From contig NZ_AULT01000050.1 of NCBI RefSeq assembly GCF_000422425.1, forward strand, positions 1 through 46,698: 46,698 nt of DNA. Direction: 5' to 3'. Within the stretch, counting starts at the first letter, position 1. Each line of letters opens with the position of its first letter. Origin of the DNA: Oceanospirillum beijerinckii DSM 7166. GTDB taxonomy: Bacteria; Pseudomonadota; Gammaproteobacteria; Pseudomonadales; Halomonadaceae. The notes below the pieces were generated by a model that saw only the letters and a program-made list of their open reading frames with translations, was not told the DNA's origin and did not search any database. The position numbers were made by a program, and so were the translations under genes. Shown piece by piece: positions 1-46,698 of this stretch.

Positions 1-42
1 AGTCTGGAGTTACTTCCGAAGCTGGCTGAGAACAATGAATAA
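1..42 (+). CDS. C-terminal end of an unknown gene (partial)
   Basis: The first 14 codons read open in frame 1 (SLELLPKLAENNE then TAA). They overlap the next small open frame by the ATGAATAA arrangement, which is typical of translationally coupled genes. Too short to identify; the rest lies outside the window. Confidence 0.25.
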   Translation, partial: SLELLPKLAENNE

Positions 43-196
43 TGCTCTACCACCTTCTGAGGCAGTTGTAGCCCAAGCGATGCGATCTTCGCTGCCGGAA
101 TTTCTCTTGGTTTCCATTGAAAAGCTAAACGCGGTGAAATTCCTGAGCGAGCGAATAGAGATAGAGCGTTATGGAGGCTTCAAGCTCACAGGATGA
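35..196 (+). CDS. hypothetical 53-residue protein
   Basis: An open frame of 53 codons starts at an ATG that overlaps the TAA of the partial frame before it, so the two could be coupled. The product has a hydrophobic stretch (LPEFLLVSIEKL) and a charged centre (ERIEIERYGG), with no domain that I recognise. The Shine-Dalgarno match is weak (GAG in GCTGAGAAC). It could be the tail of a mobile or accessory operon that lies mostly outside the window, but nothing here proves that. Confidence 0.25.
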   Translation: MNNALPPSEAVVAQAMRSSLPEFLLVSIEKLNAVKFLSERIEIERYGGFKLTG

Positions 197-312
197 ATAT
201 TGATGATAGAAAACAATCGACTAAAACCAGAAAAACGCTTTCCAACAACGAAAGTTTAGACTGGATATGCGCAGTTCATTGAAATCAGAACTACGCACTG
301 TCTAGTATTCTT

Positions 313-375
313 CTATCTTCGACAACCTTGCTGGCGTTTGTACCGCAGGGTTGTACTTAGTCGCCCAGAAGATAG
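313..375. repeat. nested imperfect inverted repeat
   Basis: CTATCTTC at 313-320 pairs with GAAGATAG at 368-375. Inside it ACAACCTTGC at 322-331 pairs with GCAGGGTTGT at 345-354 with a single wobble. The stretch 197-437 has no convincing gene, so this is its only visible structure. It could be a terminator-like fold, a small RNA or a decayed element end. Confidence 0.3.
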
Positions 376-437
376 TAATCCAGAAGAATTAACCCTTATT
401 GGAGACCCTCTTAGGTGGGATTTCAGTTAGCAAAAAC

Positions 438-602
438 TTAGTTAACAACGTTAGTAAGGCGTTTAAATTGCTCCACACAGCTATTAAAGGCTTCTGTGAT
501 AGTTCTACCTTCAGCTGTTAAAAGGCGATTCTGTTTGGATAGACGAATTTCTGCCAGCCAGTAAGCCATGCCATTAGCGCTCGTGATTTGACGTAATCTC
601 AT
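438..602 (-). CDS. hypothetical 54-residue protein
   Basis: This small minus-strand gene begins MRLRQITSANG and ends RLTNVVN. A good ribosome site (AGGGAC, about 5 bases before the ATG) supports the start. The product is basic and probably helical, with a WLAEIRLSKQNRLLTAEGRT segment; no family is recognised. It is the only reasonable gene between the window start and the chemoreceptor. Confidence 0.45.
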   Translation of the reverse strand: MRLRQITSANGMAYWLAEIRLSKQNRLLTAEGRTITEAFNSCVEQFKRLTNVVN

Positions 603-759
603 AGAGCGTCCCTCTGCTCAAAATGTTAACTCGGGATAATAATTTGTATGCATCAGGTTGAGTGATTTATGTATCTGATTGTGTTGTCTATTCTGCAACC
701 CTGATACATTAATATCGGCCGCCTTTAGATTTCTTTAACATTTTTTTACATAAGGTTTT

Positions 760-785
760 CCTCAGACCGGACCAGCAGTCTGAGG
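760..785. repeat. hairpin downstream of chemoreceptor gene
   Basis: CCTCAGAC at 760-767 and GTCTGAGG at 778-785 form a perfect 8-bp stem, with a possible outer AAGG/CCTT extension. It lies 30 bases beyond the stop of the minus-strand chemoreceptor and may mark its transcript end. No T tract follows on that strand, so it is not a classic terminator. Confidence 0.4.
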
Positions 786-815
786 GACCTTATAGCAATG
801 GGTAGACGGAAAAGG

Positions 816-2453
816 CTAAACTTTGAATGAACCAACGGTGGCACGCAGGCCTTCTGCCAGTTCTGCCATCTCGTGACTGGCTGTTGCGGTATCCTGAGTC
901 CAGGCATTGCCCTGATTGGCCAGTTCCACCATATTGGCGACATTCTGGCTGATCTCATTGGCTGCAGCCGTTTGTTCTTCAGCCGCGCTGGCAATCTGCA
1001 TATTCATATCGTTAATCTGGGTGACTGCGTTACGAATAATCGCAAGTGCTTCATTGGCTTGGTGAGCGACTTCAACGGTTTGATCTGCTTGGCTGAGGCT
1101 GCTTTTCATCTCCTGCACAGCCAAGGCAGCGGTTTGCTGCAAACCAGAGATAATGGAGTGAATCTCTTCGGTGCTTTGTTGTGTTCGTCCTGCCAGTTGG
1201 CGCACTTCATCGGCGACCACGGCAAAGCCCCTGCCCTGTTCGCCGGCTCGTGCGGCTTCAATCGCTGCATTGAGCGCCAGTAGATTGGTTTGTTCTGCCA
1301 CATCGCGAATCACACTTAGCACACTACCGATGGATTCGCTGCGCTGTTCCAGTTGATGGATCACATTGGCGGAGTTTTGAACTGTGGATACCAGTTGATC
1401 CAGACTGTTGATCGCTGCACCGACCTTTTCGCTGCCCTCTGCGGCTTGTAAATCGGCATTGCGGGCCGCCTCTGCGGCTTCTGCGGCGTTACGGGCTACT
1501 TCAGATACGGTATGGGTGATCTCTTCGATAGCGGTTGCCATCTGATCGGTTTCATCGGTTTGTTGCTGAATCAGACGACTGCTGTTGGTGGTGATGGTGT
1601 CCAGTTCTTCCGCTGCAGTCGCGACCTGATCCGTCGATTTTTTAGCTTCGTAGACCAGGTCATGAATCTTATCGACAAATATATTGAAGTGTCGCACCAT
1701 ACGGCAGATCTCATCGTTGCCGTCGGCCTCAATGTGCTTAGTCAGATCTCCTTCTCCCTGGCTGATCTCATCCATCGCTTCAACAGTGCGATTAATCGGT
1801 CGAATAATGGAGCCTGCTATTGTTACTACCATCAGCATGATTACTGCTGCTGCAATACCCGCAATCATCAGAAATAGAGTCACGCTTTTCCAAAACTGCT
1901 GATCTACATCATCAATATAGATGCCTGAACCGATCACCCAGTTCCAGTCTGGTTCCAGTTCCACGTAGGCTAATTTGGGAACCGGTTTGCCTTGTCCCGG
2001 TTTTGGCCAGTGATAATACACCGTACCTTTACCTTGATTGCGGGCCAGGTCAGTCATCTCCTGGAACATATAAACACCGTGAGTATCTTTAATACGCAGT
2101 ACTTGTTTACCTTCCAGTTCAGGCGTTGTGGGGTGCATAATGATTTCGCCGTTTAAATCCTGTACCCAGAAATAGTCATCATCGCCGTAACGCATATATC
2201 TTAAAGACTCTAATGCGTTTTCACGGGCCTCTGTGGGAGATAGTTGACCTTCTTCTACTTTGCTATGCCAGTAATCCAGCATATCGTGAGCAGACTCGAC
2301 CAGATGCTGAGTCTTGATCGCTTTTTCCTGCAGCATGACTGCTTTAATCTCATTCATTGCAACCGCAGATAAGATTGACATGCCAATCAGAGTAACGATC
2401 AGCATAGATGCAAGACGCCAGCGAATAGGGATGGTGCGCAGATTAAAGGTCAT
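816..2453 (-). CDS. methyl-accepting chemotaxis protein, single Cache domain
   Basis: An inner-membrane chemoreceptor that would signal to CheA/CheW. From the chosen start (MTFNLRTIP) there is a membrane helix near residues 12-35 and a periplasmic single-Cache domain to about 190 ([18 protein letters not shown] and the [13 protein letters not shown] end). A second membrane helix (about 195-217), a HAMP segment and a long coiled-coil signalling domain follow. The signalling tip carries the family hallmark [19 protein letters not shown]. There is no CheR-docking pentapeptide; the protein ends VGSFKV. An ATG seven codons upstream (2474) is possible, but AAGG lies about 10 bases before the 2453 ATG and nothing similar precedes the first. 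The ligand is unknown; this Cache class often senses small carboxylates in other bacteria. Confidence 0.9.
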
Positions 2454-2520
2454 CTTAATTACCTTACTTTCCATAGTTATTTAACGCCTATGCTGCGCTG
2501 CAATGTTTGCGGTTGCGTGA

Positions 2521-2576
2521 CAACCAAGTTAAGGAGTTTTTAAAGTGTATCATTAGAGTTAATACACTTTTGGTTG
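2521..2576. repeat. nested inverted repeat upstream of chemoreceptor
   Basis: AAAGTGTAT (2542-2550) pairs perfectly with ATACACTTT (2562-2570). Outside it CAACCAA (2521-2527) pairs with TTGGTTG (2570-2576), sharing one base with the inner arm. It sits in the 230-base gap between the GGDEF-EAL gene and the chemoreceptor, and may be an operator of the latter or the transcript end of the former. No T tract was seen. Confidence 0.4.
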
Positions 2577-2680
2577 GGCTTAGGAGTAGAGTAAATCTTC
2601 CCTTGAGCAAATTCTGAGAGAAAACGGGTACGGCAAACAACAGTGGCCGAGGGGGGTGTAAAAGAGCTAAAATGAAGGCA

Positions 2681-5395
2681 TCAAATAGTAAAATTGAGCA
2701 CCTGTTTTGTCTGGTAATACTTAAACAACCCGACAAACTCATCAGCAGGGACCGGTCGGCTAAAGAGGAAGCCCTGACCCTCGTCGCACTCGAGTTCACT
2801 GAGAAAAATCTGCTGCTCAACGGTTTCAATACCTTCTGCAATCACTTCTAATTGCAAACTCTTCGCCATTAAAATAATCGCCTTGGTTATTGCGATATCG
2901 TTGCTGTCTTGAGGGATATCCTGCACAAAGGAGCGGTCGACTTTCAGCTTGTGAATCGGTAACTGTTTCAGCTGGCTTAGAGAAGAGTAACCGGTACCAA
3001 AGTCATCAATAGCCAGGCGAATACCCATATCACGAATCTGTTCCAGCACCGGAATCGCTTCAGCCTGATGTTCCATAATAAAGGTTTCGGTAATCTCCAG
3101 CTCCAGATAGCGGGCATCCAGATCACACTCCTGCAGCACATCGGTGACCTGTTGGCAGATATCGCTGTGAGTGATCTGAGGACCAGCCAGGTTAACCCCC
3201 ATGCTTTGCAGATGATAGCCCTGCTGGTGCCAACGTTTGAGCTGACAGCAAGCTTGTTTCAGCACCCACTGTCCCAGAGGAATAATCAGTCGGGTATCTT
3301 CGGCGATAGGGATAAAGTCCGCCGGGGATATCATACCTTTTTCAGGGTGAATCCAGCGTACCAGGGCTTCAGCCCCCTTTATCACTCCGGTGGCAAAGTC
3401 AATTTGAGGTTGGTAATAGACCTCAAACTGCTCTTCGGCCAGAGCCTGGCGCAGATCGCTCTCCAGTGAAAGCCGTTTCATGGCTGCTTCGGCTAACTCT
3501 TCGGAGTAGAACTGGAAGCAGTTGCGTCCGGCGTGTTTAGCCCGATACATAGCGGTATCCGCGTTTTTGATCATTTCGGTGGCATTACTGCCATCTCTGG
3601 GATAAACACTGATACCGATACTGGGTGAAACAAACAGCTCATGGTCGCCGTATTGAACCACTTCTGACACCGTTTTTAACAGTTGCTGGGCCAGATGTTC
3701 CAGATAGAGTGGTTCTTCAATCTCTTCGGCCACAATCATAAATTCATCACCACCCAGACGAGCCACGACATCATCTTCATGTACAGTGGCAGTTAGGCGG
3801 TCGGCAATCACTTTTAATAGCTCATCGCCAATCTGATGCCCCAGACTGTCATTGATCTTTTTAAAGTTATCCAGATCAATAAACAGCACACCGACAGGAC
3901 GTTTGACCCGGTCTGAGTGTTTAATGGCATGGTCCAATTGTTCGGTTAGAGATAGTCGGTTCAACAGACCCGTTAACGGGTCATGGAAAGCCAGTTGGCG
4001 CAGTTTTTCTTCGGTGGCTTTTTTCAGGGTGATGTCGGAGAAGACTCCAATATAGTAGGGTTCTTTGCTGTCATCGACATAGGTGATCGTCAGCCATTTA
4101 GGATAGATCTCACCGTCTTTGCGTCGGTCCCAGATCTCCCCCTGCCATTGGCCTTGATCCTGTAGACGTTGACGCATCTGTTGGAAAAACTCAGTACCAT
4201 GGCGACCGGAGCGCGTAAAGCCTGCGTTTTTTCCGATACTTTCCTCTTCGCTATAACCGGTAATCTCAACAAAGGCTTTATTTACCGAGATTATTTTTTC
4301 ATTGGCATCACTGATCAGAACCGCATCGGAGATCTTTTCAAACACTGCTGCAGAGCGTTCCAGGGAGTGCTGCTGTTTACGGCGTACCGTTATATCACGA
4401 ATACTGACAATGGCCACTTTATATCCGTCTTCTGATAGATACCCCAAACTGATATCCACAGGTACCGCATTACCCTGTTTATTTTGCAGGGCGATATCCA
4501 GGCTACCGTCCATCGAGCGTTGTTTAGGTGCTTGAAAATAACGATTACGCAGATGATGGTGGGAGTGACGGATGTCGTCTGGCATCAGATCTTCAACTGA
4601 CATCTGTATCAGCTCCTGACGACTGTAGCCGGTCATCTGGGTTGCTACATCGTTGGCTTGTTTGATCTGACCGTCTTCAGCCACAATCATCATGGCATCA
4701 GGAGAGGTTTCAAACAGTTTGTTATAATACAGATTGGCTTTACGGACAGCAGTATTGGCTTTGTTAAGGCGGTGGAGGAAAATGATAATGGCGATGGTAA
4801 GTAATAAGATAAAGGGCAGTACAAAGGCAGCCCAGTAGAACTGCTTCATCGCATTATCAATAGCAAGTTCGGTTTCTTCCAGGTTTTTCTGATTACGGAT
4901 AATCGCCATGTCGGACAGGATAGAGATCGCTTGCAGGGCAGGTGTATCATCTACCTTCACCCGGTTATCGATAGCGACAGCGGGGGCGTTCTTTTCGATC
5001 ATCGCAGAAGCGAGATTAAGATTACTCGTGTAACGTTTCAGTACACTTTCCAGTGTGCGCAGAGCCTGTTTCTCTTGCTGGCTGATCTCATACTGGGTGT
5101 ATTGTTTGAGATGCTTCAATGCGGCCTTGATATCATCGCTGGCCATCTGACGAAGGCTGAGGTCCCGGTGCAGGACGAAGTTTTTAAAATCGTGAATAAA
5201 ACCGCCGTAACCGAGCTGGCTTTGAATCAGGTTAAGCGTATGAGCAGCTTCACTTTGTGTTTTTTGGTAAGCTGCCCAGCGCTCCTTGATCTGTTCAATC
5301 TGATTAATTCCTCTTAAGCCAAAAGTGATAATAATCAGCATCAGGATGGATGAAAAAAGGGCAGTCATCCAGACTTTTGTTTTAAATCCTGTCAT
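2681..5395 (-). CDS. PAS-PAS-GGDEF-EAL cyclic-di-GMP protein
   Basis: A membrane-bound protein predicted to make and/or break cyclic-di-GMP. It has a helix at residues 10-28, a helical periplasmic sensor to about 187 (with GYGGFIHDFKNFVLH), and a second helix near 190-210. Two PAS domains (about 226-340 and 345-460), a GGDEF domain (about 468-630) and an EAL domain (about 640-885) follow. The cyclase motif RLGGDEF is intact. The inhibitory I-site position reads HEDD instead of RxxD. The phosphodiesterase residues appear intact: EALVR, ELEITE, IDDFGTGYSS, KLKVDRSF and EGIET. A good ribosome site (AAAGG, 7 bases before ATG) supports the start. It shares orientation with the chemoreceptor downstream but is separated by 227 bases. 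The balance of the two activities cannot be told from sequence. Confidence 0.93.
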   Translation of the reverse strand: MTGFKTKVWMTALFSSILMLIIITFGLRGINQIEQIKERWAAYQKTQSEAAHTLNLIQSQLGYGGFIHDFKNFVLHRDLSLRQMASDDIKAALKHLKQYTQYEISQQEKQALRTLESVLKRYTSNLNLASAMIEKNAPAVAIDNRVKVDDTPALQAISILSDMAIIRNQKNLEETELAIDNAMKQFYWAAFVLPFILLLTIAIIIFLHRLNKANTAVRKANLYYNKLFETSPDAMMIVAEDGQIKQANDVATQMTGYSRQELIQMSVEDLMPDDIRHSHHHLRNRYFQAPKQRSMDGSLDIALQNKQGNAVPVDISLGYLSEDGYKVAIVSIRDITVRRKQQHSLERSAAVFEKISDAVLISDANEKIISVNKAFVEITGYSEEESIGKNAGFTRSGRHGTEFFQQMRQRLQDQGQWQGEIWDRRKDGEIYPKWLTITYVDDSKEPYYIGVFSDITLKKATEEKLRQLAFHDPLTGLLNRLSLTEQLDHAIKHSDRVKRPVGVLFIDLDNFKKINDSLGHQIGDELLKVIADRLTATVHEDDVVARLGGDEFMIVAEEIEEPLYLEHLAQQLLKTVSEVVQYGDHELFVSPSIGISVYPRDGSNATEMIKNADTAMYRAKHAGRNCFQFYSEELAEAAMKRLSLESDLRQALAEEQFEVYYQPQIDFATGVIKGAEALVRWIHPEKGMISPADFIPIAEDTRLIIPLGQWVLKQACCQLKRWHQQGYHLQSMGVNLAGPQITHSDICQQVTDVLQECDLDARYLELEITETFIMEHQAEAIPVLEQIRDMGIRLAIDDFGTGYSSLSQLKQLPIHKLKVDRSFVQDIPQDSNDIAITKAIILMAKSLQLEVIAEGIETVEQQIFLSELECDEGQGFLFSRPVPADEFVGLFKYYQTKQVLNFTI

Positions 5396-5674
5396 TGTTC
5401 GCCTTTCTTTAAACCTTGTCCTTGTTTTGCTGTTTTTTCACCCTACTGATCAGTGTCGATGTAAGGCCCGAGTTACGGTAAAAAACGAGTTGCGTTAAAA
5501 CAAGTCGTACCATAAGTCATAATATAACCGGTATAAAAATAAGGTCATTGAAACCTTTATACCTAATTGTGCTCCGATTTGTCAGGTGATTTTTATTCAG
5601 TAGCTAATTTTTTAGCTGAAAAATCATAGTATTAAAACTCTAGCGTCCTTTGGCATACAATAAAGTGAATCCTC
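5396..5674. other. intergenic region with small hairpins
   Basis: A divergent spacer between the GGDEF-EAL gene and trpR. It is A+T-rich and holds AGCTAA (5602-5607) / TTAGCT (5612-5617) around a four-T loop, plus an imperfect GGTATAAA...TTTATACC repeat near 5531-5560. No gene was seen. Confidence 0.4.
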
Positions 5675-5710
5675 TTGACCTAAGCTAAAAATGTGATAGT
5701 GTACTAGTAC
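5675..5710 (+). promoter_or_regulatory. trpR promoter and trp-operator-like palindrome
   Basis: TTGACC (5675-5680) is a good -35 match. A weak -10 (overlapping TAGTGT/AGTGTA, 5697-5703) follows at a 16-17 base spacing. GTACTAGTAC at 5701-5710 is a perfect palindrome whose halves match the GNACT/AGTNC ends of known trp operators. It overlaps the predicted -10 to +1 region, so TrpR binding would block RNA polymerase and give autoregulation. The palindrome touches the trpR ATG. Confidence 0.6.
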
Positions 5711-5968
5711 ATGAATACGCCAAAAACGACCGATCAACAATATTTGGATGAACTGGTGAACCATTTGCTGGCCATGAAAGACGCTGAGCAGATGCAGAGC
5801 GCTATTGAGGGCCTGTTAACACCGTCCGAGTTATCTGAGATCACCAAACGTTTACAAATTTTCAAACTGTTGCGTGAAGGCATACCTCAGCGACAGATCG
5901 CCGAGAAGCTGGGTGTGGGCATTGCCACTGTGACCCGTGGCTCTCGTGCTTTAAAAGAGACAAAATAA
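5711..5968 (+). CDS. trpR: Trp operon repressor (TrpR family)
   Basis: An 85-residue DNA-binding repressor of the TrpR family, expected to bind operators when loaded with tryptophan. The core LTPSELSEITKRLQIFKLL and the recognition region QRQIAEKLGVGIATVTRGS closely follow the E. coli TrpR helix-turn-helix (GAGIATITRGS). The protein is shorter than E. coli TrpR (108 residues) at both ends. It lies 8 bases before trpE and is followed by trpG, so repressor and first-step enzyme form one unit. The ATG is immediately preceded by an operator-like palindrome with no Shine-Dalgarno, and an in-frame stop (TAG at 5696-5698) excludes a longer form, so a leaderless message is likely. Confidence 0.88.
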   Translation: MNTPKTTDQQYLDELVNHLLAMKDAEQMQSAIEGLLTPSELSEITKRLQIFKLLREGIPQRQIAEKLGVGIATVTRGSRALKETK

Positions 5969-5976
5969 GGTTTGCT

Positions 5977-7473
5977 ATGGCCACTAAAGACGCACCCAAA
6001 AAGCCAACACCGATTGAGCTGCCGCGCAAGCCGCGCTATGTCACGATTACCGCAAATTGTGATTTTTTTGGTCTGTTTAAGAAGATCGAAAAGAAGTTTA
6101 AACACTGTTTTTACCTGGAATCGCTAGGTGAAGACAGCCATATCGCCCGTCATTCCATTATTGGCTTTGACCCTGAATTGCAGTTCTACGCCAATGGCAA
6201 TGAGTTGGTGGTAGAGCAGCGTGATGGCTCTACCGAGCGTTGTGAAAGCGATAACCCTTACTACCTGTTACGGGATATCGTGCCGCAGAATATCATCTCC
6301 CGTAAGTATGCCGGTGGTCTGACCGGATACTTGGGTTATGACGCTATGAACTACTTTGAGCCCAGCCTGAGCATTCAAGACAGCGATATGTTTGATGCTT
6401 TCCGCTTTGGTCTATTTAAAGATGGTCTTATTCTGGACAAGATGACCGGTGAAGTGATCTATTTCTACTACACCGACAGCCGTCTGGAAGAGGTGCTGAT
6501 GCTGATTAATGCACCACCGGCCAAAAATGGTGAGCTGACGATCACTTCTTTAGGCGACACTATGAGTCAGGAAGAGCACAAAGATGCCGTGCTCAAGGTG
6601 AAGCAGGATATTATCGACGGCAAGATTTTCCAGACCGAAGTGGGCTTTAAAAAGCGCTTTAAGCTGGAAGGTGACGCCATCAATATTTACGAGAAGCTGC
6701 GCGAGGTGAACCCATCACCGCAGATGTATTACGTGAAGTTTGGCGATCAAAAGCTGATTGGTGCCAGTCCGGAACTGCTGTTCCGCCTGCGTCAGGGTGA
6801 GATGGAAACCTTCCCGCTGGCCGGTACCGCCAAGCGTGGTCAAACCGAACAGGAAGATACCGATTACGCCCGTGCGCTGCTGAACGATCCAAAAGAGATC
6901 GCCGAACACAATATGATTGTTGATCTGCACCGTAACGATATCGGTCGTGTGGCCCAGTTTGGCACCGTGAAGGTGCGTAGCCTGATGGATATCAAACGCT
7001 TCAGCCATGTACAGCATATCTCCAGTGAGATTGTCGGCATTATCTCCGACAAACACGATATGTTCTCCGCTTTGGCCAGTAACTTCCCGGCGGGCACCCT
7101 GACCGGTGCGCCTAAGATCGAAGCGATGAAAATCATCAACGAGATGGAAAACGAGGGTCGTGGTCCTTATGGCGGTGCAGTAGGTCATTTCTCATTTAAC
7201 GGTGACTGTACCTTTGCTATTCCGATCCGTACCGTATTTGCCAACGGTGAACAGGCTTACGTTCAAACCTGTGGTGGTAACGTTTACGATTCCAACCCGG
7301 AAGATGAATACGAAGAGATCCGTCGTAAGTTTGCGGGTACCAAAAAGGTACTGGATCTGTTTGCCCCTGCTGAGCCAGAAGCGGCACAGGCTGAAGCAGA
7401 TACCGAGTCATCGTCTCACGATTCACCTGCTAACAACAATTCACCTTCAAACAGCAATGATTCGGCACAGTAA
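5977..7473 (+). CDS. trpE: anthranilate synthase component I
   Basis: A chorismate-converting subunit that, with TrpG-supplied ammonia, forms anthranilate, the first step of tryptophan synthesis. The N-terminal FYLES matches the LLES element that binds feedback tryptophan in TrpE. The catalytic half has the chorismate-binding family signatures PLAGTAKRG, EHNMIVDLHRNDIGRV, FPAGTLTGAPK and GPYGGAVGHF. The AGTAKRG segment and FQTEVGFKKRF differ from the E. coli-type AGTRPRG, so it belongs to a distinct TrpE branch. After about residue 458 it carries a low-complexity acidic, Ser/Asn-rich tail of about 40 residues (AEADTESSSHDS and onward) not typical of the family. It is encoded between trpR and trpG, 11 bases before the latter. 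A PabB role is possible but less likely given the context. Confidence 0.87.
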   Translation: MATKDAPKKPTPIELPRKPRYVTITANCDFFGLFKKIEKKFKHCFYLESLGEDSHIARHSIIGFDPELQFYANGNELVVEQRDGSTERCESDNPYYLLRDIVPQNIISRKYAGGLTGYLGYDAMNYFEPSLSIQDSDMFDAFRFGLFKDGLILDKMTGEVIYFYYTDSRLEEVLMLINAPPAKNGELTITSLGDTMSQEEHKDAVLKVKQDIIDGKIFQTEVGFKKRFKLEGDAINIYEKLREVNPSPQMYYVKFGDQKLIGASPELLFRLRQGEMETFPLAGTAKRGQTEQEDTDYARALLNDPKEIAEHNMIVDLHRNDIGRVAQFGTVKVRSLMDIKRFSHVQHISSEIVGIISDKHDMFSALASNFPAGTLTGAPKIEAMKIINEMENEGRGPYGGAVGHFSFNGDCTFAIPIRTVFANGEQAYVQTCGGNVYDSNPEDEYEEIRRKFAGTKKVLDLFAPAEPEAAQAEADTESSSHDSPANNNSPSNSNDSAQ

Positions 7474-7484
7474 GGGAGCCAGAG

Positions 7485-8150
7485 ATGAAAGTTTTTATTG
7501 TCGATAACTACGACTCCTTTACCTATAACCTGTACCAGTTTATCGGTGAGATCCTGACCGCAGAGCAGAGCAAGGGCAATATCGAGCGCTTTGAGATTAT
7601 CGTAAAGCGTAACGATGAGGTGACACTGGCAGAGCTGGAGCAGGTTAATCCTGATCGCATTATTATCTCACCTGGGCCAGGTTCACCGGATGATGACAGT
7701 TACTTTGGTGTTTGTGCTCAGGTGATTAAAGAGTTTGGTCCTAAGACGCCTTTGTTAGGTGTGTGTTTGGGCATGCAGGGTATTGTGCATGTCTTCGGCG
7801 GTAAGGTGGTTAAAGCCCACCTGCCGATGCACGGTAAGATCAGCCCGATTAGCCATGACGGTGCCGGTATGTTCCGCAATATTCCGGATCAGCTGGAGGT
7901 GATGCGTTATCACTCTTTGATGGCCGAAGCGGAAAGCTTCCCGGATTGCCTGCAGTTAACCGCCGTAGTGGGTGACGATATCGAACAGAAGGATTTCGAT
8001 AACCTGTCCCGTATTCGCAAAGGTGGTGAGTTTGAAGTGATGGGTGTGCAGCATAAAGAGCACCCTATCTATGGTATCCAGTTTCACCCGGAATCTTTTG
8101 CGACGGAAGGTGGTAAAGAACTGATTGCTAACTTTCTGTTTAATGAGTGA
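7485..8150 (+). CDS. trpG: anthranilate synthase component II (glutamine amidotransferase)
   Basis: A class I glutamine amidotransferase that releases ammonia from glutamine for TrpE. The catalytic triad is visible: Cys94 in GVCLGMQ, with His201 and Glu203 in QFHPES. The oxyanion loop (SPGPGSP) and the N-terminal DNYDSFTYNL are also intact. Its 221 residues are slightly longer than many TrpG/PabA proteins, owing to insertions such as EQSKGN. A strong ribosome site (AAGGGAG, 6 bases before ATG) fixes the start. It is the last gene of the trpR-trpE-trpG unit. The trpDCFBA genes are not in the window. As in other bacteria it might also serve folate synthesis with a PabB. Confidence 0.92.
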   Translation: MKVFIVDNYDSFTYNLYQFIGEILTAEQSKGNIERFEIIVKRNDEVTLAELEQVNPDRIIISPGPGSPDDDSYFGVCAQVIKEFGPKTPLLGVCLGMQGIVHVFGGKVVKAHLPMHGKISPISHDGAGMFRNIPDQLEVMRYHSLMAEAESFPDCLQLTAVVGDDIEQKDFDNLSRIRKGGEFEVMGVQHKEHPIYGIQFHPESFATEGGKELIANFLFNE

Positions 8151-8235
8151 CGGTTATTGTGATTAAGGTGGCTGAGTATGCGCTTTGATCTGCATATATC
8201 AGCCTATATGATTTGATGGTACAGGACATCAAAAC

Positions 8236-8276
8236 AATCGCCCCTGTTGGTACTGCCAGCCGGGGCGATTTGGTTT
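8236..8276 (+). terminator. Rho-independent terminator after trpG
   Basis: AATCGCCCC (8236-8244) and GGGGCGATT (8262-8270) form a perfect 9-bp stem followed by TGGTTT. It lies about 85 bases after the trpG stop and would end the trpR-trpE-trpG transcript. Confidence 0.7.
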
Positions 8277-8375
8277 GTGTCGGCCTAAGCTTATGTCTAG
8301 CTCTGGCGACGGATAAAAATATCGATATTTTGCTAGAATGTCGTTTTCTTTTTGCTAGTGCGAGATAAAGCCGCA

Positions 8376-9263
8376 ATGACTCTTTTCGAAAATTGGCGCT
8401 CACCTATTGTCGTGGGGGCTGGTTTAATTCTGATTTCCGAAGTGTTTTTAGTGTTATCCGGTATGGTCATCAAGCATGTGTCTGTAGATCTGCCGACACA
8501 GATGATCGTTTTCTTGCGCAATTTTCTGGGCTTGTTGTTGCTGTTGCCCTGGCTAATGCGTAATGGCCTTGTAGCGATTAAGACTGAGAAACTGCGTTTT
8601 CACTTTATGAGAGCGGGAGTTGGTGTTACCGCCATGACCTGCCTGTTTTACTCCTGGGGCCATCTGCCTTTGGCACAAGCAGCACTGATCAAGCAAACCG
8701 CTCCGTTTTTTATCCCCATGATTGCCCTGTTTTGGCTAGGTGAGCGTATTGGGTTTATAGTCAAGGTGGCTATTTTGATTGGTTTTACCGGCACCGCGTT
8801 TATTCTGAATCCTCAGGAAGGGGCATTGAATATCGGTGTGCTGATTGCTCTGGTCGGCGCTATGTTAGGTGCTTTGGCTAAGGTGACGATTCGTCGGATG
8901 CGGGATACTGAACCGGCACAGCGAATCGTGTTTTATTTCGCTTTCTTCAGTGCTCTATTATCCGCTATACCCGCATTGATGGTCTGGCAGCCAATGACTT
9001 TGATTCAACTGTTCTGGTTGTTGATTCTGGCGGCAACTTCGACTCTGGCTCAACTATTCTTAAGTAAGGCTTATGGTCTGGCCCCGGCAGGACAATTGGG
9101 GCCCTTTACCTATGGCTCCGTTGCTTTTGCAGCTCTGATGGGGTGGTGGTTGTGGGGCGAGGTACTAGAGCTCAATACCTGGTTAGGTATCGCCTTGATT
9201 ACTTCAGGGGGGATCTTAGCCATGACAGGTAAGAGCCTGCCATCGACTGTGGTAGCCAAATAA
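8376..9263 (+). CDS. EamA/DMT family transporter
   Basis: An inner-membrane permease of the drug/metabolite transporter superfamily with about ten hydrophobic helices in two EamA halves. The first half covers roughly residues 10-130 and the second 140-280. The typical helix-10 region TWLGIALITSGGILAM and the short loop AEQ-like LPLAQAALIKQTAPF are recognisable. The chosen ATG gives MTLFENWRSP; a TTG eight codons upstream (8352) is open but is a poor start codon and lacks a ribosome site. It stands alone after the trp terminator. The substrate cannot be predicted; related proteins export amino acids, nucleosides or other metabolites. Confidence 0.85.
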   Translation: MTLFENWRSPIVVGAGLILISEVFLVLSGMVIKHVSVDLPTQMIVFLRNFLGLLLLLPWLMRNGLVAIKTEKLRFHFMRAGVGVTAMTCLFYSWGHLPLAQAALIKQTAPFFIPMIALFWLGERIGFIVKVAILIGFTGTAFILNPQEGALNIGVLIALVGAMLGALAKVTIRRMRDTEPAQRIVFYFAFFSALLSAIPALMVWQPMTLIQLFWLLILAATSTLAQLFLSKAYGLAPAGQLGPFTYGSVAFAALMGWWLWGEVLELNTWLGIALITSGGILAMTGKSLPSTVVAK

Positions 9264-9433
9264 ATTATTTTTTGACCGTGCTACCTTAAGCAAAAGTATT
9301 TCGATGTTTTTTGTAGCGAAAGCATGCCGTACTTTTTGTATAGGTATCAGGTCTTATATGAGCAAAGAGAGGCTTGAGCTTGAGTATTTAACTCAGGGTA
9401 GTGAATGTTTAAGGCTTTTACAGGAGATTAGGT

Positions 9434-9607
9434 ATGATAGAAGTTATTGCTGTTATTGTGTTTGCTTTGATCTTTGGGCTAGCTATTGCACGCAAGAAGA
9501 ATAAGCAGGGCAAAAAACGAATTGGAAAATATTCCAAACGCCGCAGTCATGGTGTCGAGCATGACAATGGTTTGGGTGATGACGGCGGTGATAGTGGTTC
9601 TGACTGA
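9434..9607 (+). CDS. small single-helix membrane protein, 57 residues
   Basis: A small gene with a strong ribosome site (AGGAG, 7 bases before ATG). The product starts MIEVIAVIVFALIFGLAIA, one membrane helix. A very basic segment follows (RKKNKQGKKRIGKYSKRR), then an acidic Gly/Asp tail (DDGGDSGSD). The positive-inside rule places the C terminus in the cytoplasm. No family is recognised. The longer open frame overlapping it in another phase (9304-9504) has no comparable start signal, so this is the better gene. Confidence 0.6.
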   Translation: MIEVIAVIVFALIFGLAIARKKNKQGKKRIGKYSKRRSHGVEHDNGLGDDGGDSGSD

Positions 9608-9683
9608 ACCACTCTTTTTACACACCTTGATACTTAAAGCCTAAATCACTGCGTTACCCGCTTTGGTGGGGATGATTGTCCAG

Positions 9684-10559
9684 CTAGTTTTGTATCAACT
9701 GTCTTAATGTATCAAGTTTAGAGGGCTGATAACTTTGACGCCAGATCAGTAAGGTTTCTGAGTTCGTATATTGAGGGGGTAATGGTAGGCGTTGAATCAT
9801 CTTGCCTAAAGTAACCACCTGCAAGACTGACTCAGGTACGATAGAAATGCCCGTGCCCGCAGCAACACAGGCTATGATGGCATGATAGGAGCTCATTTCC
9901 ATAGAATTTCTAATGCTTCCTCCCTGATTTGTTAACCAGCTTTCCAGCACATGCCGATAGGCGCAGCCAGTACGGAATGTAATCAGGTGTTCGCTTATAG
10001 CATCAGTGGCTTGCGAGAAGTTTTTACTGCTAGAAGCTATCAGGACAAGGTTTTCCCGAAACGCTAATTGTGTACACAGCCCTTGTAGTGAATGTTGGGT
10101 ATGAGGCTCTGCGATAAATGCCGCTTCCAGTTCGCAGTTCTTTACTCTTTCAATCAGACTGGCTGTAGTATCTGTCACTAACTCCACTTGAACTTGTGGG
10201 CAGCAGGCATGATAGGCAGACAGTAACTCCGGTAAACGAGCCGCTGCTGTACTTTCCATGCTGCCCAGGCGCAAGTTGCCACAGGCGACCCCCTCCTTAA
10301 AAGCGTCCTCAGTTTCTTCTGCTAGCTGCAGTAAACGATCCGCATAGGTGAGCAACAGATTTCCTTCTGTAGTAAGTTCCAGTCGACGATTGACGCGATT
10401 AAATAAGGTGACGCCCAAACGTACTTCCAACTGAATAATACGGGTACTGATATTGGACTGAACTCGATTCAGTCGCAGTGCTGCCCGTGTAATACCGCCT
10501 TCTGTGGCAACGGTGCGGAAGATCTCAAGCGTGTCCAGATCAAGGTTATTTAAGCTCAT
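9684..10559 (-). CDS. LysR-type regulator of the nitronate monooxygenase gene
   Basis: A 291-residue LysR-family DNA-binding regulator. An N-terminal winged helix-turn-helix (residues about 5-65, LDTLEIFRTVATEGGITRAA and QSNISTRIIQLEVRLG) is followed by the two-lobed effector domain. It is transcribed divergently from the nitronate monooxygenase gene with 160 bases between them, and T-N11-A sites lie 20-45 bases upstream of its start. In Pseudomonas aeruginosa a LysR regulator next to the PA4202 nitronate monooxygenase controls it, which is the likely model here. The effector is presumably a nitroalkane or nitronate; that part is inference. Confidence 0.88.
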   Translation of the reverse strand: MSLNNLDLDTLEIFRTVATEGGITRAALRLNRVQSNISTRIIQLEVRLGVTLFNRVNRRLELTTEGNLLLTYADRLLQLAEETEDAFKEGVACGNLRLGSMESTAAARLPELLSAYHACCPQVQVELVTDTTASLIERVKNCELEAAFIAEPHTQHSLQGLCTQLAFRENLVLIASSSKNFSQATDAISEHLITFRTGCAYRHVLESWLTNQGGSIRNSMEMSSYHAIIACVAAGTGISIVPESVLQVVTLGKMIQRLPLPPQYTNSETLLIWRQSYQPSKLDTLRQLIQN

Positions 10560-10578
10560 CTTTTTTTAAGATTTTATT

Positions 10579-10603
10579 ATCACTAATGATCATTTTTAAT
10601 GAT
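10579..10603. promoter_or_regulatory. LysR-type operator sites
   Basis: Two abutting palindromes share two bases: ATCACTAATGAT (10579-10590) and ATCATTTTTAATGAT (10589-10603). The second contains a perfect T-N11-A core (TCATTTTTAATGA). The position, just upstream of the LysR gene and facing the divergent monooxygenase, is typical for autoregulation and activation. Confidence 0.55.
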
Positions 10604-10723
10604 GGCTAGCCTAGCATAAAATTAGGGTTTAGCGCAGTTGTACATAGAAGTCACAGTAGAAAATTAGAGAAACAGAAATACTGGGCTCCTATCGCTTTTG
10701 TTTCGTTATGCAAGGAATTTATG

Positions 10724-11797
10724 ATGTCTGACTTACTGTTATCCAATGACCGCAGTATTTTAAGCTTGCTGGATCTTTTGGGCACAGAACTACCTATTAT
10801 CCAAGCCCCAATGGCGGGTGCACAGGATGAAACCTTAACTGTAGCCGTATCAAAAGCCGGTGGATTAGGCTCTTTGCCCTGCGCCATGTTAAAAGCTGAA
10901 CAACTGGATCAGGCTTTGGCAACTATCACTGCCCAGACGGATAAACCTTATAACGTAAATTTCTTTTGCCATACACCTGCTGTTCCTGATGATGTGATAG
11001 AAAAGAAATGGCGAGAGCAGCTCAAACCCTATTACCAGGAGTGGGGGATTGATGGCGACACTATTCCAGCGGGGCCAGGGCGTGCCCCTTTTGATCAGCA
11101 GATGGCTGATGTGTTGCACAAATACAAACCTCGGGTTGTGAGTTTTCACTTTGGTTTGCCGAAGGACAGTCTTTTACAGTCCGTTAAGCAGATGGGAGCC
11201 AAGGTGCTATCCAGTGCAACCACTGTTGAGGAGGCTGTTTGGCTGGAGCAAAACGGAGTCGATGCTATTATTGCTCAGGGTATTGAGGCGGGTGGTCATC
11301 GGGGAATGTTTTTAACTGAAGATCTGGGTAGTCAGAAGGGGACATTGGAGTTGGTGGCTGATATCGTTGACTCTGTTTCCGTGCCTGTGATTGCTGCGGG
11401 TGGCATTATTTCACCGGATGATGTCAGGGCAGCATTAGCTGCCGGTGCCAGTGCCGTTCAGGTGGGGACGGCTTATCTGTTGACCCCGGAAGCAACAACC
11501 TCTGAAATTCACCGTAAAGCTCTGCAGTCAGAACAGGCGCAGCATACTGAGTTAACCAATCTTTTTTCCGGCCGACCTGCACGGGGTATTGTGAATCGCC
11601 TTATCTCTGAACTGGGGCCGATCAATCCACAGGCACCCGCATTCCCTTTGGCGACCTCAGCTGTTGCTCCTTTAAGAGTCGCAGCCGAAAAGCAAGGTCT
11701 TGGTGATTTCTCTCCATTGTGGGCCGGACAAAATACCACTGGTCTGTCTTGCCTGTCTGCAGCCGACCTGACCCGCAAGTTAGGCAGTAGTCACTAA
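10724..11797 (+). CDS. nitronate monooxygenase (2-nitropropane dioxygenase family)
   Basis: An FMN-dependent TIM-barrel enzyme that oxidises alkyl nitronates such as propionate 3-nitronate. Visible family features are the N-terminal IIQAPMAG, the KPYNVNFFCH segment, and IAQGIEAGGHRG with the conserved active-site histidine near residue 192. The FMN-phosphate loops VIAAGGI and GASAVQVGTAYL follow. Length is normal for the family (357). Two ATG codons are adjacent; the second (10724) is 7 bases from AAGGA and fits better than the first (10721). It is divergent from its probable LysR regulator. The physiological role is probably detoxification of nitro compounds. Confidence 0.9.
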   Translation: MSDLLLSNDRSILSLLDLLGTELPIIQAPMAGAQDETLTVAVSKAGGLGSLPCAMLKAEQLDQALATITAQTDKPYNVNFFCHTPAVPDDVIEKKWREQLKPYYQEWGIDGDTIPAGPGRAPFDQQMADVLHKYKPRVVSFHFGLPKDSLLQSVKQMGAKVLSSATTVEEAVWLEQNGVDAIIAQGIEAGGHRGMFLTEDLGSQKGTLELVADIVDSVSVPVIAAGGIISPDDVRAALAAGASAVQVGTAYLLTPEATTSEIHRKALQSEQAQHTELTNLFSGRPARGIVNRLISELGPINPQAPAFPLATSAVAPLRVAAEKQGLGDFSPLWAGQNTTGLSCLSAADLTRKLGSSH

Positions 11798-11830
11798 GCG
11801 CCTTTTCCTGCCCTCATGCCCTGCTTTCTG

Positions 11831-11873
11831 TAGGCTGCTGCTTTTTTTAGGCTGCTGCTTTTTTTAGGCTGCT
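11831..11873. repeat. 17-bp tandem repeat, about 2.5 copies
   Basis: The unit TAGGCTGCTGCTTTTTT occurs at 11831-11847 and 11848-11864, with a partial third copy at 11865-11873. It lies just downstream of the monooxygenase gene. The T tracts could help end transcription, and the array looks like replication-slippage DNA. Confidence 0.6.
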
Positions 11874-11979
11874 ATAGGGCAGTACGGGCTGTTCGAAAGG
11901 CTAAGTCAGCTATTCGTTGGTCTTCGTTTCACGGTGGCTTTTGTGCACATACTTAAAGATCTGATACCGTATGAGTTGA

Positions 11980-12001
11980 AATATATGAAATAACATATAT
12001 T
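11980..12001 (+). promoter_or_regulatory. ArsR operator-like palindrome
   Basis: AATATATG (11980-11987) and CATATATT (11994-12001) form a perfect 8-bp inverted repeat with a 6-base centre, about 95 bases before arsR. The size and A+T-rich symmetry fit ArsR/SmtB operators. A second palindrome with the same half-site lies between arsR and the GAPDH gene. Confidence 0.55.
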
Positions 12002-12095
12002 ATCGACAGCCATTCAGTCCATGTGATCAAACGGCCTGATGGCGGCAGTGTGAAGGCCGGGTGGTATGAGTGCGCTTGAGATATGAGGTGGTTTG

Positions 12096-12449
12096 ATGAG
12101 CGTAGAGACGGTTCAATTCTTTAAGTGTTTAGCGGATGAAACCCGTCTGCGTTGTCTGCTGTTGATTGAACAGGAGCAGGAGCTTTGCGTCTGTGAACTG
12201 ATGGCAGCACTGGATGAGAGCCAACCTAAGATCTCCCGACATCTGGCCCAGTTGAGAAAGTGCGGCATTTTGATGGATCGTCGCCAGGGGCAGTGGGTGT
12301 TTTATCAATTGTCGCCAGAGCTACCGCAATGGGCGAGACAAGTACTGACCGATACGGCTAACGCCAATGTCCATTTTCTGCAATCAAACCTGGATAATCT
12401 GAATAAGATGGGCGCGCGTCCGGAGCGACTCTCCAGCTGTTGCAGCTAA
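12096..12449 (+). CDS. arsR: arsenic-responsive ArsR repressor
   Basis: A winged-helix metalloregulator that leaves its operator when arsenite binds. The sensor motif ELCVCEL carries the two cysteines that, with a third, bind As(III) in E. coli-type ArsR. The DNA-recognition part ESQPKISRHLAQLRKCGIL is nearly the same as in that protein. The C terminus ends in SSCCS, so further thiols are available. The start is the ATG after GAGGTG (12096); a TTG one codon upstream is less likely. It heads the arsR, GAPDH, arsJ unit, and the palindrome about 95 bases upstream suits autoregulation. Confidence 0.92.
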   Translation: MSVETVQFFKCLADETRLRCLLLIEQEQELCVCELMAALDESQPKISRHLAQLRKCGILMDRRQGQWVFYQLSPELPQWARQVLTDTANANVHFLQSNLDNLNKMGARPERLSSCCS

Positions 12450-12476
12450 AAATTTTTGATTCAAATATCTGTTTTT

Positions 12477-12488
12477 TCATATATATGA
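12477..12488. promoter_or_regulatory. second CATATATATG palindrome, between arsR and GAPDH
   Basis: TCATATATATGA is a perfect 12-bp palindrome that shares the CATATAT half-site of the palindrome upstream of arsR. It lies 28 bases after the arsR stop and 39 before the GAPDH start, so ArsR may control an internal promoter here. The alternative is chance A+T-rich symmetry. Confidence 0.4.
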
Positions 12489-12527
12489 CTTTTCATACCT
12501 GTAGCTAAACATTAGGGTGAAGCAAAG

Positions 12528-13544
12528 ATGAGTTCGGTAAAAAAAATCAAAGTCGGTATCAATGGTTTTGGCCGTATGGGCCGCTTGGCAATGCGTGCGG
12601 CCTGGGATTGGCCTGAGATGGAGTTTATCCGCATCAATGATCCTGCGGGGAACGCTGAAACTCTGGCGCATCTGATCACTTTTGATTCTATTCATGGCCG
12701 CTGGAAAGAGGCCAGTGCTGAAGGCGATCAGATGATGATTGAAGGTCAGGCGCTGACGGTCACTCAGAATAAAACTATCGCAGAAACCGACTGGTCCGAT
12801 TGTGATCTGGTGATTGAAGCCTCTGGTAAGATGAAAACCAAAGAGCTGCTACAGGCTTATCTGGATCAAGGTGTTAAGCGTGTGGTTGTGACTGCTCCGG
12901 TTAAGGAAGAAGGCGTGCTAAACGTGGTGATGGGTGTCAACCAGCACTTGTATGATCCTGAGCAGTTCCCGATTGTGACAGCGGCATCCTGCACCACTAA
13001 CTGTTTGGCTCCGGTTGTGAAGGTGATCCACGAAAAACTGGGTATTAAACACGGTTCTATGACCACCATCCACGATATTACCAATACACAAACTATTCTG
13101 GATGCGCCTCATAAGGATCTGCGTCGTGCCCGTGCCTGTGGTATGAGCCTGATCCCGACAACGACGGGTTCTGCCACTGCGATCACCCATATCTTCCCTG
13201 AGCTGAAAGGCAAGCTGAATGGTCATGCGGTACGTGTGCCTCTGGCCAATGCTTCTCTGACCGACTGTGTATTTGAGGTAGAAAAGTCGACCTCTGAAGA
13301 AGAGGTGAATGCACTGCTACAAGAGGCCGCAGAGGGTGAGTTGAAAGATATTCTAGGTTATGAAGAGCGCCCTCTGGTGTCTATTGATTACCGTACCGAT
13401 CCACGTTCCAGCGTGGTGGATGCGCTGTCGACTATGGTGGTCAATGGTACTCAGGTGAAACTGTATGTTTGGTATGACAACGAGTGGGGCTACGCCAATC
13501 GCACAGTTGAGTTGGCCCGTATGGTCGGTTTAATGGATCAGTAA
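12528..13544 (+). CDS. ArsJ-associated glyceraldehyde-3-phosphate dehydrogenase
   Basis: A GAPDH-type enzyme. The Rossmann start is [16 protein letters not shown], the catalytic Cys155 sits in ASCTTNC, and the partner histidine is in TIHDITNTQ (about 182). In arsenate-resistance clusters this enzyme adds arsenate to glyceraldehyde-3-phosphate, giving 1-arseno-3-phosphoglycerate for export by ArsJ. Its position between arsR and arsJ strongly supports that role over central glycolysis. The ribosome site is a modest GGGTGA upstream of the ATG. Length (338 residues) is normal. Confidence 0.9.
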
Positions 13545-13694
13545 CCGTCATTTAATCCGTAATTGAATCACGATTGGTCGCTGTGTTTTTGGTAACGGTG
13601 CTGTCATTGCCTTTGCCATCATTAGAGCTTCTCTGTCTCTTTGCAGCGCAGCGACTGATATGAAATTGACGGCTAATACAACTGGAGATAAGTA

Positions 13695-14918
13695 ATGTTA
13701 AGTCAGCTGTCACCGGCGGTGCGTCAGTACCTGATCGTGACCGGAAACTATTGGGCTTTTACCTTAACCGATGGTGCCTTGCGCATGTTGGTGGTTCTGC
13801 ATTTCCATGCCTTGGGTTATAGCCCGTTGGAAATTGCCCTGTTGTTTCTGTTTTATGAGTTTTTTGGTGTGATCACTAATCTGGTAGGTGGCTGGCTGGG
13901 AGCTCATCTGGGGCTAAACCGCACCATGAATATCGGTTTGGCGATGCAGGTGATCGCCTTGTGCATGCTGCTGGTGCCCGCCAGTTGGCTAACGGTACCC
14001 TGGGTGATGGCGGCTCAGGCGCTGTCAGGTATTGCTAAAGACCTGAACAAGATGAGCGCTAAAAGCTCTATCAAGCTGTTAGTGCCGGAAAATGCTCAAG
14101 GTAGCTTGTATCAGTGGGTCGCGATTCTTACTGGATCAAAAAATGCGCTTAAGGGTGTTGGTTTCTTTCTGGGTGGTTTGCTATTAGCCCTATTAGGTTT
14201 TACCGGAGCCATTGGCGCTATGGCGGTTATGCTGGCCGTGGTATGGGTGTTTAGTGTCTTAAGCCTGAAAAAAGATCTGGGCAAAGCCAAAAACAAGCCT
14301 AAGTTCAAGGATATGTTATCCAAGAGCAAACCCGTGAATATGCTCTCTGCCGCACGCCTGTTTCTGTTTGGTGCCCGTGATGTCTGGTTTGTTATCGCCC
14401 TGCCGGTTTATCTGGCCGCAGAGTTTGGTTGGGATCATGCTTATGTCGGTGGTTTTCTGGCGCTGTGGGTGATCGGCTACGGTATTGTGCAATCATTGGC
14501 CCCTTATGTGACCGGCAAACGCAGTGGTCAGGTGCCTGATGGTAAAACGGCTTTTGTCTGGGCTGGTGTGTTGATGCTAACCCCTGCGTTGATTGCATTA
14601 GCGTTAAGCAATCAGGTTAGCCCGCAGATCAGTTTATTGGGTGGCTTGATGATCTTTGGTGCGCTGTTTGCAGTGAGCTCCTCACTGCACAGCTATTTGA
14701 TTGTCAGTTATGCCGGACGTGACGGTGTATCGCTGGATGTGGGCTTTTACTATATGGCCAATGCTGCGGGGCGTCTGTTGGGTACAGTGCTGTCTGGTTG
14801 GATCTTTCAGGTAGCAGGGCTTGAAGCCTGCTTGTGGGTCTCCAGCTTGATGCTGCTGGTAGCGACGGGTGTTTCTTTGGCATTGCCCAGTCAGAAGGCG
14901 TCTTCAACCCGATATTAA
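13695..14918 (+). CDS. arsJ: ArsJ organoarsenical efflux permease (MFS)
   Basis: A 407-residue major-facilitator transporter with about 12 hydrophobic helices. The N-terminal region TGNYWAFTLTDGALRMLVVL and the loop GIAKDLNKMSAKSSIKLLV are characteristic of ArsJ. In other bacteria ArsJ exports 1-arseno-3-phosphoglycerate made by the neighbouring GAPDH, which gives arsenate resistance. GGAGA precedes the ATG. The 150-base gap from the GAPDH stop shows no terminator, so co-transcription is plausible. A terminator hairpin follows at 14963. Confidence 0.92.
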   Translation: MLSQLSPAVRQYLIVTGNYWAFTLTDGALRMLVVLHFHALGYSPLEIALLFLFYEFFGVITNLVGGWLGAHLGLNRTMNIGLAMQVIALCMLLVPASWLTVPWVMAAQALSGIAKDLNKMSAKSSIKLLVPENAQGSLYQWVAILTGSKNALKGVGFFLGGLLLALLGFTGAIGAMAVMLAVVWVFSVLSLKKDLGKAKNKPKFKDMLSKSKPVNMLSAARLFLFGARDVWFVIALPVYLAAEFGWDHAYVGGFLALWVIGYGIVQSLAPYVTGKRSGQVPDGKTAFVWAGVLMLTPALIALALSNQVSPQISLLGGLMIFGALFAVSSSLHSYLIVSYAGRDGVSLDVGFYYMANAAGRLLGTVLSGWIFQVAGLEACLWVSSLMLLVATGVSLALPSQKASSTRY

Positions 14919-14962
14919 GCATCACTTTGTATAGACCGACTTGTATCTTTCGCTAGATGCTT

Positions 14963-14991
14963 CCAGCCGGATTCGCTCTGGCTGGCTTTTT
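14963..14991 (+). terminator. Rho-independent terminator after arsJ
   Basis: CCAGCC (14963-14968) and GGCTGG (14980-14985) form the stem, followed by CTTTTT. It lies 45 bases past the arsJ stop. The next 180 bases are T-rich without a convincing gene. Confidence 0.7.
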
Positions 14992-15170
14992 CCATTTCTT
15001 GTTTATCTTTTTTCACGCTTTCTCTTCTATTCGCTATCTCTGCGTTTATTGGGCTCAGAATATTACTCTGATGTACCTGTTTTTCTTTTGCAGGTTTGTC
15101 TCTATCAATTGGTAGGCTTATCGCTTGTTTTTCAGTTTTGTGGTGTGTTTTTCACTCTTTATCTTTCTGG

Positions 15171-15187
15171 TTGGTGAAAATCACCAA
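15171..15187. promoter_or_regulatory. TTGGTGA/TCACCAA palindrome upstream of megL
   Basis: A perfect 7-bp inverted repeat with a three-A centre (TTGGTGA AAA TCACCAA), about 120 bases before the methionine gamma-lyase start. It may be an operator for that gene. There is no T tract, so it is unlikely to be a terminator. Confidence 0.4.
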
Positions 15188-15306
15188 ATTAGCCGCTTTG
15201 TTACCCATCTATTTGGTGCAAAAGGCCATGGTGAGTGCACTAAGCTTTTAAAAAGAGATCAAAACTATTAAGTAAACCCAAGAATAAGAAGCTGAATAGG
15301 TGTTTT

Positions 15307-16515
15307 ATGAAGCAGTCTGATAAGGCTCACAAGGCCGGTTTTGCAACCCGTGCAATCCACTCCGGGTATGATGCCAGTACAGAGAAGGGATCACTGACCC
15401 CGCCCATCTATATGACTTCAACTTTTGCTTTTGACTCGGTAGAGCAGGGCGCAGAGCGTTTTGCCGGTGAAGCTGAAGGTCCTATTTATTCCCGTTTGGG
15501 TAATCCTACTCAGGATATTCTGGAAACACGTTTGGCTGACCTGGAGGAAGGTGAAGCGGCATTGGCAACGGCATCGGGAATGGGCGCCATTAGTGCGACT
15601 TTCTGGACGCTTTTAAGTGCTGGCGATCATATTGTGGCCGATAAAACCCTGTATGGCTGCACTTTTGCTCTGTTGGAACACGGCTTAACCAAGTTCGGTG
15701 TGACGGTCAGTTATGTCGACTGCTGCGATGTTAAAGCTGTTGAAGCCGCGTTAACGGCTCAAACCCGCTTGGTGTACTTTGAGTCGCCAGTAAATCCAAC
15801 CCTTCGGGTAATGGATATCGCGGCGATCAGCGAAAGAGTACACGCTTACAACGCTGATATTAAAGTGATTGTTGATAACACTTACTGCACTCCAGCACTG
15901 CAACGACCATTAACCCTGGGGGCTGATCTGGTTGTTCACTCGGCGACTAAATATCTTGGTGGTCATGGCGATCTGATTGCTGGTGCTGTGATTGGCGATG
16001 CAGAGACATTGCAACGTATACGCCTGGAAGGTATTAAGGATATGACCGGTGCAGTGATCTCGCCAATGACTGCGTTTCTGATTCAACGTGGTCTGAAAAC
16101 CCTTGAAATCCGTATGCAGCGCCATAGTGAATCGGCACTGAAGATTGCTCAGTGGTTAGCCGAACAGCCGGAGATTGAGCATGTTTATTATCCGGGGCTG
16201 GAAGAGAGTCCATTTTATGAGCTGGCTAAAAAGCAGATGGCACTGTCGGGCGGCATGATCGCCTTTGAGCTGAAAGGTGGCCTGGAGATGGGCAAGCGCT
16301 TTATGAGCAATCTGGAGATGATCAAACGTGCGGTCAGTCTTGGTGATGCAGAAACCCTGTGTCAGCATCCGGCGAGTATGACGCACTCTACCTACACACC
16401 TGAAGAGCGTATAGCTCACGGCATCTCAGAAGGTTTGGTACGTCTGTCGATTGGGTTGGAATCAGTGAGCGATATTCAAGATGATGTTAGGCAGGCGCTC
16501 ACTGCAGCGAGATAA
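15307..16515 (+). CDS. megL: methionine gamma-lyase
   Basis: A PLP enzyme of the Cys/Met metabolism family that splits methionine to methanethiol, ammonia and 2-oxobutyrate. The sequence tracks Pseudomonas putida methionine gamma-lyase over its whole length. It has GFATRAIHSGY, YSRLGNPT, Lys215 in HSATKYLGGHGD for PLP, and the C-terminal HPASMTHSTYTPEER. Cys118 in TLYGCTF is at the position of the catalytic Cys116 that separates this lyase from cystathionine gamma-synthases. It appears to be transcribed alone between a palindrome at 15171 and a strong terminator. Methanethiol production would fit a sulfur-active marine bacterium, but this is inference. Confidence 0.92.
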   Translation: MKQSDKAHKAGFATRAIHSGYDASTEKGSLTPPIYMTSTFAFDSVEQGAERFAGEAEGPIYSRLGNPTQDILETRLADLEEGEAALATASGMGAISATFWTLLSAGDHIVADKTLYGCTFALLEHGLTKFGVTVSYVDCCDVKAVEAALTAQTRLVYFESPVNPTLRVMDIAAISERVHAYNADIKVIVDNTYCTPALQRPLTLGADLVVHSATKYLGGHGDLIAGAVIGDAETLQRIRLEGIKDMTGAVISPMTAFLIQRGLKTLEIRMQRHSESALKIAQWLAEQPEIEHVYYPGLEESPFYELAKKQMALSGGMIAFELKGGLEMGKRFMSNLEMIKRAVSLGDAETLCQHPASMTHSTYTPEERIAHGISEGLVRLSIGLESVSDIQDDVRQALTAAR

Positions 16516-16557
16516 GGCTTGAGTCAGCTCCTTCTGCCTACAGGTTTTATCAAAAGA

Positions 16558-16595
16558 AGCCCGCTTTACTGCAAAGTGAAAGCGGGCTCTTTGTT
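16558..16595 (+). terminator. Rho-independent terminator after megL
   Basis: AGCCCGCTTT (16558-16567) pairs perfectly with AAAGCGGGCT (16579-16588), followed by CTTTGTTT. The stem is strong and lies 43 bases after the stop codon. It is also the end region facing the convergent DCC-family gene. Confidence 0.85.
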
Positions 16596-16642
16596 TGGTC
16601 TAAGTGAAATTTTTTGATGAAATGGATGTAGGTGAAGAATGT

Positions 16643-17056
16643 TCAAGGAACACAGCGGTCACAGCTATCTTTATCTGATCCTGGTTTCTGTAGCCGAGGT
16701 CGATAACGGGCAAAAGTCGTGTATGCCCGGTCAAATAACGGTTTTAGTAACGGCCAGCCTGTAGGGGCCATTAACCAGCCAAGTCCAATAAGTTGATAAA
16801 TCTTTCTTGTAGCCTCCATCCCTTGCAGCCACTGTCCGTTAGCATTACGCAGATGCAAGCTGGCCATAAACTCACTGATCTCTTTTCCATGCTGTTTGGC
16901 ATCAAAATCAGTAGCACTGATATCTATAAAAGTCAGTCCTACTCCTCGATTTAAGACTCTCCTCTTTAGCCAGCGAACCTCTTTTTGGCACAGAGGGCAG
17001 GCTCCGTCATAAAAAAGACTAAAGGTGTCGGTATTTGTCAAAGGTGGTTGGTTCAT
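16643..17056 (-). CDS. DCC (DUF393) family thiol-disulfide protein
   Basis: A 137-residue protein of the DUF393/DCC family. The hallmark FYDGACPLC carries a CxxC pair (Cys20, Cys23) in a thioredoxin-like fold, and the family's second helix region (EVRWLKRR) follows. A second CxxC-like pair (CDRC, residues 132-135) lies at the C terminus, which is less usual. No signal peptide is seen, so it is probably cytoplasmic. It is convergent with megL and divergent from the EamA gene. The family is linked to thiol redox chemistry, but the substrate is unknown. Confidence 0.82.
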   Translation of the reverse strand: MNQPPLTNTDTFSLFYDGACPLCQKEVRWLKRRVLNRGVGLTFIDISATDFDAKQHGKEISEFMASLHLRNANGQWLQGMEATRKIYQLIGLGWLMAPTGWPLLKPLFDRAYTTFARYRPRLQKPGSDKDSCDRCVP

Positions 17057-17254
17057 TTGGTTAACCTGAAACTTAGAGCAGAATGGTGTAGTGACTTTTA
17101 CGGCAAGCTCTGGCTTTTGGTGCTGTCTAGCTCTTATAAGGTCGTTTTTTTGGTGAAATCTGCTAATTGGCGTTGATCTTATGTCGATATTTGAGCACTT
17201 TCGTTACCGCTAATCCTGCACAATAGCGCTGTTTTCATTTACGGGTTCAGTGTT

Positions 17255-18199
17255 ATGTCCAGTGTATCTTCCCAAAGCTCAGCTTCTGTGCTGCAGGTTA
17301 AAGAGTTAGAGGTGACCGCCCAGCAAAAAGCGTTAGGTCTGGCGGCGGCTTTGATGATGGTTTTGGTCTGGTCGAGCTATTTTATGTCGCTGCGTATCGG
17401 TGCTGCATCGCCTTTGACCACCTTTGAAATTGCGCTATTTCGTTTTGCGATTCCAGGTTTGTTATTAGCACCGCTATTTTTTAAACATCTGACACAGATT
17501 CGCCAGGTGCCCAAGCTTTATCTGGCTGGGATGCTCGTAGGTGGTGGCCTGCCGTTCTTCTGGCTGGGAGCGATGGGGATGCAATCAGGACAGGTCGCTG
17601 AGGGCAGTACGCTGATCCCTGGTGTTGCACCTTTGTTTGTTACGGGAATTGCAGTGGCGATCTATCGCCAGCCACTGTCTAAATGGCGCTTATTCGGGCT
17701 GTTTTTGATTGCTACCGGTGTAGCGGCTTTTCTGATCGATTCTTTGTTAGGTGATGCCAGCTTACAGGCGCAGGGTATTTTCTTAGTCGCGAGCTTCTTC
17801 TGGGCGTTATTTGCCATCTCTGTACGTCAGTGCGGTTTATCACCACTTGTAGCGGCTTCTGTGGTGACTTTACCGACAGGATTGGTGCTGGTGGCTACTG
17901 GTTTGATTGTACAGCCTGAGCTGGGTTGGCATCAGCTTTCCGGTAATGAGTTACTGGCACAGATGCTGACACAGGGCTTTGGTGCAGGTTTAGCCTCCAG
18001 TTTTCTGTTTGCGTTTGCAATTTCCCGTATGGGGGCTGAAGTCACGTCTGCCATTGGTTCTATGACGCCGGTTGCTGCATCAGCTATCGCTTTATATTGG
18101 TTGGGCGAAGTGTTGAGTGAAAATGTACTTATGGGTATTGCGCTAATCAGTGTCGGCGTTGTCTTGGCCAGTGGCATTGTTCGGGATCGAGCGCCATAA
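17255..18199 (+). CDS. EamA/DMT family transporter
   Basis: A 314-residue inner-membrane transporter with ten predicted helices in two EamA repeats. The first spans about residues 30-155 (LVWSSYFMSLRIGAA, FEIALFRFAIPGLL) and the second about 165-310 (RMGAEVTSAIGSMTPVAA, LGEVLSENVLMGIALI). A hydrophilic N-terminal extension of about 25 Ser/Gln-rich residues precedes the first helix. The ATG has no clear ribosome site, so the true start could lie somewhat downstream. It is a single gene followed by a terminator at 18288. The substrate is unknown. Confidence 0.83.
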   Translation: MSSVSSQSSASVLQVKELEVTAQQKALGLAAALMMVLVWSSYFMSLRIGAASPLTTFEIALFRFAIPGLLLAPLFFKHLTQIRQVPKLYLAGMLVGGGLPFFWLGAMGMQSGQVAEGSTLIPGVAPLFVTGIAVAIYRQPLSKWRLFGLFLIATGVAAFLIDSLLGDASLQAQGIFLVASFFWALFAISVRQCGLSPLVAASVVTLPTGLVLVATGLIVQPELGWHQLSGNELLAQMLTQGFGAGLASSFLFAFAISRMGAEVTSAIGSMTPVAASAIALYWLGEVLSENVLMGIALISVGVVLASGIVRDRAP

Positions 18200-18287
18200 G
18201 TGTTGATTAATCAAAAGCGTGAAAGAGAATTCGCTAGAATGGGTCATTAACGCCTGAGCGCGCTAAATTGATCGTTTCATGTAGTTT

Positions 18288-18312
18288 GGGTGGCTTAGGT
18301 CGCCCTTTTTTT
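18288..18312 (+). terminator. Rho-independent terminator
   Basis: GGGTGGC (18288-18294) pairs with GTCGCCC (18299-18305) through a TTAG loop, with two wobble pairs, and is followed by seven T. It lies about 90 bases after the EamA stop. Confidence 0.8.
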
Positions 18313-18818
18313 CGTCTGGTATTTGGGGGATGGATTCTGTTTCACAAGATCAGCTTATGATCAGGTTTGGTACAAATAATCTGGTACAAATAAATAGTAG
18401 GGAGCAGCAGAAAGAGAATAGTCGGGGGCAGTCTAAACTGTTCCCCCTCTCTTGAAAAAGATCGGCCTGATAAAGCTTGAGGCAAGTGTAGTCAGCCAGT
18501 TGTTAGCTGTACTATAACTTCAGAGAGGATCTGTGACAGAGGCCATTGTGGCCTGGGTGTATACCTTTAGGCACCTGTTAAATTTTGGTGCTTACTCTGT
18601 GTTACCAGCAGTTACCCCGCAAAGGGTAAGCTATTGCTACTCTTGTTATGTAAAGTTCGTGATTTGGCATCACTGGTTGGAGCGTTTATAGCAGCTTCAA
18701 TACATAGCTAAACAAAGGGTCTCAATATTTTTCTGTCCATCGCTGGAGAATACAGCGCTTTGATGGAGAGAAGCTTTTTGTTTGAGTGCCTGGTATTGTT
18801 ACTCTATATATCCAGTCA
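18313..18818. other. 506-base stretch without a convincing gene
   Basis: The stretch holds a 12-bp direct repeat TGGTACAAATAA (18368-18379 and 18382-18393). A GGGGGCAGT...ACTGTTCCCCC hairpin near 18424-18447 has a two-base bulge. A 41-codon open frame from 18334 lacks a spaced ribosome site. Small RNAs or control sites for the flanking genes are possible, but nothing is diagnostic. Confidence 0.4.
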
Positions 18819-19004
18819 TTAGTGAGCTGGACGGCTGATCTGAATGCTGATTTTTGGCAGACGGATTGCCAGTTTAGCAACCAGCTTAGCTTTTAGACTG
18901 CTGAATAAATCTGCAATATAAGCGTCACGTTCCAGCTTAGCTTCACGAATGTAGTATTCAACGTCCAGATTATCAAATTGGTCTAGTTTAATATCGTTTT
19001 TCAC
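18819..19004 (-). CDS. hypothetical 61-residue protein
   Basis: The chosen start is a GTG at 19004, because GAGGA lies 7 bases before it. Upstream in-frame starts (TTG at 19076, ATG at 19049) have no ribosome site. The product begins MKNDIKLDQFDNLDVEYY. A charged helical segment REAKLERDAYIADLFSSLKA and a basic C terminus follow. This pattern recalls short gammaproteobacterial proteins with an RAxxLRAE-type helix, but I cannot assign a family. It is divergent from the LysR gene at 19119. Confidence 0.55.
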   Translation of the reverse strand: MKNDIKLDQFDNLDVEYYIREAKLERDAYIADLFSSLKAKLVAKLAIRLPKISIQISRPAH

Positions 19005-19118
19005 TGTGATTTCCTCAATGGATATAGTGTTTTGCTTCGATAGGCGCATATTAAAGTGTTTGATGGACTTGAACAAACGATGAATTTTTAACAGAATGAT
19101 GAAAAAATCTAATCATTT

Positions 19119-20021
19119 GTGAGGTGGGTTATCAGACGTCTTCCCCCAATGAATTCGCTTAAGGTTTTTGAAGCCGCAGCGAGGAATGAGAGTTTCGTTG
19201 CTGCTGCTGAAGAGCTTTTTATCACCGCGTCAGCGGTCAGCCATCAGATGAAGGGGCTAGAGCAGTATCTGGGCTTGGCTCTGTTTAGGCGCAATAAGCG
19301 CAAGGTTGAGCTGACACCTGCAGGTTCACAGTATCTGCAATCGATTCGTCAGGCGCTGGATGAGATCGAAGCGGCAACTTATCGTATCACCTCAAATCCT
19401 GAACGGGATGCTGTGACTATTAGTGTGGCACCTAACTTTTTGATTCGTTGGCTGATGCCGAGAATGAATAGGTTTCAGGAACAGTTCCCTGATGTGGAGC
19501 TGCAGATTAGCGCTTCAACCGGTTTGATCGACTTTAATAAACAGAATACGGATATGGCGGTTTATTTTGGTCATGGTGATTGGCACGATATTGAGGTGCA
19601 TTTCCTGCGTAATGTGCTGCTGGTACCTGTATGTAGTCCAAACCTCTTAGTTGGCCCCAAAGCGTTACAAACACCTGAGGATCTGCGTAAAAACACCCTG
19701 ATTCATGTCAGTAAGCGGTTATATGAGTGGCCGGAGTGGCTGCAGTTGGCTGGGGTCGAATATAAGGGCTTTAGCCGCGGTTTGCAGCTTTCCAGTGGCC
19801 AGTTGGCAACGGGAGCCGCTCAGGAGGGATTAGGCGTGGCTTTGGCTGATAGTACGTTGACTTCCAGGGAGATCGAACAGGGGAGGCTTGCGATGCCATT
19901 TGATATTATGCTGGATACCCATAAATCTTTTTATCTGGTGTATCAGAAAAACCGACCACTCTCTTATGGTATGCAGGTATTTAAAGACTGGATGATAGAA
20001 GAGATGCAGGAAAACAGCTAG
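19119..20021 (+). CDS. LysR-type regulator, GcvA-like
   Basis: A LysR-family regulator of the GcvA group. It opens with RRLPPMNSLKVFEAAARNES and the helix-turn-helix ELFITASAVSHQMKGLEQYLG (to about residue 70), followed by the effector-binding domain. GcvA-type proteins control glycine cleavage and many unrelated genes, so the target is unknown; the small divergent gene is the nearest candidate. The start is uncertain. The GTG at 19119 has no ribosome site of its own, while GAGGTG directly follows it and would suit initiation at the later GTT/ATC codons before RRLPP. The annotated start is the conventional choice. Confidence 0.85.
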   Translation: MRWVIRRLPPMNSLKVFEAAARNESFVAAAEELFITASAVSHQMKGLEQYLGLALFRRNKRKVELTPAGSQYLQSIRQALDEIEAATYRITSNPERDAVTISVAPNFLIRWLMPRMNRFQEQFPDVELQISASTGLIDFNKQNTDMAVYFGHGDWHDIEVHFLRNVLLVPVCSPNLLVGPKALQTPEDLRKNTLIHVSKRLYEWPEWLQLAGVEYKGFSRGLQLSSGQLATGAAQEGLGVALADSTLTSREIEQGRLAMPFDIMLDTHKSFYLVYQKNRPLSYGMQVFKDWMIEEMQENS

Positions 20022-20085
20022 GGAAGAGTGCTGTGCTGTATTTCAGTGACTAATACAAAAGCATCTGACCCGTGTGCGGGGCTTT

Positions 20086-20122
20086 AATGTCTGGAACTCT
20101 GAACGAGTGAGTCCCAGACATT
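20086..20122. terminator. hairpin between convergent genes
   Basis: AATGTCTGG (20086-20094) pairs perfectly with CCAGACATT (20114-20122). It lies 65 bases past the LysR stop and 61 from the end of the converging small gene, so it may serve both. There is no strong T tract on either strand. Confidence 0.4.
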
Positions 20123-20182
20123 GGTCGTGGCTTTTGGCTGCTCGCCTTTAACCGGGTAACCTGGCCGTCTATTGAGCAGCGA

Positions 20183-20401
20183 CTAGCTCAATACGATGAA
20201 CTCGGCACTCAGGTCCAGCTCATCTTCACCAACAATCTCTTCTAAAGGTTTGGTGCGAGTGCCCGCTTTGTAGTCCAGATAAGCGGCTACGTGAACAACC
20301 AGATCGCCATCATCCTCCTGAACTAAAACGCTCTCATCTAGGATGGCTTTCTGTAATTTCTTTTTCTGGGTGTTCGATACGGAGATTTCTTGCAGACTCA
20401 T
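20183..20401 (-). CDS. hypothetical acidic protein, 72 residues
   Basis: A short cytoplasmic protein with AGGA six bases before its ATG. The first third is basic (NTQKKKLQKAI) and the rest strongly acidic (VQEDDGDLVV, EEIVGEDELDLSAEF). The pattern of short beta-type hydrophobic runs suggests a small folded domain. There is no recognised family, no cysteine and no signal peptide. It is convergent with the GcvA-like regulator gene and divergent from the chemoreceptor. Confidence 0.6.
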   Translation of the reverse strand: MSLQEISVSNTQKKKLQKAILDESVLVQEDDGDLVVHVAAYLDYKAGTRTKPLEEIVGEDELDLSAEFIVLS

Positions 20402-20711
20402 TCGTTATCCTGAAAGTTAAATTTAAACTCAGGGTAAGTATATCCCTTGATACCGTATAAGTCGTGATTCTCTTGTATTTAATCTTTACTGGAAGGGCGA
20501 TAAGCACCGAGGTGGGTCATCCTGGGGTTTTATGTGTTACTTTTTGTCATGATTTGTGACTTTTCTCTCGTTTTGGTCGCAATTGTCTATTGAGTAATTT
20601 TAGCTAATTTAGGAGTATTGAAGTATATATGTATTTTATAAAAATATTATGAGAGTACTGGTAGCCATTTTTACAAAGTACTTGAATATTTAATCGCATG
20701 GAGGTGCGAGG
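20402..20711. other. intergenic region before the dCache chemoreceptor
   Basis: A+T-rich spacer. A GGCGATAA box at 20499-20506 resembles the -10 of flagellar sigma-28 promoters, but no good matching -35 was found. No gene was seen. Confidence 0.3.
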
Positions 20712-22754
20712 ATGCTCAGCTCCCTATCTATGACCAGGAAACTGATGGTCACGCTTGTCCCGATTATTGTTATTATTCTGTTGACGATAACCTTGCTGCT
20801 CAACAGTGAAGTTAAAGATACCAGTACCCGTAAAGCCGTTGAAACCGCTCACCTGTTGGCCGTAGAAGAGGGCCATAAGGTGATTTCTCCTCTTATTGAT
20901 GAATTACAGCAGCTGAAAGGCCTGGCCAGTGTAGCCAAAAATCGAGGCCAAATTGATGTACAAGTGCGTCGGGATTACTTTAACGGTTTGTTAAAGCAGT
21001 ATCTGCGGGATCGCCCTGCATTGATTGGTAGTTGGACTCTGTGGGAGCCCAATGCTTTTGATGGTCAGGACGGCCGACATCAAAACAGTGCTAATCATGA
21101 TCAGACTGGGCGCTATATCCCTTATTGGTATCGTGACGGACAAGGCAATATCCAGGTTGAAGCACTAGTGGATTATGATACACCTGGCGCGGGTGATTAC
21201 TATCTGTTGTCCAAACAAAGCAAAAAAGCCACGATTCTTGATCCTTACTTCTATGAGATTGATGGTAAGCCTCAGTTAATCACCTCAATTGTAGTGCCTA
21301 TTCTCGAACAAGGTCAGTTTAAGGGGGTAGTGGGTGTTGATATGTTGGTCGGTGAGATCCAGAAACAGGTGAGTCAAATCCATCCTTATGGTGTGGGGGT
21401 TGCGGCTCTGTTTACTCATAACGGGACAATAGTCGCGCACCCTGATGCTAAACGTCTGGGTAAAGACGCCGCTAAAACCGAAGGTGATATCTCCGGTGAA
21501 GCACTTCCGGCACTGATTCAGTCAATTAAATCCGGTAATCCATTTGATGTGGTAACCACTACCCCCTTATTTGAAGGTAAGACACTAATTCTTAATGAAA
21601 AAATTGATTTAACCGATACGGGTTATCACTGGAATCTTGCAGTGGCTATGCCGATGGCTAAGGTCACTGAAGAAGCCGATGTATTGGTGCGCACTGTGTT
21701 GATCATTTGCCTGGTGGCATTAGTGGGTTTAATCGTGGTAATTATGCTGGTTGCCAAAAGAATCTCCAGCCCACTGGGACATTTGGCGAGTGCTCTGGAT
21801 GATATCGCTAACGGCGATGGTGATCTGACCCGTCGTTTAAAGGTGGAAGGTAAAGATGAGGTTGCGACCCTGAGTCATGCCTTTAATACCTTTGCTGAGC
21901 GTATTCGTGTATTAGTCTCCGGTGTTGCGGAGCAGAGTCAGCAGATGGCGGCTATTTCGACTCAGCTTGAGAACCATAGCCAGGGTGCCAAAGAAGGCTC
22001 TGAGCAGCAGCGTCGTGAAGTGGATATGGTCGCTTCAGCAATGAATGAGATGAACTCTACAGTGGCCGAAGTCGCGGGGAGTGCTCAACAGGCTTCTGAT
22101 TCTGCTCAAGTAGGTAGCCGTCAGGTGGATGAGGGCTTAGCGATCGTCGACAGTGTGGTCGATAGTATTCAGCAACAGGCTAATGAAATTAAAGCGGCTT
22201 CAGATGCCATCGGTGCACTGGAAAAAGGCAGTAAGGAGATTGGTGAGGTGATTCATGTTATTCGTGAGATCGCTGATCAAACCAATCTATTGGCACTGAA
22301 CGCGGCCATTGAAGCTGCGCGGGCTGGTGAACATGGCCGCGGCTTTGCGGTTGTGGCCGACGAGGTCCGCACGCTTGCTAATCGCACCCACTCGTCCACT
22401 CAGGAGATTGAGGATACGATTGCTAATCTGCAACAACAGACCGAGAAGGCTGTGGTTCAGATGGAGCGTAGTCAGTCCCGCTCCGGCGAGAGTGTGCAGC
22501 AGGTTCAGAAATCCCGACAGGCATTAGAGCAGATCTCTGAAGAGATGAAGCAGATCACTGGCATGAATATGCAGATCGCTTCAGCAACAGAAGAGCAATC
22601 TGCGACAACCGAAGAGCTGTTACGAAATATTCAGCAGATCAACGATGTGGCCGAACGTGCATTACAAGGGGCAAATGAAACCGCAGCCAGCAGCGAGCAG
22701 ATCAGCCGTGTTGCGAGAAACCTGACTTCCAGCGTGCAAAGCTTTAAGTTCTAA
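20712..22754 (+). CDS. methyl-accepting chemotaxis protein, dCache type
   Basis: A 680-residue chemoreceptor. The N-terminal membrane helix covers about residues 10-30. A large periplasmic double-Cache domain runs to about 320 ([43 protein letters not shown]). A second helix (about 326-347), HAMP, and the coiled-coil signalling domain with [19 protein letters not shown] follow. dCache domains often bind amino acids or other small metabolites; the ligand here is not predictable. GGAGG lies 7 bases before the ATG. There is no CheR-docking tail; it ends SVQSFKF, like the first receptor in this window, which ends VGSFKV. Confidence 0.92.
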
Positions 22755-22772
22755 CATTTTCTCCTGTCATTC

Positions 22773-22798
22773 AGCCGGGTGGGCCGTTGTGTCCGGCT
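22773..22798 (+). terminator. possible terminator after the chemoreceptor
   Basis: AGCCGG (22773-22778) and CCGGCT (22793-22798) form a short G+C-rich stem 18 bases after the stop. The following T content is modest, so the assignment is weak. Confidence 0.35.
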
Positions 22799-23201
22799 CA
22801 TTCGGCTTTATAAGCACTTCTATAGCGATCTTTCCCCTCTTTTCTCCATTGAACCTTGTCGCTTTTTATTGCTCTTTTATAGTGCTCTTTTTATGGAGTA
22901 AGGTGAATGGAGTGCTGCTTCTGACGTTATGAATACGCTTTTTGTCGCTTTTAAGTCTGGTGCCCTATAGTAAATTCATGCAAAATCAAGTCATTACATG
23001 GTTGATGCGTATATTTATCATTGTTTTTTAAGAGGATAAACCGTCATTTACCTGGATTATTTAAGCGTGTCATAAGATTCGATCAAGAAAAGCTTATCTG
23101 TGCTTTTTATGGCATTAGATTTGCCTGAACCAGATTAATCCACCTGATCGCACCAACTTGAATCCACTATCCATTGATTAACGGGATTAGCACCAGATCT
23201 G
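22799..23201. other. 403-base spacer before modB, no gene seen
   Basis: I searched this region for a modA end, a ModE-type operator and a Moco-type leader, and recognised none. It is T-rich, with several runs of five or more T. modB therefore has no visible upstream partner. Confidence 0.4.
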
Positions 23202-23876
23202 ATGTTCTCGGAAGCAGACCTTACCTCGCTGGTTTTAACCCTTAAGCTGGCCTTTATAACAACGCTGATTTTGCTATTGGTTTGCACACCGCTGGCCTGG
23301 TGGTTGGCGTATAGTCGCTGGCGCTTTAAATACGTAGTTGAGGCCATTGTTGCCTTGCCACTGATTTTACCGCCCACTGTATTAGGTTTTTATCTGTTAC
23401 TGGCTATGGGCGTCCATGGTCCTCTGGGTAAGTTGATGCTAGCGTTGGATCTGACTCCACTGGCTTTTTCATTTACCGGGGTTGTGATTGGCTCGGTATT
23501 CTATTCTCTGCCTTTTGTTGTGCAGCCGCTGAAAAATGCCTTTATGGCGATAGGTCGAAGGCCATTGGAGGTGGCTGCAACTCTTGGAGCCAGACCGCTT
23601 GAGCGTTTCTGGCGTGTAGCTTTGCCTATGGCGCGTCCGGGCTTTATTACGGCCAGTGTGTTGGGTTTTGCTCATACGGTAGGGGAGTTTGGCGTTGTGT
23701 TGATGATTGGCGGCAATATCCCCGGGCAGACTCAGGTCGTATCTATCTCCATCTATGAACATGTTGAGGCGCTAGAATACGGCCAGGCTCACAGTTTATC
23801 TGCGATATTACTGATCATGTCCTTTGTCTTGCTGTTGGCTGTGCATGGTGCTAACCGGCCTGTGCGTGTGGTGTAA
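23202..23876 (+). CDS. modB: molybdate ABC transporter permease
   Basis: A 224-residue inner-membrane permease of the ModB type. About five helices and the ABC-interaction loop (EVAATLGARPLERFWRVALPMARPG) are visible, with the ModB-typical LPPTVLGFYLL and GFAHTVGEFGVVLMIGGNIPG. It would move molybdate with ModA (periplasmic binding) and ModC (ATPase). Neither modA nor modC flanks it here: 403 bases upstream and 275 downstream hold no such gene. It must either use partners encoded elsewhere or be a leftover. No strong ribosome site precedes the ATG. Confidence 0.88.
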   Translation: MFSEADLTSLVLTLKLAFITTLILLLVCTPLAWWLAYSRWRFKYVVEAIVALPLILPPTVLGFYLLLAMGVHGPLGKLMLALDLTPLAFSFTGVVIGSVFYSLPFVVQPLKNAFMAIGRRPLEVAATLGARPLERFWRVALPMARPGFITASVLGFAHTVGEFGVVLMIGGNIPGQTQVVSISIYEHVEALEYGQAHSLSAILLIMSFVLLLAVHGANRPVRVV

Positions 23877-24091
23877 TTCCCAATTGTAGTTGCCTGTTCC
23901 TCTCAGGAATAAATAGATTTCCAAGACTTCTCAAAACGGTTAGCTCTTTTGCCCCTGGCGGTTTTTCTCAGGAATAGCCGCTCTAGCGTTAGTTTATTGC
24001 GTTTAGGTAGAAAAACTAATTCTTGCCATAGAATCTCTGCTCTAAAAGAAACAGCTTTGCCATATTACTGTTACATTTGACCGTTAACTTC

Positions 24092-24105
24092 CTGATCCAG
24101 ATCAA
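24092..24105. promoter_or_regulatory. FNR/Anr-like site upstream of phoX
   Basis: CTGATCCAGATCAA matches the FNR consensus TTGAT-N4-ATCAA in 9 of 10 positions. It is centred about 53 bases before the PhoX start codon, with A+T-rich -10 candidates downstream. It suggests oxygen-dependent control, but the motif is short enough to occur by chance. Confidence 0.4.
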
Positions 24106-24151
24106 ATTATTACCGTGATAATTTTAAAACACAGAACAGGAAGCAATTTCG

Positions 24152-26062
24152 ATGAGCCGCTTTGATGAACAAGATCAACTGAACAACCCCGTTGCCGAAA
24201 TCCCAGAATTTACTCGTATGGTCGAAGAAGGCCTGAATCGTCGCCAGTTTCTGGGTGGGGCGGCTATTCTGGGTTTAGGCGCACTGGCAACGGGGTGCTC
24301 TACGCTGAGCAATACTGTTGAGTCAATATCTGGCAAGGGCCTATCGCCTAATATCGGTTTTAAGCCCGTGGCGGCTTCTACTGCTGATACTATCGTTGTA
24401 CCGGAAGGCTATCGTTGGGATGTACTGGTTTCCTGGGGCGACCCTTTGTTCTCTGGCGTGGAAGCGTTTAAGAATGGTGGTATGAACTCTGCAGCGGCTC
24501 AGGAGAAGCAGTTCGGTGATAACAACGATGGCATGAGTTTCTTCCCATTGTCAGAAGATCGCGCCATCATGGCGATTAACAACGAATACACCAACTATGA
24601 ATACCTGTTTGCTCATCAAGGCGAGCAGATGAGCGCACATGATGTGCGTAAAGCGCAAGCGGCTCATGGTGTCTCTGTATTTGAGATCGAAAAGAAAAAC
24701 GGTCAATGGCAGCTGGTTAAAGACTCCCGCTATAACCGCCGTATCCATGCCAATACACCTATGGAGCTGACCGGCCCTGCGGCGGGGCACGATCTTCTGA
24801 AAACTCAGGCCGATCCAAGCGGTAAGCTGGCACTGGGTACTTTTAATAACTGTGCGAACGGTGAAACCCCGTGGGGTACTTACCTGACCTGTGAAGAGAA
24901 CTTCAACGGTTATTTTGGTTCCTCTTCTGATGTGGATCTTGGACCGGATGCCAAGCGTTATGGTGTGAAGAGCAAGGATTCTGGTTACCAGTGGCATAAA
25001 TTCGACAGCCGTTTTGATATCGCTGAGAACCCACAGGAAAACCACCGTTTTGGTTGGGTGGTTGAGATTGATCCAATGGACCCAACGTCTACGCCGAAAA
25101 AGCGTACTGCTCTGGGGCGCTTCAAACATGAAAATGCGGCGTTAACCGTTAATAAAGACGGTCATGTCGTAGTTTATCTGGGCGATGACCAGCGGGGTGA
25201 GCACCTGTACAAGTTTGTCTCCAGGCACCGTTATAACCCAGATAATAAAGCGGCTAATCGTGATCTGCTGGAAGAGGGCACTTTATACGTGGCACGCTTT
25301 GACAGTACCCCTGGCAAGGTTGCTGGTCGAGGGCAGTGGCTGGAGCTGACCCATGGTAAAAATGGTCTGACTGCGGTGAATGGCTTCAAAGATCAGGCTG
25401 AGGTATTGATCTTTGCCCGTCGCGCCGCGACTCAAGTAGGTGCGACTACGATGGATCGTCCTGAATGGGTGGCCGTACACCCATCCGGTAAGCAGGTGTT
25501 CTGTACCCTGACCAACAACAAGAACCGTGGTAAAGAGGGTCAGCCTGTGGGTGGACCTAACCCGCGTGCGAAAAACAATTACGGTCAGATTGTCCGCTGG
25601 CAACCCGATGGTGAAGATCACACTAGCAACGGCTTCAGCTGGGATCTGTTTGTGATGGCGGGTAACCCGGAAGTGCACAATGATGCTTACGCCGGTTCGC
25701 CAAACATCAATAAAGACAATATGTTCAACAGCCCTGATGGCCTGGGTTTTGACCCTGAAGGCCGTCTGTGGATTCAGACCGATGGTAAGTACTCCAATAA
25801 GGGTGACTTTGCCGGTATGGGTAATAACCAGATGTTGTGTGCCGACCCGGCAAGCGGTGAGATCCGTCGCTTCCTGACCGGTCCGGTTGCTTGTGAGATT
25901 ACCGGCCTGACCTTTAGCCCGGATTACACCACGATGTTTATCGGTGTACAGCACCCAGGCGAAGATCTGAAGCCATCACATTTTCCTCAGGGGGGCAACA
26001 GTACACCTCGTTCCTCTGTCATTATGATTCGTCGTGAGGATGGTGGTGTTGTGGGTAGTTAA
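24152..26062 (+). CDS. phoX: PhoX-family (DUF839) Tat-exported phosphatase
   Basis: A 636-residue protein of the PhoX/DUF839 family; characterised members are calcium/iron-dependent alkaline phosphatases. The N-terminal NRRQFLGGAAILGLGALATGC is a twin-arginine signal that ends in a possible lipoprotein cysteine (ATGC, an imperfect lipobox), so it is exported folded and perhaps lipid-anchored. Family segments are GTYLTCEENFNGYFG, NHRFGWVVEIDP, LGRFKHENAALT, VVYLGDDQRGEHLYKFVS, MDRPEWVAVHP and SPDGLGFDPEGRLWIQTDG. GGAAG precedes the ATG. No clear Pho box was found upstream, but an FNR-like site was. It stands alone and ends at a strong terminator. Confidence 0.9.
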   Translation: MSRFDEQDQLNNPVAEIPEFTRMVEEGLNRRQFLGGAAILGLGALATGCSTLSNTVESISGKGLSPNIGFKPVAASTADTIVVPEGYRWDVLVSWGDPLFSGVEAFKNGGMNSAAAQEKQFGDNNDGMSFFPLSEDRAIMAINNEYTNYEYLFAHQGEQMSAHDVRKAQAAHGVSVFEIEKKNGQWQLVKDSRYNRRIHANTPMELTGPAAGHDLLKTQADPSGKLALGTFNNCANGETPWGTYLTCEENFNGYFGSSSDVDLGPDAKRYGVKSKDSGYQWHKFDSRFDIAENPQENHRFGWVVEIDPMDPTSTPKKRTALGRFKHENAALTVNKDGHVVVYLGDDQRGEHLYKFVSRHRYNPDNKAANRDLLEEGTLYVARFDSTPGKVAGRGQWLELTHGKNGLTAVNGFKDQAEVLIFARRAATQVGATTMDRPEWVAVHPSGKQVFCTLTNNKNRGKEGQPVGGPNPRAKNNYGQIVRWQPDGEDHTSNGFSWDLFVMAGNPEVHNDAYAGSPNINKDNMFNSPDGLGFDPEGRLWIQTDGKYSNKGDFAGMGNNQMLCADPASGEIRRFLTGPVACEITGLTFSPDYTTMFIGVQHPGEDLKPSHFPQGGNSTPRSSVIMIRREDGGVVGS

Positions 26063-26067
26063 TACAC

Positions 26068-26106
26068 TTCGCTATCCTCTATAGCGCTTTTCGCTATCCT
26101 CTATAG
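26068..26106. repeat. duplicated 17-bp hairpin sequence
   Basis: TTCGCTATCCTCTATAG occurs at 26068-26084 and again at 26090-26106. The first copy folds as CGCTAT/ATAGCG and is followed by CTTTT, so it resembles a weak terminator that was duplicated ahead of the main one. Confidence 0.6.
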
Positions 26107-26111
26107 TGTTT

Positions 26112-26148
26112 AAAGCCTCTGTTCGGTTTACTGTTCAGAGGCTTTTTT
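26112..26148 (+). terminator. Rho-independent terminator after phoX
   Basis: AAAGCCTCTG (26112-26121) pairs with CAGAGGCTTT (26136-26145), and the T run continues to 26148. This is a strong terminator about 50 bases after the stop. Confidence 0.9.
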
Positions 26149-26470
26149 GCTGATAGGCAGGTGTGATCAGAGAGTTTAAGCTAAGCTCTGAATAAAAATA
26201 AGGACATAAAGAGAATAGAGTGTAAGGGGGAAATAATCGGACCAGGCCAGATCTCTCTTATCCGGATTTAAGGCTCAAGCAGTCAATAAAAAACATGTTT
26301 TAGACAGTGGCACTTTATGGTCTCATTGCTGTCTCTAATGTCACGCAGTTGGAAAAGTGAGATGGAGTTGGTCGATAATTGCGGCTAATACCCGGTAAAA
26401 CCGGCTCATCTCTACTAAGCTTTTTTGTTTAGCATCGTGCCCCATGCATCATGAGATGAGGGATGACTTT
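26149..26470. other. spacer with a possible sigma-28-like promoter
   Basis: GTCGATAA at 26371-26378 matches 7 of 8 positions of the flagellar GCCGATAA box. AAAAGTGA (26353-26360) lies ten bases upstream in the place of the TAAAGTTT box, matching 5 of 8. The start of the following gene is 92 bases downstream. This is suggestive only; nothing else was recognised. Confidence 0.3.
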
Positions 26471-27034
26471 ATGGATATTAAGCTCTATACCAAAACCAGG
26501 TTTGCTGCAGATGATCACTATCAAACCGTGGAAAAAACGATGCCTGGGGGGGAGTTTTCCAGGTTGTACTCACATTCTATGGCTGATCAGCAGGGAAGAC
26601 AGCATCAGGCAAACGATCAGGCCCGTAGCCATAAAGTCTCTACAGAGCGCAAACCTGACCAGACAGCAGCAATGTTAGCGCTGGATTTCCAAAAGCTTAC
26701 TCTTGAAGCGGCCGCCCAGTTTCATGAGGCTCGCCAAGCCAATGGTATCCCTCACGCCCCAGACAAAATTCTGTTTGATCAACAAGGGCGTGTCAGTTTT
26801 CCTGATGACTATGCTTTTAGTAAGCAATTGGCGGCTGTAATTAAACAAAACCCTGAGCTGGAACAACTGTTGAGCAGTATGGCAGATAAGGCTGTTTCCC
26901 TATCTCAACCGGCGGCGATTGTCGGCATGGCTGCCCCTCTTAATCCACCGGTTAGCGACAGCAGCGCTAAGGCTAAATTTGAGCAGATGGTACGCTTATC
27001 TGCTGCCCGTGGTGGTACTGATAACAGAAGCTAG
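26471..27034 (+). CDS. hypothetical protein, 187 residues
   Basis: An unrecognised soluble protein. The start MDIKLYTKTRF is chosen because GAGGG lies 8 bases before that ATG; ATG codons at 26444 and 26456 are in frame but poorly served. The N-terminal half is polar and Gln/His-rich (MADQQGRQHQANDQARS), probably disordered. The middle is helical (LALDFQKLTLEAAAQFHEAR), followed by DKILFDQQGRVSFPDDY and a helical end. There is no signal peptide, helix bundle or cysteine. It faces the response regulator gene tail to tail. A possible sigma-28-like promoter hints at a flagellar or chemotaxis link, without other support. Confidence 0.65.
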   Translation: MDIKLYTKTRFAADDHYQTVEKTMPGGEFSRLYSHSMADQQGRQHQANDQARSHKVSTERKPDQTAAMLALDFQKLTLEAAAQFHEARQANGIPHAPDKILFDQQGRVSFPDDYAFSKQLAAVIKQNPELEQLLSSMADKAVSLSQPAAIVGMAAPLNPPVSDSSAKAKFEQMVRLSAARGGTDNRS

Positions 27035-27082
27035 ACAGTTAATAAAGATGGCAGTTTCCCTATCGGTCAAAAAGCAGGTTTG

Positions 27083-27784
27083 TTAAACCACCAGAAGATA
27101 GCCCTTATTACGAATAGTTTTAATGATGCTGGGGTTGGATGGATTATCTCCAAGCTTGTTGCGAATTCGGGAAATGTTAATGTCAATGGCACGGTTGCTG
27201 CCGTCGTAATCAATGCCCCTGAGGTTCTCGAAGATATACTCCCGCGAAAGAATGTTGCCTGCATTACGGGTTAATAGCCATAAGAGGTCATATTCGGGAT
27301 CGGACAGAGTGATGGGTTGACCATTAAGCGAGACATTACGACTACGATTGTCAAGCTCCAGACCATTTACATTAAGCACTGCATTGCTATTAGTTGGACC
27401 ATCGGCGCCTTCACCAGAACGAGTCGTACGGCGCAATAAGGCCTTGATATGGGCTAATAACAGTCTGGGTTCTACTGGCTTGCCCAGGTAGTCATCAGCG
27501 CCAATTTCAAGTCCCAGAATTTCATCAATATTGTCACTGCGAGCCGTTAACATCAAAATTGGTTTATCAAATTTTGGGCGCACCTTTTGACAAACTTCAA
27601 GTCCATCCAGACCCGGTAGCATCAGATCCAAGATCACCAGATCTGGTTGTTGTTGCAGAATCTGATCCACCGCATTGATGCCATCACTGACAATATCTAC
27701 CTGATAACCATTACTGATCAGGTAACTGGCAGTCAGTTCGGCTAAATCAAAGTCGTCTTCAACAAGTAGAATTTTTTTTTCCAT
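27083..27784 (-). CDS. OmpR-family response regulator (RstA-like)
   Basis: A two-component transcription regulator. The receiver domain has acidic residues EDD near residue 10, phospho-Asp53 in ILDLMLPG and the conserved LTAR and KP. A C-terminal winged helix follows. The end LRGIDYDGSNRAIDINISRIRNKLGD resembles E. coli RstA. The ATG giving MEKKILLVEDD is chosen over an upstream TTG (27817) that would overlap the preceding gene. It closes a minus-strand row with a sensor kinase, an exported protein and a SLAM-like barrel protein. The partner kinase is almost certainly the one at 29933-31570. The targets are unknown; the divergent repeat-protein gene is the obvious candidate. Confidence 0.9.
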   Translation of the reverse strand: MEKKILLVEDDFDLAELTASYLISNGYQVDIVSDGINAVDQILQQQPDLVILDLMLPGLDGLEVCQKVRPKFDKPILMLTARSDNIDEILGLEIGADDYLGKPVEPRLLLAHIKALLRRTTRSGEGADGPTNSNAVLNVNGLELDNRSRNVSLNGQPITLSDPEYDLLWLLTRNAGNILSREYIFENLRGIDYDGSNRAIDINISRIRNKLGDNPSNPSIIKTIRNKGYLLVV

Positions 27785-27806
27785 AAGATGTTTACTCTGC
27801 TTATGC

Positions 27807-29090
27807 TTAGGAGCCAAAAGGGTATTTAAAGGATAAAGTCACCAGCTCTCGTTGGTACTCATGTATGTCGTGATTGGAGTGGCGTTTATACCAATTGTAG
27901 GAAAGCTCCATGTTAAGCTGCTGATAGATATTCAGTGCGTTGAGTTTAAGGCTGTGTTTATAGGTAGTGTCCTGGCGCTTATCCCTGTAGTGCGTTTCAA
28001 TGCCCCGATAGTAGCTGCTGGTTTTTCCTGTACCTAGCTCGACGATAAAGCGTTGTTCTTCAAACAAGGTAAATGGCACGGATATATTTAGGCCATATTC
28101 ACTGGCAGTATAGGAATGAACTGTACTTTTCAGGTTTGCGGCGGTATGGCCAGCTTTAAGACGTATGATAACCTGCTTTGGCAGCATAAACTTATAGCTC
28201 ACACTGGGACTGAGGTGATAGCCATTTTTGTCTCTGTCATCGCTGTCATAATAATCTTTAAAGTTAGCTTCCAGGTTCAGAGAAAGGTTGGAACGATCAA
28301 AGCGATAGTCCAGCATGCTTGAAAGATCGTAGTAGTTTACGAGTTTCTGTTTATCTAAACCGATATGAGTCATAGCAACCCTGCCCTGCAGACTCCATTG
28401 TTTTGAGAAGTTGTATTTTGCTCCTGAGCGCGCATTGATAAAGTAAATATCAGAGCCATCGACATCCAGATAGTCTTTAAAATACAGGCTAACACCAGCG
28501 TGATAAAACAAAGACTCACCTTGCTGAGGCTGTTTTAACGTTACGGGAGTAAAACGGGCAAAGTCATACTGCAGGCCGTAAAAACTATCATTTTTTTGTA
28601 CGGAGTCTTTGGTCAGTTCTCCGATATCAATAGACTGATCTGCCGGGGCTATATTGGCATTGCTATCATAACCAGAGAAAACATTAATATTTTGGCGCGA
28701 TAGGCTTTTGCTTTTGCCCTCTGGTTGGCGCTGTGCTATCAGAGCCAGAAATTGCTTAATATTGTTGCGCACCACATCAGGAATATCCTCGTGAACTGCC
28801 ACCTCCTGAGCCAGTTTACGGGCATAATCATATTCCTCGTTTGCAAAATAACTGGAGGCTAATTCCAGCTTAATGCGTAGGTTACCAGGGTGCAGCTGTA
28901 AACCAGAATGCAGGATTTGGATTGATTTCTTAACATTACCCTGTTGACGTTCATCCACGGCGGCTTTGATCAATGCCGAAGGTTGCGGCACTGTTTCTCC
29001 CCAGGTTACTCCCGGCAGGATAAAGCACAGGCTTAAAATAAGCACTGTGAGCCAAGTGGCAGTTCCATTGTTTGAGCTTAGGTAGGTCAC
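27807..29090 (-). CDS. SLAM-like outer-membrane protein (TPR plus DUF560 barrel)
   Basis: A 427-residue protein built like surface lipoprotein assembly modifiers. It has a signal peptide (to about residue 31), then TPR-type helical repeats at about 37-125 (ERQQGNVKKSIQILHSGLQL, LASSYFANEEYDYARKLAQE). A C-terminal beta-barrel of about 280 residues follows, rich in alternating aromatic strands (DYLDVDGSDIYFINARSGA, YRFDRSNLSLNLEANF). Known SLAMs help carry specific partner proteins across the outer membrane. The start codon is GTG with a weak ribosome site. It lies 22 bases after a small exported protein, its most likely client, and just before the response regulator. A porin-like role without translocation is the alternative. 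Confidence 0.75.
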   Translation of the reverse strand: MTYLSSNNGTATWLTVLILSLCFILPGVTWGETVPQPSALIKAAVDERQQGNVKKSIQILHSGLQLHPGNLRIKLELASSYFANEEYDYARKLAQEVAVHEDIPDVVRNNIKQFLALIAQRQPEGKSKSLSRQNINVFSGYDSNANIAPADQSIDIGELTKDSVQKNDSFYGLQYDFARFTPVTLKQPQQGESLFYHAGVSLYFKDYLDVDGSDIYFINARSGAKYNFSKQWSLQGRVAMTHIGLDKQKLVNYYDLSSMLDYRFDRSNLSLNLEANFKDYYDSDDRDKNGYHLSPSVSYKFMLPKQVIIRLKAGHTAANLKSTVHSYTASEYGLNISVPFTLFEEQRFIVELGTGKTSSYYRGIETHYRDKRQDTTYKHSLKLNALNIYQQLNMELSYNWYKRHSNHDIHEYQRELVTLSFKYPFGS

Positions 29091-29112
29091 AAGCTTTAAC
29101 CGTCTTTTATTA

Positions 29113-29670
29113 TTAATCCACTGGTTTTATTGAAAGGTCATCAGCGATGTTATGCTCAATTTCAGGCTCTGGCATGGTTTCCAATAAGCTATCCGGCATT
29201 GTTTCAATCGTGATACTGTCTACGTTTTCAAGAGCAATGCCTTCCGCCTGCAAAAGATCGACAAGTTCATTGGGTAGCTCTGATACTTTGGACAGATCCA
29301 GTGTTCCTTCGGATAGGCCCGTGGCGTCCACTCCCGTCAGTGTGATGATGTCCGTTACTTCAAAGTCAGAGTCGGCTGACTCTGCCGGTGAGACACTAAA
29401 CGAGACATTGTAGCGTGTATCTGATTGCTGGTAGTCCAGCAGAGAACTTTGATCCAGCTCATGAAGCAGCTTTTCATCTGTGCCTGCAATACCACTGCCA
29501 TAGTGGTGACCTTCACTATCCAGTAGTGGGGTGTCCGATTCCATTTCCTGGCGGAACCTGTCTGGAGACTGTCCCCAGCTACCCCACTGATTGGCATTTT
29601 CGGCCAAGGCAGGGCTATTGGTTAAAATCAAAATCGAGAAAAGGATATATCTCATGGCGCTATATCTCAT
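29113..29670 (-). CDS. small exported acidic protein, unknown function
   Basis: A 185-residue protein with a Sec signal peptide (RYILFSILILTNSPALA, cleavage before ENANQ) and no lipobox. The mature part is acidic and polar with no cysteine and no recognised domain. It contains QWGSWGQSPDRFRQEM, a short beta-rich middle (YNVSFSVSPAES, DIITLTGVDATGL) and a C terminus rich in Glu, Asp and Pro (TMPDSLLETMPEPEIEHN). Two ATG codons are possible (29670 and 29655); the second gives a more compact signal. It sits immediately upstream of the SLAM-like gene and is plausibly its substrate or partner. Confidence 0.7.
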   Translation of the reverse strand: MRYSAMRYILFSILILTNSPALAENANQWGSWGQSPDRFRQEMESDTPLLDSEGHHYGSGIAGTDEKLLHELDQSSLLDYQQSDTRYNVSFSVSPAESADSDFEVTDIITLTGVDATGLSEGTLDLSKVSELPNELVDLLQAEGIALENVDSITIETMPDSLLETMPEPEIEHNIADDLSIKPVD

Positions 29671-29932
29671 GGCACAGTGTTAAGGGCATATCGAATGACG
29701 CTATCTCTCACAGGCTATACTTTATTGTACTTTCCTTTGAGCACTTACAAACACTTCTCTATAACAACATACACTATGCCCAGCATCAGGCAGAAGAGTG
29801 TCGAAACATATTGGTGTAAGTGAGTACAGGTATTGATTAATCCGGGCTTTGTCAGGCAATGCATTATCTTAAAGCCAGATGGCAAAGGTCAATATTAGTG
29901 CTGGGTATCGTGTTTGTATCTGCATGTTATCT

Positions 29933-31570
29933 TTATGTTTTATCTGCTTTTTTGTCGGTTTTATATACCGGTTGTTCCCTGCTCAGAAGTGCGATTGGCA
30001 AATCAATAATAAAACTTGCGCCGCCTAATGATGGACTCTGTTCGACATAAACGTGACCGCCATGATGCTGAGTCACTTTTTGTACAATAGGCAGCCCCAA
30101 ACCAAAGCCCCCTAAAGCTCGGTTACGGCTTTTATCCAGACGGATAAACGGGTCAAAGATACGTTCACGCTCTTCTTCAGGAATGCCAGAGCCATCATCT
30201 TCTACGCAGATATGAATATATTTTTCAGTGACTTTTATCGTGGTCAGAATATGACTTTGACAGTGGCGACAAGCATTGTTAAGGAGGTTCTGAATCGCTC
30301 TTAGCAGTAAGGCGTCATCGGCACGCAGTATGAGTCGTTCACAATTAGAGCCATTATGAAACGCGATATCAGGGTGTTGAATTGTCAGGTCATACACCAT
30401 GCTCTGAACCAGGGGCAGCAGGTCAAATTCCTCCTTATCCAGCGGTTGAGGATTGTCATCCAGGCGGGCGCAGGTAAGAATTTCATCAATCATATGATTC
30501 AGGTTGCCCAGATCTTTTTTCATGCCTGAGATATGGGGTCGCTGGGTATCCAGGCAATCGATACTCATGCCTTCAACCCGAAACATCATGCGGGCAACCG
30601 GGGTGCGCAGTTCATGGGATATGTCGTGAGTCAGCTGGCGCTGCTGTTTTATCAGGCCTTCTATGCGCAGCATCATGGCGTTCACGCTGTCTGCCATACG
30701 GGATATACCATCATTGCCGCTTAGCTCAATTGGATTGGCTTTTGAGGTGCCTGCTAAGTTGATCCCCTGTTCCAGGCGTTTAAGCTTTTTCTCAAAAGGA
30801 GCAATTAAAATATAACCTGCTGCCAGCACTAGCAGAGCGCCGGAAATAACTAACAGGAAAATGATAGACACGGGATACCATTGGAAAATATTGATTGGAC
30901 CCACGGTTAGATAGAGACCACTGTTGCCAAAGCGAGCGTAGACTTTAATAAAAGGATTGCTGGATAGGGTGTCATTAAGATTGATCACAATATCGCCACG
31001 GGCTAATTGGCGCAGTTGAGACTGATCCAGTTCGGTTTCTTTCGCGGTCACCAGTGTCAAATCGTAGCTAAAATTCTGATCCAGCTGTTTTAGGATCGCT
31101 TCCCGTTGCTGCTTGGGGTGACGGCCTAACTCATTCAGAATCAATAAAGCAGTCATACGGGTGACGGTTTGGTTAATATCTTCCAGTTTAGCCTGAACAA
31201 AGTGCTGACTATTTCCCGGTAGAGGTAAAGCAATTGAGGCTGTTTGCTGACCAGGATCTGAGGCGATCAGTAACGCTTGATTGTCTTTTTTCAGATGATA
31301 TAGAGTAAAGCGTTCTGGCTCTTTCAGAGGGCCCACTTCAAGAGGAATGCCTGTCAGGCGCTCTACAATCTCGATCCATTGCTGTTGTTTGTCGCCGTCA
31401 TGGCGCACAATGCCTGCAGCCATCAATGAAAATGTCCCGCCTACGTTGTTAACCAAATAGTTTTCGTATCGAATCTGATTGACTAGTTGTAGAGCCAGAT
31501 AGCCAAGCAATGCAGCCAGCAGCAAGATGCAGATTAATCCGCTGTACAGTTTGAAAAAAATACTTTTCAT
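29933..31570 (-). CDS. sensor histidine kinase (RstB-like)
   Basis: A 545-residue membrane kinase. The first helix covers residues 9-30, a periplasmic sensor about 31-230, and a second helix 232-257. HAMP follows, then a HisKA domain with phospho-His319 in HDISHELRTP, and an ATPase domain (NLLNNACRH, EDDGSGIPEEERERIFDPF, GGFGLGLPIVQ). Domain order and the H-box resemble E. coli RstB. A Lys/Asp-rich tail (KTDKKADKT) ends it. It is the first gene of the minus-strand group and lies 262 bases before the exported protein, so that gap may hold a second promoter. The order kinase, client, barrel, regulator is unusual, since the pair is normally adjacent. The signal is unknown. Confidence 0.9.
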   Translation of the reverse strand: MKSIFFKLYSGLICILLLAALLGYLALQLVNQIRYENYLVNNVGGTFSLMAAGIVRHDGDKQQQWIEIVERLTGIPLEVGPLKEPERFTLYHLKKDNQALLIASDPGQQTASIALPLPGNSQHFVQAKLEDINQTVTRMTALLILNELGRHPKQQREAILKQLDQNFSYDLTLVTAKETELDQSQLRQLARGDIVINLNDTLSSNPFIKVYARFGNSGLYLTVGPINIFQWYPVSIIFLLVISGALLVLAAGYILIAPFEKKLKRLEQGINLAGTSKANPIELSGNDGISRMADSVNAMMLRIEGLIKQQRQLTHDISHELRTPVARMMFRVEGMSIDCLDTQRPHISGMKKDLGNLNHMIDEILTCARLDDNPQPLDKEEFDLLPLVQSMVYDLTIQHPDIAFHNGSNCERLILRADDALLLRAIQNLLNNACRHCQSHILTTIKVTEKYIHICVEDDGSGIPEEERERIFDPFIRLDKSRNRALGGFGLGLPIVQKVTQHHGGHVYVEQSPSLGGASFIIDLPIALLSREQPVYKTDKKADKT

Positions 31571-32048
31571 AGAGTTTTAACGCTTTTCGCTCGTTCAGTA
31601 TGCGTGTCAGCACCAAGTGTTCTACCAAAATAGTTACCTGAACAACAGTCTATCTGTAAAAGGAGTGGCATAAAAAAGAGTGGCATAACCTGTCTTTGAC
31701 TACTGAATCCAAGATTCTACAGGCTTTGGTGGGGGCATATGTTCTTGGTTTGTATAGGTAATGTAGCAAGCTCTTTGTTAATCGCACTGTATTGGTATAA
31801 GTCTTCGTTGGGGATTAGATTTGCTAGTGCTTTTATTCAAAGAGACTGAGTCAGAATTTCACCTATACTTGATTTGTCAGGTCTAATCCTTGTATCGATT
31901 TTGAGATGGGTCATATTTTATTGGCTTTTATTTTATTCTTTAAAAACAAAGGGTTGTATAGAGTAAAAAGTCTATGGCTTATCGGTTAAGGTGAAATGAT
32001 GATAAAAGAAGTGATTCAGTGAACCTCTCTGTTTTGAGAGTTAAGAAG
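31571..32048. other. divergent control region, first part
   Basis: A long A+T-rich spacer between the sensor kinase and the repeat-protein gene. It holds an 11-bp direct repeat GAGTGGCATAA (31663-31673 and 31678-31688, period 15). No gene or clear promoter was recognised. Confidence 0.45.
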
Positions 32049-32064
32049 GCACAAAATTTTGTGC
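32049..32064. promoter_or_regulatory. perfect 16-bp palindrome upstream of repeat-protein gene
   Basis: GCACAAAATTTTGTGC is a perfect palindrome, 203 bases before the repeat-protein start codon. It is a good candidate operator. It shares its last two bases with the hairpin that follows, so binding and RNA folding might affect each other. Confidence 0.5.
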
Positions 32065-32096
32065 AGTGTTTAACAGAATTAAATTCTAAACACTGC
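32063..32096 (+). repeat. 10-bp inverted repeat with inner stem
   Basis: GCAGTGTTTA (32063-32072) pairs perfectly with TAAACACTGC (32087-32096), and AGAAT (32075-32079) can pair with ATTCT (32083-32087). In RNA this would be a stable leader hairpin about 170 bases before the start codon. No T tract follows, so it is probably not a terminator. Confidence 0.5.
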
Positions 32097-32266
32097 CAGA
32101 CTGACTGGCACATATACACACTTACATAAGAGTATTTCGCTATTTTTCGGCGAGCTGCTGAAGAGTGAAGTCATCTGCTACTGCTATAGAGAGATTTTTG
32201 TGTGAGTGCTTAATCAACTTCGGCCCGGTGGCCCAGGCGATACAAAACTTAGAAGGGTATTGAAAG

Positions 32267-35701
<3,435 letters not shown>

Positions 35702-35774
35702 CCCTTGATGGTAGATGGGCTTGCAATAGATAAGATGGTTTAGTGATCTGAAAACCAGGTGCTAAGCAGGAGGA

Positions 35775-35819
35775 TTCAGAGGGTGGTCCAAAATCCAATT
35801 AAATGGATCAGCCTCTGAA
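35775..35819 (+). repeat. stem-loop 70 bases after the repeat gene
   Basis: TTCAGAGG (35775-35782) pairs with CCTCTGAA (35812-35819), with an inner ATCC/GGAT pair. It may stabilise the 3' end of the long mRNA. No T tract follows. Confidence 0.4.
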
Positions 35820-35868
35820 AATGCCGACCAAGACACATTATTCGCTCAGGTATGTACCAGGTTGAGCC

Positions 35869-35906
35869 AACCGATTGATTTAAAAATAATTTTAAATCAA
35901 TCGGTT
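35869..35906. repeat. perfect 17-bp hairpin plus a third partial arm
   Basis: AACCGATTGATTTAAAA (35869-35885) pairs perfectly with its complement (35890-35906) over a 4-base loop. A further partial copy, AAATAAATCGGTTC, follows directly. It could act as a bidirectional terminator or be the remnant of a mobile element end. Confidence 0.6.
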
Positions 35907-36037
35907 CTTAAATAAATCGGTTCTATGGGTGCTTTAATAGGTTAAATAGCTGAACCGTTAGCGCTTAACAGGGCCGGTCAAAAGCAAAAGTTAACTTAGC
36001 CCAGCAATGGGTATTTACGAAGAGATGGAGAAACACC

Positions 36038-36184
36038 ATGGCGATTCAAGAAGCGCAAATGAACAAAGTTAAAGCTGAAGCGGGTATTGCTATCGCGCGT
36101 GCAAAAGCTCGCCAAGCGCAGATCAATGCTAACTCCCATGTGTTAAAAGCGAAGCAGATGATTGCGAAAGCTCAGGCCAGGTAA
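36038..36184 (+). CDS. 48-residue Ala/Lys/Gln-rich helical peptide
   Basis: A short gene with a clear ribosome site (GGAG, 7 bases before ATG). The product (MAIQEAQMNKVKAEAG, then IAIARAKARQAQINANSHVL) is almost free of helix breakers and strongly basic, with no cysteine or aromatic residue. One amphipathic helix is expected. It lies 335 bases after the very acidic repeat protein, so charge complementarity with it is possible but speculative. No family is recognised. Confidence 0.55.
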   Translation: MAIQEAQMNKVKAEAGIAIARAKARQAQINANSHVLKAKQMIAKAQAR

Positions 36185-36196
36185 GCGCTTTCATCG

Positions 36197-36239
36197 GCCA
36201 CTTTCCATTCTGTTATAAAGAGATTGAGTGGAAAGTGGC
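36197..36239 (+). repeat. perfect 11-bp inverted repeat after the small peptide gene
   Basis: GCCACTTTCCA (36197-36207) pairs perfectly with TGGAAAGTGGC (36229-36239). It begins 13 bases past the stop codon of the 48-residue gene and may end or protect its transcript. There is no T tract. Confidence 0.55.
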
Positions 36240-36323
36240 TAACGACGGGCAACTGATTTTAAAAATATGAGACTGATAAAAGCAGCGTCAATAAGGCAGG
36301 AACAGCTAAAAAGTTAATACGGT

Positions 36324-37187
36324 TTAAGTAAGTTGTTGCTTGGCTGCTGTCAGAGTATTTTTCATCAGGCAAGCGATAGTCATAGGACCCACACCGCCAG
36401 GAACAGGAGTAATGGCACTGGCAATCGGAGCAACAGATTCAAAATCCACATCACCTACCAGCTTGTATTCACCATTTGGCTCGATAGCGTTAATACCCAC
36501 ATCGATCACTACTGCCCCCGGTTTAACCCAATCTGCTTTAACCATTTCAGGACGACCCACTGCAACAACCAGAATATCTGCTTGGGCACAGATCTGTTCA
36601 ATATTCTTGGTGCGGGAATGGACCTGAGTCACTGTGCAACTTTCTTTTAATAGCAAAGCCGCCATAGGCTTACCTACGATATTGGAGCGACCGACCACAA
36701 CGGCGTTTTTGCCGCTCAAATCATCACCCAGCTCACGCTTGAGCATAATCATACAGCCCAGCGGGGTACAAGGTGTTAGAGCATCCTGACCAGAGTTTAA
36801 TCGGCCAACATTGACCGGGTGGAAACCATCGACATCTTTTTCCGGTACAATCGCGTTAATGATGGCTTTTTCATTCAGGTGATCAGGCAGAGGCAGCTGA
36901 ACCAGAATACCGTGTACTACAGGGTCTTCGTTCAGTTGAGCAACCAGACTATCCAGCGTGGCCTGATCAGTATCTGCCGGTAGTTTGTGCTCAATGGAGT
37001 TTAAGCCTGCTTCCTGAGCGCGTTTGATCTTATTGCGTACATAGACCTGGCTGGCTGAGTCATCCCCGACCAGTACTACGGCCAGACCTGGCTTAACGCC
37101 ATGTTGCTCGTAAAAAAACTGAGCCTCCGTCGCAACGTCATCCACTACCTGGGCTGCTAACTGTCTGCCATCAATGATTTTGCTCAT
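36324..37187 (-). CDS. folD: FolD methylenetetrahydrofolate dehydrogenase/cyclohydrolase
   Basis: A bifunctional cytoplasmic enzyme that interconverts 5,10-methylene-, methenyl- and 10-formyl-tetrahydrofolate using NADP. The catalytic Tyr49 and Lys53 are in [10 protein letters not shown]. The family signatures [37 protein letters not shown] and [11 protein letters not shown] are intact. Length (287) is normal. AAAAGG precedes the ATG. It lies beside, but in another transcript from, glyA-sdaA; serine hydroxymethyltransferase feeds it with methylene-tetrahydrofolate. Confidence 0.96.
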
Positions 37188-37353
37188 TTATACTGCCTTT
37201 TAAAGAATGCTCGGGGTTGAACGTAAGCACTGAAATGAAGTGCTGAATTTCCGACTATCTAGTCAGAAAATACAGAATATTGTCGTTTATAGTGCCCCAG
37301 TCATTGGGTAAACACCTGTCTAAATGCGTCACTGTTGTGCGTAATTCATTTGA

Positions 37354-40011
37354 TTACTGCCTCTGAGACCATTGCTGAGCGATAGTAAAACTCCCTTGCA
37401 TAATCACCTCCAGAGGCTGCCAGATTGCCCGGCAGGCAGCATTATCGTTCATATCGGCGTCCGCTTCCAATGTTCGTAGCGTTTCTCCAGCGCGAATAAA
37501 GCCTAAGGTTTCGCAGGCGCCAGCCAATTTATGGGCCAGTTGCGTAGTTTCGTAAAGGTCGTTTTCCTGCAAACTGGCTTGTAACAAGGGCCAGAGCGTA
37601 TCTTGCAGTTGGTAAAAGTTAGCCATCATATCCGCAACTTTTTTCTCACCCAACATCTGCTGATGTACCGATACTATTTTTGAGTCCAGCAGTTTTTGGT
37701 TCAGGTGTTTTGGGTTCAGGTGTTTTGGGTTCAGTAGTGACGCCTCTAAGTAAGAGGAGCCTACAGGCTTAGAATGAGCTTCCAGTTGATCTTGCAGCTC
37801 AGCTTGAGCAGTCTGTGTCGGTAGTCGCTTTATAGCAGATACAGATGAGCTGTTTTCAACATCTGGAGGCGTAAGACTATCAGCTGCCTCAAGTGTCTCC
37901 GTTGACTCAAACTGTTCAGATGAAGAGTATTTAACTGAAGAGTTCAGGCAAGCCTCCAGTGCAGCAACAAGTTGCTGCCTTTTGACGGGTTTAGCGACGA
38001 CATTCTGCAAACCCGCTTGTAGGTATTGATGAATATCATCGGGGCGGACGCTGGCAGTCAGAGCTATAATCGGCGTGTTGAAGTTTATGCCATTGGGATC
38101 AGTACGCAATTGCGCACTAATTTCCAAACCGCTCAGTCCCGGTAGATGCATATCCATTAAAATACAGTCAAAGCAATATTGCTGGCACAGTTGCAGTGCC
38201 TGTTGGCCTTCCTCTGCGAGACTGATCAGATAGTGGCCTTCCAGCAGGCCTTGCACCACTTGCTGATTAATCTCCACATCTTCTACCAGTAGAATATGAG
38301 GAGTAGATGCTTTTAGCGCTGGACTGGTGGGTAGGTGCTTACTATAGGTCTTGCTATTAGCAGACACCTCCAACGGTGTATCTGCTTCAGCATCATGTAC
38401 TGCTATCAGATTTTGTTCAGTGCTAACCTGCAGTGGCAGTTCTAACCAAAAGCAACTGCCTGTGCCCGGCTGGCTCTCAACCCCCATATGACCATTAAGC
38501 GCCTGCGCTAAAGCCTTGCTGATTGCCAATCCCAAACCGGTACCACCAAAACGCCGGGTAATGCTCTCATCGGCCTGGGTAAAACGATCGAAGATATGTT
38601 GCTGTAACTCGGGTTCTATACCGATACCTGTGTCCTGCACCTCAAAACGCAATATGTGCTGTTCAATAGTTTGGGCGCGTTGCTCGATATGTTGGCTGCC
38701 CTGCTCAACGCTTAGTGCGTGCTGTTGATCGGTTTCATTTTCGGTTTTGTCTTTGTCTTCTGTTTCGGTGATCAGATAACAGCTCAGAGTTACGCCTCCT
38801 TGGTCGGTAAACTTAATAGCATTGGCCAGCAGATTAGTCAGAATCTGGCGTAAACTTCCCGCTGCACCAAAATAGCAGGGTGGGAGATCATCCGGTTGCT
38901 GTAGAGCCAAAGTGAGCTGTTTTTTCTCTGCTCCCGGAGTCATCAGCATCATCAGGTTAGTGAGCAGTTGCTGTAGTGAGAAATCACTCTCACTGGAGAT
39001 ATAAGCCCCCTCCTCCAGACGACCGTATTGCAGCACATGATCAAAGGTCTCCATCAGGGAGTCTGTAGCGTCATGCAGTACCCGGATATGATCCTGCTGT
39101 ACCTTGGTAAGCGAGCTGTTTTCCAACAGCTGAATCATGCCCAGCATACCGTTCATCGGCGTGCGAATCTCATGACTCATGGTCGAGAGGAACTGAGACT
39201 TAGCGTTGCTGGCATCTTCTGCGGCTTCCTTGGCACGACGCAGACTGGCGGTGCGGCGCTCCACCATCTGTTGCAGCTGATCCCGATCCCGTTGAATTGC
39301 CCGGCCCATCTCATTGAGTGCGCCAGCCAGCTGATCCAGTTCATCCGGTTGTTTGGGTTTTGCCCGTATCAGCGTTAGCTCTTCACCCAGCTGGCCCGCC
39401 CCAATGCGTCTGCTGTAATCTGCCATGCTTTCCAGGTGACGGGTGATCTGACGTTGTACGATCACCAGAATCACCAATACGATTAACAACACCAACAGGG
39501 TTTGGTTGAGTAATACACTTAAACCGGTCTGCCAGATACGGGCATAGACCGCCTGCATATCAAAGCTAACCTCTAAACGGCCCAGATGACGCTGTTGCAG
39601 GCTGGCGGTGGTATGAATCAGATTAAAGCTATGGATCTGCACCTGATGGTTCTCTGGCGGTGCTTCCAATGCCGGTAGCTGGAGATTACCACTGAGTTTT
39701 TTATCTTGTAAGCTGAGATAGATCACATCCGGCAGGGTATGGATGCCCAGTAACTGCAGCTCTACCTGAGCTTGATCCACATCCCACAGGCTTTTGGCCA
39801 GACTGGCCAGATAACTGCTGCGAATTAGCTCCACTTGTTGATCAATGGCTTTAAGTTCGCGACGATAATCCAGTGATAGCTGCAGCGCAGTAGAGAAGAG
39901 AATAAAGATAAAACTGCACGCGATGACATACACCATAATGCGGTAACCCAGCGGGTGTTGTCGGGCGTAACGGGGGCGTTTTTTTAGCCAGAAACTCATA
40001 AGCCAGCTCAT
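37354..40011 (-). CDS. hybrid sensor kinase with REC and HPt domains
   Basis: An inner-membrane phosphorelay kinase of about 885 residues. It has a helix at 25-45, a periplasmic part to 165, a helix at 166-187 and HAMP. HisKA carries phospho-His at about 280 (TMSHEIRTPMNGMLGM), followed by ATPase (GTGLGLAISKALAQ), receiver (LLVEDVEINQQ, ILMDMHLPGLSG) and C-terminal HPt (LAHKLAGACETLGF). The layout is that of TorS. The linker before HPt contains a slippage-type duplication (NPKHLNPKHLNQK) over a 15-base DNA unit. The start is the ATG at 40011; a TTG just upstream is less likely. It begins 7 bases after the solute-binding protein, which probably presents the ligand, and should pass phosphate to the regulator at 40860. 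Confidence 0.93.
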   Translation of the reverse strand: MSWLMSFWLKKRPRYARQHPLGYRIMVYVIACSFIFILFSTALQLSLDYRRELKAIDQQVELIRSSYLASLAKSLWDVDQAQVELQLLGIHTLPDVIYLSLQDKKLSGNLQLPALEAPPENHQVQIHSFNLIHTTASLQQRHLGRLEVSFDMQAVYARIWQTGLSVLLNQTLLVLLIVLVILVIVQRQITRHLESMADYSRRIGAGQLGEELTLIRAKPKQPDELDQLAGALNEMGRAIQRDRDQLQQMVERRTASLRRAKEAAEDASNAKSQFLSTMSHEIRTPMNGMLGMIQLLENSSLTKVQQDHIRVLHDATDSLMETFDHVLQYGRLEEGAYISSESDFSLQQLLTNLMMLMTPGAEKKQLTLALQQPDDLPPCYFGAAGSLRQILTNLLANAIKFTDQGGVTLSCYLITETEDKDKTENETDQQHALSVEQGSQHIEQRAQTIEQHILRFEVQDTGIGIEPELQQHIFDRFTQADESITRRFGGTGLGLAISKALAQALNGHMGVESQPGTGSCFWLELPLQVSTEQNLIAVHDAEADTPLEVSANSKTYSKHLPTSPALKASTPHILLVEDVEINQQVVQGLLEGHYLISLAEEGQQALQLCQQYCFDCILMDMHLPGLSGLEISAQLRTDPNGINFNTPIIALTASVRPDDIHQYLQAGLQNVVAKPVKRQQLVAALEACLNSSVKYSSSEQFESTETLEAADSLTPPDVENSSSVSAIKRLPTQTAQAELQDQLEAHSKPVGSSYLEASLLNPKHLNPKHLNQKLLDSKIVSVHQQMLGEKKVADMMANFYQLQDTLWPLLQASLQENDLYETTQLAHKLAGACETLGFIRAGETLRTLEADADMNDNAACRAIWQPLEVIMQGSFTIAQQWSQRQ

Positions 40012-40018
40012 CAATCGC

Positions 40019-40849
40019 TTAAGGCGTATTCAGATACTGAAAGCTGTAATATGCCCTTAGACGCTCTATGGTGCCGTCATCGTTCATCTCTTTCAGTCGT
40101 TGATTCAGGTAGGGTAGGTAGCTGTTCAGACCGCTCTGACGGCCAATGGCCAGATAATAATGCTCTGTGGTGATCTCGGTATCCAGCGCCATTATCTGAT
40201 CATGAAAACCCAACTTGTGGCTTTGCAACTGGCCGCTCAGTTTACCTCCGGGCATATAGTCGATCCGACCGAGAGCCAGTTTGGAAAAGTTTTGTTCCCC
40301 ACGGGAGACATACTCAATGCGGCTGTTCTGTCTGATAAAGTGATCAAACTCATCGCCCCAGCTATCGCCCAGTAATAGACCTACGGTTTTACCTCTGAGA
40401 TCCCTGAGGTGAGTGAAGCCCATGGGCTGCTGACGATTAACAAACAGTATGACCTTGTCGGCAATAAGGGGTTGTTCGGAGTAGCGAAGATAAGCTTCCC
40501 GGCTGCTAATACGGTAGGCTGCTACTATGATATCTGCATTGCCCTGTTCCACTTCCAGCAGGCAGCGCTTCCAGTTACTGTCGGCGCTGAGCTGTACCTT
40601 AAAGCCCAACTCCGCAAACAGTTGCTTCGTTACTGCTGGAGCGAGACCCATTAAGCGGTTTTCACTGTGCCAGGATACCGGAGGGTAAAAGGGGTGACCG
40701 CAGGCTTTTAGTGAGCGATTGGGTTCAGCATAAGCTGTTAAAGCCATACAGAACACAAGCAAGCCCGGTAGACATAGCAACAGCCGTTTGTTTAGAAAAG
40801 CAGATGGATAGAGAGCAGAATATCGCCCTCTACCGAATACAGTGATCAT
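40019..40849 (-). CDS. periplasmic solute-binding protein, family 3, linked to kinase
   Basis: A 276-residue protein with an N-terminal signal segment (LNKRLLLCLPGLLVFCMALTAYA, cut before EPNRS). A family-3 solute-binding fold follows (SLKACGHPFYPPVSW, VEQGNADIIVAAYRISSREAY, LRGKTVGLLLGDSWGDEF). No ABC permease or ATPase accompanies it. It is sandwiched between a response regulator and a hybrid kinase, so it probably acts as a sensor subunit, as TorT does for TorS. The start at 40849 avoids overlapping the regulator gene; longer in-frame forms reach into it. The ligand is likely a small polar molecule; its identity is unknown. Confidence 0.88.
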   Translation of the reverse strand: MITVFGRGRYSALYPSAFLNKRLLLCLPGLLVFCMALTAYAEPNRSLKACGHPFYPPVSWHSENRLMGLAPAVTKQLFAELGFKVQLSADSNWKRCLLEVEQGNADIIVAAYRISSREAYLRYSEQPLIADKVILFVNRQQPMGFTHLRDLRGKTVGLLLGDSWGDEFDHFIRQNSRIEYVSRGEQNFSKLALGRIDYMPGGKLSGQLQSHKLGFHDQIMALDTEITTEHYYLAIGRQSGLNSYLPYLNQRLKEMNDDGTIERLRAYYSFQYLNTP

Positions 40850-40859
40850 GGAGATAGAC

Positions 40860-41585
40860 CTAGTTGAGATCAACAGGTTTAGGGGTAAACAGATAACCCG
40901 CACCATGCACGGTCAGGATCAGTTTAGGGTTGGTCGTATCATCACCTAATTTGCGGCGCAGTCGGCCAATCAGCACATCAACGGTGCGATCACTGGGCAC
41001 CCATTCCCGGTTACGAATCTGATCCAGAATCTGTTCCCGGCTCATCACTTCACCCGCTTGCTCCATCAGGCAGGTCAGCAGTTTAAATTCACCTTCGGTC
41101 AGCTGCGTTTCCTGACGGCGCTCATCAAGCAGTTGACGGCGATCCATGTTCAGTTTCCAGCGATCGAAACTTTTAAAGCTATGAGGCAGGGCATCGGTGG
41201 GTTTGCTTTGGCTATGACGAACCCGGCGGATCAGGTTTTTACTGCGCGCCAGAATCTCACGGGGATTAAAGGGCTTGGTGACGTATTCGTCGGCACCACA
41301 CTCCAGGCCAATCAGGCGATCCACCTCATCCTGACGACCGGTGACCAGAATAATGCCCACTTCACTGTGAACCCTCAGCTCACGGGTTAGTGTCAGGCCA
41401 TCCTTACCGGGTAAACGAATATCCAGCAGGACAACATCTATGGCTTCACTATTAAGAATCCCTTCCGCTTCTTCGGCGGTTTCGGCGCAAAACACCCGAT
41501 AGCCTTCCTCTTCAAAATAACTGCTCAGGCAATCTCGGGTGATCTCTTCGTCGTCGACAACCAGAATCTTGGCGTCTGTATGCAT
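40860..41585 (-). CDS. OmpR-family response regulator (TorR-like)
   Basis: The output regulator of the phosphorelay. The receiver domain has DDEE near residue 11, phospho-Asp55 in VVLLDIRLPG and the conserved KPFNPRE. The winged-helix output domain ends REWVPSDRTVDVLIGRLRRKLGD. GGAAG lies 7 bases before the ATG. It leads a three-gene unit with the solute-binding protein and hybrid kinase. About 131 bases upstream two GTTTACA heptamers lie 11 bp apart, the spacing used by OmpR-family regulators, so autoregulation is plausible. It is divergent from glyA. Confidence 0.92.
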   Translation of the reverse strand: MHTDAKILVVDDEEITRDCLSSYFEEEGYRVFCAETAEEAEGILNSEAIDVVLLDIRLPGKDGLTLTRELRVHSEVGIILVTGRQDEVDRLIGLECGADEYVTKPFNPREILARSKNLIRRVRHSQSKPTDALPHSFKSFDRWKLNMDRRQLLDERRQETQLTEGEFKLLTCLMEQAGEVMSREQILDQIRNREWVPSDRTVDVLIGRLRRKLGDDTTNPKLILTVHGAGYLFTPKPVDLN

Positions 41586-41633
41586 GGTGTGACTTCCGGG
41601 GTTATTCTTATTGTGTTGATAGGCTAAGACTAT

Positions 41634-41693
41634 TTTTAGTCTGCGACAAAAACTGTTTTATCAGCGATAGCTGTCGCTTTTAGCCTGCGACAA
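41634..41693. promoter_or_regulatory. TGCGACAA direct repeat on the response-regulator side
   Basis: TTTTAGTCTGCGACAA (41634-41649) and TTTTAGCCTGCGACAA (41678-41693) are 16-bp copies with one difference, 44 bp apart, which is about four helical turns. Between them TGTCGC (41672-41677) makes an inverted pair with the second copy. Overlap with the promoter of the regulator operon is likely. Confidence 0.5.
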
Positions 41694-41715
41694 GGATGAG
41701 CGTTTTACAAGCATT

Positions 41716-41733
41716 GTTTACATTTTGTTTACA
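41716..41733. promoter_or_regulatory. GTTTACA-N4-GTTTACA repeat
   Basis: Two identical heptamers at 41716-41722 and 41727-41733 have an 11-bp period, as in OmpR/PhoB-type binding sites. It is a candidate site for the TorR-like regulator encoded next to it. An RstA box (TACAT...GTTACA) also resembles this sequence, with one extra base. Confidence 0.45.
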
Positions 41734-41926
41734 ACTTTGGACACTTTTTCACAGCTATTTCCGGCCTTAAACGGTTGGGTTGTTCTTTCTGCATACTGTT
41801 CTGTTGATTGCTTTCTTTTCGCTTTATCTGTCAGCTACAAGTCTTCCTTCTTTAATACATTTTCAAACTGTTCCAGATCAAAAAAAATATTAGTCCTTTT
41901 CTATGTGTCGTGTTTCTACATCGGGT

Positions 41927-41981
41927 TGTCGCAATCTGACAGGGCTTGAGAAATATGTTTCCGGGCTGTCGCAAATCGACA
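41927..41981. promoter_or_regulatory. paired TGTCG-type palindromes upstream of glyA
   Basis: TGTCGCAATCTGACA (41927-41941) and TGTCGCAAATCGACA (41967-41981) are 15-bp sites 40 bp apart; the second is a perfect TGTCG-N5-CGACA palindrome. Flanking bases are shared (CGGG before each). They look like twin operators for glyA. I do not recognise the regulator. Confidence 0.55.
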
Positions 41982-42047
41982 CTATTAGGCCGCTGGGAAG
42001 CAGTTGCGAGCCGTTTTCCCTGATTACTATGACGAAACTTTAAAGGG

Positions 42048-42061
42048 TTCAGCATGCTGAA
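42048..42061. promoter_or_regulatory. TTCAGCATGCTGAA palindrome before glyA
   Basis: A perfect 14-bp palindrome 121 bases before the glyA start. It may be an additional operator or a leader hairpin. No known glycine riboswitch core was seen in the leader. Confidence 0.4.
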
Positions 42062-42182
42062 TCTCGGACCTGAAGTTTCAACGAGCGTCTCACTCAATGG
42101 ATTTAACAGGTCGGAATTATGGTTAGGCAGACGTTGATTAAGCAACCTTGCCCAAGTTTCTCAAACCAGGAGAATAAAAAGA

Positions 42183-43463
42183 ATGTTTAGTAAAGACGAT
42201 CAGATCCAAAACTTCGATGAAGCACTGTGGAGTGCAATGCAGGACGAAGCGGTACGTCAGGAAGACCACATCGAGTTGATCGCTTCTGAAAACTACACCA
42301 GTCCTCGTGTGATGCAGGCTCAGGGTTCTCTGCTAACCAACAAATACGCTGAAGGTTACCCGGAAAAACGTTACTACGGTGGTTGTGAGCACGTCGACGT
42401 AGTTGAGCAACTGGCCATCGACCGTGCAAAAGAGTTGTTCGGTGCAGACTACGCAAACGTACAGCCGCACTCTGGTTCTCAGGCGAACGCTGCGGTTTAT
42501 ATGGCCCTGGTTGAACCAGGCGATACCATTCTGGGCATGAGCCTGGCACATGGTGGTCACCTGACTCACGGTGCACACGTAAACTTCTCCGGTAAAATCT
42601 ACAACGCGGTTCAGTATGGTCTGACCGATGCTGGTGAGATCGATTACGATCAGGTTGAAGCACTGGCGAAAGAACACCAGCCAAAAATGATCGTTGCCGG
42701 TTTCTCTGCTTACTCTCAGATCGTTGATTGGGCGCGTTTCCGCGAGATTGCTGATGAAGTAGGCGCTTACCTGTTTGTCGATATGGCACACGTTGCCGGT
42801 CTGGTTGCCGCCGGTCTGTATCCGAACCCACTGCCGTATGCTGACGTAGTGACGACTACCACTCACAAAACCCTGCGTGGTCCACGTGGCGGTCTGATCG
42901 TAGCGCAATTCCAGCGTGAAGGTGCTAAGCCAGAGCTGGAGAAGAAACTGAACTCTGCGGTATTCCCGGGTGGTCAGGGTGGTCCTCTGATGCACGTTAT
43001 CGCAGCAAAAGCGGTGGCGTTCAAGGAAGCTCTGTTACCTGAGTTTAAAGAGTACCAGGCGCAGGTTGTGAAAAACGCTGATGCTATGGCGCAGGTCTTT
43101 ATCGAGCGCGGTTACGACGTCGTATCCGGTGGCACTCAGAACCACCTGTTCCTGCTGAGCCTGATCAAGCAAGGTCTGACCGGTAAAGATGCCGATGCTG
43201 CTCTGGGTCGTGCTTCTATCACCGTAAACAAAAACGCCGTACCAAACGACCCTCAGTCTCCATTTGTGACCTCTGGTCTGCGTATCGGTTCTCCGGTAAT
43301 CACTACCCGTGGTCTGAAAGAAGACGAGTGTCGCACTCTGACTAACTGGATCGTCGATATTCTGGATGCGATGCAGCAAGGCGAAGACGCTACAGAAGCT
43401 AAAATCTCTGAAGTAAAAGAGAAAGTGCGCTCTCTGTGTGCAGACTACCCGGTATACAAATAA
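42183..43463 (+). CDS. glyA: serine hydroxymethyltransferase
   Basis: A PLP enzyme interconverting serine and glycine with tetrahydrofolate. PLP Lys229 is in [14 protein letters not shown]. The family features [29 protein letters not shown] and [13 protein letters not shown] are intact, and its 426 residues are a little longer than E. coli GlyA. AGGAG precedes the ATG by about 11 bases. Codons look strongly optimised (many GGT, CTG, GAA), which suggests high expression. It lies 92 bases before sdaA, with no terminator between. Together they turn glycine to serine to pyruvate, a logic known from glycine- or betaine-using bacteria. Confidence 0.96.
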
Positions 43464-43555
43464 GCCTCTGGTTGTCTGATATACAGGCATAAGAAATTGC
43501 GTAAATCTGTCCACGTCGCCTTGCGCGACGTGTGACTCTTTAGAGGTGTTTTGAC

Positions 43556-44938
43556 ATGGCGATCAGCTTATTCGATATGCTGAAAATCGGTATCGGTCCA
43601 TCCAGTTCCCATACCGTAGGTCCGATGAAAGCGGCGCAGATGTTTGCCGAAGGTCTGCGTGATAGTGATCTGTTAAATCAGGTCAGCCGTGTACAGTCTC
43701 AGCTGTTTGGTTCTCTGGGGGCAACGGGTAAAGGTCACGGTTCAGGTCCAGCAGTTCTGTTGGGGCTGGAAGGTTATCTGCCGGAAAAGATCGACCCGAC
43801 CATTGTGGTACCCCGTGCCGAAGAGATCAGCCAGACAGGCCAAATGTCTCTGCTGCGTGAGCGAGTGATCGACTTTGATGAATCGGAAGATCTGATCTAC
43901 CACATGAAAGAGTCTCTGCCGTTTCACGCTAATGGCATGAGCTTTACCGCGTTTAACGCCAAAAATGAAGTGGTTGCCGAGAAGGTGTACTACTCCGTCG
44001 GTGGTGGTTTTGTGGTTGATGAGGCTGCTGCGGGTGCCGATCGAATTGTAGAAGATACCACCCCACTGAAATATCCTTTCAGTACAGGTGAAGAATTATT
44101 ACAGATCTGTAAGCAAACGGGTCTGTCGATCTCTGATGTGATGCTGGCCAACGAACAGGCTTGGCGCACAGAAGAAGAGATCCGTGCCGGTATTCTTGAA
44201 ATCTGGCAAGTGATGAAAGAGTGCGTAGCAAACGGCATCAGAAACGAAGGTATTTTGCCTGGTGGGTTGAAAGTAAAACGCCGTGCCGCAGCGCTGCATC
44301 GTGAACTAAAAAACCGTACCCGTATGGACATGATCACCCCATCACTGGGTGCCATGGACTGGGTTAACCTGTACGCCCTGGCAGTGAATGAAGAAAACGC
44401 CGCAGGTGGTCGTATGGTTACCGCACCGACAAATGGCGCGGCGGGGATTATCCCAGCAGTACTGCACTATTATACCAACTGGTGCCCTAACTCAGACGAA
44501 GAAGGCGTGATCCGCTTCCTATTAGCAGCGGCAGCAGTCGGAATTTTATTTAAAGAGAATGCTTCAATCTCGGGCGCTGAAGTGGGCTGCCAGGGTGAAG
44601 TAGGCTCGGCCTGTGCCATGGCGGCGGCAGGTTTAGCGGAAGCGACCGGCGGCACACCGCTACAGGTCGAGAATGCCGCAGAAATCGGTATGGAACATAA
44701 TTTGGGTCTGACCTGCGATCCTATCGGTGGTCTGGTGCAAGTGCCTTGTATTGAACGTAACGCTATGGCTTCCATGAAAGCCATTAACGCGGCGGCGATG
44801 GCAGTACGCGGTGATGGTGAACACTTCGTTTCCCTCGACAAAGTGATCAGAACCATGCGCGACACGGGTCGGGATATGCTGGATAAGTACAAAGAAACTT
44901 CCAGAGGAGGACTCGCCGTCAACGTAATCGAATGTTAG
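43556..44938 (+). CDS. sdaA: L-serine ammonia-lyase (iron-sulfur)
   Basis: A single-chain serine dehydratase of 460 residues that converts L-serine to pyruvate and ammonia with a 4Fe-4S cluster. The N-terminal FDMLKIGIGPSSSHTVGPM and the catalytic part APTNGAAGIIPAVLHYY are typical. The cluster cysteines are seen in EVGCQGEVGSACAM, LTCDPIGG and VQVPCIERN. GAGGTG 7 bases before the ATG fixes the start. It shares a transcript with glyA and ends at a strong terminator about 110 bases downstream. Confidence 0.95.
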   Translation: MAISLFDMLKIGIGPSSSHTVGPMKAAQMFAEGLRDSDLLNQVSRVQSQLFGSLGATGKGHGSGPAVLLGLEGYLPEKIDPTIVVPRAEEISQTGQMSLLRERVIDFDESEDLIYHMKESLPFHANGMSFTAFNAKNEVVAEKVYYSVGGGFVVDEAAAGADRIVEDTTPLKYPFSTGEELLQICKQTGLSISDVMLANEQAWRTEEEIRAGILEIWQVMKECVANGIRNEGILPGGLKVKRRAAALHRELKNRTRMDMITPSLGAMDWVNLYALAVNEENAAGGRMVTAPTNGAAGIIPAVLHYYTNWCPNSDEEGVIRFLLAAAAVGILFKENASISGAEVGCQGEVGSACAMAAAGLAEATGGTPLQVENAAEIGMEHNLGLTCDPIGGLVQVPCIERNAMASMKAINAAAMAVRGDGEHFVSLDKVIRTMRDTGRDMLDKYKETSRGGLAVNVIEC

Positions 44939-45045
44939 TGATTTGCTGTGCTTAACTTTACACCTTGCGGGAAACCTCTGAATTAGTCGTTTAACAGCAC
45001 ACCCCAGTCTGATACGACGCCCTGTCGTGCTTTCAGAGAATGCCC

Positions 45046-45088
45046 AAGCTCCGGGGTTGGTCCCTCTCCCGGAGCTTTTCTTATTTGT
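45046..45088 (+). terminator. Rho-independent terminator after sdaA
   Basis: AAGCTCCGGG (45046-45055) pairs perfectly with CCCGGAGCTT (45068-45077), followed by TTCTTATTTGTTT. This ends the glyA-sdaA unit. Confidence 0.85.
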
Positions 45089-45145
45089 TTATATCCCTCT
45101 CTGGTAAAAATCTCATTGCTATCTATAAAAGAAGGATTGCTTTAA

Positions 45146-45307
45146 GGTGAAGCGCGTCTGCTCACAAAACAGATTAAGTTTCGTTTTGGTGAGTTACCTG
45201 ATTGGGTTATTGATAAGCTAGCTGAAGCCGATACTACTCAGTTAGAGCAATGGGGTGAGCAGCTACTGCAAGTTGAGACACTTGAGCAGGTGTTTGAGGT
45301 CAAATAG
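45146..45307 (+). pseudogene. C-terminal remnant of an Rpn-family nuclease/transposase
   Basis: The open codons read GEARLLTKQIKFRFGELPDW, then VIDKLAEADTTQLEQWGEQ and LETLEQVFEVK-like residues to TAG. This is the characteristic C-terminal segment found after the PD-(D/E)XK domain in many Rpn-family (DUF4351-type) proteins. A TAA stop lies directly upstream in frame, no start codon or catalytic domain remains, and the tail overlaps the converging HTH gene by a few bases. A decayed copy of an element related to the nuclease at 46042 is likely, though that gene has a different C terminus. Confidence 0.65.
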
Positions 45308-45551
45308 TCTGAGATTGTTGTTCCTGAGCGATCTCAACGACAGCATGCCCCAACTGAACCAGAGTACCAAAGTTTGGCGACACCTCAGGTTTGAGTGAGC
45401 GGTAAGCGCTGGTGCGACTTTTAATGCCAGCCCGCTCAACGACCTGTTTATGGCCAAATTGCTCGACATAGGCCCGAATTGCCGCCTGCAAAATATCGGG
45501 GCGACCTTCCTGAATGGAATCCCAAGCCGCTTGTTTAATCACGTCTTCCAT
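45300..45551 (-). CDS. HTH antitoxin-like protein (HigA/addiction-module type)
   Basis: An 83-residue DNA-binding protein. The central AYVEQFGHKQVVERAGIKSRTSA and YRSLKPEVSPNFGTLVQLGH form a helix-turn-helix like those of addiction-module antidotes that act as repressors. The ATG directly follows the TAG stop of the DUF2442 gene (TAGATG), so translation is coupled. With that gene it resembles a two-gene toxin-antitoxin or regulator module, but which partner would be toxic, if any, is unclear. Its 3' end overlaps the Rpn remnant on the other strand. Confidence 0.75.
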   Translation of the reverse strand: MEDVIKQAAWDSIQEGRPDILQAAIRAYVEQFGHKQVVERAGIKSRTSAYRSLKPEVSPNFGTLVQLGHAVVEIAQEQQSQTI

Positions 45552-45809
45552 CTACTGTAGATCGCTCTGTTCAGGCGCGTGGGTGAAATCACCCTCAGTG
45601 ATATCCCGAACGGTACTCGCGGTGAGTTGAACTTCTCCCCAATCAAGATGGCCTTCAGTTGTTAAAGCAAAGCGTTTAAAGTCTGTAACCACCTTAAATG
45701 CAGGAGCCTGGAAGATTTCTGTCAGATCCACCGTACCTGCAAAGCCATCGCTAAAAACCAGCTCTAATTTATGGTCAATTAACCAGTCTGCATCAGTAAT
45801 TTTCAACAT
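45552..45809 (-). CDS. DUF2442-domain protein
   Basis: An 85-residue protein of the DUF2442 type. It opens MLKITDADWLIDHKLELVFS and DGFAGTVDLTEIFQ, and the family end GHLDWGEVQLTASTVRDI is present. DUF2442 proteins are commonly found in two-gene modules beside DUF4160 or HTH proteins and are presumed parts of toxin-antitoxin systems. The ATG at 45809 follows a GTG one codon upstream; neither has a strong ribosome site. It is coupled to the HTH gene downstream. Confidence 0.8.
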   Translation of the reverse strand: MLKITDADWLIDHKLELVFSDGFAGTVDLTEIFQAPAFKVVTDFKRFALTTEGHLDWGEVQLTASTVRDITEGDFTHAPEQSDLQ

Positions 45810-45883
45810 CACATCATCTATAACTTACCGGGGTTACCGCCCTGAACGGCTATGTTAAGAGTGTAGGATAACCGTGAAATAAT

Positions 45884-45898
45884 CCTTGAGAATCAAGG
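45884..45898. promoter_or_regulatory. CCTTGA/TCAAGG inverted repeat
   Basis: A perfect 6-bp inverted repeat with a GAA centre, 75 bases upstream of the DUF2442 start codon. It is a plausible operator for the HTH partner, since such modules usually repress themselves. Confidence 0.35.
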
Positions 45899-46041
45899 CG
45901 TAAATGCTGGATGTCCCCGATTGTTTGATGTTTGGTGGCAAGGTGCAGGAGAAAGGATGGGATGAAAGTGAGATGAAAGGACAGCCATCAAATCATGTCC
46001 TAAATAATGACTGTCCTGGTTTTCTTGTTCTCTGGCTTTTT

Positions 46042-46698
46042 TCAATCGTGGTAAGACTTCTTAATCTCCTGGATTTCATCTACGCTAAGCTGAAAAGCTT
46101 CTGCGACCTGTTGGTCTGGTAGGCCAAGCTTTACTAAGTTCATTACAGCTAACGCAATTTTCTGATGTGCTTCAGATTGAGCTTTTTCATAGCCGATCTG
46201 TTCACCTTCTTCACGTCCTTCGTCTCGGGCCGTATCAATGACATTTTTTAAATCACGGTAATACTTCAGGCTAGACTCGTAGGCTTGGCGTTCTTCGGGT
46301 TGAAATTGAGCAATATTGGCTTTTTCAAACAGACTTAAGAACACTTTTTCCCTAAGGCGGGGTGGAATCTCTTCCAGCTCATGCAGGTGGCGAAAAAGAT
46401 AGAACCACTTGTCCTGTAGGCTTTCCAGTTCGTCTTCTGTTTTGGTGAAATTAGGTAGCGTCAGATAGATAAAGGTCAGCTTGTCGTAAAACGTTTGGTT
46501 ATGCTGATCTTTGAGCTGAACGTGGTGTACGACATCGTTTCGGGTGGCAGGGGTTTCATCATCAAAGATAAAATCCAGAATACCTATGGTATATACCGCA
46601 GAGAGTTTAAAGTTCCAGTCGCCGCGTTGAGCCTGCTGTTGAATAGGGAAGGTCGCATAAAACAGGCTACGATCTTTAAAGAAGTTCTGTTTCGCTTT
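46042..46698 (-). CDS. Rpn-family recombination-promoting nuclease (partial)
   Basis: The C-terminal 218 residues of a PD-(D/E)XK-type Rpn/PDDEXK protein; the N terminus lies beyond the window. Recognisable parts are NFFKDRSLFYATFPIQQQAQ, VYTIGILDFIFD, LKDQHNQTFYDKLTFIYLTL and PNFTKTEDELESLQDKWFYL. FLSLFEKANIAQFQPEERQA and a DLKNVIDTARDEGREEG helix follow, ending in a helix-turn-helix-like tail (LGLPDQQVAEAFQLSVDEI). The family acts in recombination and is spread by transfer. The reading frame is intact to the window edge. Confidence 0.85.
   Translation of the reverse strand, partial: KAKQNFFKDRSLFYATFPIQQQAQRGDWNFKLSAVYTIGILDFIFDDETPATRNDVVHHVQLKDQHNQTFYDKLTFIYLTLPNFTKTEDELESLQDKWFYLFRHLHELEEIPPRLREKVFLSLFEKANIAQFQPEERQAYESSLKYYRDLKNVIDTARDEGREEGEQIGYEKAQSEAHQKIALAVMNLVKLGLPDQQVAEAFQLSVDEIQEIKKSYHD

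What the first reader, a model, noticed from the sequence alone, without database searches (positions are those of the whole stretch)
27083..36184. Two-component, SLAM-like barrel, exported protein and giant acidic repeat protein: a possible new surface-display locus
Seen: an RstB-like kinase, a small exported acidic protein, a TPR plus DUF560 barrel protein and an RstA-like regulator lie in a row on one strand. Divergent from them is a 1144-residue repeat protein without a Sec signal, followed by a 48-residue basic helix peptide. Known: SLAM proteins help move specific partners across the outer membrane. Inferred: the two-component pair controls production of an acidic matrix or surface protein, and the barrel with its client helps its delivery or anchoring. 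Splitting a kinase-regulator pair around an outer-membrane protein suggests selection to keep the set together.
Basis: partly seen in the sequence, partly recalled or inferred. Interest (0 to 1): 0.75.

Follow-up and report, generated by a model that had tools for sequence, protein, structure and literature searches.

The report
Two-component system wrapped around membrane barrel
A scattered set of marine bacteria carry one four-gene operon in which a sensor kinase and its regulator enclose a small exported protein and an outer-membrane barrel, probably an undescribed signalling or export unit, while the giant repeat protein beside it here was found in this one genome only.

Summary
The minus-strand set is a conserved operon: RstB-like kinase, small exported protein, TPR plus 14-strand barrel, RstA-like regulator. 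Exported protein and barrel follow the kinase in 13 of 16 named loci from a kinase-sensor scan (the other 3 end at contig edges), a regulator then follows in 11 of 13, and the full order recurs in a genome of a separate class sample (L221). In the order sample, 103 of 114 loci with a regulator in view are ordinary regulator-then-kinase pairs without a barrel-profile hit. The two gene orders fall on opposite sides of one well-supported branch of a quick kinase tree. The exported proteins have no Pfam family; 24 of 25 carry WxxW or LDxSx[LV]. The 1144-aa repeat protein and the 48-aa peptide are not part of the conserved set: no relative in the genomes sampled. SLAM membership is marginal. Most likely an outer-membrane-linked signalling or secretion module; the mechanism is inferred.

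The parts
29933..31570 (-). RstB-like sensor histidine kinase, first gene of the operon; periplasmic sensor about residues 30-230
   Evidence: sensor model pLDDT 89.3; tree
29113..29670 (-). small exported acidic protein; WGSW shortly after the signal peptide, LDQSSLLDY motif in the middle; no lipobox
   Evidence: no Pfam or NCBIfam match
27807..29090 (-). outer-membrane protein: TPR helices (37-121) and 14-strand beta barrel (130-425); SlipAM/DUF560-like
27083..27817 (-). RstA-like response regulator, last gene of the operon; as called it overlaps the barrel gene by 11 bases
29863..29892 (-). promoter-like site (10 of 12) in the 262-base kinase/exported-protein gap; consensus match only, and the region as a whole has no clear excess of such sites (19 found, 14.6 expected)
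31571..32266 (.). divergent intergenic region between operon and repeat protein; no conserved regulator box found
32267..35701 (+). 1144-aa acidic repeat protein, 9/18-residue period, Tcp10_C (G-box)-like; N-terminal LEELEDRIAPG; only in this genome in the samples; neighbour, not a conserved member
36038..36184 (+). 48-aa basic ORF (computed pI 11.2), no relatives found; gene status open

Best explanation
The minus-strand genes 27083-31570 are a conserved four-gene unit: kinase, exported protein, TPR-barrel, regulator. Shown: the unit, its gene order, its scatter over marine Gammaproteobacteria, the predicted barrel fold, and conserved short motifs in the exported protein. Inferred: the exported protein goes through Sec to the periplasm, where its tag and acidic body are held or passed outwards by the TPR-barrel in the outer membrane. 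The kinase sensor reads either the exported protein itself or what the barrel-client pair reports about the surface. The regulator then sets expression of the unit and of whichever acidic surface protein is encoded next door. In this genome that neighbour is a lineage-specific Tcp10_C-like repeat protein. The existence and conservation of the unit are near certain; the stated confidence is for the joint role of client, barrel and kinase.
For: Exported protein and barrel after the kinase in 13 of 16 named loci, the other 3 ending at contig edges; a regulator after them in 11 of those 13. Two of the 13 (O. sediminis L089, A. japonicum L095) are the loci first seen as L014 and L017, and L081 and L088 equal L096 and L099 of the order sample. 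A genome of another family in a separate class sample has the full order (L221). In the order sample 121 of 390 genomes carry a related sensor; of 120 of 127 non-window rows fetched, 114 show a regulator: 103 are regulator-first, none of them with a barrel-profile hit at E<1e-3, and 11 are kinase-first. Kinase tree: all 103 regulator-first kinases, plus 2 without a regulator in view, form one side (105 rows, SH-aLRT 99); the other 28 rows include every module kinase in the tree. Exported proteins: W[GHQS]xW in 18 of 25 and LDxSx[LV] in 16 of 25, either in 24, against shuffled means 0.14 and 0.62; lipobox 0 of 25. L213 carries one WG protein beside a barrel and another between kinase and regulator, as expected if it links the two. 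The TPR-barrel model is confident (pLDDT 85.6). Acidic neighbours: 7 of 40 places against 0 of 189; 8 of 40 against 3 of 143 other ORFs in the same loci with a looser limit.
Against: No interaction, secretion or regulation was tested. Kinase-first pairs without barrel or exported protein exist (L097, L105, L106, L115); L208 has the exported protein without a barrel between kinase and regulator; L098 has a barrel without the exported protein in view; in L213 the barrel lies before the kinase; L094 shows no regulator within about 2 kb after the barrel; L087 has an extra 129-aa ORF before the regulator. The named loci were found with a profile of three module kinases, so they are biased towards modules. 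The exported family is held together by short motifs chosen after looking; a plain search with the window's protein over 58 genomes found no other credible member (best 0.012, with stops), and the O. sediminis pair aligns only at E 8e-5. The clients of L080 and L190 were found by the WxxW scan itself; that scan also hit 9 ORFs in 8 regulator-first loci, 8 of them with at most 4 % acidic residues and one (L191) with 15 %. No common regulator site was found. The acidic-neighbour limits were chosen after seeing the data, and several of those loci share similar neighbours.
Confidence: 0.5

Rival explanations
1. A regulated secretion operon only: a DUF560/type 11-like barrel secretes the small soluble protein as cargo, and the flanking two-component pair switches it on by an unrelated signal; neither barrel nor client takes part in sensing.
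For: DUF560 barrels with TPR domains are reported exporters of lipidated and soluble cargo (PMC8406197: passages read); the window barrel passes PF04575 and has 14 strands; Sec-type signal without lipobox in the exported protein.
Against: The client has no TbpB-like Pfam match; kinase-first order goes with client and barrel on one side of the kinase tree; L208 and L213 have a WG protein directly between kinase and regulator.
Confidence: 0.3
2. One reading: a dedicated display locus in which the barrel and its client deliver or anchor the giant repeat protein.
For: Adjacent and divergent genes; a very acidic protein that lacks a Sec signal; acidic large proteins recur next to modules.
Against: The repeat protein occurs only in this genome in the samples; other modules have other or no acidic neighbours; in O. 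sediminis the folD side is conserved without the module or the repeat gene, and the module lies elsewhere.
Confidence: 0.12
3. The barrel is a porin or polysaccharide exporter whose expression is controlled by the pair; the small protein is incidental.
For: The best-ranked solved folds are BcsC, OmpG, PelB and a polysaccharide secretin, though with TM-scores of 0.35-0.47 by query length; 6 of 14 barrels match BBP2_2 and 6 of 14 OMP_b-brl.
Against: No glycosyltransferase or synthase seen in the unit; the exported gene lies between kinase and barrel in 13 of 13 named loci with a barrel.
Confidence: 0.08

Closest known systems
SLAM / DUF560 (type 11) secretion, e.g. Slam1/2, NilB, HrpB (PMC8406197)
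   Same: N-terminal TPR plus 14-strand outer-membrane barrel, encoded beside a small exported protein
   Different: PF04575 matches only 1 of 14 module barrels at E<=0.01; the client has no TbpB-like match and no lipobox; the genes sit inside a two-component operon, and that paper's main text holds neither 'histidine kinase' nor 'response regulator'
RstA-RstB two-component system
   Same: best NCBIfam names for both proteins; related sensor region
   Different: both below the equivalog cut-offs; kinase first and regulator last instead of regulator-kinase; the genome has a separate regulator-kinase pair at G000:C6 (L171)
Kinases with periplasmic accessory or envelope-stress partners, e.g. CpxA/CpxP and Rcs/RcsF (recalled)
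   Same: a small exported protein that could inform a kinase about the envelope
   Different: here an outer-membrane barrel is part of the same operon; no sequence kinship tested
Tcp10_C / G-box proteins (CPAP, SAS-4; their role recalled)
   Same: Pfam match of the repeat protein, short DG-centred repeats
   Different: bacterial, very acidic, low complexity; no match among solved chains

Membership tests
SLAM / DUF560 barrel | PF04575 above the gathering score | tested here: met
   27.6 bits against 22 for the window protein; but 1 of 14 module barrels at E<=0.01
SLAM / DUF560 barrel | SLAM-type TPR domain (PF24575) | tested here: not met
   21.9 bits against 35.2; generic TPR_19 passes its cut-off (26.4 against 25)
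SLAM / DUF560 barrel | N-terminal TPR helices and 14-strand barrel | tested here: met
   AlphaFold2 model, 14 strands, pLDDT 85.6, pTM 0.66
SLAM / DUF560 barrel | neighbouring cargo with a TbpB-type barrel domain | tested here: not met
   no Pfam match in the window's exported protein and no such family among 14 members; fold not predicted
SLAM / DUF560 barrel | moves its partner across the outer membrane | not testable with these tools
   needs experiment
RstAB two-component system | RstA and RstB equivalog scores | tested here: not met
   230.8 of 330 and 263.1 of 478 bits
RstAB two-component system | regulator gene directly before the kinase gene | tested here: not met
   kinase first, regulator last here; 103 of 114 order loci with a regulator in view are regulator-first
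Tcp10_C / G-box | PF07202 above the gathering score | tested here: met
   129.3 bits against 36, 7 stretches; low complexity may inflate this
Tcp10_C / G-box | sequence kinship to a solved G-box | tested here: not met
   0 chains at E<=0.001
LEPR-XLL N-terminal motif proteins | NCBIfam domain match | tested here: not met
   no NCBIfam family at E<=1; the likeness of LEELEDRIAPG is recalled

The most novel reading that the evidence does not exclude
A three-compartment signalling unit: an outer-membrane TPR-barrel holds or exports a tagged acidic messenger protein, and the kinase in the inner membrane reads how much messenger is left in the periplasm, so that the state of the cell surface directly sets transcription of the barrel, the messenger and a swappable acidic surface protein next door.
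Probability: 0.3. Interest if true: 0.82.

Novelty: new variant of a known kind. Interest (0 to 1): 0.6.

Why it matters
It ties DUF560-like barrels, known as exporters, to two-component signalling through an exported protein family without a Pfam entry. If the messenger model holds, an outer-membrane barrel would be the first element of a two-component pathway, which to my knowledge is rare. Even as a regulated exporter it would define a new soluble client family for TPR-barrels. Carriers with strain names in the scan (Oceanospirillum sediminis D5, Thalassomonas sp. RHCl1) make it testable.

Tried and rejected
Repeat protein as a module member: rejected on distribution. Limits: one search scored at most two first-look candidates in the genomes listed, and needed exact peptide patterns from the first 60 residues. 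The search with the Tcp10_C family over 369 genomes was uninformative, as it missed the window's own protein too. Regulator binding site: direct repeats and RstA-box-like patterns in 350 bases upstream of 14 module kinases gave nothing shared. The sensor fold did not settle the ligand: the top-ranked match (9a65_B, E 8e-5) has an rmsd of 20.5; the ParS sensor (8ju7) aligns over 83-94 columns at rmsd 2.9-3.2, but with E 0.03-0.04. The repeat protein and the exported protein were not folded, the two structure jobs being spent on barrel and sensor. Weak hits of the LEELEDRIAPG peptide (E 0.2-4.7) were taken as chance. The idea that the whole unit is cation-sensing because its parts are acidic was considered: the first outer loop of the barrel is strongly acidic in 3 of 14 (L085, L086, L088) but not in the window, so it is left as a lead. 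Paper searches for bacterial Tcp10 proteins, LEPR-XLL, RstB with outer-membrane operons, and a six-term search on two-component systems with TPR barrels gave nothing on this unit in the listings seen.
Full report
What is there. The window lies in a genome of about 5.3 Mb. Its genus group includes Oceanospirillum sediminis: genome G002, marked same genus, carries its module on a contig of 224267 bases, as does named locus L089, with the same proteins. The genes are as reported: on the minus strand kinase (29933-31570), exported protein (29113-29670), TPR-barrel protein (27807-29090) and regulator (27083-27817), and divergently the 1144-aa repeat protein (32267-35701) and a 48-aa ORF. Barrel and regulator genes, as called, overlap by 11 bases. 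The 262-base gap between kinase and exported gene holds a promoter-like site, a consensus match only.

Conserved unit. A search with the barrel in 58 genomes found weak relatives in 6, the own genome included. Larger stretches showed the whole four-gene order in G002 (O. sediminis) and G028 (Allopseudospirillum japonicum; its regulator is in two pieces and a transposase-like fragment lies after the kinase). A profile of three kinase sensor regions (A4) then brought 16 named loci from the second of two scans of genome contigs (the first, with the repeat protein's N-terminus, found nothing). Five of these 16 are loci also seen under G handles: L089 and L095 are G002 and G028, and L081, L084 and L088 equal L096, L101 and L099. 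In 13 of 16 an exported protein and a barrel follow the kinase; the other three (L084, L091, L092) run off their contigs before a whole barrel could be seen. A regulator follows in 11 of the 13 (in L087 after an extra 129-aa ORF); in L095 it is broken and in L094 none is seen within about 2 kb. The loci belong to Oceanospirillaceae, Saccharospirillaceae, Cellvibrionales, Alteromonadaceae, Colwelliaceae and Pseudoalteromonadaceae by their record titles or tree labels. The query came from module kinases, so this set is biased.

Less biased counts. In the order sample the sensor profile hit 121 of 390 genomes. I fetched 120 of the 127 non-window rows (the 7 weakest were dropped). A regulator was in view in 114: in 103 it lies directly before the kinase, in 11 after it. 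None of the 103 has a barrel-profile hit at E<1e-3. Adding the window and three contig-end cases read gives 15 kinase-first loci. Both exported protein and barrel: window, L096, L099, L101 (barrel start only), L190, L203, L207 (barrel judged by signal, length and end, no profile hit) and L213 (barrel and one WG protein before the kinase, a second WG protein between kinase and regulator), that is 8. Exported protein alone: L208, and L201 (contig end). Barrel alone: L098, whose contig starts 185 bases before the kinase. Neither: L097, L105, L106, L115. A separate class sample of 369 genomes had 8 with a sensor hit at E<=1e-10, four of them already met in the order sample, the own genome among them. 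Of the four others, fetched, one has the full four-gene order (L221), one ends soon after the kinase (L222), and two are regulator-first (L223, L224).

Tree. In a quick tree of 133 kinases, all 103 regulator-first kinases, with two more without a regulator in view, form one side of a branch with SH-aLRT 99. The other 28 rows hold every module kinase in the tree. The root is unknown and several module branches are long, so I claim a clean split, not a single origin. The genome's own second copy (L171) is on the regulator-first side, so the window pair looks like a paralogue of the ordinary RstAB-like pair.

Exported protein. The window's has no Pfam or NCBIfam match, and 14 members show no shared Pfam family, only single weak hits. 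It is hard to find by plain search: over 58 genomes nothing credible but itself, and the O. sediminis pair aligns at E 8e-5. Among 25 exported proteins, 18 have W[GHQS]xW, shortly after the signal peptide where that is clear, 16 have LDxSx[LV], 24 have at least one; shuffled means are 0.14 and 0.62; none has a lipobox in its first 60 residues. The motifs were chosen after looking, and the clients of L080 and L190 were found by the WxxW scan itself. That scan also hit 9 ORFs in 8 regulator-first loci, 8 of them with at most 4 % acidic residues and one, in L191, with 15 %. In L080 and L081 a second WG protein lies before the kinase.

Barrel and sensor. The barrel model (A5, 14 sequences) has pLDDT 85.6, pTM 0.66, TPR helices at 37-121 and 14 strands. 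The best-ranked solved folds are BcsC, OmpG, PelB and a polysaccharide secretin, with TM-scores of 0.35-0.47 by query length; no sequence relative was found among solved chains at E below 0.1. PF04575 is passed by the window barrel (27.6 against 22) but matches 1 of 14 module barrels at E<=0.01, so 'SLAM-like' describes the architecture and not an assured membership. The sensor model has pLDDT 89.3; its top match has an rmsd of 20.5, and the best local likeness is to the ParS sensor (rmsd about 3 over 83-94 columns, E 0.03-0.04).

The repeat protein. It is very acidic, with 9-residue spacing and a Tcp10_C match. Only the own genome has it among 58 relatives (E<=1e-6) and 369 class genomes (E<=1e-8, few candidates scored per genome). 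One scan of genome contigs with its first 60 residues gave 272 pattern stretches, none confirmed, and no solved relative was found. In O. sediminis the block from folD to the serine hydroxymethyltransferase gene is conserved (folD 81 %, regulator 95 %, SHMT 93 %; 64-66 % for the two genes between), but neither module nor repeat gene is in that 17-kb stretch. The module lies on another contig, about 64 kb from the PhoX gene that is 1 kb from it in the window. So the block is accessory here.

Acidic neighbours. Looking at the genes (150 aa or more) directly beside 21 module loci, 7 of 40 places hold a protein with D+E>=18 % and K+R<=6 %, against 0 of 189 beside the 103 ordinary pairs (Fisher 3e-6); with other limits tried it was 6 or 7 against 0. 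The window's protein (17.6 % and 0.7 %) falls just short of the first limit. With >=17 % and <=6 % it is 8 of 40 against 3 of 143 other ORFs of the same loci (3e-4). By eye they are about five kinds, not compared by search: this repeat protein, LDxIFG-repeat proteins after the regulator (L082, L083, L089), lipoprotein-like proteins with a long acidic insert (L085, L086), a trypsin-like protein with DDWGDD repeats (L087), and a lipoprotein-like protein with an acidic tail (L190). The limits were set after seeing the list and related loci are not independent, so this is a lead.

Literature. Full-text searches for DUF560 with 'histidine kinase' gave 0 papers and for 'surface lipoprotein assembly modifier' with 'histidine kinase' 1 paper, on the Neisseria Fur regulon (search listing only). 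A wider search (at least 2 of 4 terms) gave 43 papers, 20 listed. The DUF560 survey PMC8406197 (passages read) has neither 'histidine kinase', 'response regulator' nor 'sensor' in its main text. Its authors say the nine other DUF560 clusters likely transport as-yet-unknown cargo. Most subscription journals are not in that library, so I claim only that these searches found no description.

Verdict. The split kinase-regulator operon around an exported protein and a TPR-barrel is real, conserved and, as far as searched, undescribed. The giant repeat protein is, on present sampling, a lineage-specific neighbour. Mechanism (client read by the kinase, barrel as gate or exporter) is inference at about even odds.

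Noticed in passing
L013 (G000:C29), 7301-14061; also L015 and L019: A second kind of TPR-barrel in this genome lies directly before a giant FecR-domain protein (1805 aa with a long EP repeat; Pfam). O. sediminis and G046 have similar barrel plus FecR-like pairs, judged by eye.
   Followed up: partly
L089:13948-15726, L082:13544-14869, L083:14274-15698: Acidic LDxIFG-repeat proteins without an evident Sec signal follow the regulator in three modules and end in aromatic residues (FAF or FWF).
   Followed up: partly
L085, L086, L088 barrel genes: The first outer loop of the barrel is expanded to 58-93 residues, about half of them D or E, in these three, against 24-27 residues in the window and seven others of 14.
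   Followed up: partly
L017 / L095: In Allopseudospirillum japonicum the module looks decaying: transposase-like fragment between kinase and exported gene, regulator in two pieces.
   Followed up: no
G538 (L098, L105, L106, L115): One genome carries four kinase-first paralogues, one with a barrel and three as bare kinase-regulator pairs.
   Followed up: no
window 37354-41585: Another signalling cluster next to folD: CHASE5 hybrid kinase, family 3 solute-binding protein and OmpR-type regulator, conserved beside folD in O. sediminis.
   Followed up: no
L087:6923-8482: Trypsin-like protein with a long DDWGDD repeat region next to the module; the WGD letters recall the WGxW tag of the exported proteins.
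   Followed up: no
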